This document shows positions 1 through 35,345 of a stretch of 35,345 nt of DNA, in pieces. The notes beneath the pieces were generated by a model. That model was given only the letters and a program-made list of their open reading frames with translations, did no database searches and was not told the origin of the DNA. A program made the translations under genes and the position numbers. The stretch is from positions 1 to 35,345 of the IMG/VR virus record IMGVR_UViG_3300030098_004745; one strand, written 5' to 3'. The stretch is from a virus. The number at the start of each line of letters is the position of its first letter. Positions within the stretch are counted from its first letter, which is position 1.

Positions 1-30
1 TGGTATTTTGGGACCGCGGATTATTTTTAG
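1..30. other. Left genome end, candidate cosN half-site
   Basis: Positions 2-14 read GGTATTTTGGGAC and the same 13 bases end the window (35333-35345). Joining the ends gives GCGG-GTATTTTGGGA-CCGC, flanked by short inverted GCGG/CCGC arms, and the overhang-like block is followed by CGCGG, as I recall for lambda cosN. A direct terminal repeat of this size is what end repair of 5' cohesive ends would leave. The position just left of the terminase genes also fits lambda. It could instead be a short assembly overlap of a circular molecule. Confidence 0.55.
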
Positions 31-55
31 CGACAGAAAACGAGAACCGATTGAG

Positions 56-88
56 TGGTTTTCAAATGTCTAGAATGGTTTTCAAATG
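56..88 (+). repeat. Two 13-bp direct repeats, candidate cosB terminase-binding sites
   Basis: TGGTTTTCAAATG occurs exactly at 56-68 and 76-88, start to start 20 bp, close to two helical turns. In lambda, cosB is a set of iterated sites just right of cosN bound by the winged-helix N-terminus of the small terminase subunit. The small terminase here (1355-1867) also begins with a helix-turn-helix, so these repeats are plausible binding sites. That is inference from position and spacing. Confidence 0.5.
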
Positions 89-101
89 GTATTGGTAATT
101 A

Positions 102-1355
102 ATGGAAGAACAAAACGAGTCGGGTTTATCGGTTCATATGGCGAGCAACATTGAGCTTTGGCCTTTATCACGACTCAAACCTTACGAGAAAAATGCGAGG
201 ACACATAGTAGCGAGCAAGTTGCACAAATTGCCAATTCCATCACTGAGTTTGGTTTTACGAATCCAATCTTGGTTGATAGCAAAGACGGGATAATTGCCG
301 GGCATGGACGTATGACTGCTGCGCAGGAACTAAATCTCTCTAAAGTCCCAGTAGTAGTGTTGGATCATTTAAGTGATCGCCAAAGAAGAGCATATGTATT
401 GGCTGACAACCAGCTTGCTCTTAATGCTGGTTGGGATCTGGACGTATTGCGGAGTGAGCTTAAAGATCTGGTTGACGAAGATTTCAACATTGACCTGATT
501 GGTTTTAGCGATGAAGAGTTAAAAGACTTGATGCCGGAGGAACTTGAGCCGGAGTATGACGGAGATGCTGATGCTGTACCTGAACCACCAGAAGACCCGA
601 TTACAAAACCGGGAGATTTGTGGGTATTGGGTGAGCATCGACTTTTATGCGGTGATTCGACAAATCTTCAACATGTCGAACGTTTGATGAATGGGAAGAA
701 AGCGGATCTTTGGTTGACCGACCCTCCTTACAACGTGGATTACGAGGGAAAGACGAAAGAGAAACTTGCTATTGAAAACGACTCGATGTCTGATTCAGAT
801 TTCAGGCAGTTCCTTGTTGATGTTTACACTTCTGCCGATGCGGTGATGAATGCTGGTGGAGCATTTTATATATGGCATGCGGATAGTGAAGGTTTTAACT
901 TCCGAGGAGCTGCAGCAGATATGGGTTGGCAGGTTCGTCAATGTCTTATTTGGCTCAAGCAACATATGGTGATGGGTCGGCAGGATTATCACTGGAAGCA
1001 CGAGCCTTGTTTATATGGATGGAAAGAAGGTGCAGCGCATTTGTGGAATACGGATCGAAAGCAAACGACGGTGTTGGAGTTTGACCGACCTAGTCGAAAC
1101 AAGGAACATCCCACGATGAAACCAGTGGACCTTTTTCAATATCAGATGTGTAATTCAACGAAGAAAGGAGCGATTGTTCTTGATTCTTTTGGTGGTTCGG
1201 GAACTACTTTGATCGCTGCTGAAAGATCACGTCGTAAAGCTTGCTTAATGGAGCTTGATCCACGCTATTGCGACGTAATAGTGAAAAGATGGGAGGAATT
1301 TACAGGTAAAACGGCAGTTTGCGAGCCTAATTCACAACAGAAGGAGGTCTTTTGA
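102..1355 (+). CDS. ParB/Srx-like domain fused to DNA methyltransferase
   Basis: The 417-residue protein has two parts. Residues about 17-120 form a ParB/sulfiredoxin-like domain with the GHGRM motif at 67-71. Residues about 170-400 form a beta-class amino-methyltransferase: motif IV DPPYN at 207-211 comes before HPTMKP (336-341) and the SAM-binding FGGSGTT at 363-369. This order and DPPY favour N6-adenine methylation, though N4-cytosine cannot be excluded. Such fusions are common beside phage terminase genes. It could protect phage DNA from restriction or mark DNA for packaging. The start at 102 has no clear Shine-Dalgarno; ATG 138 is an alternative. The stop overlaps the next start (TGATG). 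Confidence 0.9.
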   Translation: MEEQNESGLSVHMASNIELWPLSRLKPYEKNARTHSSEQVAQIANSITEFGFTNPILVDSKDGIIAGHGRMTAAQELNLSKVPVVVLDHLSDRQRRAYVLADNQLALNAGWDLDVLRSELKDLVDEDFNIDLIGFSDEELKDLMPEELEPEYDGDADAVPEPPEDPITKPGDLWVLGEHRLLCGDSTNLQHVERLMNGKKADLWLTDPPYNVDYEGKTKEKLAIENDSMSDSDFRQFLVDVYTSADAVMNAGGAFYIWHADSEGFNFRGAAADMGWQVRQCLIWLKQHMVMGRQDYHWKHEPCLYGWKEGAAHLWNTDRKQTTVLEFDRPSRNKEHPTMKPVDLFQYQMCNSTKKGAIVLDSFGGSGTTLIAAERSRRKACLMELDPRYCDVIVKRWEEFTGKTAVCEPNSQQKEVF

Positions 1356-1867
1356 TGACGACTTTGAAAGAGTATGCAGCCAAGTCCAACGTTGCATACA
1401 CGACTTTGACCCGTTGGGCAGCTACTGGTCGATTAACAAACTTAAAGAAGGTCGGGAGAACCTACGAAATAAAAGACAAAGAAGCACTAGATAAGGAGAT
1501 TGCAGGGACTATTTCTCCTGACAGGGGAGGTCTTGGTGGCGCTCCAAATATTGATGAGAACTTACGAAAGGAGGGTCAAAGTCAGGGTGGTTTGCCTAGT
1601 TTCAACCGTAGTCGTGCGATTAGAGAAGCGTTTGCAGCAAGGTTGTGTGAACTTGAATATCGGCAGAAGAGTGAAAAGTTAGTTGATAAAAGTCAGTTGA
1701 AATTGCAACTTGCAAAACTCCACATGGGTCTAAGGGATTCCTTGAAAGCTATCCCGGATCGCGTTGCTCCGATCATTGCTGCGGAAACGGATCAAAGGAA
1801 GATTCACGAAATGGTAACTCAAGAGATTCGTGCTGCATTGGAGGGTTTAAGTGTCAGCGGCTATTAG
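1355..1867 (+). CDS. Terminase small subunit, Nu1-like
   Basis: A protein of about 170 residues. The N-terminus (residues 3-45) is a MerR/excisionase-type helix-turn-helix (LKEYAAKSNVAYTTLTRW), followed by a linker and a helical C-terminal half rich in K, R, E and L. This matches lambda Nu1, which recognises cosB and recruits the large subunit. Location directly before the GpA-like large subunit supports the call. The ATG at 1355 sits in the stop of the methylase gene and has a strong Shine-Dalgarno, AAGGAGGT, at 1341-1348. Its 3' end overlaps the large subunit gene by 17 bases, implying coupled translation. Confidence 0.8.
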   Translation: MTTLKEYAAKSNVAYTTLTRWAATGRLTNLKKVGRTYEIKDKEALDKEIAGTISPDRGGLGGAPNIDENLRKEGQSQGGLPSFNRSRAIREAFAARLCELEYRQKSEKLVDKSQLKLQLAKLHMGLRDSLKAIPDRVAPIIAAETDQRKIHEMVTQEIRAALEGLSVSGY

Positions 1868-3731
1868 CGAACTACTAGAGACAAGTCTTGAGTCTCTACG
1901 TTTTGAGAAGGAATTGACGGTTAGTCAGTGGAGCGATTCCCATCGAATGCTCTCAGGGCGTGCTTCATCAGAACCCGGCCCTTGGAGGACCGACCGAACT
2001 CCATATCTGCGCGGGATTATGGATGCTTTGAGTATCTCCGACCCTGTTCAAAGAGTAGTTTTCATGAAGGGCGCACAGCTAGGAGCTACCGAAGCAGGCA
2101 GTAATTGGATGGGGTACATAATCGACCACGCACCCGGACCTCTACTTGCGGTGCAACCAACAGTGGAAATGTGCAAGAGGCTTTCTAAGCAGAGGCTTCA
2201 AACAATGATTGAGGAGACTCCTTGTTTATCCGAGAAGATTGCATCACCTCGATCAAGGGATTCAGGCAACACGCTTTTTTCTAAGGAGTTCCCCGGAGGC
2301 ATGATGCTTTTAACGGGAAGCAATTCAGCGGTTGGTTTGAGAAGTACACCTTGCCGTTACATTTTTCTGGATGAGGTGGATGCATTCGTGACTGACGTAG
2401 AAGGAGAAGGTGATCCTTGTACTTTGGCTGAACGTAGATCGACAACATTTGCACGAAGGAAGATTTTTCTTGCAAGTACACCAACCATCAAGGACTACTC
2501 AAGGATTGAGACGGAGTACCTTTTAAGTGATCAAAGGAGGTTTTACGTCCCATGTCCCAAATGCGGTGTTATGGATTGGTGGAAGTGGCCGCAGCTAAAG
2601 ATGGAAAACGAAGATCCATCAACGGTTAAGTATGAGTGCGAGCATTGTGGTGAGCGATATGGTGAGTCTCATAAGACGGAGCTATTGCGTCGAGGGAAGT
2701 GGATCGCAACGGCTGAAGGTGATGGCAAAACTGCTGGTTTTCATTTGTCGTCCTTGTACTCCCCCCTTGGTTGGAAATCTTGGGAGGAGATATGTGAGGA
2801 CTTTTTAAGAAGTAAAGACGATGCCCCAAAGTTGAAAACTTGGGTGAACACCATTCTTGGTGAAACTTGGGAGGAGGATTATGCGTCGAAGATTTCAAGT
2901 CAAGGTTTGATGGAGCGTTGTGAGCACTATGAGCCGGGTGTAATGCCAGAGGAGAGTCTTGCACTTACCTGCGGTATTGATGTGCAAGATAATCGTTTAG
3001 CGATTTCGGTTTTTGCATGGCGTGGACCTTCTGATTGCGAAGAAGGCTGGTTACTTCACCATCAAGAAATCTTTGGTGATCCGGGTAGACCTGAACTATG
3101 GAAGCAACTTGATGAAGTTATTCTTCGTGAATGGCCTCACGCTTCGGGAGTAAAGTTAAGGCCGGATGCAGTAGCTATTGACTCAGGAGGACACTTTACT
3201 TCGGAGGTTTATCAGTACGCGCGGGAGAGGGGAAGACAAAATGTTATTGCTATCAAAGGTCAATCACAAAGGAACAAGCCTGCTATAGGCCGACCATCAA
3301 AGGTTGATATGAATCACAAAGGCAGATCCTTACGCAAAGGAGCGTTGGTCTATCCCGTAGGAAGTGACACGATTAAAACCACTCTTTTCTCTCGTTTAAA
3401 GCACAACGAACCGGGACCGGGATATTTACATTTCAATATGTCGACTACAGGAGAATACTTCGAGCAGCTCACGGCAGAGAAACAAATCGTTAAACATAAT
3501 CGCGGAGGTTATGCACATCGAGAATGGGTGAAGAAACCCAACGCTAGGAACGAAAGTTTAGACACTCTTGTTTATTCATATGCTGCACTTTGCTCGATGT
3601 ACATGAGATATGACAGGCGCACTATTTGGGAACAATTCTCTAAAAGGCTGTTAAATCTTGCTAATCCCACGCAAAAGAAGTCTCTAAAATCTAAACAAGC
3701 TCCTAAACAGGGTTATGTACACAAGTGGTGA
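1851..3731 (+). CDS. terL: Terminase large subunit, GpA-like
   Basis: A 626-residue packaging motor of the lambda gpA family (Terminase_GpA). The N-terminal ATPase shows a Walker A-like KGAQLGAT (73-80), Walker B IFLDEVD (171-177) and an LASTP coupling motif (207-211). Two CxxC pairs (C235/C238 and C263/C266) suggest a zinc-binding insert. The C-terminal RNase H-like nuclease shows GIDVQD (D377), AIDSGG (D444) and ESLDT (D571), candidate metal ligands that would cut cos. The GTG start at 1851 overlaps the small subunit gene. Length fits the family (about 640). Confidence 0.95.
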   Translation: MSAAISELLETSLESLRFEKELTVSQWSDSHRMLSGRASSEPGPWRTDRTPYLRGIMDALSISDPVQRVVFMKGAQLGATEAGSNWMGYIIDHAPGPLLAVQPTVEMCKRLSKQRLQTMIEETPCLSEKIASPRSRDSGNTLFSKEFPGGMMLLTGSNSAVGLRSTPCRYIFLDEVDAFVTDVEGEGDPCTLAERRSTTFARRKIFLASTPTIKDYSRIETEYLLSDQRRFYVPCPKCGVMDWWKWPQLKMENEDPSTVKYECEHCGERYGESHKTELLRRGKWIATAEGDGKTAGFHLSSLYSPLGWKSWEEICEDFLRSKDDAPKLKTWVNTILGETWEEDYASKISSQGLMERCEHYEPGVMPEESLALTCGIDVQDNRLAISVFAWRGPSDCEEGWLLHHQEIFGDPGRPELWKQLDEVILREWPHASGVKLRPDAVAIDSGGHFTSEVYQYARERGRQNVIAIKGQSQRNKPAIGRPSKVDMNHKGRSLRKGALVYPVGSDTIKTTLFSRLKHNEPGPGYLHFNMSTTGEYFEQLTAEKQIVKHNRGGYAHREWVKKPNARNESLDTLVYSYAALCSMYMRYDRRTIWEQFSKRLLNLANPTQKKSLKSKQAPKQGYVHKW

Positions 3732-3738
3732 GGTTTAG

Positions 3739-4317
3739 ATGGTGTGGATGTCAGAGTTCCCTGCGATTGTCCGGGCGGGAACAACAATCAAGTGGAGGGA
3801 TGGCCAAGCAACTGTTCCTTTTAATCAAAATGCAACAAGCACAGACGGATGGGCGTTAACTTATTACTTAAGAACAAACACTGCATCTGAAGGACACACA
3901 TCGGTGGGTAGCTCATACAGCTCCGGTTGGGAGTTCACTATTAGCTCATCGGATTCAACAAACTTTGATAAAGGTGACTGGTCTTGGACCGCCATCGTTA
4001 GTAAAGGAAGTGAAAGTTTCCAGCTTGCTGTTGGTGAGTTCATTGTTAAAGAATCACTTGTTTATAGCGGGACACCCGGAGCGATTGACACCAGAACTCA
4101 AAACGAGATTGATCGAGACAATATAAAAGTTGCTTTGCGTAAGTTTGAAGATGGCGCACAGGAGTATTCGATAGGCAATAGAACATTTAAGAGAGTACAA
4201 ATGAAAGATTTAAGGATGAGGTTGGGAGAATTAAATGCGATTTGTTTCCGTGAGAAGCAAGCCGAGTTAGTAGCACAGGGCCTCGGAAACCCTAGAAATC
4301 TTGCTATTCGTTTCTAA
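3739..4317 (+). CDS. Head-tail joining protein, gpW-like C-terminus with extra N-terminal domain
   Basis: 192 residues. The C-terminal third (about 130-175, with YSIGNRTFKRVQMKDLRMRL) resembles gpW, the small lambda head-completion protein: a short beta hairpin followed by a helix in the same spacing. The place between large terminase and portal is the lambda A-W-B order. The N-terminal 115 residues (WALTYYLRTN, SWTAIVSKG) look like a beta-sandwich absent from the 68-residue lambda gpW, so this would be a fusion. The ATG at 3739 has GAGG five bases upstream. Confidence is good for a connector role and lower for the gpW assignment. Confidence 0.65.
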   Translation: MVWMSEFPAIVRAGTTIKWRDGQATVPFNQNATSTDGWALTYYLRTNTASEGHTSVGSSYSSGWEFTISSSDSTNFDKGDWSWTAIVSKGSESFQLAVGEFIVKESLVYSGTPGAIDTRTQNEIDRDNIKVALRKFEDGAQEYSIGNRTFKRVQMKDLRMRLGELNAICFREKQAELVAQGLGNPRNLAIRF

Positions 4318-5849
4318 TGGGACTTATTAATGCTTGGAGAGGATTGTTTACTGCTGAAAACGCACTAAGTTCAACAGTTCAATCTTTACCGAAAAGAAGA
4401 AGAATGTATGCGGGAGCCGACTCATCCCGTTTAACATTTAGTTGGCTCGCTCAAGGGACAAGTGCCGACAGCGAAATCAAGTCGAGTAATAAGAAGTTAC
4501 GACAACGAACAAGGCAAGTTTGCAGGGACAATGTTTACGCTCGTCAAGCTCAACGTTCTATTGTTCAAAATGTTGTCGGAACGGGTGTTCGTGTTCAGGC
4601 TGATGTAAGGAAGCAAAGAGGAAATAAGCTCGATACTAAGATCAATGATCAAATTGAAAAGGCTTGGAAAGATTGGTGTCGATATGATTGTTGTTCAGCT
4701 AATGGCCGTGATTCGTTAAACGATATTAGTCGTCTAATTGTTAAGTCGTTGTTTGAATCAGGTGAGGTTTTTGTTCGTTGTATCAAGAAACCTTTTGGTA
4801 GAAGTAAGGTTCCGTTCGCGCTGGAGTTAATTGAAAGTGATCAGTTGGATGATGATTACACAGGACCAACAGGGGTAAAAGGTAATACTTGGAGGATGGG
4901 GATTGAGCGTGATCAGTTCCAACGCGCAAAGCGATATGCGTTCTTTAAGAAGCATCCGGGCGACAGTCCTTTTCCAGTTCAACCGGGTGAGAAGAGACAT
5001 ATGTTTCTTCCTGCGAATGAAATCATTCATCTATTTATTGCTGATCGCCCAGGTCAAACAAGAGGTGTTTCGTGGTTATCTTCTGCCTTAAGTGATTTAC
5101 ATCATCTCGCCGGATTTCAAGAAGCAAGTGTTGTAAGAGCACGTGCCGCGAGCAGTATTCAAGGGTTCATACAATCACCAGATGGAGAGTTAGTTGGTGA
5201 TGATGTATATGAGAATGAAAGAGTTTCAGACTTTACTCCTGGGGTTTGGAAATACCTCGCACCAGGTGAATCTGTACATGTTCCACAGATGGATGCTCCT
5301 AATGGAGAATTTGAGCCATTTTTAAGAGCAATGTTGAGGGCATTAGCTAGTGGCTGCGGGGTTTCTTACGAGTCTGTCTCTCGTGACTTTAGTCAGACTA
5401 ACTATTCATCATCAAGGCTTAGTTTGATAGAAGATAGAGATCATTATCGGACTCTTCAAAGTTACTTACAGGAGCGATTTTTCCAACCTGTCTTTGATTA
5501 TTGGATTGAATATGCTGTGCTTAGTGGTGAATTAGAACTCAATGGATTTGAGACAGATCCTGAGAGATTTAAGAAAGTAAGATGGTTATTTAGGGGATGG
5601 GCTTTCGTTGATCCTCAGAAGGAAATTAAAGCTGCAACCGAGGCGATACGTTCAGGACTAAAAACACAATCTCAGGTAGTGGCAGAGCTTGGTGGCGATC
5701 TAGAAGATCTGATGGCTGCGAGAAAACGAGAAGTTGAACAAGCCGAGCAGTTAAACTTAGTTTTCGATAGCAACCCTGCGAGCACGCTTGAAACTAATAC
5801 GTCTAAAGTAGAGGAGAAAGTTGACCCTGAATCAAATGGAGGAACGTGA
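4317..5849 (+). CDS. Portal protein, lambda gpB family
   Basis: 510 residues, typical of lambda-type portals. Supporting segments are the N-terminal TADSEI-like region, WCRYD, SGEVFVR, ELIESDQLD, RPGQTRGVSWL and the FSQTNYSSSR stretch, all characteristic of this family. It forms the dodecameric ring at the capsid vertex that holds the terminase and later the tail connector. The ATG at 4317 overlaps the previous stop (TAATG). The end overlaps the capsid-protease gene by 29 bases when the TTG start at 5821 is used. Confidence 0.93.
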   Translation: MGLINAWRGLFTAENALSSTVQSLPKRRRMYAGADSSRLTFSWLAQGTSADSEIKSSNKKLRQRTRQVCRDNVYARQAQRSIVQNVVGTGVRVQADVRKQRGNKLDTKINDQIEKAWKDWCRYDCCSANGRDSLNDISRLIVKSLFESGEVFVRCIKKPFGRSKVPFALELIESDQLDDDYTGPTGVKGNTWRMGIERDQFQRAKRYAFFKKHPGDSPFPVQPGEKRHMFLPANEIIHLFIADRPGQTRGVSWLSSALSDLHHLAGFQEASVVRARAASSIQGFIQSPDGELVGDDVYENERVSDFTPGVWKYLAPGESVHVPQMDAPNGEFEPFLRAMLRALASGCGVSYESVSRDFSQTNYSSSRLSLIEDRDHYRTLQSYLQERFFQPVFDYWIEYAVLSGELELNGFETDPERFKKVRWLFRGWAFVDPQKEIKAATEAIRSGLKTQSQVVAELGGDLEDLMAARKREVEQAEQLNLVFDSNPASTLETNTSKVEEKVDPESNGGT

Positions 5850-7788
5850 CTTAGAAGAGAAACTTGAACATCGAGCCGAACCTAAATCAGTCAAATTCAA
5901 GATTGATGAAGAAGCGCGAACTGTGGAGTTTCCCTTCTCAAGTGAGATGCCAGTTGACAGAGGCTATCTAGGCAATGAGGTGCTCGACCATCGAGAAGAG
6001 TCAGTTGACCTATCTCGTTTAAAAGATGCTGGTCCGTTGTTATTCAACCATGACAGAGACAAACCAATTGGTGTTGTCGAGGATGCGTATCTCAAAAATA
6101 AACGAGGATATGTAAAGGTTCGTTTTTCTGACAATCCTTTTCCTTCTGAAGTATTTAATGATGTTAAATCAGGAATACTTAGAGGTGTAAGTACTGGGTA
6201 TGCCGTAAACAAAACGGTCGAAGAAACCAGTGAGGATGGTGATAGTAACCAGTACAGAGTTGTTGCGTGGCAGCCGTTGGAAGTATCGATTTGTAGCTTG
6301 GCTGCAGACCCCTCCGTTGGTGTAGGACGTAGTGCTAATACTACGCAGCAAAAAGAAACATCTAATATATCTAAAGAACAGCGTGAAGACGCTGTAACTG
6401 CGACTCCTGTCGCACCACCTAAACCTAAACCTCCAGTTAAAACAGTAGACATGTCTGCCACTCCAGAATCAATCGAAGTGGTGCGCGCTGAGACAGAGAA
6501 ATCTGTACTTAGTAAAGAGCGTGCCCGCGTTGCATCTATTAGAGAACTATGTGCAACACACAAACTCCCAGAACTTGCAAAGCAAGCTGAAGATAGCGGA
6601 ATGAGTATCGAAGAAACTCGTGCTAAAGCACTTGACGCGATCTCAAAGAAGCCTGTCGAAACTGTCAGTCCAGTAGAACTAGATCAGAAACAACAAGAGC
6701 GTTATAGTCTCGTTTCTGGTATTCGTGCTGCCTTAACAGGTGACTGGAGTGAAGCAGGTTATGTTCGTGAATTGTCTCAAGAAGTAGAGAGAAGTGGATT
6801 GAAGCGTTCAGCAGAGCGTTCTTTCTTTGTTCCGTTTACTGCTTTAACAAAAAGGGCCACTTATGTAACATCGGGAGCTACGACAGGAGGCAATTTAGTC
6901 GCCACTGATTTGTACGATCAAGATTTCATTGAGGCGTTACGAAATCAGTCGAAGATGATGTCTCTAGGTGTAAAGGCACTTCCGGGCCTTGTCGGTGATG
7001 TCGCGATTCCTAGAAGATCAGGTGTGAGCAGTACGTATTACTTATCGAGTGAAACTACAGCGATAACACAGTCAGAAAGCACCTTCGATCAGGTGACAAT
7101 GACACCAAAAAATCTCGCTGCACTTTCTAAATATTCTAGGCAAACATTGTTAACAGCAACCCCTGGAATCGAGGCTCTGATTAGAACAGACCTCACTGAC
7201 GGTTTGAATACTGCTGTTGATTTAGGGATCCTCAATGGGGCAGGTTCTAGTGGCGCGCCCACAGGAATTATGCAAACCAGTGGAATTGGTAGTGTAGCAA
7301 TTGGCACAAATGGAGGTGCTGTAACGATCGAAGCTTTGGTCGATCTAGAAGAGCAAATCTTGATTGATAACGGCAATGTTTCAGACAACATGGCCTATGT
7401 GACCAACGCAAAAGTACTCGCAGAATTGAAGAAATTACGTGCGGGTGGTTCTGCTTCTGGCGATGGTTCCTTCCTTTGGAATACCGATCCTGCTTCTATC
7501 GGACGTGGCGGTACTCCGGGTTCTGTAAATGGTTATCCTTTAGCCGTTACAAACCAAGTCCCATCGAATCTTACAAAGGGATCTAGCTCCGGCGTTTGCT
7601 CTGCTATTTTGATGGGTGATTTCAGTCAGTGTTCAGTCGGTTTCTGGGGATCAGGCTTGGAAATAACTGTAGGAGAGGAATCAGACGACTTTGCGAAAGC
7701 TCTTACTTCCATCAGAGGGATTATTACCTATGACGTCGCCGTAAGACACGCCGAGTCCTTCGCTGCTTGTCTCGATATTACGACTTAA
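5821..7788 (+). CDS. Prohead protease fused to HK97-fold major capsid protein
   Basis: A 655-residue fusion. Residues about 20-170 are a prohead protease of the HK97/S78 type, with the candidate catalytic His in LLFNHD (H77) and Ser in LRGVSTGY (S124). Residues about 175-340 are charged and helical, probably the scaffold. Residues about 345-655 are the HK97-fold capsid protein (phage_capsid family), beginning near ATYVTSGATTGGN. Self-cleavage would release the mature subunit. TTG at 5821 has AGGAG four bases upstream; ATG 5836 in frame is the alternative. A strong terminator follows directly. In lambda and HK97 these functions are separate genes, although fusions occur in other siphophages. 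Confidence 0.92.
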   Translation: MTLNQMEERDLEEKLEHRAEPKSVKFKIDEEARTVEFPFSSEMPVDRGYLGNEVLDHREESVDLSRLKDAGPLLFNHDRDKPIGVVEDAYLKNKRGYVKVRFSDNPFPSEVFNDVKSGILRGVSTGYAVNKTVEETSEDGDSNQYRVVAWQPLEVSICSLAADPSVGVGRSANTTQQKETSNISKEQREDAVTATPVAPPKPKPPVKTVDMSATPESIEVVRAETEKSVLSKERARVASIRELCATHKLPELAKQAEDSGMSIEETRAKALDAISKKPVETVSPVELDQKQQERYSLVSGIRAALTGDWSEAGYVRELSQEVERSGLKRSAERSFFVPFTALTKRATYVTSGATTGGNLVATDLYDQDFIEALRNQSKMMSLGVKALPGLVGDVAIPRRSGVSSTYYLSSETTAITQSESTFDQVTMTPKNLAALSKYSRQTLLTATPGIEALIRTDLTDGLNTAVDLGILNGAGSSGAPTGIMQTSGIGSVAIGTNGGAVTIEALVDLEEQILIDNGNVSDNMAYVTNAKVLAELKKLRAGGSASGDGSFLWNTDPASIGRGGTPGSVNGYPLAVTNQVPSNLTKGSSSGVCSAILMGDFSQCSVGFWGSGLEITVGEESDDFAKALTSIRGIITYDVAVRHAESFAACLDITT

Positions 7789-7797
7789 TTGTTTATT

Positions 7798-7823
7798 GGG
7801 GGTCTTTACGGCCCCCTTTTTTT
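7798..7823 (+). terminator. Rho-independent terminator after the capsid gene
   Basis: GGGGGTC and GGCCCCC pair around the loop TTTAC and are followed by seven T. It lies ten bases after the capsid stop and before the next gene's ATG at 7828. It probably trims readthrough so that capsid mRNA exceeds the downstream connector mRNA. Confidence 0.85.
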
Positions 7824-7827
7824 ATCC

Positions 7828-8037
7828 ATGAAAATCTTTACTACTCGCAGTGTGATTGCTAGCGGTCAAGCCTTAGATGCTGGCTCTGTATATGACGTTA
7901 GTGATAAGGATGCATCCATCTTGATAGGGATGGGAAAAGCTAGAGAAGCAACGGCAGAAGATGAAGCACCTGCATACCCTCCTAAACCCAAGGCAAAGGC
8001 CAAGAAAGCAAAGGTTGAAGTAGATGGCAATCAATGA
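7828..8037 (+). CDS. Small protein next to the capsid gene, unknown role
   Basis: 69 residues from ATG 7828. The frame is open further upstream, but any earlier start would have to span the terminator at 7798-7823, so this ATG is preferred. The N-terminus (MKIFTTRSVIASGQ, SVYDVSDKDASILIGMGKA) matches a widespread type of small phage protein in which a short beta-rich domain says 'keep a value, do not exceed' in no known enzymatic sense; its function is unknown. The C-terminal 25 residues are Lys/Ala/Pro-rich. No Shine-Dalgarno is visible. Its place between capsid and connector genes suggests a head-associated role. Confidence 0.65.
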   Translation: MKIFTTRSVIASGQALDAGSVYDVSDKDASILIGMGKAREATAEDEAPAYPPKPKAKAKKAKVEVDGNQ

Positions 8038-8302
8038 TGATTTAAGCGCGTACCTTTCGGATTTCGGGGTTTCCTGTACATCCGGGAGTACGACTGCGTC
8101 GGGAATATTGGATCAGCCTTCTCAGGTGTTAGCGGGAGATATGGTCCTTACAACTGATTACTTATTAACAGCAAAGGCCAGTGACTTTGGAAGTCTACTT
8201 TCAGGGGATGCGATCACTGTTGATTCTCAGAACTATGAAGTAAGAGAAACGAGACTTCAAGACGATGGTTCTTTTGTTGAAATTTCACTACAGAAGGTTT
8301 AA
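8024..8302 (+). CDS. Head-tail joining protein, gpFII-like
   Basis: 92 residues, about the size of lambda gpFII family members (Phage_attach). The order of elements fits: short N-terminal helix, GSTTASGILDQP, a central strand with LTTDYLLTAKASD, LSGDAITVDSQNYEVRET and a C-terminal VEISLQKV strand. The protein would form the ring to which the finished tail binds. The ATG overlaps the previous gene by 14 bases, and the stop TAATG overlaps the next start, so the three genes are probably translationally coupled. Confidence 0.7.
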   Translation: MAINDDLSAYLSDFGVSCTSGSTTASGILDQPSQVLAGDMVLTTDYLLTAKASDFGSLLSGDAITVDSQNYEVRETRLQDDGSFVEISLQKV

Positions 8303-8739
8303 TGACCACAATTCGAGAAAACATATTAGACGAACTTAAGAGTGTTCTTGCAGGCACGACAAATGTCGGGTCGAGGATTTTTAGAGAACGTGTTACTCCT
8401 CTTGCAAACAGGAATGAGCTGCCTTGTTTAGTAATAGAACCTCTAAACGATAATGCCGACCTAAATCTTTCTTTACCAAAGATTGATTGGACTTTAACTG
8501 TCACTATTTCTGTCATTGTTTCTGGTAGCTCCAGCACAACACCTTCGGAAGCTGCCGATCCTATTGTTGAATCATTACATGCAAAAGTTGTTAGTGACTT
8601 AACCCTTGGTGGATATGCAATTGACGTAAGACCTCAATCAATGGAGTGGGAATTTCTAGATTCAGATCAACCAACGGGAATCGTAACTTGCACTTATGCG
8701 ATCAGATATCGAACATCACTGACGAGCCTTGCTAGTTAA
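8302..8739 (+). CDS. Tail terminator protein, gpU-like
   Basis: 145 residues. The N-terminal helix (TIRENILDELKSVL), VGSRIFRERVTPL, LPCLVIEP and a C-terminal strand ending in CTYAIRYRT follow the layout of minor tail protein U/tail terminators, which cap the tail tube and stop its polymerisation. Position between gpFII-like and tail tube genes agrees. A gpZ homologue, which lies here in lambda, is missing; a possible one lies at 34430-35302. Confidence 0.7.
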   Translation: MTTIRENILDELKSVLAGTTNVGSRIFRERVTPLANRNELPCLVIEPLNDNADLNLSLPKIDWTLTVTISVIVSGSSSTTPSEAADPIVESLHAKVVSDLTLGGYAIDVRPQSMEWEFLDSDQPTGIVTCTYAIRYRTSLTSLAS

Positions 8740-8804
8740 TACGTCGACGAGAGAACCTGTCTAATATATACATAACTGATTTCAAAGCTTGAGGCTGACA
8801 ACGA

Positions 8805-9968
8805 ATGGCTCTACTTTCTCGATCTAGATTACTTCAGACGAAGCTTGAAAGTTCATATGGTTCCTCGTCTTCACCTGCAGGAACAGATGCATGTCTGGTT
8901 AGAAACCTAGAGATCTCTCCTATTGAAGCTGAGACTGTTAGTAGAGATGTTATTAGGGCATATCTCGGAAACAGCGATCAACTTTTGGCGAACACAAGAG
9001 TTGGGATAACTTTCGAGGTTGAGTTAGCTGGAAGTGGAAGTGCAGGAACAGCTTCTAGGATTGACAGTCTTTTACGTGCATGTGGGATGTCTCCTACGAC
9101 CACAGGAAGTGCTATAACTGGTAGTTCTCAAGCGGGTTCTGCGGGGTCAATTACTTTGGCGAGTGGTGCAAGTGCGGTTGATGATTATTACAATGGCATG
9201 GTCGTATCTATCACTTCAGGAACTGGTAATGGTCACTCAGGTTTGATAGTTGATTACAATGGTACGTCAAAAGTGTGCACAGTTAAGCCGGATTCGGCGA
9301 CTTTCGTGCCAGGTGCAAGTAGTGGGTATTCTATCGCTGCTAATGTTAAATATCTTCCTGTAAGTTCTAGCTTTGAATCAACAACTATCTATGTCAATGT
9401 AAGTGGTGTAAGGCACGTATGCACAGGCTGTAGAGGTTCATTTAGTGTTAATTTAGCGATTGGTGAAATACCAACAATTAACTTCACAATGACGGGTATA
9501 TATAATGCTCCGACCGACGTAGCGTTACCATCAACAACCTATTCAAATCAAGCGACTCCAGTATTATTTAAGGCAGGTAATACAACAGCAACAAGTTTCT
9601 TGGATTACGATTCTGCAGCGATACAATCAATATCTGTTGATATGTCGAACGAAGTTGTTTCTAGAGAGCTTGTAGGAGCAGATAAGAGCGTCATCCTGAC
9701 CAACAGATCTCCATCAGGAGAAGCGATTTTGGAGGCACCTACTATGGCTCAAAAAGACTTCTTTAGCATTGCTAATAGTGATACAACTGGAAAGATATCC
9801 TTCTTGCATGGTGGAACTGCTGGAAATCGTATCGGTTGTTTAATGCCTGTTTGTGATATTGGAAACCCTTCTTACTCTGAGTCTGACGGAATTGTGATGT
9901 TGAACCTTCCGTTTATTCCAACTCCTTCTGCAACTGGTAATGACGAGATTGCACTAACTTTCCAGTAA
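8805..9968 (+). CDS. Major tail tube protein
   Basis: 387 residues, beginning MALLSRSRLLQTKLES as in lambda-type tube proteins. It contains LEISPIEAETVSRDVIR and a C-terminal MLNLPFIPT strand. Residues about 105-190 (SITLASGASAVDDYYNGMVVSI) form an inserted beta domain of a kind seen in many phage structural proteins, probably exposed on the tail surface. A CTGC motif sits near 207. The 65-base spacer before it, without a terminator, may hold a promoter (TAATATATAC near 8762) but I cannot confirm one. GAGG lies about 13 bases before the ATG. Confidence 0.82.
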   Translation: MALLSRSRLLQTKLESSYGSSSSPAGTDACLVRNLEISPIEAETVSRDVIRAYLGNSDQLLANTRVGITFEVELAGSGSAGTASRIDSLLRACGMSPTTTGSAITGSSQAGSAGSITLASGASAVDDYYNGMVVSITSGTGNGHSGLIVDYNGTSKVCTVKPDSATFVPGASSGYSIAANVKYLPVSSSFESTTIYVNVSGVRHVCTGCRGSFSVNLAIGEIPTINFTMTGIYNAPTDVALPSTTYSNQATPVLFKAGNTTATSFLDYDSAAIQSISVDMSNEVVSRELVGADKSVILTNRSPSGEAILEAPTMAQKDFFSIANSDTTGKISFLHGGTAGNRIGCLMPVCDIGNPSYSESDGIVMLNLPFIPTPSATGNDEIALTFQ

Positions 9969-10023
9969 CCCTCTTGAAATAATATTAAGATTTACTAGGC
10001 TTACTTAGTCCTATTAAGTTTTT

Positions 10024-10404
10024 ATGTCCTTTGTTTTTAAGAAGGCAGGTTCAACCACTAGCTGGCCTGTTAGTTTTTATATCCCTGAAAACGGCACAAG
10101 AAAAGAACAATCTTTCGATGCGGAGTTTAAACAACTCCCACAAACTCGTATAAACGAACTGCAAGCTTCCGTACAAAAAAGGATCAAAGCATTACAAGAT
10201 GGTGAAGAAGATTTTAGTGGAGTAACGGATATTTCTATCGCCGAAGAAGTATTAGTTGGTTGGTCTGACGTTAAAGATGAAGAAGGAAACGATGTGCCTT
10301 TTACTAATAAAACAAGGAAGCAAATCCTAGAAGTACCAATGCTTGCAAGCGCAATTATCGAAGCATACTTTGAATCATTAATTGAGGCGAAATCAAAAAA
10401 CTAA
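10024..10404 (+). CDS. Tail assembly chaperone, gpG-like (frame 0 product)
   Basis: 126 residues. Small, acidic, and placed between tail tube and tape measure, the position of lambda gpG. The start MSFVFKKAGSTTSWPVSFYIP and the internal FDAEFKQLPQTRINEL are typical of this family. The last codons, TCA AAA AAC TAA, hold an A-AAA-AAC slippery heptamer immediately before the stop. A fraction of ribosomes should slip -1 to make the longer gpGT-type protein. These chaperones load on the tape measure during tail assembly and are not in the virion. Confidence 0.85.
   Translation: MSFVFKKAGSTTSWPVSFYIPENGTRKEQSFDAEFKQLPQTRINELQASVQKRIKALQDGEEDFSGVTDISIAEEVLVGWSDVKDEEGNDVPFTNKTRKQILEVPMLASAIIEAYFESLIEAKSKN
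10395..10401 (+). promoter_or_regulatory. Programmed -1 ribosomal frameshift site A-AAA-AAC
   Basis: The heptamer AAAAAAC is in phase with the gpG-like frame (tcA AAA AAC) and the frame 0 stop TAA follows at once. Shifting -1 continues as CTA ATA GAA, open to 10739. GCAGCG at 10410-10415 can pair with CGCTGC at 10460-10465, starting 8 bases downstream, which could stimulate slipping. Slippery sites of this kind between G and T are conserved in lambda-like tails. Confidence 0.85.
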
Positions 10405-10739
10405 TAGAAGCAGCGGAGCATTGGTGTGATGGTGTAGAGGTTGACGAGACTGAAGATGACGCTGCCGTCTTAGGAATTGTGATTCTTGATCAACCTGTAA
10501 AGTCTAAATATTTTGAGGTAATACCAGAAGCTCAACCTGCTGTAGAAATGTTTCTGCGTGTACAAACGCAATGGAGAACAGATCAAGGTGTGATTCTTGG
10601 TCTTGATTACAATCCTCTTTTTACGGTGATGGAGTTAAGCAATATAAAAGAGCCGTTGGAATTATTATCGGACGTTCAAGTAATAGAAGGTAAAATAATA
10701 GAGATACTAAGTGAACGTAGCAAAAAAGATGTCTCTTAA
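10401..10739 (+). CDS. T extension of the tail assembly chaperone (frameshift product gpGT-like)
   Basis: Read after the -1 slip, this frame adds 112 residues to the 126 of gpG, giving a 238-residue fusion. The added part contains EHWCDGVEV, VEMFLRVQTQWRTDQG and GLDYNPLF, which match the pattern of the DUF1799/gpT-like family (F..TQWR...G..GLDY). There is a GTG at 10479 but no sign of an independent ribosome site, so frameshifting is the better explanation for its translation. The end overlaps the start of the tape measure gene. Confidence 0.8.
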   Translation, partial: LIEAAEHWCDGVEVDETEDDAAVLGIVILDQPVKSKYFEVIPEAQPAVEMFLRVQTQWRTDQGVILGLDYNPLFTVMELSNIKEPLELLSDVQVIEGKIIEILSERSKKDVS

Positions 10740-12558
10740 CATGAAGTCAGTGACTTCTCTTGAAGTAAGAGCCTTAGTAAAGGGAGAAGAGGAGCTGCGG
10801 CGATTGGGAAAAAACTTAAATCGTGTTGCTGGAGAATCAAAGAAAACCGCTGGAGCTTTTAACAGATTAAAAAAAGCTTCTAGTTCGTTAACGGGTGTTA
10901 TTGCTTCATTAGGAGCACAAGCGGCAGCGGTTGGTTTTATAAAAGCGGGTATTGCTGCTGATAGAACACAGAAAACTATTGCAGCTTTAGCTGACGAATA
11001 CGGCGAAACAGCAAGGGTGCAAGATTTTGCCAAAGATGCAGCTCAGAGGTTTGCACTAGGTCAAACAGAAGCAGCGAAGCAGGTTGCCGATATGTTCGGA
11101 AGATTGCGACCGATGGGAATTGAATTAAATCAAATAAAAGATGTTTTTGATGGTGTTAACAAAGCAGGTTTGAGGTATAACAAAACCTCTGCCGAGATGA
11201 GTGGGATCACTCTCCAATTGAGTCAGGCTTTAGGCTCAGGTGTTCTAATTGGTGATGAATTTAGAAGTTTGTCTGAAAACATGCCAATTATCGGGCAGAA
11301 AATAGCTGAAGTTTTAAAAATTCCAATTAATGAATTAAAAGATTTATCTAGTGACGGAATAATTACCACTGAGGTAATGCTTGAGGCTATGAAGAAACTA
11401 AAAGATTTAGAGGCTCCACCCCCTGATTCGTTCAGAAGATTGAGTCAAGCGCAAAAAGATTTAGCAACAGAAATCGGGAAAATATTGGTACCTGTAATAG
11501 AGCCTTTAACTGTGGCGTTAACTTTTGTCTTGAAGTTATTTAATAAATTACCAGGGCCAATAAAAGCTTTAATTGTAGGCGTGGGGGGTATTGCTGTTGC
11601 TGCTACTGCTTTAGTCGTTCCTTTAGGTTTGGTTGTCACTGCCTTTGGTGCGGTTAAAGGTGCAATGGCTGGATTAGCTGGAACGAAATTCATAGCGTTG
11701 CTTTCTGGCTGGGTTGGTTCTATGGGTCCAGTTGTTGCGGGTTTCTTAAAGATTGGAGGTTTAATTAAAGGTATTGGCTTGGCCGTTGTAGCTGTATTTA
11801 CTGGTCCAGCAGCTCCATTTATTTTGATAGGCGCGGCGGTTGCTGGTGTAATTGCGGCCTTTGTGAAATTTAAATTCTTAAGAGAAATATTTGTAAATCT
11901 TGGAAAACAGATTGCAAAACTAGCGACAAATATAGGAAAAGGTTTTGCTGATTTATTTAAAAAGATCGTTAAAGCTGGGGGCAGTTTTATAGAGGCATTT
12001 AAAGAAAGGTGGAAAAAAGTAAAAGATATAATTATTGCTCCATTTAAAGCCGCAATTGAATGGATACCCAACCAAATTAAAAGAATGACTGATGCAATAA
12101 CGGGAAGGATTGAAAGATGGTGGAAAAAGATCTCAAGTATTGTCAAAAAAGGTAATAAAGCCGCAAGTGGTGGAGGTAGTTCAAATACAAGTTCACGAGG
12201 AAGCGCTAGAGGGTATGCAGAGGGTGGTTTTGTTCCACAAGCACAAGGAGGACAACTGGCAATTGTAGGTGAAGGGAAAAGCTCGGAGTATATAGTCCCT
12301 AGCCACAAGGTTGGAGGCTTTATTAATAACTATCTTTCAGGTTTAAGAGGCGGGGCAGCTATTCCACGTTTTGCAGAGGGTGGCTTTGTTTCTGGAGGTA
12401 GCCCAAACATCAACATCAAGACTGGACCAGTTGTCCAAATGGAAGGGCAGCAGTATGTGACTGTTAATGATCTTCAATCTGCTTTGTCTAGTTTCTCCGC
12501 TTCTGTCTTTAGTAATTCAAGGACAGCGGGCGGTCGTCGTTTTCAGGGGATTAGCTAA
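10729..12558 (+). CDS. Tail tape measure protein
   Basis: About 609 residues from ATG 10729; GTG 10711 and ATG 10741 are alternatives. The N-terminal tape-measure domain shows ALGSGVLIGDEFRSLSENMP. Hydrophobic segments lie between about 270 and 380, then a Lys-rich helical stretch (FVNLGKQIAKLATNIGKGF) and a C-terminal Gly-rich part with two YAEGGFV/FAEGGFV repeats, usual for these proteins. It sets tail length and helps DNA ejection. At roughly 1.5 angstrom per residue, known from lambda, it implies a tail of about 90 nm, shorter than lambda. Confidence 0.9.
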   Translation: MSLNMKSVTSLEVRALVKGEEELRRLGKNLNRVAGESKKTAGAFNRLKKASSSLTGVIASLGAQAAAVGFIKAGIAADRTQKTIAALADEYGETARVQDFAKDAAQRFALGQTEAAKQVADMFGRLRPMGIELNQIKDVFDGVNKAGLRYNKTSAEMSGITLQLSQALGSGVLIGDEFRSLSENMPIIGQKIAEVLKIPINELKDLSSDGIITTEVMLEAMKKLKDLEAPPPDSFRRLSQAQKDLATEIGKILVPVIEPLTVALTFVLKLFNKLPGPIKALIVGVGGIAVAATALVVPLGLVVTAFGAVKGAMAGLAGTKFIALLSGWVGSMGPVVAGFLKIGGLIKGIGLAVVAVFTGPAAPFILIGAAVAGVIAAFVKFKFLREIFVNLGKQIAKLATNIGKGFADLFKKIVKAGGSFIEAFKERWKKVKDIIIAPFKAAIEWIPNQIKRMTDAITGRIERWWKKISSIVKKGNKAASGGGSSNTSSRGSARGYAEGGFVPQAQGGQLAIVGEGKSSEYIVPSHKVGGFINNYLSGLRGGAAIPRFAEGGFVSGGSPNINIKTGPVVQMEGQQYVTVNDLQSALSSFSASVFSNSRTAGGRRFQGIS

Positions 12559-13022
12559 TGAGCAACAGAGGACAAGCGCAGTATCTCAGGATTTACTCTG
12601 GGGGAACCGATAAGCAACTTTGGCAGTCTTACTATGTCAATTCAACAATTTCTTTAAGCTCTAAAAGTTGGAGCTATTTCCCCTTTACAGCCGATGGGTT
12701 GATGTCATCTTCCGCGAGTGGTGGTAATGCTGTTTCTATTTCTTGCCCTGCTACCACAACGGCAATTGCCGCCTTAACAGAGGCTTTAGACAATCAATAT
12801 TTATGTGAATTGAAGGTTTATGAATTTGACTCACGGTTATCTAATTCAGTACCTCAATCAGGTCAATCTTTAATCGTCAATTTCTTAGGAGTAATTACAA
12901 GCGTAGGGGGTAATTTTGAAACGCTAGTTGCAAATCTTGGTTCAAGTATTTCTCCAGTGGGAGCATCAGCCCCGCCTCGTAAATTCACCACTGACTTAAT
13001 AGGAGTACCAATAAGACTATGA
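12558..13022 (+). CDS. Minor tail protein in the gpM/gpL position
   Basis: 154 residues, acidic to neutral, rich in Ser, Thr and beta-forming residues, ending in RKFTTDLIGVPIRL. I do not recognise the family with certainty. Its place between the tape measure and the gpJ-like hub, with ATG overlapping the tape measure stop (TAATG) and its own stop overlapping the hub start (ATGA), makes it a tail-tip component, by analogy with lambda gpM or gpL. Confidence 0.6.
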   Translation: MSNRGQAQYLRIYSGGTDKQLWQSYYVNSTISLSSKSWSYFPFTADGLMSSSASGGNAVSISCPATTTAIAALTEALDNQYLCELKVYEFDSRLSNSVPQSGQSLIVNFLGVITSVGGNFETLVANLGSSISPVGASAPPRKFTTDLIGVPIRL

Positions 13023-15526
13023 ATATTAAGGTTTCTGATCCTCTTTCTTTACTTCCCTATCAAGCTGGTTTAACTGGAGATTCTCTTGTTGATGAGGCAG
13101 GACAAGGCAACACATCATTAGATGTAAAGCAAAAGGCTTGTGAGATAGGCCAGCCAGTTCCCATAGTCTTCGGCCGTCGTGTAACGGTAGGTAGTGATGA
13201 GGTGGGAGGTGTTTTTGTTGCGCCTCCTGCAACAAGTGGAAGATATGAAAACGATTCAACAACTAACGTTTTAACCGTTAATTTACAATTAATTCTTAGT
13301 CAAGGTCAGATAGGAGATATTAAAGAAAATCAGGTTTATCAAAGAGCCTGTAGGGTCGGGACATGGAAAAGAGCTTATAACCAAAGGGCTAGCAGTTGGG
13401 TTCCTGGAAATCATATAGTAACTGTTAGTAATAAAGAGCCGTGGGACTGTCCGTCGTATTGTGGTACTGATTCAAAATTCACAGATTTAACCTGTCTCAG
13501 CTATACAAATACACATGCAGATAATGATAAGACTTTTGATAAACAGGTTTATGTTTTTGTTGAAAATGGTTTAAAGGTTACAAGAATATTAGATAGTCAA
13601 TTAGGCAGTAGTAATAATTTTATTGATTTAGCTATTTATTTAATCAAACAATCGAGAAGGCTTCCTAATGACATGATTGATACTACGTCAATGACGGCGG
13701 CGGCAAACTTCTTAAATACAAATAATTTCTTATGTAATGGGGTTTTTGATAAATCAGAAAACTTAGAAGATTGGCTTACTAAAACAGGAAATTTATTTTT
13801 ACTACGTCTCTCTGAGAAAGATGGGAAAAAATGCTTTAAGCCGAGATTGCCTGTAAATGCTGATCATAGTATTAATTCAACTAATGCTATTGTTCCGAGT
13901 TTTTCATTTACAGAGGATCATGTCTTAGACGGTAGTTTTCAGATTGAATATATCCCGATCACTGAGAGGCAAGACGCTTGCGCTTTAGTGCTTTGGAGGC
14001 AACAGCCTGATAACGATATAGGCATTGTTCGTACTTCTGAAATCAAGCAAACGGGTGTTACTGATCCCGTTATTATTCAATATGATTTGTCTCAGTGGTG
14101 TTGCTCAGAATCTCACGCTGTTAAATATGGTGCCTATCAAATAGCTAGAAGAAAATACATTACCCATACTTTAAGAATTTCAGTAAGGCCATCAACCTTT
14201 AATAGCACCCTTGCATTAGGCGATATTGTCAGAGTCAGGCTTAGACGTGAAACCAATGCAGGTACAGTTGATTATCATGATTATTTTTACGAAGTAGAGC
14301 GTCTTGAAAAAAATACCAGTGGGATCATCCAATTAGATCTTATTCATTTCCCAGTAGATTCAGATCAAAAAAGCATTGTGGCTCAAGCCGTTGTTGCTGC
14401 GACAGCAGTTGGCACCGTTTTGCCTACGGGAAGAAATGATTTGACTTGCCATACAAATACAGGGACTGGAAATATTGCAGATGATGGTATCTCTTACCCT
14501 TATTCAGGTTTCCCAGCGATAGGGACAACTGATTTTACTTTAGGTGTATTTAATCCGAGTACTGAATTTGAAGAACCAACTGAGGTTGTCGATCCTTTAG
14601 ACGAAGAAATCGCGGTCGGGCTTACAGATGATCGCACAACTACTGATCCTCTTAAGGTCGGTGATACTGTTACTGCATCAGGCGGTTCTTGTGTTGGTGG
14701 GCGCGTTTGTTGGTATAGAAGAAACAAAATAGGAGGTGAAACAAACCCTTCTCCCACATGGGGAGTTAAAACGTTGATTAGTTGTAGTAGTACCGACACT
14801 GGAAGCGCTTCTATGACTTTAACTAGCAGCGATGTTGATTACTATTTAATAGCTGAATGGTCTTGTCCTGATCCTTCAAGTGCTGACGGTTTTGGTACTC
14901 CTTATAAGGTGGCAGAATTTGGCCCTGTTGAAATTGATCCAGCTAACTTTACTTATGCTCGATGGAAAGGAACAACTACGAAATATATAGCGTCTGGTTT
15001 ATATCCGATTGGTGGAGGAAACTTTAATAATGTTCCAGAAGAGACAACAACAGTTGAAGTCACAAGTACATGGTTTAAACGTACAAATGCAGCGTCAGAC
15101 CCTGCTTATTATGTTTATGCAACTTATTTAACAATTACGGGGGGTAATACTTGTGTTAATAATGCTTTCACATGTGGCGGCCCAACGGGTGCCATTACTT
15201 CTGAAGCATTAGGAAATATAACTTATCCTCCATCAGGGCCGATCCCTTGGAGAGCTAGCGTTAAGTCTAATCAAACTGAATCAGGCTCATCAGTTTGTCA
15301 AACGCTAGGTGGAATTGGACAAGATGCTAATAATTCTGGTTGTTATAGTGGCAATTTTTCTTCTCCTCAATTAAGCCCTGGAGGATCTACTAAAGAGAGT
15401 TATTGGGCTATTGAGGGTAAATGGGAATTTTCTAATGATGAGTCACACCAAACTAATAAAAGTATTGATGCGGTTTGGAGTGGCAGGCAAAGTGAAGATG
15501 ACGGTTTCCACTATACGTTTACATAA
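13019..15526 (+). CDS. Tail tip hub / host specificity protein, gpJ-like
   Basis: 835 residues. The N-terminus (CEIGQPVPIVFGRR, GGVFVAPPAT) and the following hub region (DWLTKTGNLFLLRLSEKDGK, DHVLDGSFQIEYIPI, LALGDIVRVRLRRE near 400-430) match the central tail hub found in many siphophages. Residues from about 500 onward are fibronectin- or Ig-like beta domains and a Cys-containing C-terminal region, probably the variable host-contacting part. It would link tail tube, tip complex and fibres and bind the host surface. Confidence is high for hub, low for which segment binds the receptor. Confidence 0.78.
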   Translation: MNIKVSDPLSLLPYQAGLTGDSLVDEAGQGNTSLDVKQKACEIGQPVPIVFGRRVTVGSDEVGGVFVAPPATSGRYENDSTTNVLTVNLQLILSQGQIGDIKENQVYQRACRVGTWKRAYNQRASSWVPGNHIVTVSNKEPWDCPSYCGTDSKFTDLTCLSYTNTHADNDKTFDKQVYVFVENGLKVTRILDSQLGSSNNFIDLAIYLIKQSRRLPNDMIDTTSMTAAANFLNTNNFLCNGVFDKSENLEDWLTKTGNLFLLRLSEKDGKKCFKPRLPVNADHSINSTNAIVPSFSFTEDHVLDGSFQIEYIPITERQDACALVLWRQQPDNDIGIVRTSEIKQTGVTDPVIIQYDLSQWCCSESHAVKYGAYQIARRKYITHTLRISVRPSTFNSTLALGDIVRVRLRRETNAGTVDYHDYFYEVERLEKNTSGIIQLDLIHFPVDSDQKSIVAQAVVAATAVGTVLPTGRNDLTCHTNTGTGNIADDGISYPYSGFPAIGTTDFTLGVFNPSTEFEEPTEVVDPLDEEIAVGLTDDRTTTDPLKVGDTVTASGGSCVGGRVCWYRRNKIGGETNPSPTWGVKTLISCSSTDTGSASMTLTSSDVDYYLIAEWSCPDPSSADGFGTPYKVAEFGPVEIDPANFTYARWKGTTTKYIASGLYPIGGGNFNNVPEETTTVEVTSTWFKRTNAASDPAYYVYATYLTITGGNTCVNNAFTCGGPTGAITSEALGNITYPPSGPIPWRASVKSNQTESGSSVCQTLGGIGQDANNSGCYSGNFSSPQLSPGGSTKESYWAIEGKWEFSNDESHQTNKSIDAVWSGRQSEDDGFHYTFT

Positions 15527-15528
15527 TT

Positions 15529-15900
15529 ATGGCTTCTGATTTTCCCTCGTTAACTCCTAGTTCTCGTGTTTTTACGCCTGGCTCTGTCGCCTCTAGTAAT
15601 CTTGGTCATTTATCAGGAGAACAAACAGCCGTTAGACATTCAAGCGTCTCATATGGGCATCGGTTAAGAATGACGTTTGTCTCTGTGACAAGGGCTCAAC
15701 AGCAAAACCTTGTTTCACACTTTGCCTTTCACGGTCATTTCGAGCCGTTCGATTTACCAACAGAAACACTCGTTGCAACTAACTTAACTTTCCCTACTGG
15801 TTATCAATGGCGATATGCAGAAAGCCCTGAAATAGAAGAAGTAGAAGGACAAATAAATATGTCTGTCAGTCTTGAATTATTGCCACCTTATACAATTTAA
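15529..15900 (+). CDS. Small tail-tip protein, copy 1 of a tandem pair
   Basis: 123 residues, no transmembrane segment. It shares a pattern with the next gene: P-S, a GHRLRMTFVSVTRAQQQNLVSHF block, F-LP and WRYAESPEI, then alternating hydrophobic residues. The next protein has GHQIKFTYTDLTQDEVTLFRDHY and YRYVDTPDE in the same places, so both seem to be copies of one domain. Function is unknown; position between hub and fibre suggests a baseplate or fibre-attachment role. Confidence 0.62.
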   Translation: MASDFPSLTPSSRVFTPGSVASSNLGHLSGEQTAVRHSSVSYGHRLRMTFVSVTRAQQQNLVSHFAFHGHFEPFDLPTETLVATNLTFPTGYQWRYAESPEIEEVEGQINMSVSLELLPPYTI

Positions 15901-15902
15901 CA

Positions 15903-16445
15903 ATGAACGATTACCCAGATAGCCGCAAACCTAATTCAATAAGTTATGACGTAGGCGGCTTAAATGTAAGTGAATCAAAGACATTAACATCAGGTCCAAT
16001 AAGATTTAGACGTAGCAATGTGCTTACAGGTCATCAAATAAAATTCACTTACACAGACCTAACGCAAGACGAAGTAACATTGTTTCGTGATCATTATTTA
16101 GACGCAGCGGGACAACATAACTCGTTTCAAATTCCTCAAAGTGTTTTTGGTGGGGCAAATATTACTCAGAGTACAAGTTATTACCGCTACGTTGATACAC
16201 CTGACGAAACACAAAAAGGGGTGTTCCATGATATTGAGATTTCGGTTGTAGTTTTAACAGGAATCAACCTGACATATAAATTGACTGCTGAAAATGCGTC
16301 GTTACCTGCTACAGAGTCGACAGTTACTGATAGTTTATTTTTAAATGGAACTGGACCGTTCATATTAAATTGCGATGATGCAACCCCACATACGGGAACT
16401 ACATTACAATATTCACTAATTGCGGGTAATGCTAAGGGCGCATGA
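15903..16445 (+). CDS. Tail-tip protein, copy 2 of the pair with extra C-terminal domain
   Basis: 180 residues. The first 120 resemble the whole preceding protein, as described there. The last 60 residues (LTAENASLPATESTVTDSLF, GTTLQYSLIAGNAKGA) are Ser/Thr/Ala-rich, as in fibre linkers. The stop overlaps the next ATG (ATGA at 16442). It probably attaches the fibre encoded next. The family name is not recognised. Confidence 0.6.
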   Translation: MNDYPDSRKPNSISYDVGGLNVSESKTLTSGPIRFRRSNVLTGHQIKFTYTDLTQDEVTLFRDHYLDAAGQHNSFQIPQSVFGGANITQSTSYYRYVDTPDETQKGVFHDIEISVVVLTGINLTYKLTAENASLPATESTVTDSLFLNGTGPFILNCDDATPHTGTTLQYSLIAGNAKGA

Positions 16446-17296
16446 CACAAACAACGGTAAGGGTACAACTACAGCAACGAGTTTCAACTGATAGCGAATG
16501 GAGCTCTGCTAATCCTGTTTTGTTGCTTGGAGAAGTTGGGCACAATTCAACAAATAAGCAGTATAAGTTGGGGGATGGCTCAACGCAGTGGAATAGTCTT
16601 GCTTATGCGGGCGCAAGTGTACCAACGACTATCACGGTTGCTGATGAGTCAACAGACACCTCTTGTAATGTAGCGTTTTTTACTGGCGCAACTGGTGACC
16701 TAGCCCCTAAGACTGGCACGAATCTCACCTTCAATTCAAATACAGGGGCGTTGACAGCTACATCCTTCGTTGGTGCGTTGACTGGCAATGCAGATACCGC
16801 AACGACTTCAACAAATGCTAATCATGTTTCCGTAGCAGATAATGAAAGCACAGATGAAAATAATTTAATTCCTTTTATTGAAGATGCTTCAGCTACTGGG
16901 AATGTAGGTTTAGAAAGTGATGGTGATTTTCATTACAACCCTAGTACAGGAAAAGTAACAGCAACAGCCTTTGTAGATGGTAAAGGTTCAGTTAGGTCTA
17001 TACCTCAAAATTCGCAATCTAGCGGTTATACAATTGTTGCGGCTGATGCGGGAAAACATATTTATATTTCTACTGGTGGCGTGACTTTTGCCGCTGGTAT
17101 CTGTTCGGTTGGCGATGCTTTGACGATTATTAATAATTCTGCATCTGATCAAACAATTACTTGTAGTGCCGTAACTATGTATTTAGCGGGTGATACATCA
17201 GCAAAAACCTCTCTTACTTTAAAAGGTCGAGGCATGGCTACTTTCTTATGTACGGCAAGTAATGTTTATTATGGATCTGGTGGAGGGCTTGAGTAA
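16442..17296 (+). CDS. Tail fibre protein with Mtd-N-like N-terminus
   Basis: 284 residues. The N-terminus (VRVQLQQRVSTDSEWSS, LGEVGHNSTNKQYKLGDGST, WNSLAYAG) matches the short domain at the start of many phage fibres (major tropism determinant N-terminal type). The middle has TGALTATSFVGALTGNADTAT and a second such repeat at KVTATAFVDGKGSV, typical of trimeric beta-prism shafts in marine phages. The C-terminus is a small beta domain. There is no reverse transcriptase nearby, so it is not part of a diversity-generating system. The stop overlaps the next start. Confidence 0.75.
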   Translation: MTQTTVRVQLQQRVSTDSEWSSANPVLLLGEVGHNSTNKQYKLGDGSTQWNSLAYAGASVPTTITVADESTDTSCNVAFFTGATGDLAPKTGTNLTFNSNTGALTATSFVGALTGNADTATTSTNANHVSVADNESTDENNLIPFIEDASATGNVGLESDGDFHYNPSTGKVTATAFVDGKGSVRSIPQNSQSSGYTIVAADAGKHIYISTGGVTFAAGICSVGDALTIINNSASDQTITCSAVTMYLAGDTSAKTSLTLKGRGMATFLCTASNVYYGSGGGLE

Positions 17297-18246
17297 TGCC
17301 TATTCAGCAAATGTTATTAGCTACAGCGGCTGCAGGCATAACACCTGATGGGCAAACGAATTACACAGGCTCGACGGGTGCAACTTTTTCCTGGGTTTGT
17401 CCTGCTGGTGTAACTAGTGTTTCTGTTTGTTGTATAGGTGCTGGAGGCGCTGGGGGTGCTCCTGCTTCAATGGGAACTGCGACGGTAGGCGGGGGCGGGG
17501 GCGCATGTGCCTATAAAAACTCCATAAGTACGGTTCCTGGTCAGAGCTATACAGTTGTTGTTGGTGCGGCTGCTCAAGGTGGTATTGCTAATCAAGTTGA
17601 TGGGGGTGATTCATATTTTATAAGCGCTTCAACTGTGATGGCTAAAGGAGGTCAAACACCTAACAGCAGTAATACAACTCGTCGAGGTGGAGGGCAATCA
17701 TCAGCTTGCGTTGGAGATGGTGCGTATTCAGGTGGTGACGGTGGTGCTGTTAATGGAGGGGGTTACGGCGGCGAAGGTTCAAGTAGTGATGGAGCCAATG
17801 GATCTGCTGGTGATACATCACGCAACGCGGCAGGAAACGCAGGCGGCGGCGGCGGCGGCGGCGGTAGTGCAACCTCTAATACAGGGAAGGGGGGAGATGC
17901 AGTTTCTAGTAATATGAATCATATCGGGGCTGGCGGTGGTGGTGGTGGCTGCGTAAATTCAACGACCTCAAACCCAGGCGGCGGGGGCGGGGGGGGCTAT
18001 GCTGGGACTACTGCTTATGAAGGAGGGACGGAGACTTCAGGCAACAGACCTGGCAGTGACTCATTCTTCCCCGTTTCTTTTGGTTTAGGCGGTTGGGCTG
18101 GTGATTGGGGCGGCGGCGGTTCAGCTTATAACCCAAATTGGACTGGGGCAGGATACCCGGGAAGTATGGGCCTTGTTCGTATAATTTGGTCTACTTCTGG
18201 CGCGGCTAGGGCTTTTCCTAGTACTAACATTGGCGACCTAACTTAG
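17296..18246 (+). CDS. Glycine-rich tail adhesin
   Basis: 316 residues. After an N-terminal region (FSWVCPAGVTSVSVCCIGAG) come many polyglycine runs: GAGGAGG, GGGGGA, GGDGGAVNGGGYGGEG, AGGGGGGGGSA, GAGGGGGGC, NPGGGGGGGY and GLGGWAGDWGGGG. This is the pattern of glycine-rich caps and of polyglycine-sandwich adhesins such as the distal gp38 adhesin of some T-even phages. Loops between the runs would contact the host. It lies directly after the fibre, TAATG-coupled. Coding includes (GGC)7 at 17842-17862 and a G8 tract at 17989-17996. Confidence 0.7.
   Translation: MPIQQMLLATAAAGITPDGQTNYTGSTGATFSWVCPAGVTSVSVCCIGAGGAGGAPASMGTATVGGGGGACAYKNSISTVPGQSYTVVVGAAAQGGIANQVDGGDSYFISASTVMAKGGQTPNSSNTTRRGGGQSSACVGDGAYSGGDGGAVNGGGYGGEGSSSDGANGSAGDTSRNAAGNAGGGGGGGGSATSNTGKGGDAVSSNMNHIGAGGGGGGCVNSTTSNPGGGGGGGYAGTTAYEGGTETSGNRPGSDSFFPVSFGLGGWAGDWGGGGSAYNPNWTGAGYPGSMGLVRIIWSTSGAARAFPSTNIGDLT
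17842..17862 (+). repeat. (GGC)7 trinucleotide repeat inside the adhesin gene
   Basis: Seven GGC units followed by GGT encode eight glycines in a row. Length changes by slippage would stay in frame and alter a polyglycine run of the adhesin. A G8 tract follows at 17989-17996, where slippage would instead shift the frame. Confidence 0.8.
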
Positions 18247-18248
18247 TT

Positions 18249-18737
18249 ATGACTTACTACATAAAAGTAGATGAAAACAATTCACCTGTAGGACATCCCT
18301 GTTTAGAAGAAAATTTAAAACAAGCATTCCCTGATCATGATTGGTCTAGTGGTCCTAAAACTGGCTATTTAGAATTTATTCATCACCCACCAAATAAAGG
18401 CGTTTATCAAAAATTTGATGAAACAGTAGGAGTCGATATATCTTTGGCTTATAACCATAACGGGCTTGAATATAAATTAATTGATGGCAAGATTCAAAGC
18501 TATTGGCATTACATAGATATGACTGATGATGAAAAGAAAGAACTACAAAATTCTATAAAATCTAATTGGGCTGCTTTAGATCCAGCCGGTCCGGCTTCTT
18601 GGACTTTTAATGAAACTACTTGTAAATATGAAGCCCCAGTTGCAGTACCTTCTGATGCATGGTCTTTAGAAAATACAGACGGTAAATTTTATCAATGGGA
18701 TGAATCAACAACAACTTGGAAAGAAATAACAGAGTAA
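18249..18737 (+). CDS. Fibre-associated protein or fibre assembly chaperone-like
   Basis: 162 residues, acidic, soluble. The N-terminus MTYYIKVDENNSPVGHPCLEENL and the C-terminal Trp-rich pattern (SWTFNETTCKYEAPVAVPSD, FYQWDESTTTWKEITE) resemble small proteins that follow fibre genes in cyanophages and other phages. A role in fibre folding or as a fibre component is likely by position. I cannot name a family with certainty. Confidence 0.6.
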   Translation: MTYYIKVDENNSPVGHPCLEENLKQAFPDHDWSSGPKTGYLEFIHHPPNKGVYQKFDETVGVDISLAYNHNGLEYKLIDGKIQSYWHYIDMTDDEKKELQNSIKSNWAALDPAGPASWTFNETTCKYEAPVAVPSDAWSLENTDGKFYQWDESTTTWKEITE

Positions 18738-18816
18738 AAATTTATTACTGAATTGGCTTAAGTTGCTAATACTAAGCAGGCCTATTAAAGTATGACTGCA
18801 AGGCTTACTTTTTTTA

Positions 18817-19032
18817 ATGGTAAGGAAAATTTTAGATGGGATTAGCGTTGCATCTTTTGCTATGTCGTTGACCATTTTGCTAGGTGGTGGGTATGTCTAT
18901 ATGCGACGGGCTGATTTTGTTAATTCGATGATGCTAACGCTTCAAGACCAAATGGTAGATATTATTCAACATCAAATAAAACAACAAATAAAACTGCCAA
19001 GTGCAACGGGTAGAGCATTGCCTTTTAAATAA
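18817..19032 (+). CDS. Small membrane protein with one transmembrane helix
   Basis: 71 residues. One hydrophobic segment (about 10-29: ISVASFAMSLTILLGGGYVY) is followed by an amphipathic helix (MMLTLQDQMVDIIQHQIKQQIK) and a short tail. A holin-like or virion-associated membrane role is possible. It lies in a three-gene set (18817-20351) after the tail genes. The 79-base spacer before it has weak terminator-like pairing (TAAGC 18773, GCTTA 18802, then T7), of low confidence. Confidence 0.6.
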   Translation: MVRKILDGISVASFAMSLTILLGGGYVYMRRADFVNSMMLTLQDQMVDIIQHQIKQQIKLPSATGRALPFK

Positions 19033-19548
19033 ATGAAAGAGAACTTCTTACCCGGTTTGCTCGGCCTTGGACTTATTGGATCAAATCTATTTTCCTTGAC
19101 CCTTTTATCAAATGCCAGTAGCGATAAAATCCCTGACCTTGCAAGGCTTCAAACTACAGAGAATAGCGCGTCACAGTTGAAATATAAGCGTTCAGAATCT
19201 GGTGATTTAGAAGTTCTTGTTACCCATAACATGCACCAACCCAAAACAACCTTGTTCTCAGAAGAAAAGACTAAATGGCATGGAAAGACTGACTACAGCA
19301 GAAAAGAATATATTGCCCATCATCCAGTAGATAGTGCGAGATTAACGGCTGAATATTTACAGTGCATTAAAGATAAAGGCAGCGCAGAATCTAACGGGGA
19401 GATCGTAGGAACTTCTTTAGTTACTGCTACACCTGCAGCTAGTACCTTATCTAATATTCCTTTTATAGGTTGGGTTGCTAGTGCATTCGCTGTTAAAAAA
19501 GCTGGTCAGATTGGCAAGAATATAGGCGGTGATTTTGTTGATTGCTGA
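19033..19548 (+). CDS. Membrane-anchored protein of unknown function
   Basis: 171 residues, starting immediately after the previous stop. The N-terminus (FLPGLLGLGLIGSNLFSLTLL) is a signal anchor or signal peptide. A second hydrophobic stretch is near 140-160 (LSNIPFIGWVASAFAVKKAG). The middle contains EKTKWHGKTDYSRKEYIAHH. No catalytic motif of a lysozyme, amidase or peptidase is visible. I do not recognise the family. Confidence 0.6.
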   Translation: MKENFLPGLLGLGLIGSNLFSLTLLSNASSDKIPDLARLQTTENSASQLKYKRSESGDLEVLVTHNMHQPKTTLFSEEKTKWHGKTDYSRKEYIAHHPVDSARLTAEYLQCIKDKGSAESNGEIVGTSLVTATPAASTLSNIPFIGWVASAFAVKKAGQIGKNIGGDFVDC

Positions 19549-19550
19549 TC

Positions 19551-20351
19551 GTGGAGCTAGAGGCACCTTATATAAAAGAAGCTGAAGTTAAACAATTACC
19601 AGAACTAACAATAATTCCTCCCGCTGAAATCATTCCTCCGACAACTCTAGGTGAGCTGCCGTTTGGTTTTGTTCCCATTGTTGAAATGCCTTGTGTTGTA
19701 GCAAGAGATAAGAAGACAGGAACTGGTAGTGAAATGTTTAATGTCGATCCTAAAAACAATCTAGTTCTATGTGATCACGCCCCGGCGATGTATATAGCTC
19801 CTGATGCTTATGTCGACATCGAACCGCCAAAGCCTAATGCTGAATTACTAAGGGGATTAGGCAACGAAAGAGAGGAAGTGAAAGAAAAGAATAGTCAAAA
19901 AGACAACAAGGGTAATTCCAACGTAAACCAAAATCAAACCTCAAATCTTGATGGAGAGTTTATTGCAGAAATATTGCCGTGTCCTCCCCTTGATACATTG
20001 GCAAAAACACCAGTAGGAAGTTTAGGTAAAGGAGGTTTAGCCAGAATAAAAGGCTGGAAAAGAGACGAGCTTACGGGTAAATGTGAAACGGTATGGGAAG
20101 GTTTAAACCCTTTAGAGATTGCGGGTAATTATGCACCTCAACCTACGGTTTTAGTCAATACAAGTGCCATTGCAGTTGCAAGTGTTCTTGCTGTTGGTAC
20201 GTTGCAACCGTATATAAAGATTCTCCAAAAACAAATTCAAAAGCAAGTCAAAAAAAGATCTAAAAAACTTGCAAAAAGTTTATTTAAGAAGAAGGAGAAG
20301 ATAATGTCCCTTTCTGAAAGGAGAAAGGCTCAGAGGGATCTGAGGGCATAG
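19551..20351 (+). CDS. Proline-rich protein with C-terminal membrane segment
   Basis: 266 residues from GTG 19551 (TTG 19542 is an alternative in frame). The N-terminal half (VELEAPYIKEAEVKQLPEL, IPPAEIIPPTTLG, VPIVEMPCVVAR) is Pro-rich. A Gln/Asn-rich linker near 110-130 precedes PLEIAGNYAPQPTVLVNTSA, a hydrophobic helix near 206-222 (AIAVASVLAVG) and a very Lys-rich tail. As I recall, similar proteins occur in cyanophages, with no known function. The 3' end overlaps the convergent gene at 20284 by 68 bases. Confidence 0.62.
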   Translation: MELEAPYIKEAEVKQLPELTIIPPAEIIPPTTLGELPFGFVPIVEMPCVVARDKKTGTGSEMFNVDPKNNLVLCDHAPAMYIAPDAYVDIEPPKPNAELLRGLGNEREEVKEKNSQKDNKGNSNVNQNQTSNLDGEFIAEILPCPPLDTLAKTPVGSLGKGGLARIKGWKRDELTGKCETVWEGLNPLEIAGNYAPQPTVLVNTSAIAVASVLAVGTLQPYIKILQKQIQKQVKKRSKKLAKSLFKKKEKIMSLSERRKAQRDLRA

Positions 20352-21006
20352 AGTGTTGATGATCAATTAACGTATTAGGTTTAGAAACAAGTTCTATATC
20401 CGCACAAAGAACTTCGTATTTAGTCCCTTTCTTAAATTGAACACCCTCTTTTAAAAGTGAACTGCAATGCTTTGCCCTTCCTAATTCAAATGATAAACGT
20501 GCATCTTCATACTTAGCAGATAATAGATTAACTAAATGCTTTTGACCTTCCCTGCACTTTCTTACACTTTTACGATCTAGATTAATATTCCAACTTAAAC
20601 TAATTCCCGGACTTATTGCATAATTAGTTTTCTCAAATCTCTTCACTGTTTTATATCCACGAATCAATGTTGGATCGTCAATTTCACCATCACCAATTTC
20701 AGCTCCGTTCTCATCCGTAGCACCTTTTACATCTTTAGTTGAATAGATAGGCTCAAGAAAACTGTCAACCTTTGGCATCCCCCCAGAATAGTTGCCAGTT
20801 AAAAAAGGTTGAATAACTAAGGTGTCACCTTGGCATTGCACTTGTTGTAAACTTATTGTATTTGTAAATTGCTTGCTCGGCATATTCATGACCCCTAAGT
20901 TTGTAACACTGCCAGATGAATTACTAATCGGATTATTTGTCATTGTAGTATCTGCAATTACAGGACTATTTATTAACAATAGTGCTGCAAATAAATATCT
21001 CTTCAT
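20284..21006 (-). CDS. Secreted protein, signal peptide, unknown function
   Basis: 240 residues on the minus strand. The signal peptide MKRYLFAALLLINSPVIA has a likely cleavage after A18, before DTTMTN. The mature part starts with a low-complexity NPISNSSGSVTNLG, then VQCQGDTLVIQPF. Several Cys are present (CQ, CREG, CSSL, CAD), suitable for disulfides outside the cytoplasm. First of three adjacent leftward genes for exported proteins, and convergent with 19551-20351. A role in the virion or at the cell surface is inference. Confidence 0.65.
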   Translation of the reverse strand: MKRYLFAALLLINSPVIADTTMTNNPISNSSGSVTNLGVMNMPSKQFTNTISLQQVQCQGDTLVIQPFLTGNYSGGMPKVDSFLEPIYSTKDVKGATDENGAEIGDGEIDDPTLIRGYKTVKRFEKTNYAISPGISLSWNINLDRKSVRKCREGQKHLVNLLSAKYEDARLSFELGRAKHCSSLLKEGVQFKKGTKYEVLCADIELVSKPNTLIDHQHSMPSDPSEPFSFQKGTLSSPSS

Positions 21007-21428
21007 TGAGTAAATGTTGACATCGTTTCTGTTACTGACTCGGTGATAATATCTCTTGTTATTTTTGTAAAACTTTTAAGACCGGGACCATGGTAGCTTT
21101 CCAATAGATTTGTGCTTGCTCCTTGGGTGTGCATGTTGACCGTAGGTTTAGTATTAAGGTCAATCCCATGATGAGTAGTAGTAACGCCATCTACAACATG
21201 TGTTCCTGTGGTGACTGTTTTAGGTAAAATATTACCTTCGATCTTTAAATTTGTACCTCCTACTGAATATTCATATCCTGTCGAATACGTCCACTGTTCA
21301 ATCAGCTCAGTTGTATTTTGCTTACTTTCCGTTCTTGCTGTAGTCGAACCTGAATTAAATGAAGGAATTACGGGAACTGCTTGTGCTGAAGGGAATATGA
21401 AGGCTATTAATAATATATAACGCATCAA
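21003..21428 (-). CDS. Secreted protein, cyanophage-type, unknown function
   Basis: 141 residues. Signal peptide MMRYILLIAFIFPSAQA, cleavage probably after A17 before VPVIPSF. The mature part contains TARTESKQNTTELIEQW, YSTGYEYSVGGTNL, HHGIDLNTKPTVNM, LLESYHGPGL and TETMSTFTQ at the end. From memory this series of motifs is shared by exported proteins of other marine cyanophages. Function is unknown. The stop overlaps the start of 20284-21006 by four bases. Confidence 0.7.
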   Translation of the reverse strand: MMRYILLIAFIFPSAQAVPVIPSFNSGSTTARTESKQNTTELIEQWTYSTGYEYSVGGTNLKIEGNILPKTVTTGTHVVDGVTTTHHGIDLNTKPTVNMHTQGASTNLLESYHGPGLKSFTKITRDIITESVTETMSTFTQ

Positions 21429-21430
21429 TA

Positions 21431-21946
21431 TCAGTCACCTATTGACAAAGAACTTGTAATAGATCCCGTCACAGAAGTTCCAGATTTTCCGGGAGTCAGG
21501 CCAATAGTCCCGCCCGATACGCTCGTAATAGTTGCTGCTAAACCTGTGTTGTCGCCACCCGTGTAGCTAATAGTATCTCCCAACATTGGGAGTGATCCAA
21601 TTGCACCACTACTCAAAGTTGTTGCACTTGGAACATCATCACCTTGGATAAATGTTTCACTAAAAGTTGTAGCTGCACCTGCGGTCGTCTGGGTATAAGA
21701 ACCTGAACCATGCGTTGCTGCAACTCCTGTTAAAGAGTTATTTGATGATGCTGGTACATCTAAGTGCCCCATAGTCCCTGCGGTCACGCCCGAACTTGAC
21801 ATTGAATATGTACTTCCAATTCGTTTAGCGTGAGAATAGGAACCGTCAACACTTGCCTGAGCAGTAGCAGTTATCTTGTGAGTAATGCCTCCTGAATAGC
21901 AGGGGCTAGCAGCCAGAAAGAGAAAGGGGATTAGTAGTCGTTTCAT
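21431..21946 (-). CDS. Secreted Ser/Thr/Gly-rich protein
   Basis: 171 residues. Signal peptide MKRLLIPFLFLAASPCYS, with a Cys at 16 that sits in a weak lipobox-like context. The mature part is low-complexity and beta-rich (ATAQASVDGSYSHAKRIGST, GGDNTGLAATITSVSGGTIG), resembling adhesin or fibre domains. Two bases separate it from the next gene downstream (21428). With its neighbours it makes a cassette of three exported proteins. Function unknown. Confidence 0.68.
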   Translation of the reverse strand: MKRLLIPFLFLAASPCYSGGITHKITATAQASVDGSYSHAKRIGSTYSMSSSGVTAGTMGHLDVPASSNNSLTGVAATHGSGSYTQTTAGAATTFSETFIQGDDVPSATTLSSGAIGSLPMLGDTISYTGGDNTGLAATITSVSGGTIGLTPGKSGTSVTGSITSSLSIGD

Positions 21947-22404
21947 TCTGTTGGTTCTGTTGATGATTTAGGTGTTTCGACTTCTACACCTTGCGTTGGG
22001 ATGATTTTTAAGGGTGTTTCTATCTTTACTATTTGTGACTTTGAAAGTTCTGCTATTAATGCTTTAAGCTCCGATATTTCTTTTTTATTTGCTGCTGACC
22101 CTCCGTTCTTTTCCTCTTTCTTTTTCCCTGCATTAGCAACAGTCACTCCGAGAGAACCTAACAGCCCTCCAAGGACTCCGGCAGCATATGTTGCGTCGAT
22201 TCGCTGATCAGCAACCCACCACTTGCTATCTGGAAGCTTAATGTACGCTAATGAAATTATTGTGATACACCATGCGATTAATAACGTCTTTATCCCAGTC
22301 GAGAGATAGAACAAAACCATCTCTTGATAAGCGGGCATATCTTCGTCTTCTTCTATTGCTTTCTTTTCTGGTTCTTTTGGTTTTCCTTTCTTGAAGTCAA
22401 TCAT
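21943..22404 (-). CDS. Membrane protein with two hydrophobic segments, holin candidate
   Basis: 153 residues. N-terminal charged region (1-22), then a transmembrane helix about 34-55 (TGIKTLLIAWCITIISLAYI) and a second weaker one about 72-92 (TYAAGVLGGLLGSLGVTVA), followed by a charged coiled-coil-prone tail. This would fit a holin or a membrane accessory protein, but no family is recognised. It is the first gene of the leftward cassette and starts 52 bases from the divergent 22457 gene. Four-base overlap (ATGA) with the next gene. Confidence 0.6.
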   Translation of the reverse strand: MIDFKKGKPKEPEKKAIEEDEDMPAYQEMVLFYLSTGIKTLLIAWCITIISLAYIKLPDSKWWVADQRIDATYAAGVLGGLLGSLGVTVANAGKKKEEKNGGSAANKKEISELKALIAELSKSQIVKIETPLKIIPTQGVEVETPKSSTEPTE

Positions 22405-22410
22405 AAGTTT

Positions 22411-22453
22411 TTGTCTTACTATGTCATCGTAATAAAATATAACCTTCTGTCAA
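22411..22453. promoter_or_regulatory. Overlapping divergent promoters
   Basis: Rightward: TTGTCT (22411-22416), 16 bases, TAAAAT (22433-22438), 19 bases before ATG 22457. Leftward, on the minus strand: TTGACA (22448-22453), 16 bases, TACGAT (22426-22431), 21 bases before ATG 22404. The two overlap, so polymerase could serve only one at a time. Predicted by eye from sigma-70 consensus. Confidence 0.42.
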
Positions 22454-22456
22454 AAC

Positions 22457-22633
22457 ATGTGGCCAGACCTATCCGTAGCTGAGAATGCTGCAAGAACTGA
22501 GAGGATGAATTTGTATTATCGTTTAGACCAGAGAGACTCGCCAAACCATAAACACGCCTCAACTTTTACGGGCCTTGGTGCTGAGATTGCTATCTATGAA
22601 AAATGGAAAAGACTTTTAAAAGATTATGAATGA
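22457..22633 (+). CDS. Small conserved-looking protein, 58 residues
   Basis: ATG 22457 to TGA 22633. The sequence MWPDLSVAENAARTERMNLY, RDSPNHKHASTFTGLGAEIA follows a pattern I remember in small proteins of many cyanophages (a D-PNHPH-TYTGL core). It has a promoter upstream, and its stop overlaps the next ATG by 8 bases (ATGAATGA), so the pair is likely coupled. Function unknown. Confidence 0.62.
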   Translation: MWPDLSVAENAARTERMNLYYRLDQRDSPNHKHASTFTGLGAEIAIYEKWKRLLKDYE

Positions 22634-22808
22634 GATTATCGCTGCTTGTATCGGTGCTGTTGTTTCTATATTCGTTTTTACTTTATCGATTATCGTCAAC
22701 CGCAAGGATAAAGACGTAAGAGCTTTATTTAAGAAGGTTTCGTTACTAGAGCAAAAAGTCGCTGCGCTGGAGGGCACTGGCCGTAATAGAAATTGGAGGA
22801 TTAAGTAG
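22626..22808 (+). CDS. Small single-span membrane protein, possible lysis accessory
   Basis: 60 residues. N-terminal membrane helix (residues 3-25: EIIAACIGAVVSIFVFTLSI) and a charged coiled-coil tail (VRALFKKVSLLEQKVAALEG). A small holin-like or i-spanin-like topology is possible. Coupled to the previous gene through ATGAATGA. No endolysin is adjacent, so the lysis idea is only topological. Confidence 0.55.
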   Translation: MNEIIAACIGAVVSIFVFTLSIIVNRKDKDVRALFKKVSLLEQKVAALEGTGRNRNWRIK

Positions 22809-22813
22809 CTACT

Positions 22814-22841
22814 AAAAAACCCCCACCGTCCATGAGGGTTT
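22814..22841 (-). terminator. Rho-independent terminator for the leftward gene 22903-23094
   Basis: On the minus strand AAACCC and GGGTTT pair, followed by further T (six T in all). It lies about 60 bases after the stop of the leftward gene at 22903 and close to the end of the converging gene at 22808. The plus strand has no T tract after the stem. Confidence 0.55.
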
Positions 22842-22902
22842 AATAGCTATCCATTTACCAAAATGCTAATGCTTGCTTAGGGGGGTGAAGTACAAGAACA
22901 TC

Positions 22903-23094
22903 TTACTCGTTCTTAGACATATTTTCATTTATATAACGACTAATTAATACAGCCTTTGGTAGATGACTTGTGGTTCCCGCAAGAACACGGAGTTGCCGAC
23001 ACGTCATGTACATGGCGTTTTTCCTAAAAGCTTCTGCATGGTCTGTAGGACTGCGATAAACGAAGAATGATCCGATCCAATCTCTTATCCCCAT
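22903..23094 (-). CDS. Small basic protein, SAP/Rho-N-like pattern
   Basis: 63 residues. The C-terminal half (MTCRQLRVLAGTTSHLPKAVLISRYI) has the helix-extended-helix pattern of SAP- or Rho-N-type small nucleic-acid-binding domains, with an L-x-x-L-A-G-T-x-S-H-x-x-K-x-x-L-I layout. As I remember, similar small proteins are found in picocyanobacteria and their phages. A structured leader and a candidate operator lie upstream (23140-23255). Function unproven. Confidence 0.55.
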   Translation of the reverse strand: MGIRDWIGSFFVYRSPTDHAEAFRKNAMYMTCRQLRVLAGTTSHLPKAVLISRYINENMSKNE

Positions 23095-23139
23095 AGCAAA
23101 GGCGGTTTATTGCTTACTCATAGCAAGATAGTTATTTTT

Positions 23140-23203
23140 AAAAAGGCTCGCACAAGATGTACTCCCCATCACTCACCTCGCGGGTTGCCGAGGTTTGCGA
23201 GCC
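23140..23203 (-). ncRNA. Structured leader or attenuator candidate upstream of 22903-23094
   Basis: On the minus strand GGCTCGCA (23203-23196) pairs perfectly with TGCGAGCC (23152-23145), which is followed by five T (23144-23140). Inside, CCTCG (23193-23189) pairs with CGAGG (23180-23176). This is a closed stem enclosing a second hairpin and ending in a T run, as in a transcription attenuator or riboswitch. It lies between a candidate operator/promoter (23241-23255) and the gene start at 23094. No riboswitch class is recognised. Confidence 0.45.
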
Positions 23204-23239
23204 ACCTATTAAACGGTGTCACCATATGTCTATATAACT

Positions 23240-23261
23240 AAGGGTTTACCCCTTAATAGTA
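23240..23261. promoter_or_regulatory. Candidate operator, site 1 of 5
   Basis: AAGGGT-TT-ACCCCT is an imperfect palindrome of the same type as the sites at 25927, 29035, 29192 and 30071. It is followed by AATAGTAA, which also follows or precedes the palindrome at other sites. It lies between the leftward gene at 23094 and the rightward gene at 23317, where either promoter could be controlled. A TATTATATAA stretch at 23272 may be a rightward -10. Confidence 0.55.
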
Positions 23262-23316
23262 AATATCAAGCTATTATATAAATGCCGAGAGGCACTGGTC
23301 ACACGCGGATTTTAAA

Positions 23317-23484
23317 ATGGCTTTTCAAGCTACACACAGAATCAAAAGGACAGGGGTAGAGGTTCAGCTTTATTGCACCCATAACGACGGCGGTCTAATA
23401 CAACTTTTTGATGTACATGAACGCAGCGTTTTTTGTGAACCAAGCGAATTACAAGAACTAGCTATCGGAGATGTTTCTTTCTAA
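23317..23484 (+). CDS. Small protein, 55 residues, unknown function
   Basis: ATG 23317 to TAA 23484. Sequence begins MAFQATHRIKRTGVEVQLYC and contains NDGGLIQLFDVHERSVFC, with two Cys 20 residues apart and a mixed alpha/beta look. Downstream of the 23240 operator and a small hairpin TGCC-GAGA-GGCA at 23283-23294 in the leader. The stop overlaps the next ATG (TAATG). No recognisable family. Confidence 0.58.
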   Translation: MAFQATHRIKRTGVEVQLYCTHNDGGLIQLFDVHERSVFCEPSELQELAIGDVSF

Positions 23485-23612
23485 TGAAAATCACTCACGT
23501 CAACTCAGTCAACAAGCCTTTACTTTATAAGGCTTATCAAGAAAGAGGAGAAGAACTTAAATCATTAGCGATCATTTCAATCGTTTTGATTTCTTATCTC
23601 GCTCTTACCTAA
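23484..23612 (+). CDS. Small single-span membrane protein, 42 residues
   Basis: ATG 23484 overlaps the previous stop by one base. Sequence MKITHVNSVNKPLLYKAYQE, then a C-terminal hydrophobic helix (LAIISIVLISYLALT). A short membrane peptide with a charged cytoplasmic N-terminus. A perfect terminator follows at 23620. It might be an accessory or lysis-related peptide; function unknown. Confidence 0.5.
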   Translation: MKITHVNSVNKPLLYKAYQERGEELKSLAIISIVLISYLALT

Positions 23613-23619
23613 ATACACG

Positions 23620-23643
23620 CCCCTTCTTTAGGAGGGGTTTTTT
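23620..23643 (+). terminator. Rho-independent terminator
   Basis: CCCCTTC pairs with GGAGGGG (one G-T pair) across a TTTA loop, followed by six T. It ends the two-gene unit 23317-23612. Confidence 0.85.
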
Positions 23644-23666
23644 CTTTACACCGAGAGGTTTCGATC

Positions 23667-24101
23667 ATGCCAACAAAAAGAACAGCTAAAAAGCCCAAAT
23701 TCAGAAAAGATGAAAAGCCTGAACTAGGACCAAACGTTCAACAGTTCGCTGACTACATCACACTTGGTTTTGAAGTCGGTGGCCTTGACCTTGCTGATTA
23801 CAGGGCGGTCATTATTAAAGACGAAAAACACGGAGTTGGTTTTTCAATGGGACAGGTCAATATGAATGAACACGATGCGGAGTGTTTCTTTTCAACTGCT
23901 ATCGCAGTATTTGAAGACGGTATCCATTGGATGCAAGATTTAGTTGAAGTAGAAGGAGAAGAAAGCGATCATGGAGTATCGCTGCTTTTTAATAACGAGC
24001 AAACAGGAGGAAAAGGAGCAATGATAATTATGACTTGTATCCTTCAAGAAAAACCGATGCATCCACCTAATTGCCCATGTTGTGAAGAAGAGGAGGATTA
24101 A
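23667..24101 (+). CDS. Hypothetical acidic protein with C-terminal CPCC
   Basis: 144 residues. Lys-rich N-terminus (MPTKRTAKKPKFRKDEKPEL), a central alpha/beta domain (VQQFADYITLGFEVGGLDLA, AECFFSTAIAVFEDGIHWMQ) and a tail MHPPNCPCCEEEED that could bind metal. The Shine-Dalgarno GAGAGG lies in a small ACC-GAGA-GGT hairpin at 23650-23659, eight bases before the ATG. It stands alone between two terminators. Family not recognised. Confidence 0.65.
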   Translation: MPTKRTAKKPKFRKDEKPELGPNVQQFADYITLGFEVGGLDLADYRAVIIKDEKHGVGFSMGQVNMNEHDAECFFSTAIAVFEDGIHWMQDLVEVEGEESDHGVSLLFNNEQTGGKGAMIIMTCILQEKPMHPPNCPCCEEEED

Positions 24102-24106
24102 TTTTC

Positions 24107-24210
24107 CTCCGAGGAGCAAGGCCGAATACAAGAGCGCGTGTGCGTAAATAAGGCGGGTCCCGTGATCAGACTATTCTTTATTGAGTAGTTGGGCTATCTA
24201 TCCCTCGGAG
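24107..24210 (+). ncRNA. Candidate structured RNA between gene 23667-24101 and terminator
   Basis: CTCCGAGG (24107-24114) is a perfect complement of CCTCGGAG (24203-24210) and would close an about 104-base element. Within it ACTATTC (24170-24176) pairs with GAGTAGT (24183-24189) across TTTATT, and GGG/CCC flank 24191-24204. No reading frame of interest lies here, and a terminator follows at 24227. It may be a 3' UTR-derived or separate small RNA; it does not match a tRNA or a riboswitch class known to me. Confidence 0.35.
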
Positions 24211-24226
24211 TTAAATTTGCAAAGAA

Positions 24227-24252
24227 AAGGCCCCTTATTCAGGGGCTTCTTT
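24227..24252. terminator. Bidirectional terminator
   Basis: GCCCC (24230-24234) and GGGGC (24242-24246) pair across TTATTCA. T-rich tracts flank it on both strands (TTCTTTT rightward, CTTTTCTTT leftward). It ends the rightward unit containing 23667-24101 and the whole leftward early operon. The last codons and stop of the leftward gene at 24235 lie inside the hairpin. Confidence 0.75.
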
Positions 24253-24417
24253 TATGGCTCGTTTTATTTGTTTTAGTTCTTTGTCTAGTTCCTTAAGCGT
24301 TCGAGAATCGCTTTGTGCAATTTCCTTAAGGTGTGCTCGGAACTGTTCGGCAATAACGCCCATAGGTTTGTCCTCGGTGATCGTGGGCATCGCTGCCCGT
24401 AAAACAACATTACTCAC
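24235..24417 (-). CDS. Small helical protein, last gene of the leftward operon
   Basis: 60 residues, predicted helical in the second half (QFRAHLKEIAQSDSRTLKEL, ELKQIKRAIKEAPE), rich in Lys and Glu; coiled coil likely. The stop is inside the terminator stem. ATG 24417 has no clear Shine-Dalgarno; an internal ATG ten codons in is possible. No family is recognised. Confidence 0.5.
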   Translation of the reverse strand: MSNVVLRAAMPTITEDKPMGVIAEQFRAHLKEIAQSDSRTLKELDKELKQIKRAIKEAPE

Positions 24418-24447
24418 TGTTCTAAGTCATGCGTAGTAATAGCAAAA

Positions 24448-24876
24448 CTAGACACAAGTTTTGACGGTAAGGACAACACCCGGAGGTTCCTGTCCGTTGG
24501 TCCATCTTTTTAAAACGGACCACTGAACTATTTGTGAATCGTTCCGGGCGATACCTGCTTGTTCTATCGAGTCACCGATTCCACGGGTCAGCTTGTCCAA
24601 GTCAGGTTTTGTAGCTTTATGGTCCGGCGCAGAAGGTCTTAATCCTTTTTTGCCATAATGCCCCTTGGGTCTTACAAACCTGAAATGCGCTGATACAAAT
24701 AGCGGTGCGCTTTGGTCCCAGTCTTCTGGGCATTCATCAGCCAAAGCAATAATGACTTTTGAACGCCACTCTTTAAGCAACGCATCATTGCTATATCTCA
24801 AACCACCAAAACGTGGATTACCTACTAAGGAACCTTGAGGAACTGGTGCTCCGATGACTTCGATTGATATTTCCAT
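24448..24876 (-). CDS. rusA: RusA-like Holliday junction resolvase
   Basis: 142 residues. RusA family, which cuts Holliday junctions as a metal-dependent dimer. The diagnostic segment KPDLDKLTRGIGDSIEQAGI carries the paired Asp residues (PDLD) and Lys, and the later NDSQIV has the third Asp. The N-terminus ISIEVIGAPVPQGSL and strand FRFVRPKG also fit. In phages it resolves recombination intermediates before packaging. It may cooperate with Erf and SSB (30326-31573). Eight bases separate it from the preceding gene. Confidence 0.9.
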   Translation of the reverse strand: MEISIEVIGAPVPQGSLVGNPRFGGLRYSNDALLKEWRSKVIIALADECPEDWDQSAPLFVSAHFRFVRPKGHYGKKGLRPSAPDHKATKPDLDKLTRGIGDSIEQAGIARNDSQIVQWSVLKRWTNGQEPPGVVLTVKTCV

Positions 24877-24883
24877 CTATAAG

Positions 24884-25096
24884 TTAAATATCAGGCAGGT
24901 TATAGATAGGGTTTAAGCAACAGCGTTCAAATATCTCTTTTAAATATTTGTTATCAACTGGCTCTTTTGGTAATTGCTTCAAAATTGGTAAAAGCTTCTT
25001 AACCGTTAGATGAAAGGTCTCGTTGTTATATATTTCACTGTCTAAAACCTCTTTTAACTCTTTTGCAACTTTGGTTTCAAGTTCTGCTTTGGTCAT
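24884..25096 (-). CDS. Small helical protein of unknown function
   Basis: 70 residues, helical, with a Leu-rich middle (FHLTVKKLLPILKQLPKE) and a Cys-Cys pair near the end (FERCCLNPIYNLPDI). Starts inside the end of the tiny gene at 25077 (20-base overlap). No family is recognised. Part of a chain of overlapping small genes in the early operon. Confidence 0.55.
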   Translation of the reverse strand: MTKAELETKVAKELKEVLDSEIYNNETFHLTVKKLLPILKQLPKEPVDNKYLKEIFERCCLNPIYNLPDI

Positions 25097-25178
25097 CGTT
25101 TTTACTCCAATGTTTAATAAGTTTTTTTAACTCAATGATGCGCCTTTCGGCTGCTTCAATCTTTTCTTGTGTCGTCAT
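25077..25178 (-). CDS. Tiny coiled-coil protein, 33 residues
   Basis: ATG 25178 to TGA 25077. Sequence MTTQEKIEAAERRIIELKKL, then IKHWSKNDDQSRT. The heptad-like helix is a common feature of small phage proteins. It overlaps the preceding gene's 3' end by 23 bases and the next gene's start by 20 bases, the pattern of coupled genes. Existence as a real gene is inference. Confidence 0.42.
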   Translation of the reverse strand: MTTQEKIEAAERRIIELKKLIKHWSKNDDQSRT

Positions 25179-25524
25179 TCTTTGGTGCGCGAAACTCCCA
25201 TGTATAGGAAGCAGGTTTTGGAATGGCGATGTCATCATCTATTTCCAACCGTATCCTTTTCTGTACTTGGTCTTTTAGTTGATCGACAACTTCTGTGAAC
25301 TCGTACCGTTGTGCAATTTTCTTTCTTGTAACCGTTGCACCTTCAAAGGAATATTTATCTTCGATGGTTCCATAGGAGTAATGAGCGTCTAGTTCATTTT
25401 TTAACTCAGCAATTACAATTAAACGTTGTTGTATTTCTTCCTTGAATTTTCGTATTTTGGAAACGATAGTTTCAGGAGGATTTAAAGTTTCTTTTGAAAA
25501 TTCTGTATTAGTAGAGTGGGTCAT
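25156..25524 (-). CDS. Conserved-looking phage protein, unknown function
   Basis: 122 residues from ATG 25524 (the frame is open further, but upstream starts would overlap the previous gene more). Helical N-terminal half (IVSKIRKFKEEIQQRLIVIA, ELKNELDAHYSYG), then DKYSFEGATVTRKKIAQRYE and SYTWEFRAPK. A soluble protein; from memory the GATV-R and SYTWEFR motifs are shared by cyanophage proteins with no known function. Overlaps the neighbour at 25508 by 17 bases. Confidence 0.62.
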   Translation of the reverse strand: MTHSTNTEFSKETLNPPETIVSKIRKFKEEIQQRLIVIAELKNELDAHYSYGTIEDKYSFEGATVTRKKIAQRYEFTEVVDQLKDQVQKRIRLEIDDDIAIPKPASYTWEFRAPKNDDTRKD

Positions 25525-25918
25525 CGTATGGGGGAGGGTTATCAAAGTTAGAGGTCTTTTGGTGGCAACGTTCAAGATGCCCGGTGATATGTTTCAAGAT
25601 GAAAGGGTCTTTAAATGCTTCTAGCCAGATTGCATTTTCTTGTTCATCAAGTTCATCGTCGTCTTCAATGAATGTGTATTCGTTGTCTGGTCCTTTAATC
25701 ATGGGAGATCTGATAATTCGCATAGATGGAGGTTGCGGTTTCTCTGTTTGACGTAGGAATAGTAATTTGAGGCGATGAATTAGTTTCATAGACATAATCA
25801 AGGGAACGGAGATCAGTAGCCAAACGGGAAGAAAGAAATACAAAAGGCATGCCGAGAAGGGCGATGCAGATAGCTTTCTTAAGTTCTTGCATTGCATAGT
25901 ATTTGCAGGTGTTTTCAT
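25508..25918 (-). CDS. Membrane-anchored acidic protein, start uncertain
   Basis: 136 residues from ATG 25918, which has AAGG five bases upstream and lies 9 bases from the 25927 operator. One membrane helix is near 24-42 (CLLYFFLPVWLLISVPLIM). The C-terminal half (GPDNEYTFIEDDDELDEQEN, WLEAFKDPFILKHITGHLER) is a plausible soluble acidic domain. ATG 25795, 25789 or 25702 are other starts; with 25702 only the acidic domain remains and the upstream part would belong to the other frame (25695-25892). Confidence 0.5.
   Translation of the reverse strand: MKTPANTMQCKNLRKLSASPFSACLLYFFLPVWLLISVPLIMSMKLIHRLKLLFLRQTEKPQPPSMRIIRSPMIKGPDNEYTFIEDDDELDEQENAIWLEAFKDPFILKHITGHLERCHQKTSNFDNPPPYDDPLY
25695..25892 (-). 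CDS. Alternative small gene in another frame, signal-peptide-like
   Basis: 65 residues from ATG 25892. MQELKKAICIALLGMPFVFL reads like a signal peptide, followed by a Thr/Ser-rich tail (TNSSPQITIPTSNRETATSI). Codon use looks as natural as that of the overlapping frame 25508-25918, and its stop (25695) overlaps ATG 25702 of that frame by eight bases. Either both are used or only one; sequence alone does not decide. Confidence 0.38.
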   Translation of the reverse strand: MQELKKAICIALLGMPFVFLSSRLATDLRSLDYVYETNSSPQITIPTSNRETATSIYANYQISHD

Positions 25919-25926
25919 ATTGCCTT

Positions 25927-25941
25927 ATGGGTTTACCCTTA
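25927..25941. promoter_or_regulatory. Candidate operator, site 2 of 5
   Basis: GGGT-TT-ACCC at 25929-25938, with A-T flanks and CCCTTA as at other sites. It lies in the 29-base gap (25919-25947) between genes of the leftward operon, just before ATG 25918. It may control an internal promoter; no clear -35/-10 pair is visible. Confidence 0.5.
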
Positions 25942-25947
25942 GCAAGC

Positions 25948-26322
25948 CTAAGCAGCAATAGTAGAACCAAATATTAAAGAACGCCAAACTCTGACGTCTC
26001 CACTATGCCTAGTTGATCGAACGCTCTTCATCGTTTGATTTGTTTTTGCGATCCATTTATTTCTAGCAGCCTTTTTAAATAACGGCCCTAACGCTCTGTT
26101 GTCATGAGTCGTGATACCAATGAGGTCTAATGATTCCCAGATATCATTTGCCGTGATATAAGGCTTGTTTCTTGCGTAAGTCAGGATTGTTTTCAATGCG
26201 ACTCTTCTGAACTCTTCGTTGGCGTTTTCATTTACGCGTTGCATCCCGTTCTCTTTGCCTTCTTCTGCTTTTGTTGGGTTAAAGACGATTGGTCTTTGTA
26301 GGTAGTGAATGTCAGAGATCAT
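25948..26322 (-). CDS. Phage replication-module protein, winged-helix-like
   Basis: 124 residues. The central part (ALKTILTYARNKPYITANDI, IGITTHDNRALGPLFKKAAR) and C-terminal IAKTNQTMKSVRSTRHSGDV with VWRS form a motif series common in small phage proteins next to helicase and nuclease genes: a D-RALGP segment in a likely winged helix-turn-helix. A DNA-binding role is inferred. ATG 26322 follows the preceding stop by two bases. The precise function is unknown. Confidence 0.62.
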   Translation of the reverse strand: MISDIHYLQRPIVFNPTKAEEGKENGMQRVNENANEEFRRVALKTILTYARNKPYITANDIWESLDLIGITTHDNRALGPLFKKAARNKWIAKTNQTMKSVRSTRHSGDVRVWRSLIFGSTIAA

Positions 26323-26324
26323 TT

Positions 26325-26948
26325 TTAGATTTTGGGTAATGTTTCAAAGAAGAGTTTTTTTTGTTTTTCAAATGCCGATAGACATTCTTCCGTTGTGTAA
26401 CTCGTAGTGAGGACTTCATTTGGTTTTGACCAGATGACCATGCACTTATGAATCTTTATCTCAGGTCTGCATTTAGAGAGGAGTGATAAATATCCACCAA
26501 GCTGTAAGGAGACGTTTCTTTTCCTTCCTGAAGCACTAAGTGTTTTTAAATCTGCAAGTACAAGTCGACCAGTTTCTTTATGTCGAATGATGCAATCAGC
26601 AGAGCCACCAATACCACCAACGAAATCAAGATCAACCATTCGGTACTCACAAGCAACAGCCTCCCATCGGTTCCATAAATCGTCTGAGAGGAGGGGGTCG
26701 ACCCACTTTTGGTATTTGCCAGAGTCGTAAGGTTTGCCTTGTAGAAAAGCTTCTAAACAGGCATGAACGGTATTGCCACGTGGTTCCCATTCAGAACGTG
26801 TCCTCTCGTGGATTTCCTTTGTTCTCTGATCTCTTGTGTCGATGATCTGCGAGATCGACCACATCATCCATTTCTTGTTCATCCGATAACGGTGCATCGA
26901 TGGATAGAACTGCAAGCCCTGAATCGGACTCCATAGTTTCTCGGTCAT
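26325..26948 (-). CDS. PD-(D/E)XK nuclease, RecB/Cas4-like
   Basis: 207 residues from ATG 26948 (ATG 26963 also possible). The active-site signature is GSADCIIRHKETGRLVLADL with ADLKT (the Asp and D-x-K) and the following SLQLGGYLSLL, typical of PD-(D/E)XK exonucleases. The N-terminal LQFYPSMHRYRM and RGNTVHACLEAFLQGKPYDS are also family features. It probably resects DNA ends for recombination, working with Erf, SSB and RusA. Its first 158 bases overlap the end of the helicase gene in another frame. Confidence 0.85.
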   Translation of the reverse strand: MTEKLWSPIQGLQFYPSMHRYRMNKKWMMWSISQIIDTRDQRTKEIHERTRSEWEPRGNTVHACLEAFLQGKPYDSGKYQKWVDPLLSDDLWNRWEAVACEYRMVDLDFVGGIGGSADCIIRHKETGRLVLADLKTLSASGRKRNVSLQLGGYLSLLSKCRPEIKIHKCMVIWSKPNEVLTTSYTTEECLSAFEKQKKLFFETLPKI

Positions 26949-28515
26949 AAGTAGTAGTAGCAAAAGGGGACGAACAAGCTCTTAAATCAATGTCCCATCG
27001 CATATTGCGAATGCGAACTTTTGAATTACCTGTTTGAACGATAGTGATCGCATGCGGATTTGAACCGTCGTGAACGATCCAACCGTTCTGCCATTTATCT
27101 CCAATCTTTCTTTCGACGGGCGTTCCATCAGGGGGTGTGATTAACCCCCCTCCCTGAGATTCATGTATATAAGATGATGAACGTGATAAACCTTTTAATT
27201 CATGCGCGCGCGAGGGTTTATCACCCTTAGTGACGTTTATCACGGGGTCTGGGGGGAGGCTACCTATTGGGCGAAATAACCCTGCGGGTCGTCCTCCATC
27301 TAACGTCGCTGCTACTTCTCCGCATTTATAAATCAAGTTCTTTTTCGTTAATTGGGCGAGGCATCGATGTGCTTTGTTTCTCTCAAGATGAAAGCGATTC
27401 ATAAGTTCAGTCGCCGTTACCGGGAACTCACCTGCATCCCATCGTTCCTGAATGAAATCAAACGCATCTGCTTGTCTTCCTTGTAATTCAAGTTCTGCTT
27501 CTGCTCGTGCTTCTTGTGCCATCGCTTCTGCTCCATCGCCGTGTGTAATCCATCCTTTGTCGAGCAGCTCTGCCACCATCGTTGTTCCTTTTGCTCGTCC
27601 TTGAGTTTTGAGAACCACTCGAAAATCACTTTGAGTTTGGCCTTCTGCAGGTTGCTTCAACCAGTTCATCAAGATCGTTAAGCTTGCACATGCTGGCAGC
27701 GCATTACTTCCTCTTGATGCGTTCGTTGCATTTCCACCTGCCACGCTTTTATTCGTGTGGTGAATCATGACTAAGGTTGTTTGATAAGGAGCTAAAGCAG
27801 AAGCAAGACTTCGAGCTGGACCATCAAATGCGCTTGTTGCTTCGTCAATACCTAAAGGACTTACACAAGCGTGATAACTATCTAAGAGGATTAAAGCTCC
27901 AGGGTTTTCTGATGCGACGGTTTCTAGTTGTTCGATTCCTTTCTCGTTTAAATGCAAAGGTGCACCTGTATGCCATAAACATTCGATAGGTCCACCAAGT
28001 TCTCCGTTGTTTTGAATTAAGCCTTCTCGTTTTAAGATTGTGTACCAATCGTTCTCTGGTTGATCAGTTCCGACGATATATACAGGAGGACATTTTCCTT
28101 CAAGCTTGTGACCTAAATAGGAAGGCTCACCACGCCACCACGCTCCGATCATTCCAATCATCAAAGCAGACTTTCCTACCTTGGGAGGAGCTACTAAAAG
28201 GTTTGTTGTCCCTGCCATTACAATTCCGTTCCATACCCAAGGAGTCGGAGTGGTATCCATCCGTTCTCCTTTCTTTCTTGGTTTTGCTGTCCCGGTAAAG
28301 TTTGATCTTGCTTCCGTTAGATAACTTCTAATTTCTGCGTCACGTAAGGGAGTGTTGCTGTCCTGAACAAAAAGTCGGAGTAGATAGAACTGCGATTGTT
28401 GATCTTTTTCAGAAGTTACCAAAAAGGCGGCGTGGTCTTTTATTGCTTGCAAGTCTCTTTTGTTGCCTTCGACTAGTGCTGCTGTGTCGGTTTCGGGTAT
28501 GTCTTTTGAGTTCAC
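26791..28515 (-). CDS. RecA-fold ATPase, replicative helicase-like (AAA_25/RepA type)
   Basis: 574 residues from GTG 28515. Walker A APPKVGKS (109-116), Walker B ALILLDS (207-213) and the following VMIHHTNK (249-256) identify a RepA/DnaB-like RecA-fold ATPase. A winged helix-like part (FPVTATELMNRFHLERNKAH) follows, then a less conserved C-terminal region. The frame is open up to 28704, but residues upstream of the GTG are unlike a helicase and lie over the previous gene's coding frame. It probably unwinds the phage replication fork. No primase or polymerase is seen, so host enzymes are needed. Confidence 0.85.
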   Translation of the reverse strand: MNSKDIPETDTAALVEGNKRDLQAIKDHAAFLVTSEKDQQSQFYLLRLFVQDSNTPLRDAEIRSYLTEARSNFTGTAKPRKKGERMDTTPTPWVWNGIVMAGTTNLLVAPPKVGKSALMIGMIGAWWRGEPSYLGHKLEGKCPPVYIVGTDQPENDWYTILKREGLIQNNGELGGPIECLWHTGAPLHLNEKGIEQLETVASENPGALILLDSYHACVSPLGIDEATSAFDGPARSLASALAPYQTTLVMIHHTNKSVAGGNATNASRGSNALPACASLTILMNWLKQPAEGQTQSDFRVVLKTQGRAKGTTMVAELLDKGWITHGDGAEAMAQEARAEAELELQGRQADAFDFIQERWDAGEFPVTATELMNRFHLERNKAHRCLAQLTKKNLIYKCGEVAATLDGGRPAGLFRPIGSLPPDPVINVTKGDKPSRAHELKGLSRSSSYIHESQGGGLITPPDGTPVERKIGDKWQNGWIVHDGSNPHAITIVQTGNSKVRIRNMRWDIDLRACSSPFATTTYDRETMESDSGLAVLSIDAPLSDEQEMDDVVDLADHRHKRSENKGNPREDTF

Positions 28516-28801
28516 GTGTGTAATAGTTCGCTTGTGCTTTAGTTGGTGAGAAGTAGTCCGACTGAGTAAATCGTCCGAGTTTTTCGAGTTTAAGGAAGGC
28601 TGCAAGTTCTGGGCTTGTTTCGTAAGGATGCTTTTTATCGAACTCATCAAGTGCTTTATCAGAGCGTTCTTTTTGTGCTTTGAAGTAAACTCCCTTCTTT
28701 GCAAGCTCTATATCAAAGTCAGCGGGCCAAGAATAGGGAACCCATTTGAGCATTTCATAGGCTCGCCTTTCTTTTTCGAGATCGATTTCAGGTTCAGCCA
28801 T
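28409..28801 (-). CDS. Early protein of unknown function preceding the helicase
   Basis: 130 residues. The first about 95 residues are acidic and helical (EIDLEKERRAYEMLKWVPYS, RSDKALDEFDKKHPYETSPE) and read like a real protein. The last 35 are Arg/Lys-rich and lie over the helicase start in another frame. Either the genes overlap by about 107 bases, or ribosomes or the sequence shift +1 near YFSPTKAQANYYT to give one long protein with the helicase. The start overlaps the 28794 gene by 8 bases. Confidence 0.6.
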   Translation of the reverse strand: MAEPEIDLEKERRAYEMLKWVPYSWPADFDIELAKKGVYFKAQKERSDKALDEFDKKHPYETSPELAAFLKLEKLGRFTQSDYFSPTKAQANYYTRELKRHTRNRHSSTSRRQQKRLASNKRPRRLFGNF

Positions 28802-29033
28802 TTTCCTTCGCTGCCTTGATTGGTTTTTGTGAAATTTTTATTGATTGTTCAATTTGCCATGCGTGAATTGCATCAACTGACCAACCAACAGGACTATTTT
28901 TTCGGCCTGAAAGATAAACCCAATGTTTGCCAACTTCTAGAAGACCTTCTCCTTTGAGTGCCCATAACTTGGACGCACTGATACCAAGGATCTCAGCAGC
29001 CTCTGCCACCGAGTGCCAAATTCTTTTTTGCAT
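28794..29033 (-). CDS. AlpA/excisionase-like DNA-binding protein
   Basis: 79 residues. Helix-turn-helix of the HTH_17/AlpA type near the N-terminus (WHSVAEAAEILGISASKLWA), then GKHWVYLSGRKNSPVGWSVD. First gene of the leftward operon, with a candidate operator touching its ATG (29035-29048), so it is an early product under repressor control. It could be a Cro-like or helper regulator, or act with the integrase. The other excisionase-like gene at 33889 lies next to int and is the better Xis. Confidence 0.7.
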   Translation of the reverse strand: MQKRIWHSVAEAAEILGISASKLWALKGEGLLEVGKHWVYLSGRKNSPVGWSVDAIHAWQIEQSIKISQKPIKAAKENG

Positions 29034-29034
29034 T

Positions 29035-29091
29035 AGGGGTTAACCCTTTACTATTGGAGCCTAGTATTACTCATAAGACTAAGTAGCGCAA
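29035..29091. promoter_or_regulatory. Divergent control region with operator, site 3 of 5
   Basis: The palindrome AGGGGT-TA-ACCCTT lies at 29035-29048, one base from the leftward ATG at 29033. Rightward: TTAACC (29040-29045), 16 bases, TAGTAT (29062-29067). Leftward: TTGCGC (29091-29086), 16 bases, TAATAC (29069-29064), with transcription starting near 29057, so the operator would lie in the first bases of the message. Both -10 boxes overlap. Promoters were read by eye. Confidence 0.5.
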
Positions 29092-29189
29092 CAGGCTTGC
29101 TATGGGCACTAGTTAGGGTTTGTCACATATGTCACATCGTTTGTCATCTAATTGTTTAAATAAAAATATGCGCTATCGTCTGTTAGTAA

Positions 29190-29210
29190 TAAAGGGTAAA
29201 CCCTTACTAT
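29190..29210. promoter_or_regulatory. Candidate operator, site 4 of 5, before the repressor gene
   Basis: AAGGGT-AA-ACCCTT (29192-29205) is a perfect palindrome, followed by ACTAT as at site 3. It ends 8 bases before the chosen ATG (29213) of the repressor-like gene, a position suited to autoregulation. Sites 3 and 4 are about 157 bases apart, centre to centre, which would permit looping. Confidence 0.6.
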
Positions 29211-29212
29211 GT

Positions 29213-29962
29213 ATGCCTGAAAAGAAAAGCAGGAAACGAGATTGGGCTAAAGAGCAAGCGTTGAGGCTTGAAGCGCGCTTAGCATTAGGAAAAAGTGACA
29301 GACGCTGGCGGGAGATGAATTTTTTATCTCAGCAGAACTGTCATGACTGGGCAAAAGTGGCGGGTGTTCCTCTTCATAATTCACAGATTGCTTATTGGGA
29401 AAGAGGGAGACTAGATCCTAAGATTGAATTTTGGTTTGCCCGTGAAGCTTATAATTTCGCAATAGCAGAGAATGATTTTCCTTCAGGTCTTTCTCGTACT
29501 GTAAAAGACCGTTTAATAGCAGCAGAGCCATATTTGAATCACGAAGGTGAAGTTGCAGATGCTTTGGATTTCCAAGCGATCTTTGGGAATAGGCAGCCTA
29601 TTAATTCCTTATATACAAAGACGGAAGAGCTAACTGATGATTTCCTTTCATTGTTTGCAGAAGAACTAGAAAAAGCGTTTAAGACAACGGCTAGGGAGCT
29701 AATGCTGAAAAATAACGAGTTTTGGGATGAGTTATGCAAGACAGAGCCAATGAAGAAGGTGAAAGAAAAGAGAGTGGCACAAGTCGCGCAGGACATGCTT
29801 CGCGGGGAGAGTGTGCCGACGAAAGAAGATGTTGAGTATGTTCTTCTAAAATATAAGCAATGCCCTGCATGTATGGGTATTAGCAAATTAGCTAATAAAG
29901 AGACATCAAAAAAGATGGAATCACTCAATTCTAAACTGGTGTCTCTTGCTATGACTTCATAA
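29213..29962 (+). CDS. Repressor-like XRE-type helix-turn-helix protein
   Basis: 249 residues from ATG 29213. The frame is open further upstream (TTG 29120, ATG 29168) but those starts would translate the operator. N-terminus basic (MPEKKSRKRDWAKEQ), then an XRE-like helix-turn-helix about 38-68 (LSQQNCHDWAKVAGVPLHNS, IAYWERGRLDP). The C-terminal 150 residues are helical and contain CPAC near 220. It lacks a LexA/S24 peptidase signature. Location between the two early operons with operators on both sides suggests a CI-like immunity repressor. Confidence 0.68.
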   Translation: MPEKKSRKRDWAKEQALRLEARLALGKSDRRWREMNFLSQQNCHDWAKVAGVPLHNSQIAYWERGRLDPKIEFWFAREAYNFAIAENDFPSGLSRTVKDRLIAAEPYLNHEGEVADALDFQAIFGNRQPINSLYTKTEELTDDFLSLFAEELEKAFKTTARELMLKNNEFWDELCKTEPMKKVKEKRVAQVAQDMLRGESVPTKEDVEYVLLKYKQCPACMGISKLANKETSKKMESLNSKLVSLAMTS

Positions 29963-30002
29963 TATGTAGTGTAAGAAAAGATACTTGTCTAAGTGAAAAT
30001 AC

Positions 30003-30025
30003 TAAAACTATATTGACTAGTTTTA
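30003..30025 (+). terminator. Weak terminator-like hairpin after the repressor gene
   Basis: TAAAACTA and TAGTTTTA pair (8 bp) across TATTGAC. The T tract is short, and the stem is AT-rich. It lies 40 bases after the repressor stop and before the 30071 promoter. Confidence 0.3.
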
Positions 30026-30070
30026 CTGCAAGAATTAATATTTTTTCAACGATAATGATTTTCTTTCTTT

Positions 30071-30103
30071 AGGGGTTGACCCCTTACGATTGAATAGTAA
30101 TAT
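30071..30103 (+). promoter_or_regulatory. Early rightward promoter with overlapping operator, site 5 of 5
   Basis: TTGACC (30076-30081), 16 bases, TAATAT (30098-30103). The palindrome AGGGGT-TG-ACCCCT (30071-30084) covers the -35, so a bound repressor would block polymerase. The message would start near 30110 and the first gene ATG is at 30124, with almost no leader. This is the clearest promoter in the window. Confidence 0.68.
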
Positions 30104-30123
30104 CGGTTTGTTCTGCACTTACT

Positions 30124-30333
30124 ATGCCCAACAAAGAAAACCGAGCATATGATTTTTTATGCACGCTCAAGGAGTCAACAGCGCAAATAGTGGACTCAGC
30201 ATTGAAGGCTTTTAATGAGGCTTATGAAACGATGGATTGGAATCAGCTCGATTCGGATCAAAGAAAGTCGGTTCAAGGTTGGCAAATTGACCTTCAAAAA
30301 GCTAATGGCTTAATTAACGAAAACAATGTCTGA
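30124..30333 (+). CDS. Small acidic helical protein, first gene of the rightward operon
   Basis: 69 residues. Helical (TLKESTAQIVDSALKAFNEA, DSDQRKSVQGWQIDLQKANG). No family is recognised. Placed directly behind the operator-controlled promoter, with almost no leader and no Shine-Dalgarno, and overlapping the Erf gene by 8 bases. Confidence 0.6.
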   Translation: MPNKENRAYDFLCTLKESTAQIVDSALKAFNEAYETMDWNQLDSDQRKSVQGWQIDLQKANGLINENNV

Positions 30334-30991
30334 CATACGAAATTTAAAAGAACTTCCAAAAGCTTTAATTCGTTTTCACAATACGCTTCCCGCAATTGAA
30401 GAAAAAACATCAGGCGTTCATTCTAGTAAGTATGCACCTTTGTCCTATATACAAGGGATTACAGTTCCTCTACTAGGTGCCCAGGGTCTTGTTTGCATTC
30501 AAACTTTTGAGGTTGAGAATGACAACGAATATTTAGTTACTCATTTACTACATGAAAGTGGTGAGTCGATCTGCGGTAAGACCAAACTTATAAAAGGTTC
30601 AATGAGAGAACCAAATCAAGACTGGGGTGCTGGTGTTACTTACAGGTCGAGATATGCCTATTTAAAAATGCTTGGTATATCAGCGGGAATGCCTGACATC
30701 GTTGATCAAATTGTGGTTAATGATGCTATCCCTACGTCTGACAGAGAAAAGCCAGAGGACTTAGTTCCTCCAGAAGAAGCGACAGCAACTGATGAACTTC
30801 TAACTTCTGATTTTGCTAAGGCTTATTTATTGGATCTTGAAGGTTGGGCTAAAAAGAACCCAACAAAACTTCCTGATCTAAAAAAGGCTTATAAGAAAAA
30901 GTTTCCTGACTTCACAGGTGCTTTCACTGGGCATGTACAAGAACAAAGGCATGTTCAATTTATTGATGATTTCACAAATTCACTTAAGTAA
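30326..30991 (+). CDS. erf: Erf-type single-strand annealing protein
   Basis: 221 residues. Erf superfamily, which anneals single strands during recombination and circularisation. The pattern is present in order: SSKYAPLSYIQGITVPLLGA, GLVCIQTFEVEN, YLVTHLLHESGESICG and DWGAGVTYRSRYAYLKMLGI, the conserved core. The C-terminal third is variable and helical (DLEGWAKKNPTKLPDLKKAY). It should work with SSB (two genes downstream), the PD-(D/E)XK nuclease and RusA. ATGA overlap with the next gene. Confidence 0.9.
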   Translation: MSDIRNLKELPKALIRFHNTLPAIEEKTSGVHSSKYAPLSYIQGITVPLLGAQGLVCIQTFEVENDNEYLVTHLLHESGESICGKTKLIKGSMREPNQDWGAGVTYRSRYAYLKMLGISAGMPDIVDQIVVNDAIPTSDREKPEDLVPPEEATATDELLTSDFAKAYLLDLEGWAKKNPTKLPDLKKAYKKKFPDFTGAFTGHVQEQRHVQFIDDFTNSLK

Positions 30992-31242
30992 TGAGTGACA
31001 ACGAGTTCAATGCAAATCAACAAAGTCGTCGGTATGTTCGCCGACGGCGACCTCCCGGTTTGTCGAATTGGGAATGGGAGTCTGATAAAGAACTCCATAA
31101 AAGTCGCAATCACGTCGCTGCAAAATTGACTGACTTAAATTCATTTGCTTTTGAGACTTATAAAAAGAAACACAACCTAAACAACAACTCCGGCCTTAAC
31201 AGGCTGATTGCTACACATCCCGAATTAAAAAACGATGCTTAA
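30991..31242 (+). CDS. Small basic protein of unknown function
   Basis: 83 residues. Arg-rich near the N-terminus (SRRYVRRRRPPGLSNWEWES), then a helical part (LTDLNSFAFETYKKKHNLNN, GLNRLIATHPEL). Nucleic-acid binding is possible. It is coupled to Erf through TAATG and overlaps SSB by 8 bases, so it probably belongs to the same recombination unit. Confidence 0.62.
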   Translation: MSDNEFNANQQSRRYVRRRRPPGLSNWEWESDKELHKSRNHVAAKLTDLNSFAFETYKKKHNLNNNSGLNRLIATHPELKNDA

Positions 31243-31573
31243 TGTCACAGCCGTTGGCAATGTTGCCTTCGATCCAGAGCAAAAACAAGTTGGTGATTTT
31301 AAAGTCACCTCTTTCAAGCTTTTAGTTAACAAGAAAATAAAAGACGAAGAAATCACAACTGCGATTAAATGTTCCGTTTGGGGCAACCGTGGTGATGTCG
31401 TCATGCTTTATGTAAATAAAGGAATGAAACTCACGGTTAGTGGTAGTGCTTATGTTCGTGCCTTTTTAAGAAAGGATGAAACTCCAGCGGGAGAGCTAGA
31501 ACTAAGAGTGGATGATTTCTCTTTACCTCAAAAGCCAAAAGCAGAGGATCTTGCCTCTGAAAAGCCATTCTAA
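31235..31573 (+). CDS. ssb: Single-stranded DNA-binding protein
   Basis: 112 residues, one OB fold: LNVTAVGNVAFDPEQKQVGD, VTSFKLLVNKKIK, AIKCSVWGNRGDVVMLYVNK and MKLTVSGSAYVRAF follow the SSB order of strands (N-x-x-x-x-G-x-x-x-x-D-P, F-x-x-A/L, V-x-x-W-G). The C-terminus ASEKPF ends in the Pro-Phe tip that recruits partners, though the preceding residues are less acidic than in the host type. It protects single-stranded DNA for the Erf/nuclease reaction. Confidence 0.9.
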   Translation: MLNVTAVGNVAFDPEQKQVGDFKVTSFKLLVNKKIKDEEITTAIKCSVWGNRGDVVMLYVNKGMKLTVSGSAYVRAFLRKDETPAGELELRVDDFSLPQKPKAEDLASEKPF

Positions 31574-31576
31574 AAA

Positions 31577-32476
31577 ATGGAGGATAACTTGGGGTGGTAC
31601 TTGCAGCAAGTAAGTCGAGCCCCACTTTTGACTCCTAGTGAGGAGATCACGCTAGGTAGTGAAGTTCAAAAATATATGGCTATCAGAGATAAAAAGGATC
31701 TCACGCCAGAAGAACGACGAATTATCAAAAGAGGTAAAAGGGCTAAAGACAGAATGTTTCAAGCCAACTTGAAGTTGGTTGTTCATCTTTGCCGTAAATA
31801 TAGCGAGGGTGGCAGTATGACCTTGTTGGACATGATTCAAGAAGGAAATATTGGTTTATCGAGAGCTATAGAAAAGTTTGACCCGAAACTTGGTTATAAA
31901 TTTAGTACTTACTCTTATTGGTGGATTCGGCAGGCAATTACTCGTTCGTTAATGATTAGTGATCGGACGATAAGGATTCCACTCAATGCGTTTTCAATGC
32001 ATAAGGCAGTTGCTTCATTTTCAGAAGAATTTTTAGCAAAGAATAAGAGATGGCCCACAGTACAAGAATGTGCTGATTTTTCTGGTGTAAGGGTTCAAAC
32101 GATGAGGGCTTACCTCGATCACGTAAGAAGTCCTTTAAGTTTGGATATGAAAGTGATGCATGGTAATAATTTTGTAAGTGATATGTTTCTGCTTGATGTA
32201 ATTGCAAGTGAATATTCAAGCCCGGATCAAGAACTAGAAATCAGAGAAGGGTTGGAGAATCTCGATGAATTTATAAGCGAGCTACCTAGAAGGTCGCAAG
32301 AAGTGATTTATATGCGTTATGGATTGGAGCAAGAGAGACCCAAAACTTACGAAGAAATCGGAAGGATTCTTGGTGTTAGCCGTGAAAGAGCAAGGCAAAT
32401 CGAACAAGAAGCCTTAAATAAGATGAGGCGTTCTTACATCCGATTTGTTAAAAACCAAGGCAAGGACAAGCCTTGA
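31577..32476 (+). CDS. Sigma-70 family RNA polymerase sigma factor, group 2-like
   Basis: 299 residues. Region 1.2: about 3-34 (DNLGWYLQQVSRAPLLTPSE). Region 2: about 57-130, including NLKLVVHLCRKYSEGG, DMIQEGNIGLSRAIEKFDP and YSYWWIRQAITR. Region 3: about 135-215. Region 4: about 230-287, with helix-turn-helix TYEEIGRILGVSRERARQIE. All core- and promoter-binding regions are present, so it should act as a working sigma factor; the layout is like cyanobacterial group 2 sigmas. It ends the repressor-controlled early operon, three bases after SSB. Confidence 0.93.
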   Translation: MEDNLGWYLQQVSRAPLLTPSEEITLGSEVQKYMAIRDKKDLTPEERRIIKRGKRAKDRMFQANLKLVVHLCRKYSEGGSMTLLDMIQEGNIGLSRAIEKFDPKLGYKFSTYSYWWIRQAITRSLMISDRTIRIPLNAFSMHKAVASFSEEFLAKNKRWPTVQECADFSGVRVQTMRAYLDHVRSPLSLDMKVMHGNNFVSDMFLLDVIASEYSSPDQELEIREGLENLDEFISELPRRSQEVIYMRYGLEQERPKTYEEIGRILGVSRERARQIEQEALNKMRRSYIRFVKNQGKDKP

Positions 32477-32495
32477 TTGTGTAGTTTTTGTGTAG
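32477..32495 (+). repeat. Arm-type integrase site candidate, copy 1
   Basis: TTGTGTAGTTTTTGTGTAG, itself two TTGTGTAG units 11 bases apart. An identical 19-base copy lies at 32663-32681, on the other side of attP. Pairs of identical short repeats flanking a core are typical of the arm sites that the N-terminal domain of lambda-type integrases binds. The copy starts one base after the sigma factor stop. Confidence 0.65.
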
Positions 32496-32525
32496 ATGGC
32501 AAATTCGCCATCGCCGAGATCCCAA

Positions 32526-32573
32526 TCGGGGCGACAGGATTCGAACCTGCGACCTAGTGCTCCCAAAGCACGC
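32526..32573 (-). other. attP core: 3' half of a tRNA-Pro(TGG) gene
   Basis: Read on the minus strand: anticodon loop TTTGGGA with anticodon TGG (32567-32561) closed by GTGC/GCAC, variable part TAGGTC, a T-arm GCAGG-TTCGAAT-CCTGT and the acceptor 3' strand CGCCCCG with discriminator A (32526). The 5' half of a tRNA is missing, so this is not a functional tRNA but the segment left in phage DNA so that integration into the host tRNA-Pro restores it. Confidence 0.85.
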
Positions 32574-32662
32574 GACCCCCCATAGTCCATGACTGACATC
32601 TCGCTCAAACACTAGATTATAGTTACAAGGTTCGTGACGCTTCGCGAAGGTGCGTCTATGAT

Positions 32663-32681
32663 TTGTGTAGTTTTTGTGTAG
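32663..32681 (+). repeat. Arm-type integrase site candidate, copy 2
   Basis: Exact second copy of the 19-base repeat at 32477, six bases before the integrase ATG at 32687. It includes a TTG at 32663 that could begin a longer integrase frame, but as an arm site it is more likely noncoding. A small hairpin (GACGC/GCGTC, 32636-32656, around TTCGCGAA) lies just before it. Confidence 0.65.
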
Positions 32682-32686
32682 TTAGC

Positions 32687-33874
32687 ATGTGGGATGGGGC
32701 TAGCTTGAAAGGGCTAATTAAAGCGTTTGGCAAAGGGTGGGGAATCAGAGAACACGATGGAATGATAAGGATTCATCATCGTCCGGGTGGAGTACAAAAG
32801 GCTGCTCCTTTAGGTTTGAAATGGCATGAAAGTAATTCAGGTGAAGCTTTCCTTAGAGCAGAACAAATACGAAAACTTGTCAAAAAAGGTCTTTCTATAA
32901 AGCAAGCATCTAAGAAAGTTATTGGTGGCAGCTCTTTAACAGAGGAAGATTGGGTTGGAGCGTTATATCGTTTTAAAGAGCAAAAAATAAAGCACGATAC
33001 AAATATTTCAGAGGGAACTTGGAAGCACGATTATGCACCAGTTTTAAAGATGGCGGTTGCTTTTCTTGTAGGAAAAAAAGCTCCAACGAATCCCGCTGAC
33101 TTGATTGATCTTTGTATTCGTGAATGGGAACCCGGCAGTCCTTCCCGTAAAAGAAGAACAAATAATCTCTGCCAATTCCTCGCTTACTGCGTCGAGCGTG
33201 AAAATTACTCTTCTAGTTGGTATCCGCCTAATAATAGAAAAACTCATATTGGTAGAAAACCAGCGAATGTAAAAACTCAAAAGGTTGATGCCTTAACTGA
33301 CGAGGAAATATTGTTTTTGATAGATGGTATGCCACAAACCCCTGCAGGTGCTCGTTGGGTTGCTGCAATTATGATTATGGCCGTTTATGGCTTAAGGCCC
33401 GTAGAACTAAAGCACATACAAGTAAAAACCAATAAAAAGACTAAAGAACCTTATCTTTGGTGTAACTATCAAAAAAGAGCCGGAGCAGGCGTTACAAAAC
33501 CAAGAGAGTTAATGCCTTTGGCTGTTGCAGGTCAAAACTGGAACTTGCTCTGGCGATTACAAAATGACGAGATTGATTTACCTTCTCTGCAAGGGAAAGG
33601 TGGTGTTGGTGATGCTGCTTTAAAGTATTTCAAGAAAAGAGCAGCATTTAAGGAGTTACAAGAAAAGCTCGCAAAAAGGGGAGAACGTATTGGTTCTTAT
33701 AGTTTCCGTCATTCTTTTTCTGTAAGAGGCCATCAAAAGAATATTGATGCGGGTTCTGTAGCTACAGCAATGGGTCATTCGCTTGAAACGCATCTTCGTT
33801 CGTATCCTTGGGCAACAAGCGAAACAACAAAAGAAGCATTCCGCAAAGCAGAGAGTATTGCTAATACTAAGTAA
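32687..33874 (+). CDS. int: Tyrosine recombinase integrase
   Basis: 395 residues from ATG 32687. The catalytic domain shows Arg I in YGLRPVEL (R237), Arg-His in YSFRHSF (R341, H342), GHS (H364) and the nucleophile Tyr in LRSYPW (Y373). The usual HxxR box has Tyr in place of the first His (YSFRH). An N-terminal arm-binding and core-binding part precedes (residues 1-195). It should integrate the phage at tRNA-Pro using the adjacent attP. Start preferred over TTG 32663, which lies in the arm repeat. Confidence 0.93.
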   Translation: MWDGASLKGLIKAFGKGWGIREHDGMIRIHHRPGGVQKAAPLGLKWHESNSGEAFLRAEQIRKLVKKGLSIKQASKKVIGGSSLTEEDWVGALYRFKEQKIKHDTNISEGTWKHDYAPVLKMAVAFLVGKKAPTNPADLIDLCIREWEPGSPSRKRRTNNLCQFLAYCVERENYSSSWYPPNNRKTHIGRKPANVKTQKVDALTDEEILFLIDGMPQTPAGARWVAAIMIMAVYGLRPVELKHIQVKTNKKTKEPYLWCNYQKRAGAGVTKPRELMPLAVAGQNWNLLWRLQNDEIDLPSLQGKGGVGDAALKYFKKRAAFKELQEKLAKRGERIGSYSFRHSFSVRGHQKNIDAGSVATAMGHSLETHLRSYPWATSETTKEAFRKAESIANTK

Positions 33875-33888
33875 GCATAGTAAGGTGA

Positions 33889-34098
33889 ATGGACGCGAAG
33901 ATTCACGAAATGACGACTTGGGTCACAATTAAAGAGCTAGCTAATCAATCTAGGGTTTCAGTGCGAACAATGGAGAAGATGAGGGATTCTAGTTTCACGA
34001 TTGGTAAGCATTACCGTAGAAAAACGCCCGGTTCTCGAAACCTTCTTTATGACCTAGAAGCGTGCGAGAAAACAATTAATAGACTATGCTCGGTTTAG
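33889..34098 (+). CDS. xis: Excisionase-like DNA-binding protein
   Basis: 69 residues. WVTIKELANQSRVSVRTMEK is a helix-turn-helix of the Exc/HTH_17 type, followed by GKHYRRKTPGSRNLLYDLEA, common in recombination directionality factors that follow integrase genes. Fourteen bases after int and before two terminators, so the pair forms one operon beside attP. It would bend DNA and favour excision during induction. A simple regulator role cannot be excluded. Confidence 0.78.
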   Translation: MDAKIHEMTTWVTIKELANQSRVSVRTMEKMRDSSFTIGKHYRRKTPGSRNLLYDLEACEKTINRLCSV

Positions 34099-34099
34099 C

Positions 34100-34127
34100 T
34101 CTCTCCAGGGGTGGAGGGGCTTTTTTT
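34100..34127 (+). terminator. Terminator 1 after xis
   Basis: TCTCTCC pairs with GGAGGGG (with G-T pairs) around AGGGGT, then C and seven T. It lies directly after the xis stop. Confidence 0.8.
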
Positions 34128-34143
34128 CTTGCTATGTTCATGG

Positions 34144-34167
34144 CCTCCTTTAAAAGGGAGGTTTTTT
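34144..34167 (+). terminator. Terminator 2 after xis
   Basis: CCTCC pairs with GGAGG, with further T-A pairs inward, followed by six T. Together with the hairpin at 34100 it forms a double terminator that insulates int-xis from the right-end genes. Confidence 0.78.
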
Positions 34168-34238
34168 ATTGCTAATATTTATTTGTACTTATTCGCCTTT
34201 GGTGGGCATCGGTACATAACAGCATTCAAAATTGAACA

Positions 34239-34427
34239 ATGACTTCTCATAGGCTTACGGCTGATGAGTTTCGTAATATATTTAAGGCATACAAAGACAA
34301 TCCCGACCAACAGATAGCCGTTGAGATTCTTCGGCAGCATATGGCAGAGGATTGTGCTTCCCTTCTAAATCACGATTCTTTATGGCTTAAAAAATATAAA
34401 ACAACTCCTAATCCTTATCTCCTTTAA
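34239..34427 (+). CDS. Small protein of unknown function at the right end
   Basis: 62 residues, helical (LTADEFRNIFKAYKDNPDQQ, VEILRQHMAEDCASLLNHDS). No family is recognised. The spacer before it (34168-34238) shows no clear promoter. Two bases separate its stop from the next ATG, so the two are cotranscribed. Confidence 0.55.
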   Translation: MTSHRLTADEFRNIFKAYKDNPDQQIAVEILRQHMAEDCASLLNHDSLWLKKYKTTPNPYLL

Positions 34428-34429
34428 AC

Positions 34430-35302
34430 ATGCCTGCTGTATCTATCACGCTCAAAGAAGAGTTTACTAAGGCATCTAATTGGCCTCCAGCTATCGCTCG
34501 GTCTATTCCTTTTATGTTGCAAGAGGCTATGGCTAAGGGTGCAAAGAAGTCTGCTGATTCTTTATCAGCTCAGATGGCTAGGAAGCTACATCAACCTAAG
34601 AAGAGAACTGTCAACGGAGTATTCCCTAAAAAGATTAGAAAGCCTAGTACTAAAAAGCTGGTAGTAGTGATGGGGCTAACAGGTGGCGGGCCAAAGGATG
34701 AACCCGGTGGAAGAGATGGTTCACCTGCGTGGTATCTAAAGGCTCTTATTAAAGGCTCTCGACGTACCCGTAAGGCTTCCGAGTCTGTTCTACATAGAAG
34801 CAATAAACTTAAACGCAACCAATATATTGTCCCAACTAACTCTCCTTCCTTTCCTTTAAATACAAAGGGCAACCTAACTGGTGGTAAGTACACACAAGTA
34901 CTTAGTAGGATCAAAGCTCATAGTGAGATGGGATACACAGCTAACACCACCAAGGGTATGGGTAGTCGAGGTCGCAGTGGTAGGAAGAGGTCTGCTGTAG
35001 ATTTCTTTATAGGGTCTCCCGGTAACGTTGGTGATCTATACGGGAAGAGTCCTTGGATGCAATACGGTATTCAAAAGCGTGTTGGACCTAGACCTGCTGG
35101 CAACCCCGGCGGTAGAGGTAGACCTGTTACCACTAACCTTCCCAGAGGTTTCAATACTATCTTCTGGATAGCTGACCAAGCACCAAGGTATCGACGCATG
35201 CTTCCCGTTGGCACCATCCTTACTCGTACCTTCGATAACGTTTATACACCTGAGATGACAAGACAGATCCGTGAAAAAATAAAAAGGATTCTCAAAAAGT
35301 GA
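34430..35302 (+). CDS. Minor tail protein Z-like / DUF6441-like candidate
   Basis: 290 residues, very basic. The N-terminal SITLKEEFTKASNWPPAIAR, PFMLQEAMAKGAKKSADSLS and RKLHQPKKRTVNGVFPKKIR, then YLKALIKGSRRTRKASE, VPTNSPSFPLNTKGNLTGGK, MQYGIQKRVGPRPAG and the end PRYRRMLPVG resemble a phage family that I associate with minor tail/neck proteins (gpZ-type). A gpZ gene is missing from its usual place after the gpFII-like gene, so this copy may have moved to the genome end. The call rests on motif memory and is uncertain. Confidence 0.45.
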   Translation: MPAVSITLKEEFTKASNWPPAIARSIPFMLQEAMAKGAKKSADSLSAQMARKLHQPKKRTVNGVFPKKIRKPSTKKLVVVMGLTGGGPKDEPGGRDGSPAWYLKALIKGSRRTRKASESVLHRSNKLKRNQYIVPTNSPSFPLNTKGNLTGGKYTQVLSRIKAHSEMGYTANTTKGMGSRGRSGRKRSAVDFFIGSPGNVGDLYGKSPWMQYGIQKRVGPRPAGNPGGRGRPVTTNLPRGFNTIFWIADQAPRYRRMLPVGTILTRTFDNVYTPEMTRQIREKIKRILKK

Positions 35303-35332
35303 TCACGGGTCCTTCCCGGCGCGTCTTTTGCG

Positions 35333-35345
35333 GGTATTTTGGGAC
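35333..35345. other. Right genome end, copy of the 13-base terminal repeat
   Basis: GGTATTTTGGGAC, identical to positions 2-14. See the left end. Bases 35303-35332 carry no gene; they are GC-richer and contain the GCGGG arm that pairs with CCGC of the left end. Confidence 0.55.

Follow-up and report, generated by a model that had tools for sequence, protein, structure and literature searches.

A virus that carries a complete sigma-70 family factor raises the question of whose genes that factor serves. In the DNA considered here, the sigma gene closes an operon that appears to be under repressor control. The candidates are the late genes of the virus, the genes of its host, and the viral genome as a whole.

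Genome and closest isolates

The window, meaning the whole stretch of DNA that was analysed, corresponds to a 35,345-base virus record of IMG/VR with 42% G+C. Terminase, portal, head, tail, replication, recombination, integrase and excisionase genes are annotated in it from Pfam and PHROG matches. The sequence GGTATTTTGGGAC is present at both ends of the record (2-14 and 35333-35345). Because the genes that flank these two ends are contiguous in the related viral locus L315, the record probably contains the full genome, opened at cos, of a temperate cyanosiphovirus, a virus of marine cyanobacteria. Judged by the 835-aa tail protein, the closest isolates are S-CBS1, S-CBS3 and S-LBS1 (46%, 44% and 40% identity, respectively). 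No prophage with this tail protein was found among the 300 Cyanobiaceae genomes searched, and TerL matches in the search for prophages were confined to 6 of 400 genomes, at 51% or less. Between cos and the methyltransferase gene lie repeats of TGGTTTTCAAATG (56-68 and 76-88), which resemble repeats in G312, G306, G311 and G313 and are perhaps terminase-binding sites.

Early control region and operon

The control region and the operon that it precedes contain the following features:

29035..29048, no strand: operator copy AGGGGTTAACCCTT where the leftward early operon begins; equivalents in L315 and in a second related locus, L337
29192..29205, no strand: operator copy AAGGGTAAACCCTT, immediately before the start of the putative repressor gene
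29213..29962, + strand: putative repressor, 249 aa with start codon; XRE-like pattern LSQQN..WAK.AGVPLHNSQIAYWERG..DP; from sequence and position
30071..30084, no strand: operator AGGGGTTGACCCCT, a palindrome over the rightward early promoter; kept in L315 and L337
30076..30103, + strand: rightward early promoter TTGACC-16-TAATAT, inside and behind the palindrome; kept in L315 and L337
30124..30333, + strand: small ORF, 69 aa; 68-71% in relatives
30326..30991, + strand: Erf-family single-strand annealing protein; PF04404 2.5e-8, PHROG 3e-20
30991..31242, + strand: small ORF, 83 aa; 51% in relatives
31235..31573, + strand: SSB; PF00436 3e-13, PHROG
31577..32476, + strand: sigma-70 family factor, 299 aa, regions 1.2-4 without region 1.1

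The initial annotation had described a repressor-covered promoter that drives Erf, SSB and, last, a sigma factor. Both parts of this description are borne out: the palindrome at 30071-30084 overlies a promoter that is a good sigma-70 type site, and the order of the operon is confirmed by domain matches and gene spacing, all five genes from 30124 to 32476 overlapping or lying at most 3 bp apart. The counterparts of the combined operator and promoter (30071-30103) are TAGGGGTTGACCCCTTACGTTTAAATAGTAATAT in L315 and TAGGGGTTGACCCCTTACGTTCTAATAGTAATAT in L337. Further operator copies, with one to three mismatches, start at 29035, 29192, 23240 and 25927. With the two strands of a single palindrome scored separately, the window holds 16 matches to the operator motif against 5.8 expected, and as many were obtained in none of 100 shuffles. 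The palindromes at 23240-23253 and 25927-25940 are distant from the main control region, while the position of the copy at 29192-29205 suggests that the repressor regulates its own gene.

That the product of 29213-29962 is the repressor is suggested by its position, by the operators and by its XRE-like sequence pattern. It has no convincing family match in Pfam or PHROG, and its structure model, poor over the N-terminal part, is too poor for use. About 130 N-terminal amino acids are kept in L315 and L337, and the C-terminal part differs in L337. Two types of C-terminal part occur, one in the window, L315 and L318 and the other in L337 and L319 (counterparts at L337 4923-5669 and L319 3-734).

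Downstream, the gene order is identical in the window, L315 and L337, with the exception of the SSB slot: between the small ORF and the sigma gene, L315 and L337 carry an unrelated 96-aa gene in place of SSB. The product of this gene ends in EEMPF, which resembles an SSB tail.

Domains, residues and selection of the sigma factor

The protein matches the Pfam models of region 1.2 (3e-7), region 2 (2e-17), region 3 (4e-6) and region 4 (3e-17), all above the cut-off, and the PHROG 351 profile "RNA polymerase sigma factor" with an E-value of 1.9e-65. It aligns over its full length to solved SigA, HrdB and RpoD chains. Its N-terminus lies at region 1.2, region 1.1 being absent. The earlier claim of a complete factor with all core- and promoter-binding regions thus agrees with these matches. 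By architecture, with regions 1.2, 2, 3 and 4 present and primary-like -10 and -35 readers, it is a group 2 sigma-70 factor. The AlphaFold2 model (mean pLDDT 81) is confident in most of the four regions and weak at residues 128-136 and in the linker 183-198.

In the numbering of E. coli RpoD, whose residue roles serve as the general reference, the core-binding residues D403, Q406 and E407 are kept, as are W433, W434, Q437, T440, R441, R584, E585, R588 and Q589. At the positions of H455 and E458, the extended -10 readers of RpoD, the window factor has N455 and S458. SigA has the same readers of -10 and -35, so that a shift in specificity is not predicted. Elsewhere, the phage sigmas of L064 and L066 carry H or Y at position 585 and S at position 588, both of which read -35; together with those of L002 and L003, which also have changed -35-reading residues, they are candidates for altered promoter preference.

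The sigma gene is under purifying selection in L315 and L337 (dN 0.004, dS 0.06, dN/dS about 0.07, three amino acid changes); between the window and L315, dN is 0.44 and dS is saturated. Identity of the window to L315 and L337 is 54% for sigma, compared with 71% for Erf and 85-88% for the integrase. Consequently, the sigma factor changes fast between lineages.

Ancestry of the sigma factor

The initial annotation had called the factor a host-like group 2 sigma and proposed a phylogeny with the cyanobacterial groups. The group 2 part of this description stands on architecture; the host part, taken as ancestry, is not supported by the phylogeny, which places the factor in the phage clade. In a 105-row tree it groups with L315, L002 and other viral sigmas. 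In a 50-row tree, 20 phage and 30 cellular sigmas are separated by one branch with support of 99/97, and the window factor lies outside the cellular clade. A tree that unites the window and L315 with the group 2 sigmas of Cyanobiaceae is rejected (AU p 0.0003), as is one that unites them with all cellular sigmas (AU p 0.003).

The choice of rows matters, as the 50-row tree omits L029, L042, L024, S-LBS1 and other long rows, including P-SS2. In the larger tree, the viral rows L029 and L042 fall inside the cellular clade, and L024 and S-LBS1 are unplaced. Because the two viral contigs with host-type sigmas were excluded from the 50-row tree, the term "phage clade" is not valid for every viral sigma. 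A contig binned as Flavobacteriales (L083) also carries a cyanobacterial-type sigma, which is probably a binning error. The window sigma itself belongs to a virus-only branch and is not a recently captured host gene. Its PHROG 351 match, its placement in the phage clade and its location at the end of an annealing/SSB early operon identify it as a cyanosiphovirus sigma.

Gene neighbourhood in related viruses

Of the non-redundant viral loci, 28 extend at least 2.5 kb upstream of sigma, and in 16 of these a gene for annealing, SSB, exonuclease or RusA lies on the same strand within 5 kb. Downstream, a lysis gene in the opposite direction faces sigma within 2.5 kb, at a median distance of 671 bp, in 23 of the 33 such loci with at least 2 kb of sequence. 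The combined layout, with recombination upstream and lysis facing, is seen in S-CBS1, S-CBS3 and KBS-S-2A. The window lineage keeps the upstream part, and the downstream part consists of attP, int, xis and late genes.

G314 and G316 share the packaging module of the window, have RecT and exonuclease VIII in place of Erf, and show no sigma gene in records that may be incomplete. The sigma gene therefore seems to travel with the early module and not with the packaging module. Its absence from many TerL relatives is mostly explained by fragmentary records; that of G310, for example, stops inside the repressor.

Attachment site and late genes

The region behind the sigma gene contains the following features:

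32477..32495, no strand: TTGTGTAGTTTTTGTGTAG, with a second copy at about 32663-32681; L315 and L337 have equivalent pairs
32526..32568, - strand: attP core; its 43 nt match the 3' end of tRNA-Pro(UGG) of Cyanobiaceae exactly, and L315 and L337 have it at the same place
32687..33874, + strand: tyrosine integrase, ORF from 32663 with the likely ATG at 32687; Pfam and PHROG
33889..34098, + strand: excisionase (xis); PHROG
34100..34163, + strand: two hairpins that resemble intrinsic terminators, after xis and ahead of the late genes; from sequence
34239..35302, + strand: small ORF and minor tail protein that open the late genes, which run on across cos to 102-20351; PHROG and contiguity in L315

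The end of the sigma gene lies 49 bp from attP, and the TTGTGTAGTTTTTGTGTAG pair that flanks attP probably represents integrase arm sites. The 43-bp tRNA-Pro fragment occurs, with at most one mismatch, in 196 of 300 Cyanobiaceae genomes, and integrase homologs of about 40-49% identity adjoin tRNA-Pro copies in many of them. Some of these genomes hold up to 13 copies of the fragment, indicating a busy integration site. In the prophage, sigma would lie outermost at one end and face the rebuilt tRNA-Pro. As no forward terminator was seen between sigma and int, transcription from the early promoter could, in the circular form, read on through attP into int and xis.

A de novo motif search upstream of the late genes in seven genomes gave no clear consensus, with a likelihood above that of mono-nucleotide shuffles. 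Three elements picked out by eye did not yield a convincing late motif either. Counts of CTANGTAG are near expectation except in G310. TACATAAC occurs three times against 1.05 expected, once on the wrong strand, and a two-site match is expected by chance given the many comparisons. TATGNNNNCATA, chosen post hoc, totals 10 over all genomes against about 2.8 expected and is not at the late starts of the window; it is present in gaps before late genes in G306 (3684), G304 (8867), G311 (16071) and G313 (8715). In the late stretch from 1 to 20000, sigma-70-like sites number 23, fewer than the 38.9 in shuffles, so that obvious host promoters are scarce in this stretch. The Pfam and PHROG matches of the proteins scanned include no Q-type antiterminator, in line with the contrast to lambda Q in the initial annotation.

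Possible roles of the sigma factor

The most likely role of the phage sigma would be late-gene activation, a reading to which a probability of about 0.55 is assigned. It builds on the observed operator and promoter, the operon, the intact sigma, its phage-lineage ancestry and its conserved place at the end of the early operon. In the prophage, the rightward early promoter would be held off by the putative phage repressor. Upon induction or infection, the promoter would fire and lead to Erf, SSB and, last, the phage's own sigma. The latter is expected to bind host core polymerase, to displace or supplement host SigA, and to direct transcription to phage promoters; the promoters of the late genes that follow the terminators at 34100-34163 are most likely among them.

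A late switch would be consistent with the location at the early-operon end, with the two terminators ahead of the late genes, with the absence of a Q-type antiterminator from the proteins scanned and with the shortage of sigma-70-like sites in the late stretch. Against it stand the SigA-equal readers, the lack of a convincing late motif, and G314 and G316, which show no sigma despite the shared packaging module. Neither the canonical readers nor the outcome of the motif searches speaks for a special class of promoters. Tentatively, and with less than even odds, the idea may be extended to the whole virus-only sigma-70 branch, which would act as the late switch of temperate cyanophages in the place of lambda Q and be tied to the recombination module, with the altered -35 readers of other branches serving lineage-specific promoters.

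It is rather unlikely that the factor chiefly reprograms the host by mimicking its group 2 sigmas and redirecting carbon and energy genes, with the late genes using host sigma. Canonical -10 and -35 readers would suit host promoters. Host effects are a live alternative because expression of the S-CBS3 homolog, RpsD4, altered growth and acetyl-CoA in S. elongatus PCC 7942, according to a review (PMC10452541, citing Sawa 2019). However, that effect came from over-expression of a protein only 36% identical, and in diverse phages the gene closes a recombination operon, where phage regulators typically sit.

Less probable still is a factor with no early or late specificity, which would help to sustain transcription of the early and replication genes, or of the entire phage genome, once SigA declines or is inactivated. 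The predicted promoter reading is the same as that of SigA, and the early promoter itself is of the sigma-70 type; however, sigma is made only at the end of that operon and therefore cannot start it. Finally, it is very improbable that a host gene without a phage role was captured by imprecise excision, as its place 49 bp from the tRNA-Pro attP might suggest, given its phage-clade ancestry with the rejected union with host sigmas, its retention under purifying selection in L315 and L337, and the same sigma position in phages without a known attP there; no close chromosomal ortholog beside tRNA-Pro was seen in a host genome.

Comparison with known systems

Cyanosiphovirus sigma genes have been described in P-SS2 (Sullivan 2009, PMC2784084), S-LBS1 (PMC6157547) and KBS2A (PMC3751600). 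A review (PMC10452541) reports sigma genes for 65 of 153 cyanophage genomes and counts them as host-like auxiliary genes. In GenBank, the sigmas of S-CBS1 and S-CBS3 are annotated as group 2. The window factor is the same kind of sigma as rpsD4 of these two phages and the sigmas of KBS-S-2A and S-LBS1, with identities of 39% to S-CBS1, 36% to S-CBS3 and 35% to each of the other two. In S-CBS1, S-CBS3 and KBS-S-2A, the gene likewise lies at the end of an early operon, there leftward, after SSB or exonuclease. There the gene converges on the lysis gene, whereas the window sigma faces attP, int and the late genes. P-SS2, a marine Prochlorococcus siphovirus whose ORF113 is a "group 2" sigma, is comparable in having an integrase, an ssb beside the sigma gene and a putative tRNA-derived attP. 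P-SS2 differs in its much diverged sigma (HMM 105 versus 398 bits), in ssb following sigma, in its 107-kb genome and in a second, group 3 sigma.

Phage late or middle sigmas such as T4 gp55 and SPO1 gp28/gp34 are strongly reduced or diverged. They are likewise phage-coded, and the window factor, like them, is expected to redirect host core; unlike them, it is a full sigma-70 with canonical readers. Lambda Q occupies a comparable place, last in the rightward early operon, but acts on elongation, whereas a sigma acts on initiation, and no Q-type homolog turned up in the window proteins that were scanned. Phage sigmas of this sort are thus already known, and what is new is a lineage, its conserved operator and the evidence for phage ownership. 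Together, the tree and the recurring position suggest that cyanosiphoviruses have long had this regulator as a gene of their own.
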